A stretch of 64,000 nucleotides of DNA, from positions 1 through 64,000 of the forward strand of contig JAQMWT010000565.1 of the NCBI GenBank assembly GCA_029834535.1, written 5' to 3'. The notes beneath the pieces are model-generated. The model saw only the letters and a program-made list of their open reading frames with translations, was not told where the DNA came from and did no database searches. A program made the translations under genes and the position numbers. The stretch is from Chrysophaeum taylorii (taxonomy: Eukaryota > Sar > Pelagophyceae > Pelagomonadales > Pelagomonadaceae). Positions 1 through 64,000 of the stretch are shown piece by piece (position 1 is the first letter of the stretch; every line of letters begins with the position of its first letter).

Positions 1-254
1 TTCTTCTCTTTCTACACATCAAATAGTCTCTGATTTGTGCCCTACGCTCATGTCATCCATGTCTACCGCGTCCCGAGTACGATGTTTTAGCACTATACCT
101 TTACCTTTCTCGTGTAGTTCTAGATGCCGCCTGTCGTGTTCTGAGGATATAGGGAACATACCTTTTCATTCCCCGAATTAAATACTTCCAGACGTTCATG
201 ATGAGACGGGATGGTTTCCCAGGTGACTTACCACTGCTTGCTAAATGCTCTGCA
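1..254 (+). repeat. 5' LTR (partial, left end outside window)
   Basis: Bases 1-254 align with 11842-12095 with scattered substitutions and small indels, and similarity stops abruptly after CTGCA at 254. By alignment with the complete 3' LTR, about 68 bp at the left is missing. Confidence 0.93.
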
Positions 255-774
255 GGTTATGGGCCAGGCGGGTCCCTGAGAAACCATGTGTTAAAACTGC
301 ACGTAACCGCCTATGGGTATTGGGCGTTACCGCGCCGACTCAGCCTCGCCATGTAAACACGCCACGCTGTCAATACACGCCATTACCATTGGGCTGTATA
401 TAATACTTTTTTTGCACACGTGATCGTGTGCCTTGTTGCACCTGTTCATAGCATCGTATTGTCATGTCAATGTTGATGTGTGTGTAATTGGCTAACCTGT
501 ACCTTGCACACATGTTATGGAATATTTTGGGTACGTCCACTCGTACATTCCATGGCAATGCACTAAAAGCTCCTTGAGAGCACCAAAACTAACCAGCTGC
601 CTGAGTGACTACGCTTAGCGACACTACTCTGGACTCACAGCTTGCACAGTCGTCAAATAGACTTCTTTCCATCGAAAACGATGAGTGTACATAGACACCG
701 ATAGACAGACCCCCTTAGAATGTATAGACAGTGTCAACTGCGTGACTGAACCCACAGGTTCCCCGTCAACTGCT
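255..774 (+). other. Retrotransposon 5' leader
   Basis: Non-coding leader between the 5' LTR and the first gag-like reading frame. A primer binding site is expected just after 254, where the sequence is GGTTATGGGCCAGG; I could not match it to the 3' end of a specific tRNA. No convincing gene is seen; the short open frame on the minus strand (370-558) has no support. Confidence 0.6.
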
Positions 775-2606
775 ATGGCAGAACACGCAGCACGAGCCGC
801 CCCAAGGCGATCACAGGTGCGGATACTTGAAGCTCGAAGCTCCTGTAGTTGAGTTTCTTAACGATGGAAATCGATTTCAGCTTCAGACTCGCAAGGTATC
901 CTTGCAAATCAAACACATTAAGCAATTGTTACGGTCCAGTCATGCCGATGCCTTCCTCGAGTACGACTCGTACGAAGCATATACTCGGTCATGCAAGGAC
1001 TACGAGATCCTCCGGAATCAAATTCTCGATCGCGTTTTCCTGAATGGAAGACCGATAGGGCTGCTGATCTCCGTTTAGCTGTTGATGAATTGCCCCTGAG
1101 TATCAGGAATGGCATTTCACCAACGAAGCTTTCCCCACTTACCTGATGCAGAAGTAGCTCAGCTAGCTACTGTCTGTTAGACGACTATGAAGTCAAGGCA
1201 TTACGTCCTGAAATCAATGCCCGTTTCTTAGAAGAGGAACGAATCTTAAATCGCGCGCACCCGAAGGCATTAGCTTTCGCCACAGCCTTCGTGGTTCGTG
1301 CCCCTGTTACCATGTTTTCGTTAACTGCGGCTGACTGGCACACTTATCAGAACACGCATGCTACATTCTTGCATACTTACTTCAATCTTGAAAGTGTTGG
1401 AAAACCTGCACTTGCGGCCTGGCCCGCCATCATGAGAGTATACCACAAAAGTTATTTACCCAACAAGGCTCGAGCTATTATGCTCATCGCCTTTAGTCAC
1501 TACGAGTCTGTTACGACTACTGATGTGTCTAATTGAAACAGCAATTTAACTCTGTTGTTTATAATCCTAACTGGTATGTCCATGTATTTATCGAAGCTGT
1601 CCTAGCATTTAGGCAAATCTCTTACCAACTTAACCAGGAAGAGACTGACCTTCAATTCGACTTTGGCACTCTTTGTAGAAAAATCTATGAAGAGATACAT
1701 CGGCATTATGCCGATAATACCAGCAACAACCGTTACGATCGTGGTTGGGTAGATTGGTGTTATATGTACGAAACCCGATCTTCATCTCGGCCTGTGCCAG
1801 AAGCTGAACGATTGTGTCACCCTACCAACCCTAATACATTTATAGAATACGCATTAGACCTTTACAATGTAGTATCAAATGGGTCGAACAAAGACGCTTA
1901 GAACGCCCTGTTTCTTGGCAACCCTATGTCGAAGGTTTATCATCTCAACCAAAGCCAAAGTTACTACTTACAAACACTTTGGACTATCGGACAAAAGTCT
2001 GACTCAAACTGCTAACACACTCGCCTTCATCACTTCGTCCCAACCTGGTACATCTTCCACGTTTAATGCTAGACGCTTGCGTAACTCAATGATGCTCGCC
2101 AGCCTTTCTCTCGCAGCGATTTATCGTATTATCGTTCTGGTGATTCTTACGTCACCAAGAAAACTGCCGGACAGTCCCATGACCGTCCAATTTACCCGCA
2201 CTTTTGACAGGTCCTCTCGGTCTAACATGAAATTATTAGATCGAACAAACCACACCTTAAACACCCTGCGAGAGAACAGTGTAGTGAACTTACGAAGCAT
2301 GTGACAGATAATGATAACACGGCTCAGCTACAACAGAATATCAACAAGTTATTTGAGACTCTATTACAATCAGCTGACATTCTGTCAACGACATCTACTG
2401 AGGACAACAGTAGTTTACTTCGTCTAAACGAACAGCTCATGTTTGCAGAAGACATCATTTATGATGTAGACGTTCATCTATCCTCGACCGAAAAGTCGTT
2501 AAACTACGTGGAGCCACAACACCATACTGTTGTTACTGCTCCCACCCCAAAGGCAACTCCTCCTCCTACTACAGACACACAGGTAATCCTTCAATACTGT
2601 GCCTAA
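775..2606 (+). pseudogene. gag-like region of the retrotransposon, frameshifted
   Basis: Position, not homology, supports gag: this is the first coding stretch after the leader and lies upstream of the protease. A candidate start is ATG 775. Reading then moves through several overlapping frames (827-1078, 1291-1536, 1533-1901, 1879-2304, 2301-2606), which together have the helical, moderately charged look of capsid-type protein. I looked for a CCHC zinc knuckle and did not find one in any frame. The last frame contains the first copy of the repeated SLNY motif (2486-2506), where a gag/protease junction would be expected. Confidence 0.55.
2486..2506 (+). other. Repeated SLNY motif, copy 1 (gag/protease junction)
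   Basis: First of five near-identical 21-mers of form GACCG..AA..GTC....TAAACTA. In the locally open frame it reads S-T-E-K-S-L-N-Y-V. Confidence 0.75.
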
Positions 2607-2761
2607 CCTCTTTACCGCTTCCGCCATCTCGGCTTTACCACCAGCATTATTGTCCTCGCTATCTTCACAAGGGTCCAATCGGCCCCCACACCATCATCCC
2701 AGGCCGAAACCAAAGGGATGCCGATCATACTTCGCTATCGTCATTTGATGAAAAGCACGGC

Positions 2762-3553
2762 ATGGCTGATGAGGCTGACGAACCATCACCACCTGTTCAA
2801 CCGATCATTATTCCAACGAATCTGTTATTGCTGAAGAACTTCTTCACAGCCAGCCTCTCCACTACTTGCCCACATTCGGAAAACGCCTTCCTCACCAACT
2901 ACATGAAGGTAAACAGTGTCCCTCCACATTGCTCTTTTCTATATTTTGACTCTTGTGCTACCATCTCATTGATGTCCACTTACGATTTTGCAATACCCAA
3001 TCATATAATTCCATTGGATTCCAAATACGCGCCGATTGTTATTCAGACGGCTACAGGACAACAACGGGCATCACACATGATGTTAACACGTAACATTGTT
3101 GTTCCCCTACCAGATCATCCACAAGTTGGCTATGTTAAGATCGACTTCGCTTTATGTCTTCAGCCAGTGCATGACCGACATCTCGCTATCCTGAGCATGC
3201 TCGAGTGGAACCAGACGAACCTGACCACTGTGTTCAATGATCGAGCTGAGCCAAAGCTCAGCGCTGTCACGAGCCGCATAGACAAAGATGTACGTATACC
3301 CATACATTATGTAGCAGCTAATTTACCTGCTCTCCCTTGTCTCACTTACAACATCGCGCGCGACAAACGGCTCGAACTTCGGTCTCTCGCATTTCCCCTC
3401 AAGCGATACCATGAAAACAGGGATCTACTGGCATACTACAACTACCTACTCCAAAGAGTTTTACCAGATCGCCCGTGGATTCGCCCTTTGGTTCTCAATC
3501 TTCGGAACAGAGAAAACAAATTTGTTCAGCAAAATACGCAGCCATTAACTTGA
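2762..3553 (+). pseudogene. Retropepsin-like aspartic protease domain
   Basis: A 263-codon open stretch. About 60 residues in lies F-D-S-C-A-T-I-S-L-M, which matches the copia protease active site (D-S-G-A-T/S) with Gly replaced by Cys. Downstream, an R-H-L-A-I-L-S-M-L segment resembles the usual N-L-L-S-V-x-Q-L strand of copia proteases. In the family this enzyme cuts the Gag-Pol polyprotein. The Gly to Cys change would be unusual for a working enzyme and may be part of the decay. It is followed, after a frame change, by the methyltransferase domain; no SLNY motif separates the two. Confidence 0.7.
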
Positions 3554-3599
3554 CTACTCTCCACGCCCAGTGTTTCTCTCACAAGAGCCCAATCTCCGC

Positions 3600-5100
3600 A
3601 AACCCTCTGTCATGTTACTTTTGTTCTGGTTTGTCAACTCCGGCGTTCCTGTCTCAAGCCACTAATTGACTTAGGCTTAAATATCAATGTAAAAGTTGTT
3701 GTTGAGTCTGATGATACGCTTGTTCGTATGTTACGCCACCGTTTTCCTACTGTATTATTATTTGAATCATCCCGCCTTTATTAACCACCTTCACCTAATC
3801 TCACCAGAGGAAAGGCGCACATTCTATTGTGATATAATTGAGATCACTCCTCCCTGCACAAACAGGAATTTACTAAAACAGCAAAAGACAGAAGACTTAC
3901 ACAGCCTGCTGGACGACTCTCTTTCGACAGCACTGCTTGTCTGTCATCAAGCTACTCCAGCCCTGTGGTTACTACTGCTGAGATGACGCCTCCGCATAAG
4001 TACTGTCATCAAGACCACATCACAGTGGCCAACCTTATCCATACTACACTTGATTACTGTGTCGATGTTGTTGATAGGTTCCCGACCTACCTCTGTGGCG
4101 ACTACCAATCTAGAGAAAGATGGATATGCATCGCACGCAGATATTCTACTGGACCAATTAAACTATTGTCGTGGCCCATCCTCCATCCACGCCCCTTCCT
4201 AAAGATCGTGGATGATCTACAAGCTATTCCCAAGCGCCTTTGGCTACCTAACCACGTATCCAAAGACTGGATCCGGGTGTTCCCCGATCATCCATATATC
4301 CCGTTCTTAAAACGTTTGCACCTTACTCTCGCACGGGTTCTGCTCAGCTTACTATGGCTGACCTTGAATCCCTCAATATGTTACTGCTTCGCCTTCACTC
4401 ACAACAGGCTCACGAGCAACGTACTCACTCTGTTCAATCCGAGTGTACTTTATCATCAGTTGTGCTTTAAACGCTCCTCTATGGAGCCACTAACCAATGC
4501 AACCCATCCTATACACGCCAAGGTTTTTACAATCCTCTATAACTTGTTTGCCAGCTTACACACTAACTCACCCACTCCTGTGTCCTATTACATAACCGTT
4601 TTCGAAACTAACCAACCGTCACACAGGTTATTACTTACAACCTCATCAACATCACACAACTCCCACTTCTTAACTGGTGGCCACCACTCTGACGGCAACC
4701 TCACCATAGAGAACGCCACCACCAAATATCATGCTTCCATTGACGCTTTGGAAGCACGTATACGTTCACTGCTTCCGACATCCCCGCGACCGGGACAGGC
4801 CCATATATTTGGGAGCCGTTTATGGGTTACTGGTGGTTAGTCCAAGCCCGTCCCCAAGTTGGCTCCGCTGCCACCTATGGCACCGCCATACAAAAGCTCT
4901 TGTCCAATGCTCTCTTGTGATGCCTGGCTGTCTTATCTACAAGGCCACCGACAACTCTTTCGACTACAAGGATTCTCATTTTGCTCTGGAGATCACCACT
5001 TATCTCATAGTCGCTATATAGGGTACCTTCGTGGAAGTGACCGCAAACTCGGCTCTAAAATCCACTCAATGCTTGCTCCATTGCCAACCGTCCGAGGGTA
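3600..5100 (+). pseudogene. C5 cytosine DNA methyltransferase domain inside the retrotransposon, frameshifted
   Basis: The conserved blocks of C5-methyltransferases appear in order although split across frames. Motif I: F-C-S-G-L-S-T-P (3619-3642). Motif II: L-G-L-N-I-N-V-K-V-V-V-E-S-D-D (about 3671-3715), then R-H-R-F-P. Motif IV with the catalytic cysteine: I-T-P-P-C-T (3843-3860; Cys codon 3855). Motif VIII: Q-S-R-E-R (4106-4120). Motif IX-like R-L-F/Q-L-Q-G-F near 4949-4975, and a weak motif X-like L-A-P-L near 5070. The 4250-4880 stretch between VIII and IX would be a long target recognition region. In the family these blocks bind S-adenosylmethionine and transfer methyl to cytosine C5. 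It sits between protease and integrase, where copia elements normally have nothing. Frame breaks lie near 3645, 3960-3985 and 4850. Motif VI (ENV) is not clear. Confidence 0.75.
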
Positions 5101-5470
5101 TGCCAATATTATTTTACTCGACCCTCGCAACGGGAAATTACGCTACCCACTCGACCGGAGTTGATTCGTGCTAACAACCACACCAAACAACAAGAATCCT
5201 TCCCCTTGTCTCTACGCCATGACCTTTGCTGTGATATGCTCAGCAATGCTCTGCCTGCCGGTACGTACAGCACTCTGTACAAGCACCTTTCGCTCCTCGT
5301 TGCCGATATTAAATCCCTTATGTTGGACCCTACCTTTCAACATACTGCTGCCGTGACGAGAAAATCCTATGTATCTAATTTCATGACCTTGATCAAGCTT
5401 CCACCACGTGCAGCACAGATACCTTGTCTTTGGCACAAGCTTTTATGATGCCTATTTCCAGCAACTGCTT

Positions 5471-5491
5471 GACCGAAATGTCGTTAAACTA
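5471..5491 (+). other. Repeated SLNY motif, copy 2 (before integrase)
   Basis: Second copy; in the matching frame it reads L-T-E-M-S-L-N-Y-I. It lies after the methyltransferase and just before the integrase zinc finger. Confidence 0.75.
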
Positions 5492-5519
5492 TATATCTTC
5501 GTCCTACGAAGATACTCTT

Positions 5520-6680
5520 CGTTACTCGTGATGATGAGGATGCACCTCCAAGTGACCCTGCTGCGCACCATGATGACGACGCACCGCCTTCCCCTGCCTT
5601 AGACACCGAACTCAAGTTCGATGTTCGGCGCAAACGGCACATTCCCGCTCATCCCATTCCTCGTAAGTCCCTCGCGCACGGATCCACCGAATATCTCAAT
5701 GCCAAAGAACGTGCCAATCGCTTTCACCGGGTGCATCACTGCCCCGACAAGGTCGCTGCCAAGGCCCCAACGTACTTGCCCGCCCTGGATTCTCTGCTTC
5801 TGACATACCATATCGCGACTTATGCACCGACTGCATCGCACACAACAAGCGCCACCCGCACAAGCATTTCAATGCGACCAAGCCTTCTTTTGAGCAAACT
5901 CACAAAGCCGGCGAAGTCTGGGCGTGCGACGGCGGCTATGTGACCATCCCATCCGAATGGGAGGCTTCACACATATCATCGTCTTCAAGGAACTCATTTC
6001 GAAATTTCTCTTGGTGTACTTTACACGCACCACCAACGCCACGGAGTTCACTCAAGCTCTGGATTTTGTGTATGACTTCTGTCGTACACAACTCAACGTG
6101 CACATGCGCACCCTCTACTCCGATGCATTCAAGCCCTACTTTAGCCAGCACATTACCTCCCCGTACCGCGTCGATAAGGGCATTCAACTCATTGCCTTCC
6201 CGCCGTACATGCACCACTTTAACTTTGAAGTTGAGTCTGCCATCGGTTTCATCGCCTCCGCCTCCTCAACTCGCCTTCGTTCTCTCCTTAATGCTCACTA
6301 TCGTGGCGCCAAGATCGTGGAACCCGCTATCATGTTCCATGGGCGGTGATACACACCGTTCAAAGCTATAACCTTCTCCCGAACGCCACGCTCGAGCGCA
6401 TTCATCATGCTATTCTGAGTCCGCAACAGCTACTCTACAACCAACTCAACACTCCCCAACACGATATGCTCAAGATTTTTGGCGCTGAATGTTACCTCCT
6501 ATTGGAGCCCCATGAACACCACAAGTGGGAACCGTGCCGCCGCAAATATCTGTATCTCTGTTGCGCCAACGCGCAAAACCCGCTCGTCTCCCCACGCGTC
6601 GACCATCTCGCTGACGTCGTCCTCAACCCTGAAAACGGACAAATTCGTGTTTCGTCCAAGCTGCAATTCCTCTACATGTT
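5520..6680 (+). pseudogene. Copia integrase (zinc-binding, catalytic core, C-terminal part), frameshifted
   Basis: An HHCC-type pre-integrase finger is visible: H-x3-H near 5720-5735 and C-T-D-C near 5830. The catalytic core follows: first Asp in V-W-A-C-D-G-G (codon 5928), second in L-Y-S-D-A-F (codon 6122, about 65 residues on), and Glu in F-E-V-E-S (codon 6233), giving a D,D(~36)E spacing where copia has N-G-V-V-E-R. Past 6460, M-L-K-I-F-G-A-E-C-Y matches the copia F-G-C-x-A-Y block. The family inserts the cDNA into host DNA. The domain is split among three frames with a break right after the first Asp (near 5940). Confidence 0.85.
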
Positions 6681-7334
6681 GCAGCATCCTACTCCTGATC
6701 CTGAACTAGCTCCTCCGCCTCACGCTCCTCCCGCGCCTTTCTCGCTCACACCCCACACCACTATCCAAGACCATGTCATTCAGAGGGGGACAAGGACTCC
6801 TCATCCTCAGAGGGGGCACTCCCCACCTCCTTCAGCTCCTTCTTCGTCCCCTACTCCTGCCTCTTCTCCCTCTTCTAACACTCTCGCCGACGATTCTGGC
6901 TCTATGTCACCGCCGCCCTTGCTTCCTTCTTACAAAGACCTTTTTGCACAAGATGACCTCATTCTTGTCCCAGGTTCCAAACAGCCTAACACCCGCAAGG
7001 CCACTTCTATGAAAACTATCCGAGCCCGGTTACAAGCGTCTACTATTGGTGCTTACAAAGCCGCTGGTGGCAAGCTCGCCGATTTCCGCTGGGATCTTCG
7101 CCACCACTTTCTTACGTTCAAGTCTCCCGCCCTCTCCGCCCTTCATCTCCGTGGTGGTATCCTCTGGTCTGCTATCTGCTCAGAGGGGGAACATGCGTTG
7201 TTAGCTCGTCTTCTTCTCCCGTTGCGCACTGACTTACTTGCCCGCTACCCGCACGTCGATGGTTACTTCGCCCACGCCAAGTGCGCATCCAGCATCCCAG
7301 CTGCAACCTTTTTAACTGCTGATGGTTCACCTGC

Positions 7335-9526
7335 GTGCCCTATTCCTCAGCCCCTTTATCTGCGTTCACTGAACACGCTGCTGCCTTCGGCACTTCTTCC
7401 TTACAATATGCACTTACGTACCTGGCGCCGACCAGCTTTATTGATCACAACTCATCCGAGTTTGGCGCTACTTCTGCATCTCTGGCTGACTTGGAGGAAT
7501 ACCTTCTGGTCTCTACAGAGTTTATCACCCAGGTCTTACGTACCGACCCTACTATCCATATCCAACTGGAATCTGCCCCTACTACTCCTACTGACGCTGT
7601 TTCCGCTTATCCCGAAGTTGCGCACACTGCCTCGACCGCAACGTCGCTAAACTATAATTCACCAGCCATTGTTGGTCCTGACGAATATAAGGTCCAAGAA
7701 GCGGACGTTTCCATTGACGAATATAAACTTAAGTGCCTCCACGGTTTGTCGCCTGAAAACAGGCACGCCTACCTCAAGGCCATCGCCAAGGAACTCCACG
7801 ACATTATCCGCTTTGGCTGCTTCAAACTTTCCTTACCCGACGGTGTCTCTCGTCCTATTGACAGCAAGATGGTGCTGAAGATTAAAACAGACTCTGCAGG
7901 CAAATACGTTAAGCACAAGGCTCGCCTCGTACTACGTGGCTTCCTAGCATCTCTTGGCGCCGATTTCTTTGGTACCTTCAGCCCCATGGCCACCATGACC
8001 GCAATCCGGGTACTACTAGCTATTGCAGCATACAAGCAATTGCCTGTCTACCATGCAGACGTCCCGAACGCCTTCGTTCAGTCTGACATCGATGCCAATG
8101 TCTATGTTCAGTTACCAGACGGCATCAAGCTTATCGACCCCGATGACGCTAAGTACAAGGGCCGACGTCTACCGAAACTGCTGAAGTCACTTTATGGACT
8201 TCGGCAATCACCATCCCTTTGGAACAAAGAGATAGACGGCTTCTTCCGTAGCCTTGGCTACAAACGCCTGCATTCGGACTCTTGCCTATATGCTCGAGTA
8301 TCCGCACATGCTAAGTTCGTCGTATGCAGTCTGTCTGTAGACGACATTGTTATTGTGTCCAATGACGACCCTCTTCGTACTGAATTACAGGATGCCCTCC
8401 ACAAACGGTATGCTGTAGAGCAGTTTGAACCTGTCCATACCCTCCTAGGCATGCGTGTGTGTCGCACATCTGACGGTTCCATTTCTCTGGATGTGCAAGC
8501 CAAGCTGGATGAACTCTTCGCTGATCACCCAGTCTTGCAGCAACTGACCCCGCTTAAATATCCTATGTCATCGTCCTTCAAGTATAAAGATGGCACTCCC
8601 AGCTCTGAAACAGAGTTGTACATCAATTCGCACTTTGCCACCCTCCTTGGCAAGCTGGTGTTCATGCAAGTTGCCTGCAGACCTGACTTCTCGCAAGCCT
8701 TGGGCAGATGTTCGCGTGGTATGCATGCACCCACGTATGTTCACGTCCAAATGCTAGAGCATTTGCTTCGCTACCTCAAGAAGCCGGAAAACCGCTCACT
8801 TCGCCTCTGGTTCCATCCTAAAGGTAATGCCATTGAAGCTCACCTTCGCACTGTCTCCGCTAATCGAATTGATCTATCCACTGTGGTCGACTACCAACCG
8901 CAGGATGTATCTACTGGACAGTTTGATCCCTTAGTTGCCATGGTTGACGCTGACAACGCCCCTTCCTTAGCACAGGAAGATAGGAAATCTACCACCGGGT
9001 TTGTCTTCTATATCTTTTCAACTGCCTTATTGGTTGGAAAAGCAAACTTCAACCGATTGTCTCCTGCTCAACTCACGAAGCTGAGTTGATTGCCCTCAGT
9101 ATTTGTGCTGATGAAGCTGTTTGGCTACGCAAGCTGCTGTTGGAACTCTCCTTTGTCGTCAACCCCACCTTCTACGTCAACAATGCTAATGGTGAGAACA
9201 CCGCTGACCCTGTTGACTTCGATGACAATGACAACCCAATTGCTGAAGATATGCGCTTCATCAGAAGCCTACCTCTCTTGTCTGACAATGCTGCCGCTGT
9301 TCACACCTCTAATAACCCAGGTGGGTCCTCTCGATCCAAGGCACTGTCGACCAGGTGGTTTTAAATCCGTGAGTACATCTCGCTACAGAAAATACCAGTC
9401 CATCATGTTCCCGGCAAGCTGAACGTGGCGGATGGTTTTACAAAGCCACTTGCTGCTGAGTTCTCCACTTTTCGTTCTCTACTCGGTATGCATCATGCCT
9501 CTGACGACAAGCCTTTACAGGATTGA
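7335..9526 (+). pseudogene. Reverse transcriptase (RVT_2) and RNase H of copia type, frameshifted near 9015 and 9360
   Basis: A 584-codon frame (7335-9089) holds a full copia RT: K-A-R-L-V-L-R-G-F, then D-V-P-N-A-F-V-Q-S-D (first catalytic Asp), L-K-S-L-Y-G-L-R-Q-S-P, and the S-V-D-D active site near 8335-8346 (copia Y-V-D-D). RNase H starts with M-V-D-A-D near 8940, then R-K-S-T-T-G-F-V-F. A one-base shift in the T-run near 9014-9019 moves reading to W-K-S-K-L-Q and H-E-A-E-L. The third RNase H acid is S-D-N near 9280. A second shift near 9360 leads to I-R-E-Y and F-T-K-P-L, typical of the copia C-terminus, ending at TGA 9524-9526. The same frame continues into the fourth SLNY motif 18 bp later. 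Confidence 0.92.
7634..7654 (+). other. Repeated SLNY motif, copy 3 (integrase/RT junction)
   Basis: Third copy; in the frame of the RT it reads S-T-A-T-S-L-N-Y-N, some 30 codons before conserved RT sequence starts. Confidence 0.75.
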
Positions 9527-9543
9527 AGATGCCTAACCCTAGT

Positions 9544-9564
9544 GACCGCAACGTCTTTAAACTA
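9544..9564 (+). other. Repeated SLNY motif, copy 4 (after RNase H)
   Basis: Fourth copy, 18 bp after the RNase H stop and in the same frame; it reads T-A-T-S-L-N followed by TAG where the other copies have TAT or TAC. Confidence 0.72.
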
Positions 9565-9622
9565 GCAAACTAGCCCTGGCCCTACCTTCTTTTGCCACAT
9601 TTTTTTTGTACGTGTCGTGTGA

Positions 9623-11652
9623 GTGTCGCTCATGTCTTTTTCTTGGCACTCCCGTGGCCGTGGCCGTGGCATCTCTCCAGTCGTTCGAAGGACATTTCCA
9701 CGCTCGCTTTCCACCACCGAGCCTTCTCCCAAGTTGTCTCAAAAGCGACAACCCACAACCTCTGTCACTCCTGCTACCTCCCAGGCTGCTACTGTCTCAC
9801 CGACACCAGCTGAACCTGTTTTACTACAATCCCTAACACTCCAGGATGGCCTCAACATGGATTTTGCCCTGATTGAACGAGGATACTCTCTCTCTGAGAG
9901 CTTCCGTACTCCTGCTACTCCCTTTCTCTCTTCTTTTATGCGAGCGGAAATCTCTACGGCACTCAACTCGATCTATGAATCTGCTGACTTTTTACTGTTT
10001 GTGGAACTAACAACATTCATATCCATGCGCTTACCCATTACTACATTTTGGGAAGCTGCTCCTGCTATTACTTCTATTGGCTGCTACAGAAGCCCCAAAC
10101 GTGAACGTTTCATTCTGTCATCATACTGTACGCAGTGCCTCAACGATTTGGGGCAACCTACATTTCTTGCCTCCACCACATATAATTCGAAGTCACAAGC
10201 ACCTAGTGAACTCCCCACTGAAGTGCGGAGTCACCTCAACACAGATGACCACAAGAAGAATGGTCACATCCCCATCTCAACTATCACCATTAACATTTGT
10301 TGTGCTTGTCACAACACCGATCAGGTGCCCATACAACCTATCGTATGTGCACGTAACGCTACTTCCTTCCAACCCTCCTGTGATGGGTGCTCAGCTGGTC
10401 ATATACGCGCAACCATCATACGCACGTATCATTTGCCAAAGGAGCTACATACTCTCTTGACTAGCAACGCAACATCCGTCTCTTGCTCATTTAGTCTTAT
10501 CAGTAACCGATGCAGCCACAGACTCCACCACTCAACTGCCATTCGCACTGGATCTTCGGCTTATTACTCAGATGCACCTGGAGCATTTTAACTTTCTTGT
10601 AACGCTCGTGCGAACACAGGCTCGTAAAACTCATGCTATGTTCAAGCCCACCAAATACCACCATGTGATTAATACTGTTGTCCAATCGTGGGCACAACAT
10701 CTTGACGACTACGTATCATCCTCAGATGACACAAAGCCGCCATCACTCCTGGACGTAATGTTCGGCCCCACCTATACTCCGGCAGAACATCAAGACTTTC
10801 TGCACTTTCTAAACACGAAATACCCCCTACTTGCACAGCATGTGTTGACCGAAACGTCATTAAACTACTCACTTCCCACATCAGAATCTACTCTGGAAAT
10901 GTCTTCGCCATCGACACACCCTGCTCCTTCTGCCTCGCCTGATGATGTCGATGCCTTGCGTCAACAAGTCGAGCAACTCCAGGAAACTCTTCGCCTATAT
11001 ATTCGCAAGTGTCAACACCCTCAGCGCTGAGAATCTATCTCTGCGGACAGATATGCAGGCTGCCATTGCTTCAATTACCTCCCTGGAGAACCGGCTCTTT
11101 CCTCCTACAGCCAATGCACACGTGTTGCTCGTAACATTGTTCAAGATCACAGAGCTACTGTCTCGCTTAACTCTAACAGCTCATGACCAATATGCCGCCA
11201 ACCATTCCTCCCCGGACGATCACCTCCATCGTCTGCGTGATAATTTGCTCTCGTGTATTCAAAGCATTCCCTTCGCATGTGAATAGGAAGACTCCTCTAT
11301 CTTCTCGGATCCGTTCGCTGAGTCCAACTTCTTGGAAAACCAACTGGACACCCTAAAACTTGACTCACTAGTGCCATCCCTACTGAAAGCTTTACTTGCA
11401 CTCACGTTTCGTATGGTACCACACCATTCTGCTATTGGTGTTCACCACCTTACAGCAGAAGCTGACGAAGAAGATACCGATACCCTCGAACCAGTAACGA
11501 TGCCCACCACCTCAGATAGCCGCAACACACTGTCTGTTCAACAGTACCTGTGTTTCGTAATGCTCTGTTTAAAAGCGTCAAGTCGACTCTCAACTCACCA
11601 AGTTCAAGTCCCAAGCCCTAAGACACCCTACTATGCTCTTGATGCTTCTTAG
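9623..11652 (+). pseudogene. Extra ORF region between RNase H and the 3' LTR
   Basis: Most copia elements end soon after RNase H; this one has about 2.1 kb more with coding character in three successive frames: 9623-10591 (322 codons), 10572-11030 and 10942-11652 (one in-frame stop at 11284). The first begins with an R-G-R-G-R-G basic stretch and Ser/Thr/Pro-rich segment and later shows C-x2-C pairs (C-T-Q-C, C-C-A-C, C-D-G-C) that could bind zinc. The later part has heptad-like Leu/Gln/Glu spacing near 10940-11100 (coiled coil). I do not recognise a family; there is no signal peptide or membrane segment to support an env-like role. Confidence 0.55.
10847..10867 (+). other. Repeated SLNY motif, copy 5 (inside the extra ORF)
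   Basis: Fifth copy; in the open frame it reads L-T-E-T-S-L-N-Y-S, between a folded-looking part and a Ser/Pro linker leading to a coiled coil. Confidence 0.75.
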
Positions 11653-11766
11653 GTGACCTCTGCGACCATCAAGACTGTAAGCTCCTTTCCTTTTTTTTTC
11701 TCCTGTTTTCATCATCATCTTTGTCAAGAGATACTCTTCAGTCGCACCTTGCGCTTAAGACATCTC

Positions 11767-11773
11767 GAGGGGG
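11767..11773 (+). other. Polypurine tract of the retrotransposon
   Basis: GAGGGGG sits directly against the TGCAGAG start of the 3' LTR, the expected place for the plus-strand primer of reverse transcription. Confidence 0.75.
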
Positions 11774-12095
11774 TGCAGAGAAATCTGCTGCCTCTTACCC
11801 TTATCTGTCCGTTGAGAACGTGATCTCTTCCTTACCCCTTCTTCTTCCTTTCTACACAATCAAATAGTCCTCTGATTCGTGCCTACGCTCATCATCATGG
11901 TCTAGCGCGTCCCGAGGTATGTAGCACTATACACTTTACCTTTCTCGTGTAGTTCTAGATGCCGCCTGTTGTGTTCTGAGGATATAGGGAACATACCTTC
12001 TTTTCATTCCCCGAATTAAATACTTCCAGACGTTCAAGATGAGACGGGATGGTGTCCCAGGTGACTGACTTACCACTGCTTGCGAATGTTCTGCA
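11774..12095 (+). repeat. 3' LTR, complete (322 bp)
   Basis: Starts TGCAGAG right after the polypurine tract and ends TTCTGCA, so its ends are short inverted repeats (TGCAGA/TCTGCA). Its last 254 bp align with bases 1-254. Confidence 0.92.
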
Positions 12096-12478
12096 TCTTG
12101 TTGAGAGGCTTGGTGAGCGAGCGTGAGCAAGGTGTGTGGCGAGCATACCCGACCCCGAGTAGTCCGTGTTTTCCTCGTTCAGTGAGGTCTAGGACGAGTC
12201 GGTGAGTACCTCCTTTGTCACCCGGGGGTCGGGTCGGGAATTTTTTTTTCTGTGCCGCCATACCACCCCCCCCTTATCAGTCAGTCCTCGTGATTGGTCA
12301 GACTGATGATTGGTAAAGAAGAAGAAGACCTGTTGCCGATACTGACGATACTGATAGTGGTTTTGTTCCACGAAGAAAGAAGAAGATCGTTCAGGAGGCG
12401 TTCGGCGCAGAAGTTTCGAAGGTAGAGATGATCTCAAAAGGCTTGGTTGCATTAATAGTTGTGTGTGCAGAGAGAGTG
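12096..12478 (+). promoter_or_regulatory. Region between LTR and aldo/keto reductase; probable promoter
   Basis: No gene is supported. Two inverted CCAAT boxes (ATTGG) lie at 12293-12297 and 12309-12313, about 170-185 bp before ATG 12479. The 3' LTR lies in the same orientation immediately upstream. Confidence 0.4.
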
Positions 12479-13565
12479 ATGTCGACGAAGAATATGTTCG
12501 CGCAATCGTCGCTAGCGGCCGCCTCGAGCGAGGGAAACGGCGGCGTCGGGTGAGACGGTCCGAATGCATCACACGCGACGACGTCTGTTTAGGTTCGGGT
12601 GCATGGGCGTGACGGCGTTCTACGGCGATGCGATGTCGGACGAGGCCGCCATCGAGCTCTTCAAGTGCGTCTACGACAACGGGTGCCGGCACTTCGACAC
12701 CGCGGAGATTTACAAGACCGGCGACCCGCTCAAGGACGCGCCCGAGGACGAGTGGAACGAGAAGCAGCTCGGCTTGTTTCTCCGAACAGTACCGCGCGAG
12801 TCGTTCACCGTTGCCACCAAGTTCATGCCCTACAAGTACGAAGCCAAGTGCGACTACGAGACCGTCAAGGGCGCCCTCCTCAATTCGCTCGAGCGCCTTG
12901 GCCTCGAATACGCCGACCTTTACTATTGCCACCGAATTCCATCGCTGGAGGCGGCGTTGGAGTTCACCGCCTCGTGCAAGAAGCTGCAAGAGGAGGGGCT
13001 CATCAAGCACATCGGCCTCTCCGAGATTATTGGCGCGTGGCTTCGCAAGTGTTACGAAGTCGCGAAAATTGCGGCCGTTCAGCAAGAGTGGAGCCTGCTG
13101 ACGCGGAACCACGAGGCGGAACTGATCCCGGTCTGCAAGGAGCTCGACGTGGCCGTGGTCGCCTACAGCCCGCTCGGGAGGAATCTGCTGACAGGAGTCG
13201 TCACCGAGCCGCCGACGGACTGGCGCGGAAAACTCCCCAGGTACTCTCCCGAGAACATTCAAAAGAACGTCGATCTCATCAAGGAAGTTGAGGGCATCGC
13301 CGCCTCCCACGACTGCACGGCCGCCCAGCTCAGTTTGGCATGGTTGTTCCATAAGGCCAAGCAGTATGGTGTCAATGTCATCCCAATCCCGGGGACGACC
13401 AAGCAGAAACACGCCATCTCGAATATCGAGGCTGCCAAAGTCAAAATCGCTGACAACGAGATGGCCCCGCTCGAGGCCATCGCCGAGCGCGTCGCCGGCG
13501 AGCGCGGCGACGAGGACTACACCGGCTATGGGATTGAGGCCCAACTCGCCCAGGGCAAGCTTTGA
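12479..13565 (+). CDS. Aldo/keto reductase (AKR13-like), two exons
   Basis: NAD(P)H-dependent reductase of aldehydes or ketones. Exons are 12479-12549 and 12593-13565, giving 347 residues; the 43-bp intron has donor GTGAGA and acceptor TTTAG, and joining it creates G-F-G-C-M-G-V-T-A-F-Y-G, the usual strand-1 motif of this group, which is absent without splicing. The catalytic tetrad is visible: F-D-T-A-E-x-Y (Asp, Tyr), A-T-K-F (Lys) and Y-Y-C-H-R (His). Near the C-terminus I-P-I-P-G-T-T-K fits the cofactor phosphate site. An in-frame upstream ATG at 12428 would add 17 residues with a hydrophobic run (L-V-A-L-I-V-V) and could give an organelle or secretory presequence; I prefer 12479 but cannot decide. 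Substrate is unknown. Confidence 0.88.
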
Positions 13566-14226
13566 TCATGATCTGGGATGCCGGCCTTGCCTTTCTTTTG
13601 GCGATGAACCTTGCTAGCACGCGAGCACGAGACGAGCCTTGCTAGCGCGTGCTTGCGTGCTGCGGCAGTTGTATGACCAACCATTTCGAATTTCAAAACA
13701 AACACACGTGGTCCCATCCAGCACGCGTTGTACGAATGGTCTCACCCTGTTATCTATCTTCGTTGACCAGTGGCGGGGCAAGGAATATGGTGCATAGTAA
13801 AATAGCGGGGGGTCGTTCCCTGCCCTGCATACTGTATAGTGGACTGCTATTTATTAGCAAGGAAGCGACAATGTTCCACCCACTCTTCTTAGACGTAGGA
13901 GCAGCAGCCGCAAATGTACCTTGCGTCGTCGGGAGTGCGCGTTCGAGAAATTCCAGAAACTTGCGCAAAAACCACCCCGTGATGGAAGATATCAACCCCC
14001 CTCCCTCGAATAATAAGAGGAATAAAAAGGAAGGTTGGAGGTCGGACGTGATCGCCGTCGCATTGAGATGGCCTGTGTTCACGGCGCGGTGCGCTCGGAG
14101 GAGCGGCGCTGCGCGCTGCGTGTGCTCGAAGAACGCAATGAGCTCTTAAACAAGAAAACTTGACCTTCGTTGTAGTTGTTGTTGTTCGAGTAGCAGCAAC
14201 CACGACTTTTGCGTCGAAATTCCTTC
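13566..14226. other. Intergenic, no gene seen
   Basis: Convergent 3' region between the reductase and the SH3-like gene. Open frames on both strands here lack domain-like sequence. I see no RNA gene. Confidence 0.5.
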
Positions 14227-14979
14227 TTAGAGGGAGGTTCGTCGGGGGCGAGAGAAGTGTTGGGCGAGGAAATCGTCGTCGTCGTCGTCGTCGTCGACAT
14301 CGTAGATGTGCTTGTCGCACGAAGAGCGGCGGCGCGGTGCCCTGCGCGATCGAGAGGGGGTTTCGAAGTCGGAGGGATTGTAGAAGATGTGTTTGTCGAA
14401 GGATGACCTGCGACGCGAGCGACTGCGGTCGTTGAGGTCGTCGTCTCGCGAGGTGCGCGTCGCGAGGAAACGACGGTCTTCGTCGTCGTCGTCGTCGTCG
14501 TCGCGCGAGGCGCGGGTCGCGAGGAAGAGGTCGTCGCGCGTCTTGGGAACGGGGCGCTCGGGCTCGGAAAGACGTGCTTGATGCTCGAGACATTCCATGA
14601 TCAACCGGGAAATGCGGGCCTCCTCGCCCTCGAGCTGCTTGAGCTCGTCTCGGTGTCTCTCGATGCACTCGCGCATCTCGAATCGCTTGCGTCGGATCGC
14701 TGCGAGCGTTCGCTGGTGCTGCCGGAGAGAGGCCTGGGTGCCCTTCCAGGCGAGCTGTTTTGGCTCCTTGAACTCGAGCGTCGAGGTGGACACCCACCCG
14801 ACGATAGGCTTGATGAGGCGACTACGCGCGACGACGCCTGCGCCGCGACGCACAAACCGACGGTCGGTGCCCACGACAACCTCCGTGCCGCGCGGCAACG
14901 AGCCGCAGAGCGACGAGTCGAGCGAGGGCGTCACGCGGATGCGCGCGCTCCGCGCGGCGATGACAGCCGAGGCCACCAT
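14227..14979 (-). CDS. Unknown protein with SH3-like N-terminus, coiled coil and acidic/basic tail
   Basis: 250 residues. The first 80 residues (L-P-R-G-T-E-V-V-V-G ... V-G-W-V-S) have the pattern of a small SH3-type beta barrel as found in bacterial-type SH3 domains. Residues about 85-135 are a highly charged helix (R-R-K-R-F-E-M-R-E-C) likely to form a coiled coil. The tail has two long Asp runs and R-S-R-R-R-S-S-F/C-D-K-H-I repeated twice, a possible phosphorylation or nuclear-targeting region. The Asp runs come from GTC/GAC triplet repeats in the DNA. It is divergent from the adenylate kinase gene 145 bp away. No function can be named. Confidence 0.6.
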   Translation of the reverse strand: MVASAVIAARSARIRVTPSLDSSLCGSLPRGTEVVVGTDRRFVRRGAGVVARSRLIKPIVGWVSTSTLEFKEPKQLAWKGTQASLRQHQRTLAAIRRKRFEMRECIERHRDELKQLEGEEARISRLIMECLEHQARLSEPERPVPKTRDDLFLATRASRDDDDDDDEDRRFLATRTSRDDDLNDRSRSRRRSSFDKHIFYNPSDFETPSRSRRAPRRRSSCDKHIYDVDDDDDDDDFLAQHFSRPRRTSL

Positions 14980-15123
14980 AGATGATAATAATAACGCGCC
15001 GAAACGTCAAGTACTGACACTACTAGTAGACACTTCAAGTACTCCTCCTATTCGTGCTCGAAAAAACATTCCTTATTGTTTTGCGGGGAGTAGTAATAAT
15101 TAATTAACCCTCGGTCGGCGACG

Positions 15124-15837
15124 ATGCTCAAGGTTGCAGGCGCGGCGACGTTGGCTGGGGCGACGGCCTTCGGCGTTTACAAGTACACCCAGAAGAAGGA
15201 GGTGCCGAAGATCATAATATCTGGCGGGCCGGGATCGGGCAAGGGGACTCAGTGCGAGAATATCGTGGCCAAGTACGGCATCAAGCACATCAGCACGGGC
15301 GACGCCCTGCGGCACCACGTCAAGACCGGCACCAATTTGGGCAAGGAGGCCAAGGCGTACATGGAGCGCGGGGATCTCGTCCCCGACGAACTCGTGATTG
15401 GAATTTGCAAGGCCGAGATGGAGACGACCGAGGCCAAGAAGAACGGATGGCTTCTGGACGGCATGCCGCGCACCAAGAAGCAATGCGAAGCCCTCGAGCA
15501 GATGAACCTCGTGCCCAACCTGTTTTTACTCCTAGACGTTCCCGACCAAGTCATGATGGAGCGCGCCTGCGGCCGACGACAGGACCCCGTCACGCGAAAG
15601 ATATACCACGTCAAGTACAAGCCCGCGCCCACCGAGGAGATCGCCAAGCGGCTTATTATCCGGAGCGACGACACGGTCGAGAAGATGACGAACCGTATCG
15701 CCCAATACCACAAGAACATCGACGCCGTCTCGGGCTCTTATACCGACAAGATGGTCGTCATCGACGGCAATAGGAAACCCGACGACGTTTTCCCCGATGT
15801 CGCCAGCGCGATCGACGCCTCCATGGCCAAAAAGTAG
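15124..15837 (+). CDS. Adenylate kinase family nucleoside monophosphate kinase with N-terminal membrane anchor
   Basis: Catalyses ATP + AMP to 2 ADP (or a related NMP). 237 residues. The P-loop G-G-P-G-S-G-K-G-T-Q is at 34-43; N-G-W-L-L-D-G-M-P-R is the NMP-site strand; G-R-R-Q-D-P-V-T starts the LID; L-I-I-R-S-D-D is the closing arginine motif. The LID lacks the four cysteines of zinc forms. Residues 1-20 are a hydrophobic alanine-rich helix before K-Y-T-Q-K-K, so the enzyme is probably membrane-anchored or carries an organelle presequence. The start is the first ATG after a short upstream region shared with a divergent gene. Confidence 0.92.
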   Translation: MLKVAGAATLAGATAFGVYKYTQKKEVPKIIISGGPGSGKGTQCENIVAKYGIKHISTGDALRHHVKTGTNLGKEAKAYMERGDLVPDELVIGICKAEMETTEAKKNGWLLDGMPRTKKQCEALEQMNLVPNLFLLLDVPDQVMMERACGRRQDPVTRKIYHVKYKPAPTEEIAKRLIIRSDDTVEKMTNRIAQYHKNIDAVSGSYTDKMVVIDGNRKPDDVFPDVASAIDASMAKK

Positions 15838-15863
15838 AAGGTCAAGTCACCGTCGCGCGATAT

Positions 15864-15884
15864 GTCACGTCACGTCACGTCGTC
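15864..15884. promoter_or_regulatory. TCACG/ACGTC tandem array upstream of SF3B5
   Basis: GTCACGTCACGTCACGTC repeats the bZIP half-site core about 225 bp before the SF3B5 start. A very similar array occurs at 18835-18856. Regulatory role is inferred. Confidence 0.35.
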
Positions 15885-16105
15885 CTCCCATGCTTTACCA
15901 CCCCGATTCTTATATTCGTCGACGACACGGCAGTCCGCTTGGATCCGACGCGTGGTGATGTTGCTCTGTGCAGCAGCAGCCCCGTCCGTCGTTTAAAGGA
16001 GTAGTCGTTATTATAGTAACCCTCATCATAGTTGTAGAAAAAAAAGCGAGATGGTGAGATTCGAATCGTTCGTAGGCGCGAGGCGGTCCGTAGGCGGCCG
16101 ATCGC

Positions 16106-16403
16106 ATGAACATCAACCGATCGTGGGAGCACATCCAGCAAAAGTACGTCGGAACAGGGCACTCGGATATGACAAAGTTTGAGTGGGCGAGCAATATTCA
16201 TCGGGAGTCGATCGCGAGCCACATTGGGCACCACAACATGCTCCAGTACTTCGCCGTCGCCCAGGTGAGTTGCGGGCGTTCCGTCGTCAGTCACCCCGTA
16301 ACTAACTTAGGGCGAGGCCGTCGGGCGAGTGCGGTACACGCTCTTGGAGAAGATGCTCCAGCCCTGCGGCCCCCCGCCCGAGAAGGAAGGCGAAGAGACG
16401 TAA
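16106..16403 (+). CDS. SF3B5: SF3B5 / SF3b10, subunit 5 of splicing factor 3B, two exons
   Basis: Small structural subunit of the SF3b complex in the U2 snRNP. Exons 16106-16264 and 16311-16403 give 83 residues, the usual size (human about 86). Recognisable blocks: Q-Q-K-Y-V-G-T-G-H-S-D, W-A-S-N-I-H-R-E-S and, across the splice, Y-F-A-V-A-Q then V-R-Y-T-L-L-E-K-M-L-Q-P-C-G-P-P. The 46-bp intron has GTGAGT at its donor and CTAACTTAG at its end, so a consensus branch sequence lies only a few bases from the acceptor. An in-frame TAG at 16091 fixes the start. Reading through the intron would destroy the conserved C-terminus. Confidence 0.96.
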
Positions 16404-16570
16404 AAAATAAAATGGGATGTAGTAGAGAGAACGGAGGAGGGAGAAGAAGAAGAAGAAGAAGAAGAAGAAGAAAATGAGAAGCAAGGGGAGGGGCTAACCA
16501 AGCAACCAACCAAGCAACCAACCAACCATATAGAGAGATAATATGCGAGGAGGGGGCGTCGCGGCATCAG

Positions 16571-17620
16571 TCAGTCGCGCGGGCGGCGGTCGTATCGATC
16601 GTCGCGGTCGTAGCGGTCGTCCCGGTAATCGTCATAGCGATCGTGGTAGCCACCGCCACCGCCACCGCCACCGCCGCCGCCACCGCCACCGCCACCGCCG
16701 CGATGATGATCGTAGCGGTCGTCGTAGCCCCCGCGATGATGGTGGTGGTGCTGCTGTTGCTGGCGACGATCGTAGCGGTCGTAGCCGCCACCTCCGCGGT
16801 GGTGATCGTAGCCGCCGCGGTGATCGTAGCCGCCGCGGCCGTTGTGGTGCGGCGGATAGGCGCGGTCGTCGTAGGCACCACCGCCGCGGTCGTAGTAGCG
16901 ATCGTCGTGGCGGTCGTCGTAATAGCGCGGTCGGTCGTAGCCTCCGGGGTAGTAGGTTCCTCCGCGAGCGTAGGCGGGGCTGCGGGAGCGGTCGCGGTAG
17001 CCGTCGTCGTAGCGGCGGCCACGCGGGTAGTAGTCGTCGTGGTGCGCGGCGCGGGCCGCCGCGCGGCGCGCGAAATGATCGGCAGAACTGCCGTCAATTT
17101 TTTCGACGGCGATGCGACGATCGTGGAATATGGTCCCGTCAAAATCGCGTATCGCGAGCTCGCGGTCGCGCTCCGAGCTGAACTCGGCGATGCCCTCGTC
17201 GCCCTGGACGTTGGCGTAGGCGACTTCCCCCGACTTACGAAAGGTGTCCTTAATCTCGCGCCAGTCGACGCCGCCGGCCACGTTCGTGATGCGCACGCGG
17301 AAGCCTCCAGGCCCCTTGCTCGGTCGCCGCTCCAGGCCCCGGACCTTGGCAAGCTCCACCTTTATCGTCCGCCCCTTGAGGGTCTTTTCGTCCATCGCGG
17401 CCACGGCCTCCTCGGCGTCCTGGGGATCGGCGAACCAGACGAAGGCGAACCCGGGCGGAGCCTTGGCCACCCAGGACCGCTCGACGCGGCCGAAGCGACC
17501 AAATTCCTCGGTCAACTCCTCCTCCTTGGTCTCGGGCGCGATATTTCCCACGTACACCTTTCCGCCGTCGCTGTCGCTGTAGCGCCGCGCCATCGCCGAG
17601 GAGGAGAAAACACTGATCAC
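16571..17620 (-). CDS. SR protein, SRSF1-like splicing factor with two RRMs and a Gly/Asp/Tyr/Arg-rich tail
   Basis: Pre-mRNA splicing regulator, nuclear. Up to 349 residues; the better start is probably the second Met (17593, M-A-R-R-Y-S), giving 340. RRM1 has RNP2 V-Y-V-G-N-I and RNP1 [11 protein letters not shown]2 is of the SRSF1 pseudo-RRM kind: [15 protein letters not shown] corresponds to the S-W-Q-D-L-K-D block that contacts RNA. The tail has a few R-S-R-S-P dipeptides but is mostly Y-D-D-R, R-G-G-Y and a run of about 17 glycines, so it is closer to RGG/prion-like tails than to a long RS domain. It is divergent from the CDK gene; starts lie 137 bp apart. Confidence 0.88.
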
Positions 17621-17730
17621 AACGGATAGAGCTAACGGACAACGCCGCGGCAGTTGCTCGAAATTTGAGTACGAGTTGGCGCGCGCGAGCGGACGACGTT
17701 GGTCGAGTCGAGTCGAGTCAGTCAGTCTTT

Positions 17731-18684
17731 ATGGAGCGATACAGCAAGGTCGAGAAGGGCCAGTCCCACGGCGAGGGGGCCTACGGCGTCGTCTACAAGG
17801 GCAAGGACCGCATCACGGGACAATTCGTCGCGATGAAGGTGAGTAGTAATCATCTACGACCGACCGGAAAACGGACGGACGGGCTTTCTTTTATATCGCA
17901 GAAAATTCGACTCGAGCTCGAGGACGAGGGCATGCCGAGCACGGCCCTCCGGGAAATCTCGCTCCTCAAGGAGCTCCAGCACCCGAACATCGTCGACCTC
18001 AAGGACGTCGTCCAAACCGACGGGAGACTGTACCTAGTCTTCGAGTTCCTCGACAAGGATCTCAAACGGTACCTCGACTCGGTCGACGGGATGCTCGACC
18101 CGATGCTCGTCAAATCATACACCCTTCAGATGCTCCGCGGGGTCGCCTTTTGCCACATGCGCGGCGTCATGCACCGCGACCTCAAGCCGCAGAACTTGCT
18201 CGTCACCAAGGATGGCGTCCTCAAGGTCGCCGACTTTGGCCTCGCGCGCGCCTTTTGCCCGCCCATCCGACCCCTCACCCACGAGGTCGTCACCCTCTGG
18301 TATCGCCCCCCCGAGATCTTGCTCGGGTCCCAGACCTACGCGCCCCCCATGGACATGTGGGCCGTTGGCACGATCATCGTCGAGATGGTCACAAAAAAAC
18401 CCATGTTCCCCGGAGACTGCGAGATCGACGAGCTCTTCAAGATCTTCCGCATCCTCGGGACACCCTCCGAGGCCGCCTGGCAGGGCGTCTCCAACCTCCG
18501 CGACTTCAACGTCGCCTTTCCCAACTGGCCTCGCCTTTCGCTCGCTAAGTTTGCGCCGGGCCTCGACCCTGGCGGCCTCGACCTTCTCGACAAATGCCTC
18601 AAGTATCCTCCCAACGAGCGCATATCCGCCAAGGCCGCTCTCTCCCACGCCTTCTTTGACGACCTCGACAAGGACGTCATCTAG
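17731..18684 (+). CDS. Cyclin-dependent kinase, CDK1/CDKA type with PSTALRE helix, two exons
   Basis: Cell-cycle Ser/Thr kinase activated by cyclin. Exons 17731-17838 and 17902-18684 give 296 residues, the CDK1 size. The 63-bp intron (GTGAGT..CGCAG) is a multiple of three and stop-free, so the unspliced frame stays open, but it breaks A-M-K-K-I-R-L, a universal CDK block. Features: glycine loop G-E-G-A-Y-G-V-V (14-21), catalytic Lys36, cyclin-binding helix P-S-T-A-L-R-E (48-54), [14 protein letters not shown], and activation-loop [11 protein letters not shown] with the CAK-site Thr. The inhibitory Thr of the G-E-G-T-Y-G loop is Ala17; the Tyr (18) is kept. The Met at 17731 matches homologous starts; upstream in-frame codons are leader. 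Confidence 0.93.
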
Positions 18685-19005
18685 CCCCACTCGCATCACC
18701 ATCGCTCGGTCTCCCCTACCTTACATTGGGTTGGTTCAAAAAAACACCTCCTCGGACACGCCGCCAAAGCCCCGCGTTATTGCCGTGTACCGGACTCTTC
18801 GTTCTCGCGCTGTCTCACCATTTTCGCCCCCCCCTGACGTCACGTCACGTCACGTCTTCTCTCAAAGTAGTAGTAGTTCTTCCTCTAAATACGACGACAA
18901 CACTACTTTGAAACAAACAAACAAACAAAACAAACGCGCGATCCACCAGCTCCCCCCTCATCATCAGGTCTCGAAGGAGAAGAACAACAAAGACGTCGAG
19001 GACGT
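18685..19005. promoter_or_regulatory. CDK 3' region and RING gene promoter with TGACGTCACGTC array
   Basis: No gene. Positions 18835-18856 read TGACGTCACGTCACGTCA-type repeats, tandem bZIP/CRE-like sites about 150 bp before the RING gene start. Confidence 0.4.
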
Positions 19006-20082
19006 ATGAACTTTCAGTTCGTGGGGTCGGGGAGGCCGGTGTCCGAGTTCGCCCAGGCGGCGTACGCCGAAGCGATTCAGGCCGAGCTCGCCAACGCGAT
19101 GGGGGGCTCCGAGAACGTGTTCGCTGCCTTCCCGCAGATGAGGGGCGGCGGCGGTGACGAGTCGTGGAGCGAGGAAAAGGGGGCGCCCCCCATCGCAAAG
19201 CGGTGCCTCTCGGAGCTTCCGATGGTCCGGATCAGCGAGGAAGACCTCGTCCAGGACGGAAACGATTTCTGCTGCGTCTGCCTCGACCCGCAACGCGTGG
19301 GCGACGTCGCCCTCAAGCTGCCGTGCGGCCACCTCTATCACCGCGAGTGCGCCGTCGATTGGCTCCAGAAGCACTGCACCTGCCCAAACTGCCGCTACGA
19401 GCTCGAGAGCGACGAACCCGCGTTCGAACGCGGACGCTCCAAGCGGATGCGCGAGCGACGACCTCGCTACCGGCGCCGGGATCTCGAACGCCGGTCCGCG
19501 CGCGATCTCCGCGCTCTCCTGCGCGACCACGGCCTCTCCCTGGCTGGCCTCTGCGAGAAGCGCGAACTCATCGACGCTTTGGTGGCCTCGGGCTCCGTCC
19601 AGATTATTCCCGAGCCGGTGCTCGAACTCGCGTGCGACGCGAACGCCCTCGCCACGCTCTGGACTACCAAGCAACTCAAGGAACTCATGCTCCACGCGGG
19701 AGTCGACTCTTCGCGCTGCGTCGAGAAAGACGAACTCGTCAAAGCGATTCTCGCCTCGGCCCGCGTCGCCCCCGCCCCGACCCACGCGGACGACGACCAG
19801 AGGAGCGCCGCCTCGGCCGCCGCGCTCGCCAAGATCCGCCTCGAGGACCTTCGTCGGCGAGCCGACCTCATGATGGACTACGAACCCCCAACAAAAAAGA
19901 AACTTTCCAGGGCCGACATCGACGCCATGTCCGTTGCTTCCCTCAAGGCCGAGCTCGCCAAGCGCGGCCTCGAACACGAGCTCCGGGGCTGCCCCGACAA
20001 GGATCACATGCGCCGCGTCCTCGCGCGTTGCGTCAACGGGTCCAGCCCCGCAACCGATTCCGAACAACTTCATTCTGATTGA
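19006..20082 (+). CDS. RING-H2 ubiquitin ligase with SAP-like repeats
   Basis: 358 residues. The RING is C89-x2-C92, C107-G-H109, H112-x2-C115, C126-x2-C129, i.e. C3H2C3, with the usual Trp-Leu between, so it should recruit an E2 and act as E3 ligase. A basic stretch R-S-K-R-M-R-E-R-R-P-R-Y-R-R-R follows (about 144-160). Then come three helical repeats with SAP-type pattern: L-R-A-L-L-R-D-H-G-L-S, L-K-E-L-M-L-H-A-G-V-D and L-K-A-E-L-A-K-R-G-L-E. SAP domains bind DNA, so a nuclear or chromatin ligase is likely (inference). Single exon. Confidence 0.85.
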   Translation: MNFQFVGSGRPVSEFAQAAYAEAIQAELANAMGGSENVFAAFPQMRGGGGDESWSEEKGAPPIAKRCLSELPMVRISEEDLVQDGNDFCCVCLDPQRVGDVALKLPCGHLYHRECAVDWLQKHCTCPNCRYELESDEPAFERGRSKRMRERRPRYRRRDLERRSARDLRALLRDHGLSLAGLCEKRELIDALVASGSVQIIPEPVLELACDANALATLWTTKQLKELMLHAGVDSSRCVEKDELVKAILASARVAPAPTHADDDQRSAASAAALAKIRLEDLRRRADLMMDYEPPTKKKLSRADIDAMSVASLKAELAKRGLEHELRGCPDKDHMRRVLARCVNGSSPATDSEQLHSD

Positions 20083-20709
20083 CCTTATACTGTGATATGC
20101 TATTCGCGTGGGGTACGTCCACCTCCGCCTTCTTGTCCCCCCCCGCCGCTGTCCATTCGCCGCCGAAGATCAACTCCCCCTCGGCTTCGTTCTTCATGTG
20201 CCCACTCCGCCCTCCCGCCTATATAGTCCCTCAATCGTCTATCATCATCGTTCTCACTAAGCGAAAGCGCGATCGACCGGATCGGATCGGATCGGATCGG
20301 ATCGGTTCGGTCACCCTGCTTGGTTGTTGTTGTTGTTGTTGTTGTTTTGAGGAAGGAAGGAGTGTGGCATGATGATGATGATGATATGCGAGGAAGAGTT
20401 TGACAAGAGGAGCTTCTTCCACCGCCGCCACCGCCGTATCCAAAAACTGAAATCTTCGTTCAAAATGGACGCGAAACGGAATTTAATTTCAGCACGCATT
20501 ATTTTCGGTATGTTGTTTTTGCCGCATGCGCCGCTTGCGCGTCGTGAAAGATACAAGAAGCTGGTCTCGAGCCGTTGGTTCGTGGTCGTTTTAACGACAC
20601 ACACACGGCTAACGGCGTTGGTTGTTCGTGGTGGTCTTTTGAACGACACACAGCTAACGGAATTATTATTGTTATCTTCTTACACGTAGTAGGCGGCGTT
20701 AAAAAAATA
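20083..20709. other. Intergenic with short tandem repeats
   Basis: No gene supported. Contains a pentamer array at 20277-20310, a GTT run near 20322-20346, and an imperfect direct repeat of about 37 bp at 20577-20615 and 20624-20660 just before the next gene. Confidence 0.5.
20277..20310. repeat. (CGGAT)n microsatellite
   Basis: About five tandem copies of CGGAT followed by CGGTTCGG. Confidence 0.9.
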
Positions 20710-21297
20710 ATGGCCGAGTTTGTTGTGGAGGGTGGTGCCGCCGTCGCGCGGCTCGAAAGTGTCGTGCGCGAGCTGAAGGAGCACCCCGGGATCCGCGTGA
20801 TCAAGGCCGAGGTGCTGCCGCCGACGGCGCCCGAGGTGATCGCCGCGGCCAAGGCGAGGTGCGGCGGGGCGTTCCCATTACAGGGAATCGAGGGCTTTTA
20901 CGGCGCGTGCGGCGGCGTGGAGGTCGAGTGGCAGGCCGCCGAGTCGAGGACGCGGAACTACGGGAAGATCTGCATCCCGGGCATCTCGAGGCTGTTCCGG
21001 GAGGCAGCGCCGGAATCCTGGGCGCGGCTCGACGCGCGGGACGTCGCCATCAGGCCCGAGGGCATCCGAATCGGGGGCGACGTGGTGGGGGTGGGGGTGC
21101 TGGAGTACATCGAGCTCGCCGCCGCCGCCCGGGGGTTTGCGAATTGGCCAGATCTTTTGGTCCCCGGCGGGAGGGCCGCCGCCGCAGGGCGATCAAGCGT
21201 CAAAACCGTCGTCGCGCGGTACCTCTTCGCCGACTTTGACCCCGTGCGGTTCGATTTGACGCGGCGGGAAAGACGGTCCTCCCCGATCAATACATAA
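20710..21297 (+). CDS. Possible SUKH (SMI1/KNR4)-like protein
   Basis: 195 residues starting M-A-E-F-V-V-E-G-G. The segment P-T-A-P-E-V-I-A-A-A-K-A-R then G-I-E-G-F-Y-G-A-C-G-G-V has the helix-plus-F-Y-x-x-C-x-G pattern of the SUKH/SMI1-KNR4 fold, and a later strand-rich C-terminal half fits. SUKH proteins are scaffold or immunity-type proteins; no specific role can be given here. The stop (21295-21297) is only 2 bp from the stop of the convergent fabF gene. Upstream in-frame ATG codons exist, but the region before 20710 is repeat sequence. Confidence 0.55.
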   Translation: MAEFVVEGGAAVARLESVVRELKEHPGIRVIKAEVLPPTAPEVIAAAKARCGGAFPLQGIEGFYGACGGVEVEWQAAESRTRNYGKICIPGISRLFREAAPESWARLDARDVAIRPEGIRIGGDVVGVGVLEYIELAAAARGFANWPDLLVPGGRAAAAGRSSVKTVVARYLFADFDPVRFDLTRRERRSSPINT

Positions 21298-21299
21298 AA

Positions 21300-22676
21300 T
21301 TAGTAGCGTGCGAAGAGCAAGGCGGCGTTGTGGCCGCCAAAGCCGAGGTTTTCGGAGATGGCGGCGGAAAAGTCGGCCTTGGGCACCGCCGCGTGGGGGA
21401 CGTAGTCGAGGTCGCAGTCGGGGTCGGGGGTTTGGAGATTGATGGTGGGCGGGAGGTGGCCCGCGTGGAGGGCGAGGACGGTGGCGACGGCCTCGATCCC
21501 CCCGGCGGCGCCAAGCGTGTGGCCCGTGGCCCCCTTGGTGCTCGAGACTTTGAGATGGTCCGCGTGGTCCCCAAAGACGGTGCGGAGCGCCATGGTTTCG
21601 AACTTGTCGTTATAGGGCGTGCTGGTGCCGTGGGCGTTGACGTAGCCGACGTCGGTCGGCGAAACGCCTCCGGCGTCGAGCGCCATTCGGAGACACTGGG
21701 CTAATCCCGCGCCCGTCGGCTCGGGGGAGGTGATGTGATGAGCGTCGCAGGTCGCGCCGTAGCCCTTGAGCTCGGCGTATATTCTGGCGTTTCTCGCGCG
21801 CGCGTGAGAGAGCGTCTCGAGGACGACGACGCCCGCGCCTTCGCCCTGCACGAAGCCCGCGCGGTCCTTGTCGAAGGGTCTCGAGGCGCTGGCGGGGTCG
21901 TCGTTGTATTTCGTGCACATGGCCTTCATCGCGCCAAAACCAGCGTACATGAGCTCGGTTATGGCAGCTTCCGAGCCGCCGGCGACGACGACGTCCGCCT
22001 CGCCGCGACGAATGCTGTGGAAAGCCTCGCCGATCGCGTGGGAGCCCGAGGCGCAGGCCGACAGCACGGCGAAGTTGGGGCCCTTGTACCCCAGCTCGAT
22101 CCCCACGATGCCGCTCGCAGTGTTGGCGAGCATCGACGGGATAGCGAAGGGGCTGACCTTGCGCGGGCCGCGATCTTTCATGCGCGCCAACTCGCGCTCG
22201 ATGGTCCCCATGCCGCCGAAGGCCGACCCGATGAGAACGCCGCGTCGCCTCGCTTCGTCCTCGTTTGGCGGGGGGAGTGCCGCGTCGTCCACAGCCATGC
22301 GCGCGGCGGCCATCGCGAAGTGCGTGTACCGGTCGTTGGAATTCGCGGTTTTCGGGTTCGCGAACCACTTTTTCGCGTCGAAGTCTTTCACTTCAGCCCC
22401 GATCTGGCACGCGAACCGCTCCACATCGGGGATCTGCTCCTCGACGCGTCCGATCCCGGTCTCTCCGCTCGTCAGTTTCTCCCAGAATTCGTTCGACTCC
22501 TGCGTGCCGAGGGCCGAGACGACCCCCACCCCCGTCACCACCACGGCCTCGGCGAAGCGAACCGGTCCTCGACGATAGTATTCCCCCGGAGGCGGCGCCG
22601 CCGCCTGGAACCCGGCGACGACGACGACCCATGCGGCGGCGGCGGTGGTGGTGACGACCACTGCAAACAACGTCAT
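21300..22676 (-). CDS. fabF: 3-oxoacyl-ACP synthase II (KAS II), plastid-targeted
   Basis: Condensing enzyme of type II fatty acid synthesis: elongates acyl-ACP with malonyl-ACP. 458 residues; the mature enzyme starts near residue 40. Catalytic triad: Cys208 in L-S-A-C-A-S-G-S, His349 in N-A-H-G-T-S-T and His386 in G-A-T-G-H-T-L-G-A-A-G. Residues 1-21 are a signal peptide (V-V-V-T-T-T-A-A-A-A-W-V-V-V-V-A-G) followed directly by Phe23 in A-G-F-Q-A-A, the bipartite targeting signal for a four-membrane plastid. It shares a 104-bp upstream gap with the divergent MutS2-like gene, also predicted plastid, which may mean shared control. Confidence 0.95.
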   Translation of the reverse strand: MTLFAVVVTTTAAAAWVVVVAGFQAAAPPPGEYYRRGPVRFAEAVVVTGVGVVSALGTQESNEFWEKLTSGETGIGRVEEQIPDVERFACQIGAEVKDFDAKKWFANPKTANSNDRYTHFAMAAARMAVDDAALPPPNEDEARRRGVLIGSAFGGMGTIERELARMKDRGPRKVSPFAIPSMLANTASGIVGIELGYKGPNFAVLSACASGSHAIGEAFHSIRRGEADVVVAGGSEAAITELMYAGFGAMKAMCTKYNDDPASASRPFDKDRAGFVQGEGAGVVVLETLSHARARNARIYAELKGYGATCDAHHITSPEPTGAGLAQCLRMALDAGGVSPTDVGYVNAHGTSTPYNDKFETMALRTVFGDHADHLKVSSTKGATGHTLGAAGGIEAVATVLALHAGHLPPTINLQTPDPDCDLDYVPHAAVPKADFSAAISENLGFGGHNAALLFARY

Positions 22677-22780
22677 CGCCGTCTCTTTTGGGACAAAAAC
22701 TTCCCCACTTTCTGTCGCCTGTAACTAACTAACCCCGCATATTGATATCCGCCTATCCTTTTGAAGGAAGGAAGGAAGTG

Positions 22781-24913
22781 ATGCGCGTCGTCGTCATCAT
22801 CCCTGCTGTTGGTGGTGTTGTTGCTGCTGCTGCGTCTGCGGCGAGCGACGTGTCCCGCGCGTCGTTCCGCGCCCTCGGGGGACACGAGCTGCTGGGGGCG
22901 GGGGTCGCGCGGTGCGGGTCCAAGGCGGGCGCGAAAGTGCTCTTGAACGAGCGCGCGAGGAGCGCCGAGGAGGCGCAGGAGATGTACGAGACCGTGGCGT
23001 GGTACGGGGCGCGGGGGGCCGAGCGCATGAAAGGGCGCGACGCGCGGCTGGATTTGCCTAAACGGCGCGACGACGCGGCGTGGCTCTGCGCGGCGGCGAA
23101 CGCGGCCGACGCGCTTTCGGAGATGCGCTCGTTCTTTTTCGGAAAAAAAGGCAGCAGCAGCAGCAGCAGCAGCGTTCTTCTTCCGGCGTTCGAGGTGGGT
23201 CTCGAGGAGGTGCGAGGCGCCTTCGAGAGGACGCGAGACGGCGTGCGGACCGATCGGCTGAGCGACGCCGCGTTCCCGGCGCTCCGGGAGGCGCGGCGGC
23301 GCGCGGAACGCGCCGAGCTCGAGCTCGGCGAAGAAGCCGCTCGACACGATGACGCCTTCGAGCTCGAGAAAGACGTCCACGTGGTACCCCGGCGGCGGCG
23401 GCGCGAGGGCGTGGTCCGGGGTCGCTCGAGGTCCGGAAAGACGTTGTACGTCGAGCCTCGCGAGGTTAGGAACGTCGCCGAGGCGCTCGAAAGGGCCAGA
23501 GCCGACAGAGACGAGCTCGAGCGCGCGGCCGTGCGGAGACTGGCGGCGACCGTCGACGAGATCGCGCTGCGGCGGAGCCTCGAGAAGGCCGCCCGCGTCG
23601 ATGCGATGGTCGCGCGGTGCGTCCTCGGCGCGGACATCCGAGGGGTCATCCCGACGGTCGGGTCGGACGGGATAGTCGACGCGGTCGGCGCGCGTCATCC
23701 TCTGATCGAGAACGCGATACCCTGCGACGCGCGGGCGAGCCCCGACCGCGCCTGCATCGTGTGCGGGCCCAACGGCGGCGGCAAGTCGACGCTCCTGTCG
23801 CTGATCGGGCTCCTCGCGTTCTGCGTTCGCCGCGCTATTCCGGTCCCCGCGGATCGCGGCGCGCGGTGCGACTACTTCGACGACGTCCTCGGAGACGTCG
23901 ACGGCTCGGCCAAGAGGGCGTTTGGTGGGTCGACCTTTGAGGCCCACTGTCGCTTCGCGGCCCACGTCATCGAACACCAGACCACCCGACGTCTCCTCGT
24001 GCTGATGGACGAGCTAGGGTCGGGGACCGACGCGGCCGAGGGCGGCGCTCTAGCGCGAGCGACCCTCGAAGCGCTGGACGAGGCGACCGTCGTAGCCGCA
24101 ACTCACGACCCCCGCCTCAAGACCCTCGCGGGCGACTACGATATCTGGACCTTCACCCTCGACGACCGCGGCAAGCCAACCTTCGCGGCGCGACGGGGCG
24201 TTCCCCCCGACGGCGGTCGCGCGATCGAGGCCGCGCGCCGCTGCGGTCTTCCGACTTCCGTTCTCGAGCGGGCGACCAATCTCCTCGAAAACGAAGACGA
24301 CCACCACGATTCGCCGTCGTCGCCGCTGCTCGTGCGGTTGGAGGAGGAGGTCCGCGATCTCCGGAACCAGCTCCGCGACGAGCGCGATTCCGGCGCGACG
24401 GCGATCGAGGCGGCCGCGTCGGCCGCCGCGCGCCGTGCCGAGGCCGCCGCCGCGCGCATCGTTGACCGCGAGGCCAAGCTCGACCAGCTGTATCGCGACT
24501 TGAAGGCGCGACCAAAGCTACAGCCGATATCCATCGTCGGCGAGAGTATCAAGGCCGCGCGCGTCGCGACGCGCCAATCCCTCGCCGATCGCCGCGAGGC
24601 CCTCCTCGCGACCCACGGTCTCGAGCCCCTCGAGACTCTGCCCAACAAGGGGGACTCGGTCGTCCTCGTCGCCTTCGACGACAACGCCGCCGCCCTCACC
24701 ACATCCGCGGCGGTTGTCCTCGACACCCCCCATACCTCTACCACGAGGTCCCTCCTCAAGGTTGTCGTCGCGATTGGACCCGGCGCCGAGCTCAAAGTTC
24801 CGATCGACGACCTCGCCACCTGGGCCGTCCCGGTCCTGGCCGACGGCACCTGGATATCAACGGGGGACGCTCCCGCCTGGGACGACGATAATCGTTACCC
24901 GCGCCGCCGCTGA
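22781..24913 (+). CDS. MutS2-like ATPase without Smr domain, probably plastid-targeted
   Basis: 710 residues from ATG 22781 (an in-frame ATG 39 bp upstream is possible). MutS2 proteins bind branched DNA or collided ribosomes and hydrolyse ATP as dimers. The MutS core helices occupy about 30-300, with Walker A G-P-N-G-G-G-K-S at 329-336, then F-D-D-V-L-G-D and F-G-G-S-T-F-E-A-H, and Walker B L-V-L-M-D-E-L-G-S-G-T-D. After the ATPase comes the usual MutS2 coiled coil (R-L-E-E-E-V-R-D-L-R-N-Q), then a small beta-rich part, but no Smr nuclease domain (no L-D-L-R-G or H-G-x-G). The N-terminus M-R-V-V-V-I-I-P-A-V-G-G plus an alanine run and A-S-F looks like a signal peptide with plastid motif. A Ser run encoded by AGC repeats interrupts the core near residue 125. 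Confidence 0.85.
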   Translation: MRVVVIIPAVGGVVAAAASAASDVSRASFRALGGHELLGAGVARCGSKAGAKVLLNERARSAEEAQEMYETVAWYGARGAERMKGRDARLDLPKRRDDAAWLCAAANAADALSEMRSFFFGKKGSSSSSSSVLLPAFEVGLEEVRGAFERTRDGVRTDRLSDAAFPALREARRRAERAELELGEEAARHDDAFELEKDVHVVPRRRRREGVVRGRSRSGKTLYVEPREVRNVAEALERARADRDELERAAVRRLAATVDEIALRRSLEKAARVDAMVARCVLGADIRGVIPTVGSDGIVDAVGARHPLIENAIPCDARASPDRACIVCGPNGGGKSTLLSLIGLLAFCVRRAIPVPADRGARCDYFDDVLGDVDGSAKRAFGGSTFEAHCRFAAHVIEHQTTRRLLVLMDELGSGTDAAEGGALARATLEALDEATVVAATHDPRLKTLAGDYDIWTFTLDDRGKPTFAARRGVPPDGGRAIEAARRCGLPTSVLERATNLLENEDDHHDSPSSPLLVRLEEEVRDLRNQLRDERDSGATAIEAAASAAARRAEAAAARIVDREAKLDQLYRDLKARPKLQPISIVGESIKAARVATRQSLADRREALLATHGLEPLETLPNKGDSVVLVAFDDNAAALTTSAAVVLDTPHTSTTRSLLKVVVAIGPGAELKVPIDDLATWAVPVLADGTWISTGDAPAWDDDNRYPRRR

Positions 24914-24929
24914 CCTACTATACGAAACA

Positions 24930-26325
24930 TAGTTGTTGTTATCTTCTCTTGTTTCGCCCGTATCCGGGTAACGGCCGACGGCAACCAAAGTGCCCGGTTC
25001 GTAGTTTTCGACTTCCCACTGCGCGTGCGACTCGTCATCTATCGTACGGACCCCGAGGGACCGGTTGTTCAGGAAGAGCTCGACGGTCGGGGCGTTGGTA
25101 TAAAACCGGTTCCACGACCCCGTATTCCAGTCTATCGGAAAGACGTGGACGAGGCGTTCCTGGCGGAAAACGGCACGGTACCAGTAGTACCGGTCCTTCG
25201 GAAAGCCGCAGATGTCCACGATCCCAAAGTGGGAGTTGATGTCGGGCCAGGCATAGGGCGTCGGCTCGCCCTCGTAGTCGAAACCAGTCCGCGCGAAACC
25301 GCCCGATACGAACGACCTCGTCCCTGGTGCCGAGGCATCCCGTCCCCGGCCCAGGCCGCCTCGGCCGTCTGGCCCCAGGAGGGTGCCGTCGTATCGTAGC
25401 CCGCGACGTGACCCTCGGCTTCGTCCGAGGCGTACTCGCCCCGATCGGAGACGGCCGACGACGTCTCCGAAGATACGATCGGTTTGGAAGAATTTTCGTC
25501 AATCGAGTCGTACGTCTCGTAGTCAGTCAACTCCCTAGAGGTCGAGGGGCGTCGAGTTTCCGAGCCAGTCGTTGTAGTTTGCCGAAACGACACGCTGGCC
25601 GAGCGGGTCGAGCGCGTGATATTCGGCCACCGCGGCGAGCCCGTCGGCCGACGTTTCGTTCGTTTCGCGTAATTTTTCGTTGCGGACCGACCAGACGAAA
25701 ACGCTCGGGTGGTTCCGGTCGCGAATCACCAATGCCCGCAACGCATCGAGGTCTCCGTTCCGATGGGTCTCGTCCCACACCAGCATCCCGAGCCGATCGC
25801 ACGCGTCCAATAGCGCCGCGTTCGGCACGTCGTGCGCGGTCCCAATACCCGCGCGATTCGTCGGCGCGGGGATCATCAAAAGATCCCTCGACGATAAAGT
25901 CGTGGGGCAAGTCCACCACCCTCCATCCCGCGAGTCGTCCAACGCCTCGCGGCACCACGCATCCGCGCGCTCGATCGGCGGCGCCTCATCATCATCAGAG
26001 GAGGAAGAGGAGGACCGCGCCTTCCCGACCCAGCCTTCCGACTCGGTCGTCTTCGACGCGTCGTAGGCGCCAACCCAGCACGACGGCTGCGACGGCGGCC
26101 CCGAACCGCACGAGCTCTGGTTGCAGAATTGGTACGTCTCGCAGCTGGCGTCGGCGCAGCATTCCCTCGCACAAGCTGCTTCCGTGACGGCGCTCGCCTG
26201 ACTCAGGCCGCTCGTGCTTCGCAGTCCGTCGAGCTCCACCGTCCAGGTTCCGTTCGGGCACGCGGCAGAGTAGTTCGCCGTGCTCAGCAACGCGAACCGC
26301 CACCCCGAGTCGAGCGAGTAGCGCC

Positions 26326-26360
<35 letters not shown>

Positions 26361-26395
26361 GAGACGGCAGCAGCCGAGACGATAGACAACCTCAT
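24930..26395 (-). pseudogene. Broken GH2 beta-galactosidase-type glycoside hydrolase with internal deletion
   Basis: Pieces of one family 2 glycosidase lie in order but in different frames. From 26395: signal peptide (M-R-L-S-I-V-S-A-A-A-V), a Gln run, then S-L-D-S-G-W-R-F of the sugar-binding domain with a Cys-rich insert (A-C-A-R-E-C-C-A-D-A-S-C) resembling a PAN module; V-D-L-P-H-D-F near 25905 in another frame; then G-T-A-H-D-V-P-N-A-A-L-L-D-A-C-D-R-L-G of the barrel near 25800, so roughly 270 residues that normally lie between are missing. Acid/base V-W-S-V-R-N-E near 25680; nucleophile P-I-V-S-S-E-T-S in a new frame near 25465; T-G-F-D-Y-E-G-E-P after another shift near 25340; then D-I-C-G-F-P-K-D-R-Y-Y-W-Y. 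It ends against the 3' end of the MutS2-like gene. Confidence 0.82.
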
Positions 26396-26446
26396 AAAAC
26401 TAATAAATAAACCCTTCCCTCCTTGTTGTTTAGGTGTGGTGGTGAT

Positions 26447-27763
26447 ATGGGGGTGCGAAGGATGATGGGGGCGTTGGTGGTCGCCGGGAGCGTCTCCCAA
26501 GCCTCGCAGTACCTCTTGTCGTTCCTGTTTTCGGTGGCCCCGGAAAACGGATCCAAGCACTCGATACGCGCCGCCCTCGACCTGACGCCCTACCTCTTCT
26601 CGATATTGGTTGGCTACGCCTCGGGGGCACCGCGCGCCCTCACCCAGCTCATCGCCGGCCAGATCGCGGGGGAAATCCTGCCGCCGCGATCCAGGCGCGC
26701 GCGCGCGCTGTTGCTCGGCGGCGCGCTCGCGACCCAGGCCCTCGGGACGTCGCTCCTCGGTTCGTCGACGTCGCGGTCGCGTCTATTGTGCGCGCAAATC
26801 ATCGTCGGCCTCGGATCGGGACCCCTCTATCCCTGCGGCTACTCTATCATTTCCCGCGCCTTTGACAAGCGCCACCTCGGAACCCCGAACGGCCTCTTCT
26901 CGCAGACGACCTATATTGGCCCGGCTATCTCTAGTCTCTGCGTTCTTCTCGCGCGCGCGAGAGGGTGGCGACTCGCGTGCAAAGTCGTCGCGATGGCCCT
27001 CGTTTCCGCGGCGGCCTTGGTCGTCGCCGTCACGCGCGACGACGACGACGACGACCACCACCTGGACGCGCTCGTCGCGAAGAAAAGGAAGGCGCGCGAT
27101 GCTTCGAAGACGTCGGCCGCCGTCCTCCTCGTCGCGCTCGCCGGCGGCGCGCGCTACGCGGCAGGCTACGCCGTGCCCTCGTACGTGCCCTACTACTTCG
27201 ACGAAATCTTCCCGAGCCGCGCGGCCCTCTTCTCGACCTGCAACGCGGCCGCCATATTCGCCTGCGGCTCCACCTCCGCCCTCCTCGGCGGCGCCGCCGC
27301 GCAGGCCGTCGCGCGACGCCGCTGCCGACCCAGAGACTACCTCCTGGTCCCCGTCGCTTCCTGTTTCTTCGGCGGCCTCTTTGCGGCCCTCATGTTCTTG
27401 GCGCGCTCCTTTGCGTCGGCCGTCGTCGCCCTCTTCGCGATGCAGCTCGCCGGAGAGGCCTGGCTCGCCGGCACTGTCGCCGGCCTCCGCCTCTGCGTCG
27501 ATAGCGACGCCGCCCTCGGCGCCTTTTATACCGTGGCCACCTTCTTCGGCTGCCTCAACCTAGTCCTCCTCGGCGCCGCCGTCGACTCCAGCCTGCTCTC
27601 CCTCCGGGGGACCATGCTCCTGGCCGTGGCGCTCCCCTACCTCCTCGCCGTCTGCCTCCTCTCCGCGGCCGCCGCCTTCTCGGGATCCCCGCCAACGGAA
27701 GAAGGAGGAGGAGAACAGCCACCTGGTGGTGGTAGTGGTGGTGGTGGTGGCGACGATGTCCTG

Positions 27764-27797
<34 letters not shown>

Positions 27798-27934
27798 TCC
27801 AGGGCGCGGAAGAAGGAGTGAAGGACCAGAAGAAGCAGCACCACAAGAAGAAGAAGAAGAAGAAGAAGGAAGATCCGCCGACCCCCCCTTCCGACGCCAC
27901 GCCCCTCCTCGCACCCACAAACGAAGCGAGGTAA
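26447..27934 (+). CDS. Major facilitator superfamily transporter
   Basis: 495 residues from ATG 26447. About twelve hydrophobic segments are seen, in two groups split by a charged loop (residues about 195-215, V-T-R-D-D-D-D-D-D then K-K-R-K-A-R). The first half has the MFS-type G-L-G-S-G-P-L-Y-P-C-G-Y and N-G-L-F-S-Q-T-T-Y-I-G-P-A segments, similar to nodulin-like/monocarboxylate-type carriers. The C-terminal tail after the last membrane helix is low complexity: Gly-rich, 11 Asp, then 8 Lys, then P-T-P-P, ending in T-P-L-L-A-P, a dileucine-like sorting motif. Substrate is not predictable. The start lies 50 bp from the start of the divergent GH2 pseudogene. Confidence 0.82.
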
Positions 27935-28115
27935 GAGCGAGTTAAATAATAATCTGTTTGCTGCTAAGAAGTTGGGTACTTTATTTATTTATTTATTTAT
28001 TTATTATCGTAAGCTATACTGCGTCCGTCCAAAAAGACACATGCACGCCATTTCGAGGTGATCGCGACGATCGTCGTCGTCGGTGATATCTGCTCTTCTC
28101 GCAAGAAGATGGACT

Positions 28116-28751
28116 TTAGAAGGGCGTGTCGGGGCGCTCGGCCTTCCACTTCTGGACCTGGGGGATCGCAGCGACGGCATCAATCGCGGCCTTGATCTTG
28201 GACGGAGTGGCCGCCGCCGCCTTGTCCTTGTCGTCGAAGAACTCGGTGAGAAAGACGAAGAAAACGACGTCGGCATACGAGACCTTCTCGCCAAACAAGA
28301 AAGGCCCCGGGCCCTGGGGAAGCGAGGCCTCGACCTTGGCCAGCATCTCCGGAAGGGTCTTCTCGAAGAATTCGTCCTTCTTCTCGGCAGCTTTGGCCTT
28401 CATGTACATGTCCTTGATGTCGCGCTCGTGCTCGGCGACGCAGTCGATCTTGGCCGCCTCCTCGTCCGTGGACCCCATCATGCCGTACTTGCGCGCGACG
28501 TAGCGCTCGATCGCCTTGCTCTGTCCGATCTCAATCCCGTCGACCTCGAGGACGGGCACCTTCCCCATCGAAACGTCGAGCTTGCCCGAAGCCTTGTCGG
28601 CGTCGAACTCGGGCCGAATTACCGTCGAGAAATCTCCGGGCGTGCCAAAGCTCAGCGGGTAGCGGTAGTCCTCGTAGACAACCTCGCCGATCGCAAGCAT
28701 GTACCGAATCTTCTCGACGACGCCGCGCGCTGGAAAGTACGAAAGCTTCAT
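28116..28751 (-). CDS. Glutathione S-transferase, sigma/mu-like
   Basis: 211 residues, the normal length. The thioredoxin-like N-terminal domain starts M-K-L-S-Y-F-P-A-R-G with the catalytic-type Tyr5, then K-V-P-V-L-E-V-D (cis-Pro) and I-G-Q-S-K-A-I-E-R-Y-V-A, the glutathione-binding Q-S motif. The all-helical C-terminal domain has F-L-F-G-E-K-V-S-Y-A-D-V, the N-capping box/hydrophobic staple (S-x-x-D). Conjugates glutathione to electrophiles in the cytosol; some sigma members are prostaglandin isomerases. Single exon. Confidence 0.9.
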   Translation of the reverse strand: MKLSYFPARGVVEKIRYMLAIGEVVYEDYRYPLSFGTPGDFSTVIRPEFDADKASGKLDVSMGKVPVLEVDGIEIGQSKAIERYVARKYGMMGSTDEEAAKIDCVAEHERDIKDMYMKAKAAEKKDEFFEKTLPEMLAKVEASLPQGPGPFLFGEKVSYADVVFFVFLTEFFDDKDKAAAATPSKIKAAIDAVAAIPQVQKWKAERPDTPF

Positions 28752-28948
28752 CCTAAAACAACAGCGTTTATGATGATGCTTTAGGAAGCGCGTGAATCAA
28801 GTCACTCGAAGAACCCGAAAGAACAAGAGCCCCCGTTTTTTCGTACTTTTCTTCAAGCAAGAAACGTGAAGGTTCCGAGCGAGACGCGTGGAAGGTTCGT
28901 GTAGGGTAAGTGTGGTGGTATCATCAACATCGAGAGGGTAAGCGAAAA

Positions 28949-30886
28949 ATGCAGGGTCTCCTCGGTGACGCGCTCGGGCTGTCGTCGTCGTCGTCGTCAG
29001 GAGGAGGGTTGGAGAAGAAGAAGAAGAAGATGGCCCCGCCCAAGCGGCGACTCGGCGAAATGTTGTGCGCCAAGGAGCAACGCGAGGTGCTCCACGAGGA
29101 GGCGGAGACGGAGGAGGTGGAAATCGAGGCGATCCCTGAGGAGGAGTTCGACGAGGTGGTAAAGGGGAGCGACCTGCAGACGGTGGTGTGGGAGGCGTGC
29201 GCCCGAGGGAAGCTGGGTGTGCTGGCGTGCGGTCTGAAGCACGCGAGCTTCGATTTGTCGCTCCTGGAAAGGTGCGAGCCGGAGACGGGCCGCAGGGCGC
29301 TCCACGCGTGCGCGGGCGCGGGTTCCGAACCCGGCGTGCGCATGCTGCTGCGGGCGGGCGCCGACCCGAACGGACGCACGGCCGAGGGGAAGGGCGCGAA
29401 ATCGCCGCTCCAGGTCGCCGCGCAGTGCGGCCACTACCAGTGCTGCCGCGCTCTTTTGGGGACGAGAGGCTGTCGCGTCGACGCGCGAGCGTCGGACGGA
29501 CGGACGGCGCTCCACTTTGCTGCCGAGGCCGCGTCCCTCGAGACGGTGCGCGAGCTCTTCAAGGCCAAGCGGACCAAGGGGTTTGTGGAGGCCCGCGACG
29601 ACGACGGCCGCACGCCGCTGCACCACGCCTGCGCGTCGCTCTCCTATCCGGTCGCGCGCGAGCTCCTGAACGCGGGCGCCGACCGGCACGCTCTAGACGC
29701 CGCGTCGCGTACCCCCCTCGACGTCGCGCGCCGAGCAGGCGCGGCCCCAAAGCTCGAAAAACTCCTCGAAAACGACCTCCTCGACGACTTTGACGACGAG
29801 GTTCGGTCGCTCGACGAAGAGGCGAAGAAATGGGAGTGGGTACTGGTCGACAGATCGGGTCGGATGGTCGAGACGCGGCGGCGCAAGGTCGCGCTCTTCC
29901 GGACGGCCGCGGCGGCGACCAAGTGGGCCGCCCGCCTCGAGATTCCCTCGACAATTACCCCCGCGCGACCCCCGAGCGGCGAAACGGTTCCCCCGGCCCG
30001 CGCGCCGGCCCGCGTCGCGCGCCTCGAAGCCCTCCTCGCGACGGTCGCGTGCGAGCGCGTTCCGGGCGACGACGACGACGACGCGGCCGCGACTGCGGTG
30101 GAGGACCCGCTCTGGGCCGAGTTCACGAAGCGCTCGAAACTTAACAAGGAGTCGGGCCTCGATGTCGAGCTCCAGGATGCCCTTGAGACCCTTCGCCGCG
30201 CCGAGCGCCGCGTCCGAGATCTCCGCGCCGAGGCCGACGAGGCGACCGCCGTCGCCGAGATGCGGGAGCTCGCCCTCGTCACCATATTCGCCGAGTGCCA
30301 GGGCCTCGAGGCAAAGATCAAGGCCCACGAGGCGGCCCTCGGCGTCGCCCCCCGCGGACCTGACCTCCTCAGAACTGCCCGCACTCTCGCCGACGCCCGC
30401 CACCCCGCCGCCCGCGACGACGCCGATCCCGGCCGCTTTGCCGCCGCCTGCGCGGCCCTCGTCGACGACCCGCAGCCCTTGCTGCGAGACACAAAGGAGA
30501 CGGTCTGGGGGCCCTTGAAGAAGACCACCCCTAAGCTGCTGCGACGCCCCGGGAGCGACGCCGACCTCGACCGGACCGCCGAAGCCCCTTCTGACGACCC
30601 GGTCCCTTCTGACGGCGTCGACAGCCCGGTGGTGGTGGTGCCCCCGCCCGACCCCCCCGACGAGGAGGCCCTCCTGCGCGAGCTCGAGCGGGAGCTCGCG
30701 GCCGCGGGCGTGCGCCGCCACGAAAAGGCCGCCAAGCTCCTCGACGACGAGGAACTAACGTGGCCCCAGCTCCGCGCGGTCTTCGCGCTCAGCGGACCCG
30801 ACGGTCTCAAGCGGACCCTCGCGCCCATCGGCCTCACTGCGGGCGCGATGGCCTCGATCGAGATCCGCCTCGCCAGTCTGAGTTAA
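28949..30886 (+). CDS. Ankyrin-repeat protein with coiled coil and C-terminal SAM-like domain
   Basis: 645 residues from ATG 28949. After a Ser/Lys-rich start and an acidic segment, four or five ankyrin repeats lie at about 113-272 (G-R-R-A-L-H-A-C-A, K-S-P-L-Q-V-A-A-Q, G-R-T-A-L-H-F-A-A, G-R-T-P-L-H-H-A-C, R-T-P-L-D-V-A-R). A V-L-V-D-R-S-G-R segment follows (about 300), then coiled coil (about 405-460, L-E-T-L-R-R-A-E-R-R-V-R) and a proline-rich linker. Residues about 570-645 form five short helices ending G-L-T-A-G-A-M-A-S-I-E-I-R-L, a SAM-like pattern. Probably an adaptor; partners unknown. Its stop is 12 bp from that of the convergent plastid gene. Confidence 0.75.
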   Translation: MQGLLGDALGLSSSSSSGGGLEKKKKKMAPPKRRLGEMLCAKEQREVLHEEAETEEVEIEAIPEEEFDEVVKGSDLQTVVWEACARGKLGVLACGLKHASFDLSLLERCEPETGRRALHACAGAGSEPGVRMLLRAGADPNGRTAEGKGAKSPLQVAAQCGHYQCCRALLGTRGCRVDARASDGRTALHFAAEAASLETVRELFKAKRTKGFVEARDDDGRTPLHHACASLSYPVARELLNAGADRHALDAASRTPLDVARRAGAAPKLEKLLENDLLDDFDDEVRSLDEEAKKWEWVLVDRSGRMVETRRRKVALFRTAAAATKWAARLEIPSTITPARPPSGETVPPARAPARVARLEALLATVACERVPGDDDDDAAATAVEDPLWAEFTKRSKLNKESGLDVELQDALETLRRAERRVRDLRAEADEATAVAEMRELALVTIFAECQGLEAKIKAHEAALGVAPRGPDLLRTARTLADARHPAARDDADPGRFAAACAALVDDPQPLLRDTKETVWGPLKKTTPKLLRRPGSDADLDRTAEAPSDDPVPSDGVDSPVVVVPPPDPPDEEALLRELERELAAAGVRRHEKAAKLLDDEELTWPQLRAVFALSGPDGLKRTLAPIGLTAGAMASIEIRLASLS

Positions 30887-30898
30887 TATTTATTTTAT

Positions 30899-31258
30899 TT
30901 ACAAGGGAGTCGAGGGCATCTCCTGAAGGCGCGCACATATCAGAATCCCCAGCGTCACGGCGGTCGGCAGGATGTGGCCGATGGCGGTCTTGTCGGTCCC
31001 CTTCACCCCGTCCTCCCAGGGCAGCTTGAAGGCCTGGCCGTACTCGCCATCGGTGTACCGCTCCCACGCGCTCTGCTCCTTCTTCTTTTTCGTCGTCTTC
31101 TCGGGCCCCGCCTTGGCCGACACGACCGTCCTAGGGGAGAAGGACGACGACACCCTAGTAGTCATCGGGGACAAAGAACCCACCACCTGGAACGCCGAGG
31201 CCCCCTCGGAACTCATAAGCACCAAAAGCTGGACGAGCCACGCACACCTCATCATCAT
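30899..31258 (-). CDS. Small plastid-targeted membrane protein, unknown
   Basis: 119 residues from the first of three tandem Met (31258). The N-terminus is a signal peptide (C-A-W-L-V-Q-L-L-V-L-M) ending at A-S-A-F-Q-V, an exact ASAF plastid motif with cleavage before Phe, then a Ser/Thr/Arg-rich transit-like stretch and a Lys run. The mature part is short: W-E-R-Y-T-D-G-E-Y-G-Q-A-F-K-L-P-W-E, then one likely membrane helix (A-I-G-H-I-L-P-T-A-V-T-L-G-I-L-I) and a short tail. The size and single helix suit an accessory subunit of a thylakoid or envelope complex, but I do not recognise the family. Confidence 0.7.
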   Translation of the reverse strand: MMMRCAWLVQLLVLMSSEGASAFQVVGSLSPMTTRVSSSFSPRTVVSAKAGPEKTTKKKKEQSAWERYTDGEYGQAFKLPWEDGVKGTDKTAIGHILPTAVTLGILICARLQEMPSTPL

Positions 31259-31305
31259 TCGGCTGTCAGGGCTCGGATGATCATCATCTAAAGCACCACG
31301 ACACA

Positions 31306-32745
31306 CTAAAAACTGCTGGGATCATAATCGACAGGGGCAGCAGCAGCAGCCTCTAGAGGAGAGGGGGTGGTGCTGCTGTTGTTGTTTGCACAAAAGGCGG
31401 CGGCGAGCCAAGAGCCGGGGAGGTCGGGCTTTTCGGCGGGCTGCGTGGCATTTTCGAGCTCGCGCTCGAGGTGCCTGCGCTCCCGAAGGAGCATCTCGAT
31501 CATCTCGGACTGCATACGGAGCTCGTTGTTGAGGCGAGCGTTGTCGGTACGGTAGGCGTCGGCCTGGGAGACGAGGGTCTTGGCGGCGTCGTGGGCCTCG
31601 GCGAGCCTCTTCCACTCGGACTTGAGCGTGCGATTCTGCTCCTGGAGTATGCGAAGGCTCTTGTCGTGCGCGCGCTTTGCCTCGGCCAGGTCGCGCGCGC
31701 GCTGGTCGGCGACCTGCTTGAGCCTGGCCCGGAGCGCGTCCCGGTCCCGCTCGAGGTCCCGCCTGCTCGCGGAGCCAGGATCCTTGGTGGCATCGCTCGC
31801 TGCCCCCGCCTCCTCGGCCTCGCGAACCGCGTGCTCGAGCGCGTCCCGTCGCGGCTGCTCTTCGAGGTCGTCCGTCCAAACCGAGATGCTCCGGCGCCCC
31901 CCCGCCGAGGAGTAGTCGGAGGAGACCTCGTCGGCACCTCCCTGCTGGGCCTCGAAGAGCTGGGCCTCGAGCTCGGTGAGCCGCGCGTCGCGGTCCGCGC
32001 AAAGCTGTTCAATTTCGCGAGATGCGCGCGCCGTCGCCGCGAGGAGCTCCGCCTTGAGATCGGCGCGTTCCTCGACGGCGGTCTGGAGGTCGGCGAGCGC
32101 GGCGTCGCGGTCCTTGCGCACCGAGACGACTTCCGCGCGCGCGGCGTCGCGGTCCTTGCGCACCGAGACGACTTCCGCGCGCGCGGCTTGGAGCTCTTCC
32201 GCTCTCGCGGAAGCCTCGGCGCGCGCGGAGGCCGCGTCCTCGACGAGGCGCTGCTCGCTCCGGCGCAGCGCCTCGACCTCCGCCGCGTCCTCGGCCTTTT
32301 GGCGCAGCGCATCGCGCTCGGCCGCCACCGCCTCGACCTCGCGTTCGGCTCGCGCGAGCTTCCTCTCTGCTTCGGCGAGCTTCCTCTCTGCCTCGGCTCG
32401 CCCGGGCTCGACGACCGGGACGGCTTCGAAGCGCGTCGCCCGCGATGCTCGCGCGACCGAGAGCTCGTCCCGCAGCGTCTGGAGCTCGCTCTCGTGCTCG
32501 AGCCGCGCGCCGTCGAGCCTGGCCGTCGCCGACGCCGACGCCGCGAGCAGCTCGGCCCGCAGCGAGGCCCGCTCGGCGACGAGGCTCTGGACTTGGGCCT
32601 CGAGGGCGAGGCGCTCGGCCCGGTCCTCGTCCTTGGCCGCGGCCTCTTCGAGGGGCGACCGCGAGGGCAGTCCCTTGGCATTCCGGAGCGACGCGAGAAA
32701 CACCGACGTCGGCTTAATGGCGGGCAACGGCATATGTTGTGGCAA
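31306..32745 (-). CDS. Long coiled-coil protein
   Basis: 479 residues. From about residue 40 to 420 nearly all sequence is Ala/Glu/Arg/Leu heptads (for example L-A-E-A-E-R-K-L-A-R-A-E-R-E), interrupted near 255-290 by a non-helical S-S-D-Y-S-S-A-G-G-R-R-S-I-S-V-W segment that may be a phosphorylated hinge. A 14-residue unit (A-R-A-E-V-V-S-V-R-K-D-R-D-A) is repeated twice in tandem, copied by an exact 42-bp DNA repeat around 32093-32176. Likely cytoskeletal or tethering; no family recognised. The start lies 39 bp from that of the divergent Ntn hydrolase, so both promoters must overlap. Confidence 0.7.
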   Translation of the reverse strand: MPQHMPLPAIKPTSVFLASLRNAKGLPSRSPLEEAAAKDEDRAERLALEAQVQSLVAERASLRAELLAASASATARLDGARLEHESELQTLRDELSVARASRATRFEAVPVVEPGRAEAERKLAEAERKLARAEREVEAVAAERDALRQKAEDAAEVEALRRSEQRLVEDAASARAEASARAEELQAARAEVVSVRKDRDAARAEVVSVRKDRDAALADLQTAVEERADLKAELLAATARASREIEQLCADRDARLTELEAQLFEAQQGGADEVSSDYSSAGGRRSISVWTDDLEEQPRRDALEHAVREAEEAGAASDATKDPGSASRRDLERDRDALRARLKQVADQRARDLAEAKRAHDKSLRILQEQNRTLKSEWKRLAEAHDAAKTLVSQADAYRTDNARLNNELRMQSEMIEMLLRERRHLERELENATQPAEKPDLPGSWLAAAFCANNNSSTTPSPLEAAAAAPVDYDPSSF

Positions 32746-32784
32746 CGCGAGAATAAGTCCGTTGGAAGAATCCTAGGTCATGCC

Positions 32785-33897
32785 ATGCTGCTCCTCCCTT
32801 TGGTCGTGGTGGTGGGCCCCGCCACGGCGTGCACGACCGTCATGCTTCCCTTCGCCGATGATGATGACCAGCTGCTCGTCGCACGGTCGATGGAACTGGG
32901 GCTTCCCTACTCGTGGATGGATGCGTGGAAAATCAACGTCTGGCCGCGGAGCGAGGCGAACGCCTATGGCTTCGTTGGTGTCGACTTTGCGCGCGACGCG
33001 CCGGTCCTCCCGCACCCGCTTCTCTATGGCCTGTGCGAGGGCATGAACGAGCACGGGCTGACGGTATCCACGCAAACGCTGCACCAAGCGTCGTACGAAC
33101 GCGCGAACCCGGCGCGACGCGACGTCCGCTTCTCGAGCTTCGTCGCGCTCGTCCTCGGATCTTGCAGAAACGTCGCCGACGTCCGCGTCCTGCTCCGACA
33201 CAACGTTTCCATTGTCGGCGGCGATCTGGCGGGCCAGCACTGGGCCCTCGCCGACGCCGACGGGCGCGCCGCGATCGTCGAATGCTTAAACGGTAACCTC
33301 TACTTTCACGAAAATGTCACCGACGTCGGCGTCCTCACGAACGATCCTGATTACGTATGGCACCTGCGCCACCTAAACTACTACGCCGCCTTCCCGTCGT
33401 CCGACCCCATGGAGACCTTCGCCTTCCCCGCGAGTTCGGAGATAGGTGTCGTCCCCGCCCTCCTCAACCGCGGCGCCGCCAACCTTCCTGGCGGATACCA
33501 ACCTGCAGATCGATTCGTCAAGGCATTCCTTCTCAAAAAACTCGCTTACGGCCGCGACGATGCCACGAAGAATCTGGATTTCGCCGTGCGCCTCGCCACT
33601 GGCATCCTCAATGCAGTCCACATCCCTGTCGGTGCCGTTGCCAAGACCTCCCCCACTGACTTTCTCGAATTCACCAACTGGGCCGTCCTCAAGGTCCCGA
33701 GTCAGCGCCTTTTCTACTACCGCTCCTACGAGGACATGCAGTGGAAGCAGCTCGACTTGACCGCGGTCGACTTTTCCTCCCCTAATTACGACCCCATCAA
33801 TGTCTTCGATGGCTCGGGCATCGAGCGCATATCTTTCAACAACAACAACAACATCAAAAACAAGGTTGGCGGTGTCACATCTCTATACGAGTCGTAG
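32785..33897 (+). CDS. Secreted/lumenal Ntn hydrolase, penicillin V acylase/choloylglycine hydrolase family
   Basis: 370 residues. In this family the signal peptide or propeptide is removed so that Cys becomes the N-terminal nucleophile; here M-L-L-L-P-L-V-V-V-V-G-P-A-T-A is followed at once by Cys16 (C-T-T-V). The active-site Arg is R34 in V-A-R-S-M-E-L and the N-D-P near 33340 matches the conserved Asn of the oxyanion region (L-T-N-x-P). They hydrolyse linear amide bonds such as N-acyl amino acids, N-acyl homoserine lactones or conjugated bile acids. The last 30 residues are Asn-rich. I chose ATG 32785 because it starts the signal peptide; upstream in-frame codons are antisense to the coiled-coil gene. 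Confidence 0.85.
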   Translation: MLLLPLVVVVGPATACTTVMLPFADDDDQLLVARSMELGLPYSWMDAWKINVWPRSEANAYGFVGVDFARDAPVLPHPLLYGLCEGMNEHGLTVSTQTLHQASYERANPARRDVRFSSFVALVLGSCRNVADVRVLLRHNVSIVGGDLAGQHWALADADGRAAIVECLNGNLYFHENVTDVGVLTNDPDYVWHLRHLNYYAAFPSSDPMETFAFPASSEIGVVPALLNRGAANLPGGYQPADRFVKAFLLKKLAYGRDDATKNLDFAVRLATGILNAVHIPVGAVAKTSPTDFLEFTNWAVLKVPSQRLFYYRSYEDMQWKQLDLTAVDFSSPNYDPINVFDGSGIERISFNNNNNIKNKVGGVTSLYES

Positions 33898-34957
33898 TGC
33901 CTCCCTCCTGGGGGCGAGGGACTAGGAGCCTTATCAGAATAGTGGCGAAGGGGTGATCATCGCCGCGATGGCACATCACATCACATCACATCGCATCGCA
34001 TCACATCACATCACATCACATCACATCCAGGGAGCACGCGCGCCACCGGTGACATATACGGATTTGTTGTTATTGAAGGCGCCACGAAGAATTTGTGTCG
34101 CGATATTCATCTTATTCTACGTGTTCGTCGATGGGGGTCCTTGACAGGCGGTCGAGGACGCGCGCGGTTTTGTCCAGAAGCATGATCTTGTCTCAAGGTG
34201 TACGGGTTCCCATCGCCCACTACGTCGGGGGGAAATCCCTGACTGGATTTGGCGATCCAAGCTCGATCGATGCGCACGACGTCGAAGTCACTTCCGAAAA
34301 CTTTTAAATACGATGAAAAGGGCGAAATGACGGCCTTTTAGTTGGCGACCGGGACCATACGCGGCTACTTCTCGGGCCATGAGACTTCGTTGCCGCGAGC
34401 AGACGGCCAACCCTGCCCTTAAGGGCAAAATCTATGGGCGGCCTGGCTGGCAACTAGCTAGAGTCTATAGTTCAATGCAAAGGCATAATCTATGCACGGG
34501 GCGGCTTCACGCACCACAATCTGCAAAAAATCCGGTGCCAGACTGCGAGCACGCCGCCTCCCAGAAGATCTGATCTTCGGGCCGTCGCAGGATCCACCTG
34601 GCCGCGCCTGATCTGCTCAATATTCCCGCAACAGCCGCAGATGACGGACGTCCCGCGACGACATCATTACTCGTGCGGCGAGTTTTTGCCCGTAATTGGC
34701 AGTCTGAGCCCTTTGTGAAGAAAGAAAGAAAGAAAGGAAGAAAGAAAGGAAGGGAGGAAGATGCCGCGTTTATGTGTGCACGGCGCGCGAGCGACGGCAC
34801 GCGTGGGATTTTCGAGGGCGACTGCCAAAAGTGGGGGGCTCGGTTTGAGTTTTTGTTCGTTTGCTGCGAAAGTTGTCGCGACTCGGTGGTGGAAACGATG
34901 GCGCGTGTGTGTCATGAAAAATGGTGAAGCTGCGGAAGCAAAAAGAGCGTCGTCCTT
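33898..34957. other. Intergenic, no gene seen
   Basis: 1.06 kb between the convergent Ntn hydrolase and OPR genes. Contains a pentamer array (33972-34027) and a GAAA/GGAA purine run near 34718-34762. Short open frames show no domain-like sequence and I see no tRNA. Confidence 0.5.
33972..34027. repeat. (CATCA)n microsatellite with CATCG variants
   Basis: About eleven tandem CATCA units, two of them CATCG, directly after the Ntn hydrolase gene. Confidence 0.9.
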
Positions 34958-37870
34958 CTACCCACACGTTGTTGCGATGTGGAGTTTGGCTCGGAGGTAG
35001 GAGTCTTGTTCCGGCTCGCCGTCGAGGGCGTCCCATTCGAAAAAGGGGACGCGCGCGACGTCCCAGCCAAGCTGATGAAGCAGGCGCGTCTTGAACTCGG
35101 TGGGCCCGTTGGCGTGCCATTGGCGCGGGCCTTTGATATAGTGCGTCGGGCCGTCGACCTCGACCGCGCGCTTGGTGTCGGGATGTGCCATGTCGAGCGA
35201 CAGACCCTCGGCGGTGACGTGCTCGAAGACGTGCGGCCATCCAAGGCGCTCGAGGGCGCTCGCGACGTCGCGCTGGAGTTGGGAGGGCCTCGGCGCAGAA
35301 TACTGATGACAGGCCGCAGAGCACGCTTGGTCGGCCAGGCGACAGTGCAAGGAGACGAGGTGGAGCTGGGATCGTTCGCGCTCGCCGAGCGCGTTCGGGA
35401 TCTCCGCCGCGGCGGCGAGCCCGGCGAGAAACTGGTGGTCCTTCCAGTCGACGCACGCGAAGGCCCAGGCGGTGATGGCGAGGTGTCGCGCGGTGAATTC
35501 GGCCGGGCGCGAGCGAACGACGTCGGCGATGGCGGCGAAGAGGCGCGGCGCCACGACGCCGACGGTGGCGAAGGCCCAGACGGTGTTGGCGACGTTCTGG
35601 GCGCTGAAGGCGTCGAGCCGCGAGCGTGCTGCGTCGGCGATCGCGCCGAAGAGTCGCGGGGAATCGACGCCGGCCTTGGCGAACGCCCACGCCGTGTTGG
35701 CGAGGTTTTGCGGCTTGAAGTTGCGGAGCTTTTCCGGCGCGACGTCAGCGACGGCCTCGAAGAGTCGCGGCGCTTCGAAATCCGCCGTCGCGAAGGCCCA
35801 CACCGTGTTAGCAAGGTCTTGCGCGACGAAACTCCCCAGCCGCGAGAGAGCTCCTCGGGCGATGGCGTCGAAGAGCAAAGGCGCCCTGACGCCCGATTTC
35901 GCGAAGGCCCACGCCGTGTTGGCGAGATTTTGTTCGTTGTAGTCGCCGAGCCGCGACGCCACCACTCGGGCGATTGCGGCGAAGAGCTGGGGTGCCTCGA
36001 AGCCCGCCGTCGCAAACGCCCACGCCATGTTGCTCACGCCCTGCGCGTTGAACTCGCCGAGCCGCGGCCGTGCCGCCTTGGCGATCGCCGCGAAGAAGCG
36101 AGGGGCCTCGATCCCCGCCGTCGCGAAAGCCCACGTCGCGTTGGCAAGATTTTGGGCGCAGAAACCGTCCAATTTTTTCTGTACCAATGCAGCGTCGGCG
36201 ATGGCGGCGAAGAGCCGGGGCGCCTCGATCCCCGATTTTGCAAACGCCCACGCCGTGTTCGCGAGGTTCTGCGGCGTGAAGTCGGCGAGGCGCGACGGCG
36301 CGACGTCGGCGATCGCCTCGAACATTCGCGGTGCCTCGACGCCCATCGTCGCGAAGGCCCACGCCGTGTTGGCGACGTCCTGCGGGACGAAGTCGCGCAG
36401 CCGCCGCAGCAGCACCGCGTCGGCGATCGCGGCGAAGAAGGGCTGCATGACCTCCTCCTCCTCGTAATCGTCCTCGACGCGCGCTTTCGCGAAGGCCCAC
36501 GCCGCGTTGGCGAGGTTTTGTGCGTTGAAGTCGTCCAGCCTCGACATGGCGGCGTCGGCGATCGCCGCGAAGAGGAGCGGCGCCTCGACGCCGGCTGTCG
36601 CAAAGGCCCACACCGTATTGGCGAGGGCCTGCGCGTTGAACTCGTCGAGCCGCGAAGCAGCGGTCTCGGCGATCGCCTCGAAGAACCGACGGGCCTCGAC
36701 CCCCGCCGTCGCGAACGCCCACGCCGTGTTCGCGAGGTTTTGCGCGTTGAACTCGTCGAGCCGCGGCACCGCTTCCGCGGCGATCGCCGCGAAGAGTCCG
36801 GGCGCGTCGACCCTTGATTTCGCGTAGGCCCACGCCGCGTTGGCGAGATTCTGCGGCTCGAAGTCGCCGAGACGCGCTGGGATGGCGCCAGCGATCGCCT
36901 CGAAGAGGCGGGGGGCGTCGACGGCCGCCTTTGCAAACGCCCAAGTCAGGTTGGCGAGCTCCTGCGGTTTGAAGTCGCCAAGCTGCGACAGAGCCGCGTC
37001 GGCGATCTTTTCGAAGAATCGCGGCGGCGCCGTCTTCTCGACGCCCGCCGTCGCGAACGCCCACGCGGTGTTCGCGAGGTCCTGGGCGTTGAATTCGCCC
37101 AGTCGTCGCGACATGGCCGCGTAAGCGATCGCGCGGAAAAGTAGAGGGGCCTCCGCGCGAGCCTTGGCAAAGGCCCACGTCGTATTCGCGAGAGCCTGCG
37201 CGTTGAACTCGTCCAGCCGTGAAGCCGCCGCCTCGGCGATCGCCCCAAACAGTCGAGGCGCCGCGATGCTCGCCGTCGCGAAGGCCCACGTCGTATTCAC
37301 GAGAGCCTGCGCGTTGAACTCGCCGAGCCGCGCCGCAGCGGCCTCGGCGATCGCCGCGAACAACCCGGGCACCTGAGCGCCCGCCTTGGCGAACGCCCAC
37401 GCCGTATTTGCGAGGGCCCGCGCACTAAAGTCCCGAACCCTCGTTTGGCACTCGTTGGCGAGCCTCATGACGCGCGGGTCGTGACGGACGGACCGTCCTC
37501 CGATCTTCGCGATGCGATGCGCGGTTGTCGCGAGATTTCTCGCCTCGAACTTGTCGCCGTGTGCGTCGAACAGCGACAGGATCGCCTCGAGCGTCGCGCC
37601 GCGGCTCGTGATCTGCTTGCCCCACTGGATCTGCTGCCATCGCGGTGCATACGTTGACGAGTGGGGACGCCGCCGCCAGTCGCCGCGATCGTTGCGATGC
37701 GGTCCCCCCCAATCCCCGTTGCACCTTTGTTCCCGTCCAAAGCTCTTGCGTAGCCGCGGGCCCTCCTCCTCTCGTCTCCGCTTCTCCATGCGCCGGTGCA
37801 TCTCTGTGCCTTCGTGCACGAGCGCGTTGAACTTTAGAAAAGTGCGCGTGCCCCCATGTAACCGTCGCAC
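34958..37870 (-). CDS. Octotricopeptide-like repeat protein with C-terminal RAP domain
   Basis: 970 residues. After a basic N-terminus, about 18 tandem repeats of 37 residues run from about 145 to 830, each of form x-F-x-x-Q-x-L-A-N-T-A-W-A-F-A followed by L-F-x-A-I-A-x-A-A-x-x-R-L; a degenerate copy precedes them. This alpha-helical pattern is shared by OPR and FASTK-type RNA-binding proteins. The end (about 860-965) is a RAP domain: L-D-M-A-H-P-D, A-V-E-V-D-G-P-T-H-Y, T-R-L-L-H-Q-L-G-W-D-V and P-F-F-E-W-D. RAP proteins act in plastid or mitochondrial RNA processing or translation. The first residues (R-R-L-H-G-G-T-R-T-F-L-K-F) could be a mitochondrial presequence; there is no clear ASAF signal. 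Repeats 9 and 11 carry insertions. Confidence 0.88.
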   Translation of the reverse strand: MRRLHGGTRTFLKFNALVHEGTEMHRRMEKRRREEEGPRLRKSFGREQRCNGDWGGPHRNDRGDWRRRPHSSTYAPRWQQIQWGKQITSRGATLEAILSLFDAHGDKFEARNLATTAHRIAKIGGRSVRHDPRVMRLANECQTRVRDFSARALANTAWAFAKAGAQVPGLFAAIAEAAAARLGEFNAQALVNTTWAFATASIAAPRLFGAIAEAAASRLDEFNAQALANTTWAFAKARAEAPLLFRAIAYAAMSRRLGEFNAQDLANTAWAFATAGVEKTAPPRFFEKIADAALSQLGDFKPQELANLTWAFAKAAVDAPRLFEAIAGAIPARLGDFEPQNLANAAWAYAKSRVDAPGLFAAIAAEAVPRLDEFNAQNLANTAWAFATAGVEARRFFEAIAETAASRLDEFNAQALANTVWAFATAGVEAPLLFAAIADAAMSRLDDFNAQNLANAAWAFAKARVEDDYEEEEVMQPFFAAIADAVLLRRLRDFVPQDVANTAWAFATMGVEAPRMFEAIADVAPSRLADFTPQNLANTAWAFAKSGIEAPRLFAAIADAALVQKKLDGFCAQNLANATWAFATAGIEAPRFFAAIAKAARPRLGEFNAQGVSNMAWAFATAGFEAPQLFAAIARVVASRLGDYNEQNLANTAWAFAKSGVRAPLLFDAIARGALSRLGSFVAQDLANTVWAFATADFEAPRLFEAVADVAPEKLRNFKPQNLANTAWAFAKAGVDSPRLFGAIADAARSRLDAFSAQNVANTVWAFATVGVVAPRLFAAIADVVRSRPAEFTARHLAITAWAFACVDWKDHQFLAGLAAAAEIPNALGERERSQLHLVSLHCRLADQACSAACHQYSAPRPSQLQRDVASALERLGWPHVFEHVTAEGLSLDMAHPDTKRAVEVDGPTHYIKGPRQWHANGPTEFKTRLLHQLGWDVARVPFFEWDALDGEPEQDSYLRAKLHIATTCG

Positions 37871-39039
37871 ACGTGTGATTCCGAATTCATTACAACCAAA
37901 AGTATTATAATCGAAGATGCAGAATACTATCTTTTTTTTTGGCTACAACTTGAGGCGGCGGCGGTGGCGGCGGCGACGACGGTTGAGAAACCGCCCCCCC
38001 TAAAAAGGTAAGTCTGTCCTTACAGGCTCTCTGTCGCGTTGGCAAACCCGAGGACATCTTCTTCTGGATCGGCGGCTCCACCCTACAGCACACGTGCTGC
38101 GCAATAACGACAACGCCACCCGGGCGGGCGGGCGTCTACACGCGCAATGTCGTCTACTTAGAGGTCGGTCGGTCCTCGGGTAGCCGTCCTCTCATCCCGC
38201 ACCAGCAGAGTCGTCGAGCGCAGAGCCCAACAGGCGCAGCACCGACTCTTGCGCGTTTCTAAACTCTCCGACTAACTCTCTATCGAAAGGGCGAATCATC
38301 ATGCGTGCCCAAGGAAAAGAGAACGAAGAGGTGGTGCGCCGTTAGAAAGACGAGTGTTTGCGGGGGAACGGAGCGCGCACAAAATTTTGTGGGGTTTGAG
38401 ATTCGGGACCGAGTGAACTAACTGGCCCTGTCGAACTCTAAAACCCAATATTCTTTCTTTCTTTCTTCTGTTACGAGGGGAGGCGCTGCAAAAAAAATGT
38501 GTCCACAATAATCGGACGGGCCGCCCGTCTGAAGAAGATGATGATGATCATCATCATTATCATCAAGGAACGAACCCAGTCTCTCCCTTGATGATTCGGC
38601 GTCACTACTAGTCACGCACGCAGATCATCTCCCTTTGCCCGGAGCGCACGAGCAGCAGCAGTAGCAGAATGATGAGGCTACTACTAGTCGCGGGCGAGAA
38701 GCTGAGTGTTTCTACACACGACGGTGCCGCGAGCTTGCAGCGTGTGGCATCAAGTAGTAAAAAGCTCTAGCATTGAGACAGCGAAATATAATAGACGTCG
38801 CCACCGGGCAACTAAACGGCACGCGTGGCACGCCGCCGCCGCCCATTAGTATTATCAACCAATCAATTACGAATCAAACCCAGGGGGCCTGCCTTGCCTC
38901 GGGACCTACTATGGTCCCAACCCCCCGTAATATTATACGCACCTAGACGGGGGGACTTGGCCGCACACGCGAGGGAGGGCGGTGCGGGGAAAGGGCCAGC
39001 GGTGTATGAGGAGGAGGAGGAGGAGGCAAAGTGGCGGTG
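37871..39039. other. Intergenic, no gene seen
   Basis: 1.17 kb. I looked for tRNA, snRNA and small ORFs and found nothing convincing. A perfect 20-bp palindrome of GAT/ATC triplets lies at 38538-38557. Confidence 0.5.
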
Positions 39040-39850
39040 CTAGTCGTCGGCGAGGAGGTTGGCGCGGACTAGGGCGCGGGGGGGCGCGGTCGTCACGAGC
39101 CTTATGCCGGTTGCCTCGTAGGCGGCCTGCAGCCGTTCGAGAAGCTCGAGGAGCTGGCCGACCGGGTCGACGATGGGTCGCTGCCATTTGGCGAGCCTAA
39201 TGGCAGTCACGACGTCGAAGTGGCCTTTGCGCATCATAAAGGATACTCCTACGCGCAAAAATGAAAAGGCGCACACAAAGCAACAGACCCGTGGTGCCGG
39301 CGCGGTGCGCGCCCGCGAGGCAGTGGACCATGACGTTGTGTCCGGCGGCGAGTTTAGAGTCGATCCACGCGTGGCAGCCGTGTTCGAAAAACGCGAGAAT
39401 TCCCGCGTGCGTTTCGACCTTTGGCGCGCGCCACCAGTGCGACACAGGAAAGCGCTTGTAGGAAAAGCGCGGGTCCCGTTCGAAGAAGTTGGCCGTCGAG
39501 GCGTCCTGGCAATTGACAACGTGAAAGATGGCCTCGCTCGCGAGAACGCTCTCGGAACGCGCGGCCGTTTGATTCCCGATAAAGAGCTTCGCGCCCGTCC
39601 CGGGGTGCTGGTAGACGCAGTCCATGTTCCGATACTTCTCGCGCGACCGGATCCCCTCCATATTCAGCCGCCGGAACAATAAACGCGCCTCCTCGTCCCA
39701 ATCCTTGTCGCGCGGCGTCCGCGGCGTGCGCGGCGACGAAGTCTGCACGTACAGACTGCTCATCGGAGACGGGGACGTCGGGTTTGCCGTTCCTTCGGCG
39801 AACGATGCCCGTTTGCCCAGGCCCATTTCCTTCTCCACGACCGCTGCCAC
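39040..39850 (-). CDS. Dual-specificity protein phosphatase, two exons
   Basis: Dephosphorylates phospho-Tyr and phospho-Ser/Thr. Exon 1 is 39289-39850, exon 2 39040-39248; a 40-bp intron (39249-39288, GT..GCGTAG) is inferred because the active-site block then continues A-G-T-T-G-V-S-F-M-M-R and reaches R-P-I-V-D-P-V-G-Q-L-L-E-L-L, the helix that normally follows. Together they give 256 residues in frame. The signature is H-C-L-A-G-A-H-R-A-G-T with Cys177 and Arg183; the general acid Asp is not obvious. A Ser/Pro/Thr-rich N-terminus (T-S-S-P-R-T-P-R-T-P) looks phosphorylatable. Without the intron, both frames end early. Confidence 0.82.
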
Positions 39851-40051
39851 CTTGCTTCACCCTAAGTGTGGCGGCGACCGACTCGGGGATACCGACAGAC
39901 CGACCGTTTTTTATGACCGTTGGCGGCTCAAGGTGTTTGTTTACTGGCGCTTTTTTTTGCCAGTAGTTCGGGGGGGGGGGATCGGCAGCAGCTTTCAACT
40001 CCCCCCGCAGGGTATATCATCATCATCATCGTTATCATCATCATCTAGCCA

Positions 40052-40082
<31 letters not shown>

Positions 40083-40203
40083 ACTCATGTAATACACGAA
40101 TCGCCCCAATAGAAGAATATTAATATAGCGCGGTCAGTATCTGCTGTAACCCCGATGTAGCCAGCCACCCACTTCGTGTAGCGCGGTCAGTACCTATAGC
40201 TAG
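39851..40203. other. Intergenic, no gene seen
   Basis: Promoter of the phosphatase and 3' region of the methyltransferase; contains a CATCAT run near 40017-40044, a GCC run near 40054-40080, and two similar short segments ending AGCGCGGTCAGTA near 40127-40140 and 40180-40192. Confidence 0.45.
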
Positions 40204-41348
40204 CTAGCTGCTTTCCCCGACGTACCCTGCCACCCACTTCGTGTTTTCGAGCTCGCGTTGGAGGACACCCTGGATGAAGGACGCGTTGCAGCGGGTTTCG
40301 CGTCGAGTAGTGACGGTGAAAAGAACGGGCTCGGTGATGTCGACAGCGCGCGGAAGGAGCGCGAGGTGCGTCCCCGGACACGCGCGGAGGTAGTCGTAGA
40401 GCGCACGAGCTTCCTCGGTGGGCCAAATTTTCTTTCTGGGTGAGTACCCGAGCTCGTGGAAGTGCAGCAAGGTGCGCGGCTGGACGTGGGGATGGAGCTG
40501 GACGAGGGACTCGAAACTGCCGAGATACAAATCGCAATCAACCGAGACGCCAACGAGCGTGGATCCGGGTCCGAGGCGACCCACGAATTTTGGTATGGTG
40601 TCTTTAAACCACCCCGCGTGCAGCTCGACGCCGGGAGGCACCGGCGGCGTCCGACCGTCCAGATTGAACGCTCCTCGCCGCATCACCCCAGCCCAGTCGG
40701 CGGGTAGTCCGCGAAACGAATCAAATCCATGGAGCGCCGCGCGGTCGTCGAGTAAGCGGCGCGTGACGTTGGCCGAAACGCCCGTGTGGACGCCCAATTC
40801 TACCCAGTGTTCGCCGGGCGGCTGGTGGCGCTGTAGCCCGTACGCGAGGAGAGCATAACTGTGGAAAATGGGCCATCCGTAAAACGGATCGAAAATTTTG
40901 CCCTTGACACCTACACACGTGTTCTAGAACACGCGCTCCGGCGGGAGCACTCACGCTCGTCCTGGCCAAATCCTATCGCGATTTCGCGCTGCTCTGACAG
41001 GCTTAATTTTTGCCGCCAGATCAGCGCTATCAAGAGCTCGTCGAAGAACGCGGTGCTGTTGGGAGTCGCCACAATAGCACCATGTCGCTGCTCGCACGCG
41101 TCGTCGACGCACCAAATCACGCTGCTGTTTGGGGGTCGACGCACAACCCCCTGTTTCGCCTTGGCCTTGCCCGCCGACGTAGCCTGCGCGCCGAGCGCCG
41201 ACTGAGCGCACGGATCGAGCGAGAGGTGGCCAAACAAGAATCCAGAGCAAAACATCATGATCATCGTCCCGCCTATCCCGGTGAAGAGACATGCCTTCAT
41301 CTCGTCCAGATGTGCATGGAATCCTTTAGTGACGACTTTTCTTGACAA
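40204..41348 (-). CDS. Type II membrane protein with TylF-like SAM-dependent methyltransferase domain, two exons
   Basis: Exon 1 is 40955-41348 and exon 2 40204-40910, giving 366 residues; the 44-bp intron (40911-40954) has donor GTGAGT and acceptor GTGTAG, and joining them gives K-I-F-D-P-F-Y-G-W-P-I-F-H-S-Y. Residues about 19-41 are one membrane helix (L-F-T-G-I-G-G-T-M-I-M-M-F), so the enzyme part is probably lumenal. The methyltransferase has motif I V-E-L-G-V-H-T-G (168-175), then G-F-D-S-F-R-G-L-P and V-S-V-D-C-D-L-Y, the sugar/macrocin O-methyltransferase pattern (F-D-x-F-E-G-L-P; D-x-D-x-Y). Likely methylates a sugar or related acceptor in the secretory pathway (inference). Confidence 0.78.
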
Positions 41349-42285
41349 ACTTCGCGAAGCCGACAGTATTTCGGTATCTGGGCAGGAAGCGAGGTCCTAT
41401 GTATCTAGAATATCCTGACTAGCCGTCGCGTAAGAGAAAATGTGCTGCTGACAAAATACATTGCATGCGCGCATTTGGGGGGGGTCCCTTCAACTCGTGA
41501 TTGGCGCGCCGATGTTGAATGGATTAAGGGCTGGGGGACTGTTGATGGCAACGAATGTGATTTGCATTGAGTGAAGTCTACGGCCATTTTTGGCGGCAGC
41601 GGCGCTGCTTCGCGACCGCCCTTTTCGCTACTGCTTATCAGAGTCTGCTTCACTTGCCTTAGCAAGACGCTGGCGCGATTGGCCCGCATGCGCGGGTACG
41701 AAGGTCATTATATAGGTTAGCGTGGGTGAGCGTCGCGCGCGGCTTTCTGGTCGTTGTTGCGGCCCGAGCTTCTGCTTATACGAGTCTGTATCACGCCTCG
41801 AAGAGCGGCACTGGCATCGCAGTCGTAAAGATGCTCTAGCCCCGCGGGGCCATCTCGAAGCTCTTGGTCTCGCTCCGCCCGACGCGACTCGTGATCATGG
41901 TGCTTGTCTGCCGCCTGCCGATTTTGCGCCGGCTCGCGCTCCTTCTTCTCTGCCGCCCGCCGCTTTTCCGCCCGCTCGCGCTGATTTTCCGCCCGCTCGC
42001 GCTCCTTTTCCTTCTCTTCAGGCTGCGCGCTAGCAGCGCTAGCTAGGCGCTAGGACGAATTTCGCGCCCCATTATTGGATTACCGATCGTTTTTTGTGTA
42101 CTTCAAATTATCTGATTTTGAATCGTCAACGGCTAGCATCATTTTTGGAGGACGGACGGACGGACGGACGGACGCCCACCCCCCCCTTTTCTCGTTCTGT
42201 AGCCGTTGATTTCCAACAGCAGAGTATTCATAATACATGCCTGTCTTCTTCCCCCCCGGCCTCCGGTCCCCCCGGCCTCCGGGGA
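41349..42285. other. Intergenic with a charged coding-like fragment
   Basis: No complete gene. On the minus strand 41717-42055 is open without an ATG in frame at its left and reads E-K-E-R-E-R-A-E-N-Q-R-E-R-A-E-K-R-R-A-A, a charged helix; it could be an exon or a gene remnant. The unit GCGAGCGGGCGGAAAA is repeated in it. Confidence 0.35.
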
Positions 42286-42951
42286 TCAGGAAACGACGTC
42301 CGCGGCGAAGGCGAGATCAAGGCGTGCTGCGATTGCGCGGATCCAGGCCGTGTCCTTAGGGGACAATGCCCGTTTGGTGTCGCAGGCGACCAGAAGCCGC
42401 GTATCGCCGACGGGGACGATAAGGGCGGAGGGCGTGTTTCTGGGGAGGCACTGAAAATCGACGCGCGCGGGAAGGGCCTGCAAATCCGGGTAGTATGTCT
42501 CCCCCCGGACGACCCCAAGGGCCGTTGTGTCGATAGGCTTGGGGCCCAACGTACCGTAACGGAAGAGAGTCTTGTCGCCTCGCCACGCTAGCACCGATCT
42601 CACGGACGGGATCGAGTCGGCGACGGTCGTCGCCGCCCAGCTCGCCGCCGTGAGCTGCGGCCCGCGCAGGTCGGCCGCAAAGCTCACGCCGCGCACGCCC
42701 TCAAGCGCCACAGTGTCCTCGGTCCGCTTCACGACCTCGCGCGTCGACAGCCCTTCTAGGATGAGTCCGCACAACGCGGCCGTACACAGCAAATCAACCC
42801 GCGACTGCGCGTCCATGGCGAGGTTGCCCGCGAGGAACGCTCGGTTGGCGGCCTGGGCGACGAGCCCCGCGCTCCCTAGCGCGATCTTCGTGTTCGCCTG
42901 CAACGCGCGACCGCCTCGACACGTGAACGATGCAACCAATACAAACAGCAT
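42286..42951 (-). CDS. CCB2/CCB4-like cytochrome b6f heme-assembly factor (tentative)
   Basis: 221 residues from ATG 42951. The N-terminus M-L-F-V-L-V-A-S-F-T-C-R-G-G-R-A-L is a short signal-peptide-like run, fitting plastid targeting. A hydrophobic helix around S-R-V-D-L-L-C-T-A-A-L-C-G-L-I-L-E-G is followed by a soluble GAF-like domain (L-F-R-Y-G-T-L-G, Y-P-D-L-Q-A-L, A-L-I-V-P-V-G-D-T-R-L-L-V-A) as in CCB2/CCB4, which attach heme c(i) to cytochrome b6. The assignment rests on overall order and short motifs only. A longer upstream frame (to 43197) is Gly/Arg/Pro-rich and unlikely to be translated. Confidence 0.55.
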   Translation of the reverse strand: MLFVLVASFTCRGGRALQANTKIALGSAGLVAQAANRAFLAGNLAMDAQSRVDLLCTAALCGLILEGLSTREVVKRTEDTVALEGVRGVSFAADLRGPQLTAASWAATTVADSIPSVRSVLAWRGDKTLFRYGTLGPKPIDTTALGVVRGETYYPDLQALPARVDFQCLPRNTPSALIVPVGDTRLLVACDTKRALSPKDTAWIRAIAARLDLAFAADVVS

Positions 42952-43222
42952 AATATCCAAATAACGGCACGATCCGGAATTGTTTTGGCGCTTTTTAACC
43001 CCCTTCGTGGTCACCCCGTATACTACGTAAGTCCCGGGCCCGCCGCCTGCCAGTGCCACTCTCGCCGGGGCGACGCGGCCTGCTCCCCGTGGGGCTGCCG
43101 GTACACTCCGGGTCCCTCGCACACGACCCCCCCCCCCCCGGGGTGTGCGCCATACCCGGGCCCTCTCCGAGCCCGCTCCAACATATGGAGTGTTCACTAC
43201 ATAATTCAGATTGGAGCTGCTC

Positions 43223-44029
43223 CTAGAGGCGGGGGCCCTCGTCCATGCGCATCGTCAGCTGATCTTGGGTATGCCGTGCGATTGCGTTTATCAAAGCACG
43301 GGCGAATGCGGCCGTGGTGACCTCGAGGACGACGAAGGAGAGCTGGAGACTGAAGTGCAAGACGCTGCCATAGGCGAAGAGGCTGAACATGGCGATCACG
43401 AAGCTGTCGAGGCTCTTCATGATGCACAGTACCTGCCGTAGTCTCGGCGGCGTACAGCACGATAAGGAGCCTACCTGGAACGTGCGGAGTAATCCGCAAC
43501 CGCAGCAGTCGCAGCACGGTCGATTGAGCGTCCTTACGCCGTAGACGCCGATGACGAGGACGATGGTCTCGAAAAAGATCGAGCCGGCGGCATCCGCAGG
43601 GCTTTGGGCTCTGAGGGAACAGTTATTATTACAACGCAGAAAACGACGCGAGCACCTGTTGCGCGCAGCTACGACAATGTTGGCAAACCGCAGCCCGAAG
43701 CTAACATATGCGAGGAAGAGCACCCGCCTCGAGAGTGAATCGATCTGGGCCCCTGTCTCCGAGATACCGTCCACGCCGCGCATCACCGCCGCTTGCGGCA
43801 TGGCGCCGTCTGGTGTAATGGTGAGCATAACGCCGTCTGCTGCTGTGCCGGCCGTGGTAACCACTACGTCGTCCGGTGCGCTGGCGACGACCACTGCCAC
43901 GGGCAATGCCTCCTGTGGCAGTGCCTCCATCGGTCCTCTCAAAAGCGTCAAGAACAAACATTTCAAAAATCCGTTGTTTTGCATCATGGTGAGTCGTGCC
44001 GTTGCGTTTTTTCGTCCGTGTCCTCGCAC
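43223..44029 (-). CDS. Membrane protein with Cys-rich cluster, unknown
   Basis: 268 residues. Hydrophobic helices are seen at about 20-32, 105-122 (L-F-L-A-Y-V-S-F-G-L-R-F-A-N-I-V-V), 150-165 (F-F-E-T-I-V-L-V-I-G-V-Y-G) and 208-250. A C-C-D-C-C-G-C-G cluster (about 174-181), followed by C-C, may be palmitoylated or bind metal. The alanine/valine/threonine-rich segment near 40-80 looks lumenal. The alternating reading-frame evidence is weak, so this may be only part of a gene. No family recognised. Confidence 0.45.
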   Translation of the reverse strand: MRGHGRKNATARLTMMQNNGFLKCLFLTLLRGPMEALPQEALPVAVVVASAPDDVVVTTAGTAADGVMLTITPDGAMPQAAVMRGVDGISETGAQIDSLSRRVLFLAYVSFGLRFANIVVAARNRCSRRFLRCNNNCSLRAQSPADAAGSIFFETIVLVIGVYGVRTLNRPCCDCCGCGLLRTFQVGSLSCCTPPRLRQVLCIMKSLDSFVIAMFSLFAYGSVLHFSLQLSFVVLEVTTAAFARALINAIARHTQDQLTMRMDEGPRL

Positions 44030-44775
44030 AGTTATTAATTATTATTATTAGGGCACACCTGGGCCGGCTCGACTCGACGGATCATCATCAGTCTGAGTGG
44101 GCGTAGGTCGGCGGGATGGTGTCGACAAGAACGAAGGGCTGAACCCGTTGAAGGTCGTCCGCCCTCGGTCTTAAATTCGCCGCCGGTGGCAGTGGCTTTG
44201 CTGGGCCTGAAGGAGCAGAAGAGTGCTGCTATGGAAGCCCGGCTGAGACCAATCTCGAAGGTGCGCGCCAAATCGAGCGCTACGATAGAGTCTATGCGCG
44301 CGTAATTTGAAGGCCCGCATCAGAGGAAAGCCGCCTCGACAGATTTGGCCGGACGGCCCTCGATGCCGCGCGTGCCCGCGCATTCGACGCGCGCAATGCA
44401 TGCGGTGCGCCCATGACATGCCGTTGCCCTCGTTGTTGGTCTCGTCAAGAAGCACCCCGCCTCTGTTGCTAAGAAGACAGACACCTCGAGCGCGACCCGC
44501 GACGACTCAAGGAAAGCGGCCCCACAATACGGTTTGTTTCAGCCACTGATCGTGCCGACACGTCGCGCCCAGGCACGATCGCCAACGGATCCTTCCTGAT
44601 CCCCACGACGAAGGATGATCTGCGCTGAGAACTCGACGAAAATGCATGCTGCCGCGGCGGGATTTCGCGATTTGACTCGGGAGATGCATAATTTTGTGAG
44701 GGCTCGGGGCTGGCTGGTTGGCTCAAAGGGAATCGACCGATAGATATAGGAGACGAAGGAGAAGAAGAAAGCCTA
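44030..44775. other. Intergenic, no gene seen
   Basis: About 0.75 kb; open frames on both strands lack recognisable domains and no RNA gene was found. Confidence 0.45.
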
Positions 44776-45829
44776 CTATGTTTTGGCGTTGGCGTAAAGA
44801 AAAACGCCCGCGGCCGCGATGAGAATGCCGGCGGCGCCCGCGAGGGAGAGGGGCGTGCGGAAGTAGAGGGTGGTGACGGCGATGACGACGACACGGCGGC
44901 AGACGTTGAGGACAGCGTGTGTGGTCGTCGAGACGCGGTTGAGAACCATGAAGGAGGCGAGGTTGTAGGCCGAGTAGCCGAGACCGTTGGCGAACAACGC
45001 CGCGACGAAGAATGGCAAGCTGATGCCGGGTGCTTCGATCACGCGGGCGGGGTCGCCGCGAAGGAAGGCGCAGACGATAAAGACGGGAAAGCCGAACCTC
45101 GAGACGTGGTAAAAAAGCACGACGGCCGACTTGGCGGGCGCGGACGAGGGGCACGATTGCTTGAGCTGTTTGACGAAGACGGCTCGAAGCGAGAAGCAGA
45201 CGTTCGAGCCGAGGGTAACGAGCGTCGCGAGCGAGAGTACGGGGGCGGTGTCCTCGGTGGCGGTGGCGAGCGCGATGCCAAGGACGATCGGCGCGAGCGA
45301 GAGGTACGTAGCGACGCTTTCTCGCTCGCCCAACCACGAAGCGGCCAGCGCGGCCGTCGAGACCGGTTCGCCGGCCTTTACCGTCTCGACGAACGAGGCG
45401 GCAGCCATGGCGAATGCCAGATTCGTCAGCAAAAAGCCCATAGCGTAGGCCGCGGCCGTCTTGGCGACCGCCCTCGTTTCCGAGTTCCGGGTCAACCGCA
45501 ACGCGCCGTTGCTCGCCGAAAGCATCGACCACGACCCACAGGTCGCTGTCAGAAATTGGCACGCGCAGAGTAGCAACGGCACCTCGGCCATTTGCATGCA
45601 CATTTTCGAGGTGGTGATCGCAAGTACGCTTGATCCGTACCACGCGACTACCTGAGAACAAAATCAAGTACGCGCCACACGCTCGACCCACCAGAAGGAT
45701 CAGCTCGACGCCTTCGCGCCCGCGACGCGACCCGCCCATGCCTTCTCCCCCTTCCTCGATGCTCTCTAGCTCGCCACCCCGCTTGCTTGTGGGACGGACG
45801 ATTATTGCCAGCGACGGCGACGAATCCAC
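44776..45829 (-). CDS. Triose-phosphate/nucleotide-sugar transporter family (TPT/DMT), two exons
   Basis: Exon 1 45692-45829 and exon 2 44776-45651 give 337 residues, the normal size; the 40-bp intron (donor GTGGGT, acceptor CTCAG) is inferred because it joins E-L-I-L-L to V-V-A-W-Y-G-S-S-V-L-A-I-T-T-S-K, the first membrane helix of TPT-type carriers. Eight to ten hydrophobic segments follow; S-L-A-P-I-V-L-G-I-A-L-A and F-S-L-R-A-V-F-V-K-Q-L match the family, and the last helices (V-S-T-T-T-H-A-V-L-N-V-C-R-R) contain the Lys/Arg pair region that binds phosphate in plastid members (here R-R). No signal peptide or ASAF motif is seen, so a Golgi or outer plastid membrane place is possible. Confidence 0.82.
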
Positions 45830-45939
45830 CGCTACAAAAGTTTTATTATTCGAGACTTATAATAATAATGGAATAAATAGGCTCGTTAATGGGTGGCATG
45901 AAGGATGTGGGTGGGTTTGTGGGGTATGATGGGTGGGTT

Positions 45940-46440
45940 TAAGTCGTTGGCGCCCATATCGTGGCAACCACGGCGGCATTTTCGAGAACAGAGGTGTGGC
46001 TCACCAAAGCCAGGTCGCCGCGTACAGAGGTGTGGCTCACCAAAGCCAGGTCACCGCGTAGAAAAGTAAAGGCCTGGAACATCGGAAACCTAAAAGACGC
46101 GAGACGCGGTTGAGGCCAGCACGACGAGCGTCGCGAACGACAGCCTCCTCGACGCCCGCGACGAGCACGATGCCCAATACGATCGGCGCGAGCGTGAGGA
46201 GGTCTGTCGCAGCATTTTCGTTGCGTTCCCACAACAGCCACGCCGCAAGTCCAGCCCTGTCTAGACGGGCTCGCCGGTCTTGATAGCCGACGGTTTTTTT
46301 TTTAATGGTGCGTTCCGGCGGCGCGCCCATTTCCTGCGGGAGATGCTCAGCCCTAGGACCGCCTCCGCTTTGATGTCGGCGGCCGAAAACAGAACTGACA
46401 GATTCTGGTGGTGATTGCGTTTGGCACGCCGAACGACGCA
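45940..46440 (-). pseudogene. Decayed tandem copy of the TPT-family transporter
   Basis: Fragments in several frames match the intact gene just downstream: L-T-L-A-P-I-V-L-G-I-V-L-V-A with preceding L-A-A-W-L-L-W-E-R-N-E (intact: S-L-A-P-I-V-L-G-I-A-L-A after A-S-W-L-G-E-R-E), and F-R-F-P-M-F-Q-A-F-T-F-L-R-G-D (intact: F-G-F-P-V-F-I-V-C-A-F-L-R-G-D). I-C-Q-F-C near 46385 matches C-A-C-Q-F-L. Most helices are missing and a short unit (R-G-D-L-A-L-V-S-H-T-S-V) is duplicated. Same strand, directly upstream of the intact gene, so it arose by tandem duplication. Confidence 0.78.
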
Positions 46441-46473
46441 CCCCCAGTCCCTACTAGCTGTGTAGGAGGAACA

Positions 46474-47802
46474 TTAGGATTCTGCTTCGCGCGGTGGTCT
46501 TTCGTCGTTGGTGCGCTTGAAGTGCGAGGCGAGCGTCCCTGCGACAAAGGCGAAGGTGGCGCACATCGGCACGGCCTTGACGTAGGTTGTGCCGATGCCG
46601 GCGTAGAGGCTGGAAAGGGGCAAGGTGCGAAGCGCGGTCCACCAGGACATTTCGGCGGTCCCTCTAACCTGTGCGCGGCGGCGCACGACGTCCAACGGGT
46701 GGACTACCGACTGCGCGGCGAGGCCGGCCGTCGTGCCGGCCGCAACCAAAAGAGCCGGCGTGACCTCGACGTCGTAGACGTCGGCGGCATGTTTGCAGAA
46801 GTCGACCGTCGCGTTCTGTATCGCGACGAAGGGCACGACGCTGAGGAGGGTTGGCGCGAGGCCGCGGAAGAGTCCGCGGGGGTTGGCGAGACTCGTCGCG
46901 ACGATCCTCGCCGGCGTCGAGGAGGTGCCTTGGAGGACGGTCAACCGCGCTCTCAAGACATCTCCGGGATACGTAAGGACGTTCGCGACGAGCGCGGCGA
47001 CGCTCGCGCAGGCCATGCGCCACGCGGGTTCCGCGGCGTCGATCTCGTCTCGATTGATCGGCGCCACACCAACGAGCTGATTGTAGAGGGTGCACGTGAT
47101 CGCGGCCGTCGGGAAGACCCGGGCGCAATTCAACACGTTGCCAGCGAAGAGTCCGCGCGAACCCTCGACGCGCGCGACGCGCCGTAGCTCGCGCCACGAC
47201 GAAAATTTTGCCGGATCGGTCGACACCTGCGCTGCCAACTTGACGCGCTCGAGCGGAGCGACGACCGTCCGCGACGCGACGCCGGCGAGGCCTCCCGTCA
47301 CGACCGTTTGCCACGCCTCGAGCCCGTGGATGTGCGGAATCGCGTCGTCGAACGACTGCCGCGCCGCATGGAGCGTCGCGCGCGGCACGAATTCGAAGGC
47401 GTCGACGAACTCCTCGAAGTCGATCTTCCCCGATCGGTCGATGTCGACGCGCCGCATCAGCTCCTTCGCGTTGACTCCTCCGACCTTCCTCAGCGCCTCG
47501 CGCAGCTCGACCTCGTCTATGAGACCATTCCCCGACTCGTCGACCTCCCGGAACACGGCCTGTAGTCTCCCGAGTGCGAACAGCTTGCCAAATTCCGCGC
47601 AGTCGAGGTCGCCGCTCCCGTCGTCGTCGACGCGTCGGAGGAGCCTCTTCAGCTCCGCCTCGCCTACCTTGACCCCAAGATCCAGCAGTGCCGCGCGCAG
47701 TTCGTGACGATTCAGTTTCTGCGACGAGTCCACGTCGTGCGCCCGAAACACGGCGCGCACGCGCTCCTCGTGCCGCCTCTCGATCGCCCGCAGTGTCGCC
47801 AT
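46474..47802 (-). CDS. Calcium-dependent mitochondrial solute carrier (SCaMC/APC type)
   Basis: Exchanges ATP-Mg or ADP for phosphate across the inner mitochondrial membrane under calcium control in known members. 442 residues. Four EF-hands: D23-E34 (D-V-D-S-S-Q-K-L), D59-E70 (D-D-D-G-S-G-D-L-D), D88-E99 (D-E-S-G-N-G-L-I-D) and D120-E131 (D-I-D-R-S-G-K-I-D); loops 2-4 look competent, loop 1 has Gln-Lys in place of the usual Gly and is weaker. A linking helix (about 145-160) precedes three carrier repeats with the P-x-D/E-x-x-K/R signatures V-A-P-L-E-R-V-K, T-Y-P-G-D-V-L-R and V-H-P-L-D-V-V-R. Repeat 2 has Gly-Asp within the signature (P-G-D). Confidence 0.92.
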   Translation of the reverse strand: MATLRAIERRHEERVRAVFRAHDVDSSQKLNRHELRAALLDLGVKVGEAELKRLLRRVDDDGSGDLDCAEFGKLFALGRLQAVFREVDESGNGLIDEVELREALRKVGGVNAKELMRRVDIDRSGKIDFEEFVDAFEFVPRATLHAARQSFDDAIPHIHGLEAWQTVVTGGLAGVASRTVVAPLERVKLAAQVSTDPAKFSSWRELRRVARVEGSRGLFAGNVLNCARVFPTAAITCTLYNQLVGVAPINRDEIDAAEPAWRMACASVAALVANVLTYPGDVLRARLTVLQGTSSTPARIVATSLANPRGLFRGLAPTLLSVVPFVAIQNATVDFCKHAADVYDVEVTPALLVAAGTTAGLAAQSVVHPLDVVRRRAQVRGTAEMSWWTALRTLPLSSLYAGIGTTYVKAVPMCATFAFVAGTLASHFKRTNDERPPREAES

Positions 47803-48126
47803 CGACGACCCGTCGTGGTCAAAGCCGTTCTACTACAAGAGAGTCGAACATTTTGTTTCCGTTTCACGACGAGAAAAAGGAAGAAATGAATTAATTTTCC
47901 CCCCGCGTGTCTTGCCCTATGCTCTTCGCCGCGCCCACTGCGGCTCGATTCGACGAGGGCCCAGTGGTGAGCCGAGTTTGTGGCGCCCTTGTTGCTTGGA
48001 ACCTGGGGCCGAGCTGCGCAATGAATAATAATAAAAATACATTGGAAAGGGGGGGGGGGTTCATTATTTATTCGTACGAATGGGGTCGCGCGATTTTCCT
48101 TGGAGGTGGCGACATTCATGCGCATA
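47803..48126. other. Intergenic, no gene seen
   Basis: Promoter of the carrier gene and 3' region of the next; an 11-G homopolymer lies at 48049-48059. Confidence 0.45.
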
Positions 48127-48870
48127 TCAAACTTGCGGGAGCTTCATCTTGCCGCAACCTTGCTTGAGGTGTTTCTCCAGGACTATCAGCTTTTTGTATT
48201 TTCTCGTGTCAATCAGTCGATCTCGGAAATGGACATTGTATTCTCCGTCGTCGCTCATCGGGTCTTCCGAGAGGAGAGTGACATACGCCTTGTCGCCTTC
48301 AAAATTGACCATATTGCAGCCCTCGGAGTCGAGAGTCTGAATGGTGTCGGGCGCCGGTCCTTCCCGGCACTGCTGCCTGATGCCCGCGTTGACGGCTCCG
48401 CCAGTGACGCCGCCCGAGAATCCCCCGTGGACAACTGTTTCGAGGTGCATCTTCTTGGGCGAGACGATATAGGTGACACACTTTTGAGTCGTGTTATAAA
48501 TCACGAACCCTGCCGTATTGTCCCCAAACTTTTTTGCCATCCAGTCCATGGCTCTCTCGCTGTAAGGCTTCGATTGGAGCGACGCAACCGACTGGCCACT
48601 CTGCGAGTATTTTTTCCGAAGATATTCTTGGAATTCCAAGTCTTCCTCCTCGTGGATTTGGGCCGCGACGGTTTCCTCATCCTCCTCCTCACTATCCTTC
48701 GCAGCCTCAGGGTTCAAAATCATTGTGGCCAATTTTTTCGGACTCTCCTTGCCCCGCAGCGCCTCTGCGAGCCCTTTCATCTGACCCTCGTCGGCATTCG
48801 AGAGCTCCTGATCCAGATGATCCGCCAGTTCCTGCGGCGTCTTGTTTGCCGCGCTCGCACCGCTCCCCAT
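48127..48870 (-). CDS. Unknown protein with N-myristoylation signal
   Basis: 247 residues from the second of two tandem Met, which gives M-G-S-G-A-S-A-A-N-K: Gly2 and Ser6 fit the N-myristoyltransferase consensus, so the protein is probably held on a membrane by its N-terminus. Residues about 10-50 are helical (E-L-A-D-H-L-D-Q-E-L), then an acidic stretch (D-S-E-E-E-D-E-E). The second half has a globular pattern of strands (A-G-F-V-I-Y-N-T-T, C-V-T-Y-I-V-S-P, C-N-M-V-N-F-E-G-D-K-A-Y-V-T-L-L) and a Gly-rich turn (G-G-F-S-G-G-V-T-G-G). The C-terminal half may be a small folded domain, but I cannot name it. Confidence 0.7.
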   Translation of the reverse strand: MGSGASAANKTPQELADHLDQELSNADEGQMKGLAEALRGKESPKKLATMILNPEAAKDSEEEDEETVAAQIHEEEDLEFQEYLRKKYSQSGQSVASLQSKPYSERAMDWMAKKFGDNTAGFVIYNTTQKCVTYIVSPKKMHLETVVHGGFSGGVTGGAVNAGIRQQCREGPAPDTIQTLDSEGCNMVNFEGDKAYVTLLSEDPMSDDGEYNVHFRDRLIDTRKYKKLIVLEKHLKQGCGKMKLPQV

Positions 48871-49271
48871 CAACGCTGTAACTTCCTGACCGACTTTCTG
48901 GTGACAAAAGATACGTACTTTTCTTCTGGTAATACTCCCTGTTTTTACAAATGTCGACTCCTAATAAGAGGGGTATGGGTTTTAAATACATTCTATTGCG
49001 ACAACGCGAATAGGCGGCGGCGGCGGGATAGCACGAGAAGGGTGGTTGTTGTGTCGTTGAGGCTTAGAGGTTTTAAGTAGTAAGGACTTAACAATGGTTT
49101 CACATAACGAGCGTGCGCTGCTGATCAAAGATTGGCGGGGTTGAGAAGAGCGTCAAGCTGAAAGGAGAGTGGGTGTCAGCACGATTGGGTGTAAGCCGAG
49201 TATAGGGACGGCAAGGCGCGAGCCAAACCGTCCGGGCGCCGCCTGAGGCTTAGGGGTAGCTCTCATCTCAT
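48871..49271. other. Intergenic, no gene seen
   Basis: Separates the myristoylated protein promoter from the 3' end of the giant gene; no supported feature. Confidence 0.45.
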
Positions 49272-52200
49272 TTATCTCGTCAGCGCACTGCGGTTGGGCG
49301 GCCGCAGGTACGGCGAGGGCCTTCTGGCTGACAGCTTGAAGTCGCGCAGCAAGGCGCTCTGCTCGCTGCTTTCTTGGCGGAGGAGGGTGGTCATTGGGCG
49401 CGTCACGACGGGAGGCTTTTGTTGACAGCAATGGTGGTCCAGGAACCAGCCTGAAACCCAGGAAAGTTCAAAGTCACACGATGCTAGCCGCCACTGGTCT
49501 GCCGCGAAGATCAGCCGGGTGCCGTCCTTGAATATCTTGTCGAGGATTGACCGGACGAGCGTGAAAGTGGCGAGGTCGCGAGCTTGCGCGGCGCGATCGG
49601 CATCCGTGCCGTCGAGACAGGCTTGAAGGTACTTGGTGAGGGTGCCTAGCATGGCTGCGTGCAATCGGGCCTTGACAGCTCCGGCCGTGTAAGACGTCGC
49701 CCGCGCGCCGCTCCAAACGTCGAGGCCCGCGTCGCGCGCGGCGCGTGCGCAATCCTTGGTCAGGATAACAGGACGCTCGTCGCCAAAGTGGCATTGGCTC
49801 ACCTTGTACTTGAGCTTCCATTGGGTGAGGACGAACTCGCAGAGTTGGAGGCATTCGGCGTGGGCGCGATGGACCGCCATCTCGACGCCCTCTCGTCCCT
49901 GCGACCCGAGGACCTTGGCCGTGCCGAGTTCCAGAACGCGCACGCCGTCCCGAACACCGATTGGCACGACGAGATACGTTTCACTGCCTACCGCGCTCTT
50001 GGGTCGGGTCTCGCTGGCCGACTTGGGTCGCGTCCGCGAGACGACGAGCGCCCTCGACCGCAAGTTCGTCGTGGAGCCGCCCTTTGATTGCGAACTACTA
50101 CCGAAAACCATCGTCGTGGCGGGGCCCAACGCGACGTTGGTCCCCGAATATCCAACGCCTACGATGGCGGCGAACCTCCCGGTTTGACGCGTCGACGACC
50201 AGGCGTGCCGCAAGGCCCGCGCCTCGTATCTCACGACTTGTTGCGTCGACAAAAATATGGCCGTCCAACTTCCGGGGCACGTTTGGCGAAGTGTCTCGAG
50301 CACCATGCGCTCCACGAGGTCATCTTGCTTTACCGTGGTAACCCCGAGCACAACCGTGATCTTCTCTTGTTGTTGTCGCGGCTGCGCGATGCTCGCCCGG
50401 ACCCCGCGTAGCCACTCGAGAACTCGAAAGATCTCTGTCGTCTCGCGGTCCAAGAGACGCATGCTGATTGACTCGAGCCGCGTGACGTCGACGCCACGCA
50501 GGCCGCGACGCGCACAAACGACAGCGTCGGTTGAGTCCCACCCACAGTCGCAGACGAGGAACCGGTGTTGTTGTTTCGAGCTCTGCGACTCGATCGGCAA
50601 AGGCAACGACACGGGCTCATCTTTTTCGACCTCGACGGTCGACGTCGCATGCTGATGAGGTTGCGTCGTTGAAAATCGTCCACCCGATTTCGAAGTGGGG
50701 TTGCTGGCCACCTCGAGGCTCATCGCGGGAAGGTCGGGAGCCGCGTTCTTGTCGTCCGAGCCCTCGTGCTGCTGTCGCTGCTGCTGCTGCTGCTGCTTGT
50801 GTTCTCGCGATTTAGCACTCTCGACATACGGCGGCGGCGTTTCTTTCGGCGGGTCCGTCGACCATATCGACGGATCGGCGCTCGTTTCCTGGCGGTGAGG
50901 AGGGACCGACGTTGTAATCGCTGTCGCCGCGGACCCGCTCGCGTCCCGCGACGATTTCTTGCAGTCGTGCGAGACGGACGAAGAATTATTTGGAGGTTGG
51001 AGGGTTAACGGCACGGCATCCTTCTCGTCGTTGGCCGCCTCCCCCTCCTCCTCCTCCTCTTCTTGAGTCCACTTCAGCTCGTTGTCGATGAAGACGAGCA
51101 GTTCTGACGCCGTCGGTCGCTTTTCGTCGTCGATTTGGAGCACGCGACTGAGAAGGCGAGCACATTCTTCGAGGAATCCCTGGTGTGCGTCGAGGTCGGT
51201 GTTGAACCAGCGGGACAACTCCTTCTTCCAGACTGCCACGTCCTTGTCCTGGGCGGCGACTTTGTTTTGGGGTGGTGATCTGCGGGCGTCGTCCGAGTCG
51301 AACCACGCGAACCACCGTTTCCACACGTCGCGTCGGGCCTTCTCGCCAACTATCAGCTGCAAGAACGTAATGCCCATACTCCAGACGTCGGCTTTGGTGG
51401 TGTATGCCGCTTGAAAGGCGTCTGGCCTTTTTTCCAAGGCGTCTTGCTTCGAGGGTCGGTAGCTGACAACTTCGGGCGCCATGAATGGAATCGATCCGGT
51501 TCTCGCGTCGCGCGGCAGCCGCTCGGTGACTCGGTAGCTCGTCGCAAGTCCGAAGTCGATGAACTTGACAGTCTCGTTGGAAGTCTCGTCCGTGGACACG
51601 AGAAGGTTGTCGGGCTTGATATCTCGATGGATGACTTTATTCTCCTCGAGTTCGGCAAGGCCTCGTGCCAGCTGGCATACTCGACGCTTCAACTTTCTCC
51701 GACTCGTCGTGGGGTCTCGGCAATATTTTGACAATGTGCCGCCCGTACCGAATTCCATGATGACGACGAGGAACTTGGAGGCGACGATCATCCACGTCAG
51801 CATCTTGACCACGTACTTACTTTCAGCCATGAGCTGCTGGTTTCGTGTTTCTTCGAGCGCCCGTTCGTGCGGGCCCCCCGGGTCAGCGCCGTGGATCTTG
51901 TCGTCGTCGTCGTCAAAGTGCGAAGGCCAAACTATTTTGAGGCAGTGCGGGCGTTTCGTATAGCGATGCTTGCACTTGTGGACCTCGCCGAACGAGCCAT
52001 GACCGACGCATTCGATCCATTCGTAGTCTTCGAGCGGGCAGCGGTCAGTCGGGAGCGACGCCATCATGAGAAGCTTGTAGAATGTTAAGCCCGGGACGTG
52101 AAGCAAGCAGTTGAGGAATTCGACAGTGAGTCGCCATTTGAGACTCTTCTTGGACGACGAGGTGAGAAGATTGTCCGGGGGCTGGAGGATCTCGTCGGCT

Positions 52201-55200
52201 GGCGTCGCGCGTCGAAGGGCAGCGGTGCGCAATTTGTCGTGGAGGAGATCGCGGTCTATCTCGAGCGATCGTGATTCTTGCGACGATCCTCCGGACTTCT
52301 TCAATCGGAACTTCTTCATGAACTGGTCCAGCAGTCTAGCTCCCGTGAGCCCGAGGTCGACGCACATCATATTTGCGACCTTGACGGCGTGCTTGCGGTA
52401 CTTCTCCAGCATTTCAGCCCGTTTGATGTTGTCCGTTAGTGGCCCGATTTGTTGAATGTCGGTCCACCACTGATACACGTCGTAGTGCTTGTCTGGATCT
52501 TTGTTGTCATTTTCCAGGCGCCGGAGCAACCAAACGCGTAATCCTTCTGGCGTATCGTCGCGCCACCACGCGTTTTGACTCGCGGCGTCTGGACTCCCGT
52601 CGGTACTCTCTTCCGGACGACTCAACGTGTTGTGGGACTTGATGATGTTTCTGAACTCGGCGCTGCGCCGTTCGTGCTGCTCCTCTTGCTTGGCGTCCTT
52701 GAAGAGTGACCGAACTCTTTCGCTTCTCGACGCGACGCCGAGCTGGTACAAACTTCTGTCGCCGACGACCCGCGCGTCGAGATCCGGCTTTCGTTTTGCG
52801 AGAAGCACGTCGATGCAATTCGCGAGGTTTTCAATGTCTTCGTCGGTGTTGGTCGCAAATTCAATCGCAAACATGCCGACCTCGAGCGGCGTCCGCCCAC
52901 CCGAATCGGTCGCGTCCAAGGCTTGCTGAAGGGAAGCATCCCCTGGTGCTCCTGCCGCCTCGAGCAATACCGAGAGTACCTTGAGATTACCGGTGGCCAC
53001 GGCCACGTGCACTGGCGTGCGCAGGAGCGGATGGTCCGAGTTGTGCACAGGCACTGTCGCGAGGGCCTTTTCCACGCGGTCGACATCCCCCAGGTGAGTC
53101 GCGACGTGCAGCGTTGACATCTTCCACGTCCCGTGACGCATGGCCTTTTCGAAATCAGACGGCACCAAGAGGCGGGCGTCGAGCGCGGGATGTTGAAGCA
53201 CGTGCGCAAAATTCGAGGCGCGTTTGTTGGGATCTTGCTGGAGGAGCCACGCGAGCAAGTCGGCAACAGCGGTCGAGCACGCGAGCGCGTGAGCGCGGAC
53301 GCCAACGGTAGCAGCCTCGGTCGTCCCCAGTCCTATGTTGTGGCAGATGTCAGCATCGATGGCCTTGGCGCACGCGTGGACAGCCCTGTCGATGTCGTCC
53401 GGATTCCACTCGCGCAGGCGCCGCTCCTCCCACTCGTCGCGCAGGTTATCGCGGTCGTCGGCAACAAATAAAGGCTGGCGCGAAAGAACGCGGTACATCA
53501 AGCAGCCGAACGACCACGCGTCGAAGCTGCGCTCCGCCTTGAGTGGTTCCCTTCCGATCTTGGAAGAAGACTGCTCGGCGCTCCCCGCTGCGTCGCTTTC
53601 GCATTTCGGGAGGATGAATTGCACGCGATTGTGCTCCGTATACGTCATCTCGGGTGGACAGTAGGCGGTGCTGAGCTTCCAGCCAACAGCAGAGTTGATT
53701 CGGCAACTCGCGTCGAGGTCGATGAGTCGCCAGGTCCCGTCGAGCATGCGCACGCAGTTGAGCGGCTTAATGTCCGCATGGATGAGTTGTCCTCGGGTGT
53801 GCAGGTGCTTGATGCACGTCGCGATACTGCGCAGCATGTCCTGGAGGCTCCGGAGGTCGTTGCGCTCTTGGACGAGCGCGACGAACATGTTGCGCTGAGC
53901 TGCCTCCATCACGAACCCGCACCTGCTGAACTGCTCAAACCCGAACTTTTCGGCGTCCTTCTTCCAGCGGTCGTCCTCTTCCTGGTCGCTGCTGTGGAGG
54001 ATGTCGATGACAAAGCTGTGATCGAGGCCCATGCGGTGACCGCACTCGCGATGGAACTGGTCTAGATCATCCATGAGCTTGATTATAACCTCGCGGTTCT
54101 TCTTCCCCTCGCGCTGGTCTTTGGCCCGCAAAATCACGCACGACTGCGACTGATGCTCGGGTGCCCGCGACAAGAGCTGGAACTTTCCACAGAAGTAGGT
54201 CTCGTCCTCTAGCTCGCGGCGGACGCGCGCTGTCGCGCGCGACATCGCCGTTCGGCCCTCGCCGTCGCACACGTCAACCAGGTCTGGAGCGTGCCGGCAC
54301 AAATACCTCGCGAGAAGCTCGCGGTCGGGTTCGTCTGAAGCGCAGATCTCGTCGTGCCAAACTGTACCGCCCGATCCCTCGGTGGACTCCTCCAGGAGCA
54401 CTTTGCGCACCGCTTGGGTCACCAACGACGTCGACTTCGTCGTCGTCGTCGGCAATGGGGTCGAGCCACCACCCTCCTCTGGAGCGGCCGTCGAAGCACG
54501 CAGCCCGTTTGTTGTCGTGCTCTGTTCCATTATTTCGAAAAGCTTAAAAATCTGAGTGGCCCTGTGCCAGAGCGAGTGCGAGAGCATTGTGGCCAAGATG
54601 GTCGTCGCCAACACCCTGTCTCTTGCCGCGAGCTGGACGAGAACATCATTGATCTCGGAATCTGCGGCCACGGGACCGCGGAGATTATTATTCGCGAGAT
54701 TGATCAGTTTACGCCGCAAGTCGGGCGTGACGCTTTTAATCCCAGGGTTCCGCTGCAAGATCTGGCGCGCGATGGTATGTTTGTTGAGCGTTAGCGCGTA
54801 TTGGAGCGCCTGCGAGCCGAGCCGCGGGAAGGCTCTGATGAGGATATCGACCGCGTCGGTCGAATTTGGGTCTTCGACTAGCAGGCGCCACAAACAATGC
54901 TTCGTTCTGGACGGACCAAACTCCATTTCTTCTTCGATGAGTAGCAACAAGAAGCACTTGGCGATCTCTCGGCAGTTAGCCTTGATTTCTTTGCATTCGG
55001 TCAAAAAACCCTCGGTTTTGCGTTGCAGGCGCCGAACGGTGGGCGCAGCATCCTCGAGAAGAAGAAGACCGTCGAGCTTTCCGCGCAGCGCAGCTGCGAT
55101 TCTCTCGGCATCCGCCGGGCCGAGCTCGAGCACAACAAGCTCTCGCACAAAGTCCGAAAGATTGACGTCGGCATCCTTGGAGACCACTTGGTCGCCCCGA

Positions 55201-58200
55201 GTCGTTTCGTCATCCGTGCGATCGACGTCGTACTCGAGAAATCGGCGGAAGATGTCGTGCCTGTCGTCTGCGCGGGGAAGCTCTTGCAGGACTCGTGTTA
55301 AGGCCGGCGCTTGGAGCGTCCGAGACGTACGCACGACAGCAGCAACGAGGTCGTACGCATCCTTCCGGCGTTGCTTTGCCGCCGGCGCTTCGCTAACGCA
55401 TTCGTCGCCAATCGATGATGAAGTCGCGTCGTCAGATAGAAGCCCGCTCACGCAGTCGAGGACCGTCGTCTCGTACGAAGGGTTAATTGTGGCGGCATTG
55501 TTGGCGCGCAGCAGCCAGACCGCCGCCGCCGACAGCTCGACGCTCAGCAATATCGCGAGGCGCGATTTAAAGTCGGCGTCGGCATCCGTAAAACTCCAGA
55601 GCGACTGGAAGAGGCGGGTTTTGAAGCGGACGAGCACGTCGTCGCACCTTCGGCGGACCTCCTCTTTCTGGCTTTGTTGTTGATTCGTTGAAGAGCCGTT
55701 CTCGTCCCGTCGGTGGAGGTTGGCATGTTGAACAACAGCGTTGAGGCTACTCGCGATAGCGAGGTACTCGTGATCATTCCTAATACGTATCTCGGGTTGG
55801 GTATTGAGCACGTGCTGGAACTTGGACGCCGTCTTATCGGCGCTCCGGACGCGTGCTTCAATCATCGGGTCCTTCAAGCTCGAAGTTCCCACCTGGCGTT
55901 CGTGACGTCGTTTGCTTCCAGTCATCTCCAGCGTCAAGAACAACGAAACGTCTTTCTGGAGGAGGCCTTTGGCGATATCTTCGGGCGCGTTGGCAACGAG
56001 TTCGGCTATCGTTGCATCTCGCCCGCACTGGGATTGTTCTGCGAGACGGAGTTGGATGAGCACGATTTTTTTTCCGAGGCGCCTCGCAGCGCGGTACGCG
56101 AGGACGGTGGCATCCTTCTCGAAGCAGCCTTCGTGGCAGACGAGCCAGAAGGAAGCGCACATGGAGACCAGCGCAACGATACGACCAAACCCAGACTTAG
56201 ACTCGAAGGCCTCGAGTGCTTGTTCGGCAGACCTCGACGTTTTGGCGCGACGTTCGTCGAAGGCATCGCTCGTGACGTACGCGCAGCCGTGTCGGTCGAG
56301 AGCGTCTTGGATGCCGCTGGCGACGTCGGGCATCGTCTTGCTGTCGAAGGCGACAAGAACATCAAACCTGTCTTCCCAAAGACTTATCCAACTCGCGCAT
56401 TTTTTGCCGCCGCAATTTTGCGCGACGACGACGACGACGGCATCGACGGTGTTGGCGTGCGCCGTCTCCGTTTGGACGTGAGGGAATCGGTCCAACTCGT
56501 AGTACTGTTCCTGGATGCGCTGAATGAACGATCCGGTCGACCAGGTCGCCAAGTAGGGGAACTTTACGTCTCCTTCCTTTTGGAAGTCCCACTCGCGTAC
56601 GAACAGGACGTTCACGTTCGTGGCGTTCTTGGACGTCAGAAAGTCGAGAACCCCCAACAATCGGATCGCGTTTGCCCGAACGAGCGCGTCATCTTTCTTA
56701 TCTGTCGGGGGTGCGGCTACGACGGCGTCGCACTGGCGCTGCACGCTGGCGAGCTCCAACCATTTTGGGGGTTCTTTTCTGTTGATGATCTCGCAGTCGC
56801 ACGCGCAGTAGAATAGTCCGGAGATGCAGACAATCTTGAGCGATCCTTGGTGCTTCCGCGTGGTGGTCATGCTGTTCCGGATGACATCGAGTTGCTCTTT
56901 GAGCTCCTTCGTTGTTGTTTTCGCGTCATCGCCGGCCAGCAACGTTCTCACCTTGTCCTGCCACTCTTCGTGCCTCCCCCGTTTTACCAACTCTTCGCCT
57001 TCGTTGGTCCCGATCTGCAAGCTCGCGTAGCAACGTTCGATCGATATCTGAAGAGAGCCGCGGCCGCCGGCAGCGACGGCGTCGAAGCCGCGCGTGTTGT
57101 TGTTCGACGCGCCACCACGCACCATTTTGCCATCGTCGTCGTCGTCGTCGTCGTCGTCGCGTAGTCCAACGACCTTTTGGTTACGAATGGCATTCTTGAT
57201 GGCAACAAACTCGAAGAGTGCCTCTATACACCCCTCCAATCGGACAAACTCGAACGTCGCACAGCCCTCTCCCACGAGTTTGGCATCGATAGCGCACTGC
57301 TCGATGTGCTTGATGAGCGGGTGTTTGGGTTCTTCTTCTGGAGCGTCTTCATTTTGTCCGGAAGAACCGCCGCGGTTTATCTCCTCCTCCTCCTCGGTGG
57401 CCCACTTTCGGTACCACGCGGTCGCGCCGACGGTGACTTGACGAATCGTGATGTCGCGACGACGCACGTTCGTATCGCGACGCACGCGCATCTTCCGAAC
57501 CTCGTTTTCGGCGCTTTCGAAAGCTTCGGTGACGCTGCGCGCCAATTCGTCGGTCCACTCGCGCTCGTGCAACGGGCCCTTTTCTACGTTTTCGGCCCCC
57601 CACTTTTTGCTGTCCTTGGTGTATTCCTTGAAGGTTTTGATCAGAACGTGCCCCGACGTATCGAGACAATATACCCGGAAAACACTCTGACCGGTACCGA
57701 GATCGACGTAAACGCTCGCGTGGCGATCGTAGTTCACGATCTTGTTCGCGGCAACGGGGTTGAGCAAGACTGGAACGGGAGGGCATACGTCGCCGATGCT
57801 CGCGCTATCCTTGTATGCTCGAAGCCCATCATCGGCGGACTGCAGGATCTGATCGATGGCCACTTGTTGCAGAAACAAGTGGCCCGTGTGAATCTCGACT
57901 AAATCGGCTTGCCGAAAGTCTGTCGCCCACCGTTCGTGGCGCGTGAACCAAAACTCAGCGTTGTCGATGAGCTTGCGCGCCTTTTGTTTGCCGTCGGGTG
58001 CGACGCAGAGGATGGTGTTGTTGGGACAGCGCATCGCCACTCGGATTTCAAGCGGCACATTCGGCGCGGAAAACACACCCTCCGTCACGATGACGACGAA
58101 AATGGCCGAGCCGCCGACGTTGTAGATAAGCGTCTCTTTGTCGTCCAAGGGTTGCATCATGCGCACTTTCTTGTAGCCGCGCATTTTGAGGAGCTTGGCG

Positions 58201-59409
58201 AGGTCCGAGGCCGCATGCTCGGCGGAAGCATTCCGCGTGTCTCGGGAGATGTAAAACGCATACTCGTGAGCGGCGCTCGCCTCGTTCTTGCCGAGGATCC
58301 GCGCGATGCGCTCGTTCGTGATGGCGTCGACGTCGGCGTCGCCGTTCTCGAAGACGCGCCATTCCCGGTATCGTGACAAGAATCTGCCGGCACCCCAGCT
58401 CAGATTTGCAAAGTCGCAAACTAACGGCATAAAAATGACTTGGGGTTTGAGTTGCGAGCGTATCCGCCGAGACCGTCCGCAGACCTCTGAGCACAGGTAG
58501 TTCAGGACGTGTTGCAGACGAGTGGCGTCAACCCGATCCTCTTGGGACCGATTTGGCTGAGTTGACCATCCGTGGAGCTCGTCACAGACCTGCTCGTGGG
58601 GCAAATATCCTTCGGACTTGATGAGCTCCGCGCCCGCGGCCGAACCGAAGACGTCGCGCGACACGACGAACCGGACGGGGCCGTTTGCGTTGGCGGCGGT
58701 CATCTCGAGTCTTTTTCCGAGTTGCTCGAGACTCTCTTTGACGCTGCTGGGCTGCTGGTACCATGCCAAGCTCCCGTCGGTTGTGAAAATCCCACTGCGC
58801 GGGAAGGGCACGTAGATTGAGTAGGGTTGCACGGTCACCGTCAAGCCGCCGGCGTCGCCGGTTATCATGCCATTCGGGGGCTCGCTCTCGTTGGCACCAT
58901 TTGCCTTCTTCTTTTGCTGCCTCGTGAACCAGGCCAAGACTGCATACCAGCGGTAAAACTCTTCCTGGCGCCAATCGAGCAAACAAGTCGTGGCGTCCCG
59001 TTTGGAAGCGTGTCCTCCGAGCGTCTCCCGCTCGATCTGCCAGGTCGTTGGCTTCTTCGGCGCCGCCTTCTCGATGCTTTCGAGTACCTTCAAACACAGC
59101 GGAGTGTTGCCGTCGCCACTTTTTTGCGCGAGGCTGGGGCGGTTCTGGCCATACGCCAACAAGAGCTTGGCGGTCGCGGATTTATGGTTGCCGGCAAACT
59201 CGGCCTTTAGTTCCTCATCCCAGGCTTTTCCGAGGAGACCCCAGAGCTCTTGCGCATACGCTGCCAGTCGTTTCTCGCTTTTGATTTGGGCCGTCGAAAG
59301 CCGGGGCAACGCTCCTAGAGTCCCGCAGCGAAACGGCATTTGTCCGGCGCGCGTTGCTTCGGGGGTCGACGTTGGTACGAAGTACGTTACTTTCACGTCG
59401 AACTTCGAG

Positions 59410-59440
<31 letters not shown>

Positions 59441-60284
59441 CAGTGGCCTCATCACCGTCATCGTCGTCGAGTGGACGTACATATACAAGTAGCTGGATCG
59501 ATTTCTGCCAGTCTTCGGCCAATTCGACGTCGTCGAGTGGTGACGACACGTCGCGCTGCGCCCGAAGGAGAGTCTCGCATTTGATGAACGTGTCGTCGCA
59601 GTTCAAAAGGATGTCATGGATGAGCGAGGCGTACGGTGGCTTAGCAGCTTTGAACCGCATGGTCTCCCTTTGGTCCAACCGCTCCGCCAACCAGCGCTTG
59701 ACGTCGGGGAGCTTGCATCCCGTCGCGAGCCGCTTATAAACGGTTGCATCGTCATCCGCCGATGTCTCTGGGTCATCGAAGACAACTAGGCTCCGCGTCA
59801 TGAATACGAGGGCGGCTCGAATTGCCAAGAGAGCCACGTCGGTCTCCGTGCTTAGTCCGCCTCGAATCTTGCCGGCGTGGACGCCCTCGCCGTTGATGAG
59901 CTCGAGCATCTGCGGCGTGAGTACCAACAAAAACAGCGCGCATTTGTTGACGGCGTCGACCACGCCTTCAGGGCTCGCGTGCCGCAGATGCGACTTGGGA
60001 CCGATGTCCAGGCACGACAGTTGCTGCGAAACGTGGTAGACGTGTCGCTTGAGCGCCTCGCCCAGGCTGGGCTCGGCCGGGCTCGAAACAATAAAGAAGC
60101 TGTGGGTCTTGAGCTTGAGATCCACCTTCCCGTTGTTCTCCTTGAATCGCCGCACAAAATTGTAGTACTTGTTTTTGCGGTCGAGGCTCGCGGACTGTCC
60201 TCCACCGGAAGACGCGTCGAACCCCAAAGAGGAAGAGATGGTGGGCCACGGCTCGCTCATCGTCGTGCTGCACACTAACAACAA
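49272..60284 (-). CDS. Giant multidomain signalling protein: TIR-like domains, CD39/ASKHA-like domains, two protein kinases, ankyrin-like repeats
   Basis: 3,670 residues in one uninterrupted frame; start 60284 or 60260. Domains by residue: about 60-200 an alpha/beta TIR-like unit (H-S-F-F-I-V-S-S-P-A-E); 672-790 a second (E-Y-A-F-Y-I-S-R-D); 850-1090 a GDA1/CD39-like ATPase (Y-V-D-L-G-T-G-Q-S, V-G-A-T-A-W-Y-R, L-E-G-C-I-E-A-L-F-E-F, G-R-G-S-L-Q-I); 1305-1430 a third TIR-like unit (F-D-V-L-V-A-F-D-S-K); about 1800-2020 ankyrin-like helices; 2030-2365 kinase 1 with H2169-A-D-I-K-P-L-N and L-I-D-L-D; 2389-2520 ankyrin repeats; 2750-3060 kinase 2, canonical, with G-H-G-S-F-G-E-V at 2761, Lys2783, H2886-R-D-I-K-P-D-N, D-F-G and M-A-P-E; a Gln/Ser-rich linker; 3242-3560 a second ASKHA-like unit (C-D-C-G-W-D-S-T-D, V-G-V-G-Y-S-G-T-N). 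Kinase 2 should be active. The TIR and ASKHA calls are pattern-based and tentative. Confidence 0.85.
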
Positions 60285-60759
60285 ATCTGCGAGTGTTCGT
60301 TGTCGCGTGTGTCGTGATGATGATTGTACTCCTCGAGCGGAGCGCGTGGGGGGCGCCCCATATTAGTTTGTTCGTCGTTCATTTAAGACACACACGGCAA
60401 GCCGAAACAGCTTCAACAAACAACGCCCCAAGACAGATATACAGCGTTTTTGGATATACGCGAAATAATTGTTGTTTTTTTCTAGTTAGCAAATTACATT
60501 TGTAATTGCCACCATAGCGCAGTAATAAATAATAAGAACAACTTCGGGGATTTATATCTTTATTTACCTTAAACCGAAACGCGAAAGACGCATATCTCTC
60601 AGGGTAGTAGTAGAGTCTCCAACCACCGAAGATGGTGGTGTTGCATGGTCGTCTGCTGACCGCGACTTTTATCATATCATGATTCTTCTTCGGAGGAGGA
60701 GGATGACTCTTTCTCGAAGAAGACAGCCGCCGTGCTGGTGGTGCTGACGTTGACAACAA
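60285..60759. promoter_or_regulatory. Divergent intergenic region between giant gene and RelA/SpoT-TPR gene
   Basis: 475 bp, more AT-rich than its neighbours (notably 60400-60560), with starts facing away on both sides. Probably holds both promoters; no specific site is recognised. Confidence 0.45.
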
Positions 60760-62862
60760 ATGGAGAGTGTGCCTGGCAAGTTTTTCGAGCGGCTCCACGC
60801 GATGGCGAGCGTGCGGCGGGAGGTCGATGCCGCTGTGGCGAGGTGCACGCGAGGAACCATCGCGTCGTGCTTGTGCGACGTCGAGCCCCCAGCACCACTC
60901 GTGCAGAGCTTTGGTCCGCACGAATCGTACGAGATAGAAGCAGTACCGCAGGCGCCTGCCGAGGAGCTCCAGTGGATCAAGGCGCTCGATTCGGCGTACT
61001 TGGTGCTGAACGATGCGGCCGCTCGGCGATTGCGGTCTCTCTATGCCGTGGCCGACGCGGTGCAGCCTCGGTTCCGGGCGTTCGTGCGGTCGGCGCTGCG
61101 CGCGTCCCTACCGAACTGCAACCCCGACGAGGTACTGTTTTCCGTCCGAGAGCCTGGCCGGCCCGAGCGCAATTTTCGGTGCTTCACGCCCGGCCAGCCG
61201 AAAAGGTGGATCCGCGCGGTGGAGAAGACAGTCTTCGAGAACGGCAGCGACCCGAGCCGGCTCCTGGACCTCGCGCGCGGGCTCGTCCTGCTCGACACCG
61301 AGGCTGAGCTCGTCGAGTTTGTGAAGTTCATCGTCAGTTCCTCCTCGTCGCCCGGCGGCGAGACCGTCACTTTGGCGCGCCTGAAGAACCGGTTCCGGAG
61401 CCCCAGGGTCAACGGCTACCGCGACGTGCTCCTCAACCTGCGGTTCTCGGTGCCGGGCGTCGGGCACCACTACGCCGAGCTCCAGCTCAACCTGACTGCC
61501 GTCGCCGAACTCCAGCGCGAGCAGTTTCGACTCCACAGGCAATACGAGTTCTGGCGCTCCTACTTTGTTGGCAACCACGAGCTCATTGCCCGTTGCGCGC
61601 GAGCCCTCGCGGCGACCGACGACGTCCGAGGTGCGCGGGCCCTGTGGGACGATGCTCCCGGGCTCGAGCGATACGATGATGTGTTGCTGGATCTGTCGCT
61701 CGACTACGACGCCCAGGTTGCGGTACGGCGACGTCTCGTGGAACTCGCACCCGTCGACGCGGCGCGACACTACGGTCGGCTCGGGCGTATCGCGCTCGAA
61801 CGCGGCGCGCTCGCCGACGCTCGCGCGCATTTCGACAGGGCCCTCGGGCATGCCGCCGGTCGCCCGTTGGACGTCGCGCGGACGCTGAGCGACCTAGCCG
61901 CGCTCGAAATCGCGCGCGGCTTCGACGAGGACGCGCTACGGCTCGTCGAGCGCGCGATAGCGTTGCATCGCAAACATGGCGCCGCCGCCGCCGCCGCCGC
62001 CGCTTTCGACTCGGTCCCGTATGCGGTGGCTCTCAGCCAGCTTGCGTGTTTGGTAGAGAGCCGCGAACGAGCGGCGCAGTGCGCTCGACGAGCTGTCGCC
62101 ATCCTGGGCCGCTGTTGCCGCGAGCATGTTCGTAACGAGGCGCGCGCGCTCCTCGCTCTCGCGTCGCTCCAAGACGTCACAACAGCCAGAAATCATCAGC
62201 TTCGGGCGATACAATTGCTGCGCCACTGGCGCGGACCGTTCGATCCAGTTCTCGCACAGGCGTATTCAGCCTACGCGACGTCGCTCGCTCATCTCGGCGA
62301 CCCGCGGGCTTCGCGATTCCACGAGTCTTCCCTCGAGATCGTGGCGTCCCATTTCGGAAAAAGACATCTTGCTCGCGTCGGCCTCCTCCGCGCGTACGCC
62401 TCGACCCTCGCCCGCACCGGCCAGATCGCCGACGCTCGCAAAATGCTGCACGAGGCTCTCGACGTCTACGCCGCCAATCCCGACCTCCGGCCCACCGTCA
62501 AGGCGGCCTGCCTCCACGACCTCGCGACCGTGATGAGAACCGACGCCGAGGCCATCAAGTTGCATCGCCAGGCGCTCGCCATTGCCATGCGCGAGCTCGG
62601 CCGGACGCACGCCCTAACGCGACGCTTTCAGGCCGCCTGGTATGCGGCGTGCGGCCGAGACCCGCCCACCACCTCCAACGGCCCCCCGGCGACGATGACC
62701 CCGCGAAAAACGCCATCCCCCCTGCAGCAGCAGCCGCAGCAGCAGCCGCAGCCGCAGCCGCAGCCGCAGCCGCAGCCGCGCGGCGGAAGAGGAGGAGTAG
62801 CCGCCTCGGTAGTGCGGCGGCGCCTCCTAAAGGCCGCGGCGGTACCACGCTCCCGTTCTTAA
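60760..62862 (+). CDS. RelA/SpoT-like nucleotidyltransferase domain fused to TPR repeats
   Basis: 700 residues. Residues about 145-265 follow the RelA/SpoT synthetase-like fold: L-L-D-L-A-R-G-L-V-L-L-D-T, L-A-R-L-K-N-R-F-R-S-P-R, G-Y-R-D-V-L-L-N-L-R-F (the R-Y-x-S/D-x-x strand) and H-Y-A-E-L-Q-L-N-L with the Glu of the E-x-Q motif. Such domains make pyrophosphorylated or other modified nucleotides; many eukaryotic copies are uncharacterised. Residues about 275-640 are TPR-type helical pairs (for example G-R-L-G-R-I-A-L-E-R-G-A-L-A-D-A-R-A-H-F and Y-A-S-T-L-A-R-T-G-Q-I-A-D-A-R-K), likely protein binding. The tail is a Gln/Pro run and basic residues. Divergent from the giant signalling gene; stop 13 bp from the convergent WLM gene. 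Confidence 0.78.
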   Translation: MESVPGKFFERLHAMASVRREVDAAVARCTRGTIASCLCDVEPPAPLVQSFGPHESYEIEAVPQAPAEELQWIKALDSAYLVLNDAAARRLRSLYAVADAVQPRFRAFVRSALRASLPNCNPDEVLFSVREPGRPERNFRCFTPGQPKRWIRAVEKTVFENGSDPSRLLDLARGLVLLDTEAELVEFVKFIVSSSSSPGGETVTLARLKNRFRSPRVNGYRDVLLNLRFSVPGVGHHYAELQLNLTAVAELQREQFRLHRQYEFWRSYFVGNHELIARCARALAATDDVRGARALWDDAPGLERYDDVLLDLSLDYDAQVAVRRRLVELAPVDAARHYGRLGRIALERGALADARAHFDRALGHAAGRPLDVARTLSDLAALEIARGFDEDALRLVERAIALHRKHGAAAAAAAAFDSVPYAVALSQLACLVESRERAAQCARRAVAILGRCCREHVRNEARALLALASLQDVTTARNHQLRAIQLLRHWRGPFDPVLAQAYSAYATSLAHLGDPRASRFHESSLEIVASHFGKRHLARVGLLRAYASTLARTGQIADARKMLHEALDVYAANPDLRPTVKAACLHDLATVMRTDAEAIKLHRQALAIAMRELGRTHALTRRFQAAWYAACGRDPPTTSNGPPATMTPRKTPSPLQQQPQQQPQPQPQPQPQPRGGRGGVAASVVRRRLLKAAAVPRSRS

Positions 62863-62875
62863 TATACAACGAGAT

Positions 62876-63784
62876 TCATTTGCCTTGGTTGAAACGGCGC
62901 ATGGCGGCGGCCGCGGCGGCGTCGCGCGGGTCGGTTTGGAGTTTGGTCTGCTTGGCCATCTTGCCGCCCTTGGTGCGCTCGTCGATCATCTTCTTCCCCT
63001 CGAGAAGAAGCGGGCGCTTTTTTTTGTTGGACCGGGCAGCAGCAGAGGGCGCGCGGTACCGAGCGCGTCGTCGGTGCCGTCGGACGCCGCCGCAGGGCAG
63101 GGGAGCCGCCTCCTCCTCGGGGAGAGCGACCCCCCCTCCTCCGACGAGGCCGGCGTAGTCGCGACGGAGCTCGGCGCAGAGCGCTCTAAAGGGAGGACCG
63201 TGGCTGTTCGAGTTCATCTCGATGTGCGTCATCTCGTGCAACATGACGCCGAGGATCGAGCGGTAGGGTCGGAGCGGACCGCGCCGGCCGCCCGCCCTCA
63301 AGACGAGCGCGATCGACGCGCCGCCGCGGCCGTTCGGCCAGCAGGTTCCCGAGACTTTGTCGCTCGTCCACTCGTGAAGTTCGTGGACTCGCCACGCGTG
63401 CCGCCGCAAGATCGGGTCGCACTCGCGCTTGAGCCGTTCCATGACGGCCATCGCCTCGGGTGCGTCGTCGAGAACCTTTATACCCGAAGACCACACGTTG
63501 TTGTACTCGGCGTCGTGGATCGTGTGCTGGTCGCGCGCGCTTCCCCCGCGCCTTCCCGCGCGGTCGGGGTCGACCAGGTCGTCGTAGGGGCTTCGCAGCC
63601 GCGCGAGCGCGGTCGAGTCGCGAAACCTTGACTCGAACGGACCACGCATCGACGTCTTGCCGTCGTCGCCGCCGCTCGAGTCCTCCGTGATCGCCTCCGC
63701 CGCATCCCTCGTCGACCCGCACAGCTCGCACGCGACAATCTCCTCATCTTCGTTTATAAAGTTGCACGCCTCGCACACCCACAT
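62876..63784 (-). CDS. WLM-domain metalloprotease (Wss1/SPRTN-like) with RanBP2 zinc finger
   Basis: Proteases of this family cut DNA-protein crosslinks and SUMO/ubiquitin conjugates. 302 residues. An N-terminal RanBP2-type finger is W2-x-C4-x2-C7 and C19-x2-C22 (residues 1-25), which binds ubiquitin or RNA. The WLM domain occupies about 85-215: R-R-H-A-W-R-V-H-E-L-H-E-W, then the zinc site H183-E-M-T-H187 with third ligand H195 in N-S-H-G-P-P-F. The tail is basic (S-N-K-K-K-R-P) and ends in an A-A-A-A-A-M-R-R-F-N-Q-G-K helix. In Wss1 the tail carries SUMO- and Cdc48-binding motifs; I do not see a clear SIM here. Single exon. Confidence 0.9.
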   Translation of the reverse strand: MWVCEACNFINEDEEIVACELCGSTRDAAEAITEDSSGGDDGKTSMRGPFESRFRDSTALARLRSPYDDLVDPDRAGRRGGSARDQHTIHDAEYNNVWSSGIKVLDDAPEAMAVMERLKRECDPILRRHAWRVHELHEWTSDKVSGTCWPNGRGGASIALVLRAGGRRGPLRPYRSILGVMLHEMTHIEMNSNSHGPPFRALCAELRRDYAGLVGGGGVALPEEEAAPLPCGGVRRHRRRARYRAPSAAARSNKKKRPLLLEGKKMIDERTKGGKMAKQTKLQTDPRDAAAAAAMRRFNQGK

Positions 63785-64000
63785 CTCTTCACGTGGTCAC
63801 AAGAGCGTGGTCACGGCGGTGCTAAAGGTGAGACGAGAACGGCGGCAGAGGTAAGGCTGTGGCGGCGCGGAGGTCAGTCTCAGTTATGGTGGGGGCAGGC
63901 CGTGGTTGGCCGGCGACAGCAGCGGTATAGTCATCACGGGCAAGAAAGCACGCAATACCACCGAGGCTCGAAGCGCCGCCGGAGACTCCTCGCAGCAGGC

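Follow-up and report, generated by a model that had tools for sequence, protein, structure and literature searches.

An 11-kb single open frame of the pelagophyte Chrysophaeum taylorii encoding two kinases, ankyrin repeats, and two candidate TIR-like regions

The window, a stretch of 64,000 nucleotides from the pelagophyte alga Chrysophaeum taylorii, contained on its minus strand one open frame of 3670 codons at 49272–60284 (window coordinates), and the encoded product was tentatively read as a single-frame, probably cytosolic, lineage-specific giant scaffold-kinase signalling protein. Its two kinases, its run of ankyrins, and its two faint TIR-like regions gave it the look of an internal signalling protein, and we infer the signalling role from these domain types. 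The TIR-like regions, the ankyrin repeats, and other parts would bind partners and gather copies of the protein; such clustering would enable the kinases to phosphorylate one another plus downstream proteins, making the protein a scaffold kinase in stress or immune-type signalling. No NADase or ATPase activity was assigned to it. The features discussed below were as follows:

49272–60284, minus strand: one open frame of 3670 codons followed by the stop TAA; counted from the first in-frame ATG (60260), the protein has 3662 aa
59901–60101, minus strand: TIR-like region T1, profile-matched core at residues 62–128; the domain possibly extends to about 180, by eye
58032–58262, minus strand: TIR-like region T2, residues 675–751, with Glu746 at the conserved Glu of the profile
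57039–57719, minus strand: A1, possible but unproven apyrase/ASKHA-like region, residues 856–1082, with four ordered ACR-like motifs
56040–56372, minus strand: T3, residues 1305–1415, alpha/beta-looking by eye, unsupported as TIR
53184–54107, minus strand: kinase 1, divergent, residues about 2060–2367, Pfam PF00069
52866–53123, minus strand: ankyrin repeats, residues about 2388–2473, Pfam Ank_2
51096–52025, minus strand: kinase 2, canonical, residues 2754–3063, Pfam PF00069
50115–50567, minus strand: A2, C-terminal, unproven ASKHA-like region, residues 3240–3390, named in the first-pass annotation

The canonical kinase 2 and the ankyrins were certain, and the two kinase domains and the ankyrins proposed in the first-pass annotation were all recovered by Pfam above cut-off: kinase 2 matched PF00069 at 137.6 bits (cut-off 31.7; E 6.5e-40, as a piece), kinase 1 matched it at 70.6 bits (cut-off 31.7; E 1.9e-19, residues 2080–2380), and Ank_2 was matched at 1.1e-6 with the whole protein and at 3e-8 with a piece (34.6 bits, cut-off 27.3). 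Kinase 2 aligned with Ser/Thr protein kinases across the full domain and carried what reads as a complete catalytic motif set, i.e., GHGSFGEV, Lys2783, HRD (2886–2888), Asn2893, DFG (from 2910), and APE. Its nearest PDB chains were MINK1/TNIK and CDPK, albeit distant (best E 1.8e-14), and the best-scoring other C. taylorii kinase shared 36% identity with it over 145 query residues. Kinase 2 also matched the PADLOC model mad6 of the MAD6 kinase, which is part of methylation-associated defence, but only generically: each of seven further C. taylorii kinases that were tried outscored kinase 2 on this model (six of the seven were the top Pfam kinase matches in the genome), and on the NCBIfam equivalog of MAD6 it reached 76.8 bits against a cut-off of 460, and this candidate was rejected.

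Kinase 1 appeared by eye to retain most catalytic motifs (Lys2069, Glu2080, HAD at 2169–2171, Asn2176, and DLD at 2189–2191), with no glycine-rich loop visible, HAD in place of HRD, and DLD in place of DFG. The C. taylorii loci matching kinase 1 included leucine-rich repeat (LRR)-kinase frames, which would place it in a receptor-like setting. Two of these, L011 and L012, harbored leucine-rich repeats together with a kinase of the kinase 1 type (IHAD[LI]xPLN, WRLID, and YCPPE), and their match was confined to residues 2098–2197 when residues 1261–2200 were used as the query. The first rival reading, possible though rather unlikely, is that of a scaffold in which the degenerate TIR-like and perhaps ASKHA-like domains are inactive and kinase 1 is a pseudokinase, with signalling left to kinase 2 alone. 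The missing glycine-rich loop, the HAD and DLD variants, and the weak TIR scores described below, as degenerate domains would give, are in line with it; however, Lys, Glu, Asp, and Asn were kept by eye in kinase 1, and the sharing of HAD by L011 and L012, with DFD or DMG where DFG is expected, suggests a conserved variant of kinase 1 rather than decay.

The reading as a scaffold-kinase signalling protein further includes T1 and T2, both within the N-terminal fifth of the protein, as divergent TIR-like domains, and this assignment was moderately supported by profile comparison. In a blind scan, a profile built from 33 bacterial TIR_2 domains was compared with 360 segments including decoys: the top seven were windows covering T2 or T1 (24–50%; T2 50.0% and T1 36.9%) against 8.5% for the best decoy, and the identical seven windows led in hmmsearch with 5.1–10.3 bits against 3.0 for the best decoy. 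In another run with a TIR profile, T2 reached 59.3% and T1, as the second region of the protein, 14.8% by hhalign, while by hmmsearch the best value overall was 11.3 bits and T1 obtained 3.9 bits, slightly below the best shuffle (4.0). In these two runs T2 was above its matched controls throughout and T1 in all but this one hmmsearch, and the scores were weak in absolute terms, 10.3 and 11.3 bits being the best in the two runs. T2 aligned with the core of TIR_2 (PF13676) up to the helix bearing the conserved Glu, on which Glu746 fell, and one of its alignments included strand A; all of them stopped at that helix with no match beyond.

T1 and T2 were also compared as a pair. With T2 leading, the pair gave 92.6%, above the maxima of 60 shuffled-T1 controls (72.0%) and of 40 other windows (85.6%); with T1 leading, it gave 83.7%, above the maximum of 60 shuffled controls (78.0%) but below the highest value of T2 with another window (85.6%). 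T3 was rejected as a third TIR: T2 plus T1 plus T3 gave 92.9%, inside the range of 40 shuffled-T3 controls (maximum 94.8%), and T2 plus T3 reached 85.9%, where the top value among 40 other windows was 85.6%. Seven single segments compared with one another gave no signal. The TIR-like regions that the first-pass annotation had placed at residues 50–210 and 660–800 were supported by the blind bacterial profile, while its third at 1290–1440, represented by T3, was not. Two AlphaFold runs without alignment argued neither way (pLDDT 34.5 and 41.4), the T1 model being all-helical, unlike TIR, and too poor to count.

The second rival reading, an unlikely one, takes the TIR likeness as general alpha/beta similarity and the protein as a large ankyrin-kinase with lineage-specific filler. 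Consistent with this, Pfam reported neither TIR nor TIR_2 for the whole protein or, at E 10, for the pieces with T1 and T2, PDB sequence searches returned no TIR, and the T1 match, which fell slightly short of the best shuffle in one hmmsearch, rested on about 25 residues in one profile alignment. Three controls argue against it: (i) a response-regulator profile of similar size, likewise alpha/beta, was silent on T1 and T2, its real windows reaching at most 3.8%, below its own best decoy (4.9%); (ii) the TIR profile peaked at 4.3% on 331 windows of 31 other C. taylorii frames, 20 of them at kinase loci; and (iii) T2 leading with T1 exceeded its 100 controls.

The CD39/ASKHA-like regions claimed by the first-pass annotation at residues 840–1260 and 3230–3570 found no such backing. 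A1 displayed four short motifs in the same order as those of GDA1/CD39 apyrases (PF01150), and its ordered-motif score of -10.8 was exceeded by no other window of the protein; this value was about 2.4 sd above the mean of 150 shuffles (mean -26.8, sd 6.7) and below their maximum (-7.0). Six GDA1/CD39 members, all of them within the profile, scored 97–229, and A2 stood at the shuffle mean with -24.4. The acidic residue of the family was, by eye, replaced in the fourth motif of A1, AAGGRGSLQI. Profile-level similarity was absent from both regions: a GDA1/CD39 profile of 38 proteins (35 of 120 listed relatives plus three from C. taylorii) scored A1 and A2 no better than shuffles in segment hhalign, windowed scans, and paired segments, PF01150 was unreported for the whole protein and its pieces, and a PDB sequence search with A1 gave no match at E 10. 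The C. taylorii genome had four PF01150 matches of its own. Known ecto-apyrases are secretory, whereas the protein lacked a hydrophobic N-terminus; its top 19-residue stretches averaged 2.0 in hydrophobicity, with one lying within kinase 2 and none at the N-terminus.

With Ppx/GppA, the A2 windows reached 3.2–3.7% in a windowed scan (best decoy 1.0%), while kinase 2 windows also gave 2.2–2.3%; in the paired run, A2 with A1 gave 9.5% (controls at most 3.3%), A1 with A2 1.1%, and A2 alone 2.7%. Taken over the apyrase and Ppx/GppA windowed scans, paired segments, and PDB searches, nothing convincing emerged for CD39/ASKHA. BH1974-like, ATPgrasp_N, FKRP_N, L27_1, and other weak Pfam matches fell below cut-off. 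Two of the five regions named by eye in the first-pass annotation passed a blind test, and three failed.

The same annotation had read the protein as a sensor-to-kinase device for nucleotides: its TIR-like and CD39/ASKHA-like domains would bind or cleave these and govern the kinases. The two TIR-like domains with Glu746 on the conserved Glu, the ordered motifs of A1, and the Ppx/GppA values of A2 speak for this third rival; against it stand the shuffle-level GDA1/CD39 profile, the shuffle that beats A1, the A2 score at the shuffle mean, the altered fourth motif, the empty PDB search, and the Ppx/GppA values that kinase 2 windows also gave. The device was considered improbable, and nucleotide sensing was unsupported because the CD39/ASKHA evidence consisted of motifs in the shuffle range plus weak Ppx/GppA values. 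More improbable still is a one-protein intracellular receptor in which a pair of TIR-like domains, one or both carrying the conserved Glu, and a degenerate, ATP-binding apyrase-type module would sense NAD/nucleotide state and switch the two built-in kinases, i.e., an immune-type architecture that arose in an ochrophyte alga separately from the TIR receptors of animals and plants.

The frame at 49272–60284 was as long as the first-pass annotation had given, exactly 3670 codons, with the minus strand now added. Between its flanking stops it ran for 3696 codons; the listed start was TTG, and the first in-frame ATG (60260) was residue 9, with A at -3 and G at +4. The remaining five frames of the interval were open for 375 codons at most, and the longest open frame in 200 second-order Markov simulations had 796 codons, so the observed length was far beyond chance. 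Codon-position GC was coding-like in 13 of 13 blocks (300 codons each, the last 71; GC1 0.56–0.65, GC2 0.40–0.54, GC3 0.67–0.78), and the interval contained zero N bases. The length of 11 kb, which the first-pass annotation found remarkable in an intronless gene, was ordinary for C. taylorii, in which five ketosynthase frames exceeded 3670 codons, the longest having 5775. RNA-seq for the alga is reported in its genome paper (PMC10366177).

Outside the kinase domains, the searches yielded no relatives: residues 1–2080 and 40–1260 had none among the candidates scored (6247 and 7989), and in viral contigs no relative was confirmed. Kinase 2 had no relatives in the genome contigs searched, and the window's first 11 kb had no megablast match to phages. 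The weakest rival, in which the frame is artefactual or runs through several genes, is very improbable: a 5.8-billion-protein database gave no protein matching residues 1–2080 or 40–1260, and hence no annotated copy was seen, but the codon-position signal was even across the frame, its length was unmatched in the simulations, and the genome held further very long single frames. As far as tested, the protein appears specific to the C. taylorii lineage, and it is best read as a new combination of known parts; the portion of the literature consulted described no protein of such architecture and no TIR work on pelagophytes.

The standard Pfam TIR and TIR_2 profiles had 0 matches in the C. taylorii genome, yet the control-based profile test picked out two TIR-like regions in a kinase protein. 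If the TIR reading is not true, the case gauges the reach of by-eye reading, given the two of five named regions that passed. If it is true, C. taylorii would have TIR-type signalling that standard profiles miss and that is wired directly to kinases, and further giant orphan frames in microbial algae may conceal the like.

The giant frame (minus strand) was confirmed as a single huge open frame with coding-like GC throughout, and it is listed here with five ketosynthase-containing frames of Chrysophaeum taylorii.

60284 (TTG) to 49272 (end of TAA), minus strand: giant open frame, 3670 codons
Contigs C546, C557, C407, C24, and C10 of C. taylorii: ketosynthase frames, stop-free, 3946 to 5775 codons

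From stop to stop, 3696 codons were open; the remaining five reading frames over the same stretch were open for at most 375 codons, and the longest open frame in second-order Markov simulations of this stretch (n = 200) was 796 codons. Codon-position GC displayed the coding pattern in all 13 blocks (300 codons each, the final block shorter), and this steadiness argues against a join of unrelated frames. With residues counted from the TTG, residue 9 was the earliest in-frame ATG; it lies at position 60260 and is flanked by an A in position -3 and a G in position +4, and thus the giant protein would most likely comprise 3662 residues. The first-pass annotation had considered an 11-kb intronless gene remarkable, which did not hold in C. 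taylorii: the five ketosynthase-containing frames (5775, 5689, 5518, 4052, and 3946 codons without stop) all exceeded the giant frame. It is nevertheless large for a kinase-containing frame among the listed C. taylorii kinases, the longest of which was 2100 codons (127 of 349 candidates scored; the giant frame itself absent from the list). The assembly searched for this pelagophyte had 70.8 Mb in 697 contigs, and the published genome is described with 71 Mbp, 702 contigs, and 10,810 predicted genes (PMC10366177).

The two kinases plus ankyrin repeats proposed earlier were found within this one coding frame: (i) Pfam placed Pkinase at residues 2754–3063 (kinase 2) and ankyrin repeats around 2388–2473, both being certain as sequence-based assignments; and (ii) the divergent kinase 1 (residues ~2060–2367), taken alone, reached 70.6 bits with the Pfam kinase profile. 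Kinase 2 retained, in the customary names of kinase motifs, the glycine-rich loop, Lys2783, HRD (2886–2888), Asn2893, DFG (from 2910), and APE, and kinase 1 by eye retained Lys2069, Glu2080, HAD (2169–2171), Asn2176, and DLD (2189–2191). Kinase 1 had three matching loci in its own genome (L011, L012, and L013, on contigs C359 and C418), of which L011 and L012 were leucine-rich-repeat kinases sharing the HAD and YCPPE forms with it. In L011 and L012, IHAD/YCPPE-type kinases were fused to leucine-rich repeats, and their additional C-terminal regions were mutually alike by eye. Kinase 2 was similar to many kinases of the genome and close to none. It also matched the model of the defence kinase MAD6, but kinship was rejected: the match was generic, with all seven other C. 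taylorii kinases tried (six being the genome's top Pfam kinase matches) outscoring kinase 2.

Pfam reported no TIR in pieces of the giant protein at E 10, and the TIR_2 and TIR profiles had 0 matches in the C. taylorii genome; therefore, custom profiles of bacterial TIR_2 domains (first nine, then 33 of 34 fetched) were used to scan the whole protein blind. With the 9-domain profile, hhalign ranked residues 675–751 (T2) first at 59.3% and 62–128 (T1) second at 14.8% (best decoy 5.9%), and hmmsearch gave T2 11.3 bits and T1 3.9 bits, the latter slightly below the top shuffle (4.0). With the 33-domain profile, the top seven of 360 segments in hhalign all lay over T1 or T2 (24–50%; best decoy 8.5%), and the identical seven windows led in hmmsearch (5.1–10.3 bits; best decoy 3.0). 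With a response-regulator profile (30 domains, likewise alpha/beta), real windows of the giant protein did not exceed 3.8%, decoys went up to 4.9%, and the TIR profile reached at most 4.3% over 331 windows from 31 other C. taylorii frames (20 at kinase loci). T2 aligned with T1 scored 92.6%, against at most 72.0% for T2 plus shuffled T1 (n = 60) and at most 85.6% for T2 plus other windows of the giant protein (n = 40); with T1 leading, the pair scored 83.7%, against at most 78.0% for T1 plus shuffled T2 (n = 60). Glu746 of T2 aligned to the conserved Glu of the profile; in TIR NADases, this Glu is the catalytic residue. T1 and T2 are moderately supported as two putative TIR-like domains, with stronger support for T2; the T1 match was short (25 columns in one alignment). 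A by-eye third region (T3, 1305–1415) was rejected, scoring 0.9% with the TIR profile and bringing no gain over shuffled controls when added.

Stretches resembling the four regions known as apyrase conserved regions were seen by eye, in order, at residues 856–1082 (A1). A scored four-motif chain picked exactly these places and gave A1 the highest value of any window along the protein (-10.8, with -19.2 for the runner-up), but this value fell inside the range of 150 shuffles (mean -26.8, sd 6.7, max -7.0). The C-terminal segment A2 (3240–3390) scored -24.4, practically at its shuffle mean of -25.1, and six apyrase family members (all included in the profile) scored 97–229. CD39-like domains were not recovered as apyrase family: a profile of 38 apyrases gave A1 and A2 0.1% each, not above shuffles, a windowed scan agreed, and neither segment would appear to belong to that family. 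The Ppx/GppA profile gave 3.2–3.7% in windows over A2 (best decoy 1.0%) and likewise 2.2–2.3% over kinase 2; A2 leading plus A1 gave 9.5% (controls at most 3.3%), the reversed order 1.1%, and A2 alone 2.7%. A1 and A2 may or may not adopt an ASKHA-like fold. An apyrase elsewhere in the genome was CTAYLR_002961 (100% identity over the query). The suggested AlphaFold check, run without alignment (no relatives to align), bore neither for nor against TIR or ASKHA folds: mean pLDDT was 34.5 for residues 660–1470 and 41.4 for residues 52–230, the latter all-helical and too poor to weigh against TIR.

Among 5.8 billion predicted proteins, no relatives were found for residues 1–2080 (6247 candidates) or 40–1260 (7989 candidates with the most shared words), candidates being limited to 0.55–1.75 times the query length so that shorter fragments escape, and none was confirmed in viral contigs. 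Within its own genome, residues 3129–3670 had no other match, while matches were confined to the kinase 1 part for residues 1261–2200 and centred on kinase 2 for residues 2370–3090. As far as tested in these proteins, viral contigs, and its own genome from residue 1261, the giant protein appears to be an orphan, making conservation unusable for judging it.

Elsewhere in the window, positions 1–12000 had GC 0.46–0.53 and GC skew -0.1 to -0.3, and those beyond 12000 had GC 0.56–0.68 and skew within ~0.16 of zero; megablast of 1–11000 against phages gave no match. Other frames included (i) a 458-aa ketoacyl synthase frame (21303–22676, minus) with at most 59% identity to bacterial proteins, mostly Opitutae-type Verrucomicrobia in its top rows (best 80 of 589); (ii) an 808-aa frame (31471–33894, plus) ending in a choloylglycine-hydrolase-family domain; (iii) a protein with EF-hand plus mitochondrial carrier (46477–47802, minus); and (iv) a 700-aa TPR protein (60760–62859, plus), the divergently oriented neighbour of the giant frame.

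The giant protein is probably located in the cytosol, because its 19-residue stretches of highest hydrophobicity averaged only 2.0, with one inside kinase 2 and none N-terminal. Its N-terminal and ankyrin parts would bind partners and thereby gather copies of the protein, whose kinases would then signal; the input may be a stress or immune-type signal, as suggested by the domain types and the receptor-like setting of the relatives of kinase 1. Judged from sequence, the architecture is true and unusual, partly as the first-pass annotation described it, with a mostly putative sensor half; the combination of domains is new, and the kinds of parts are already known.
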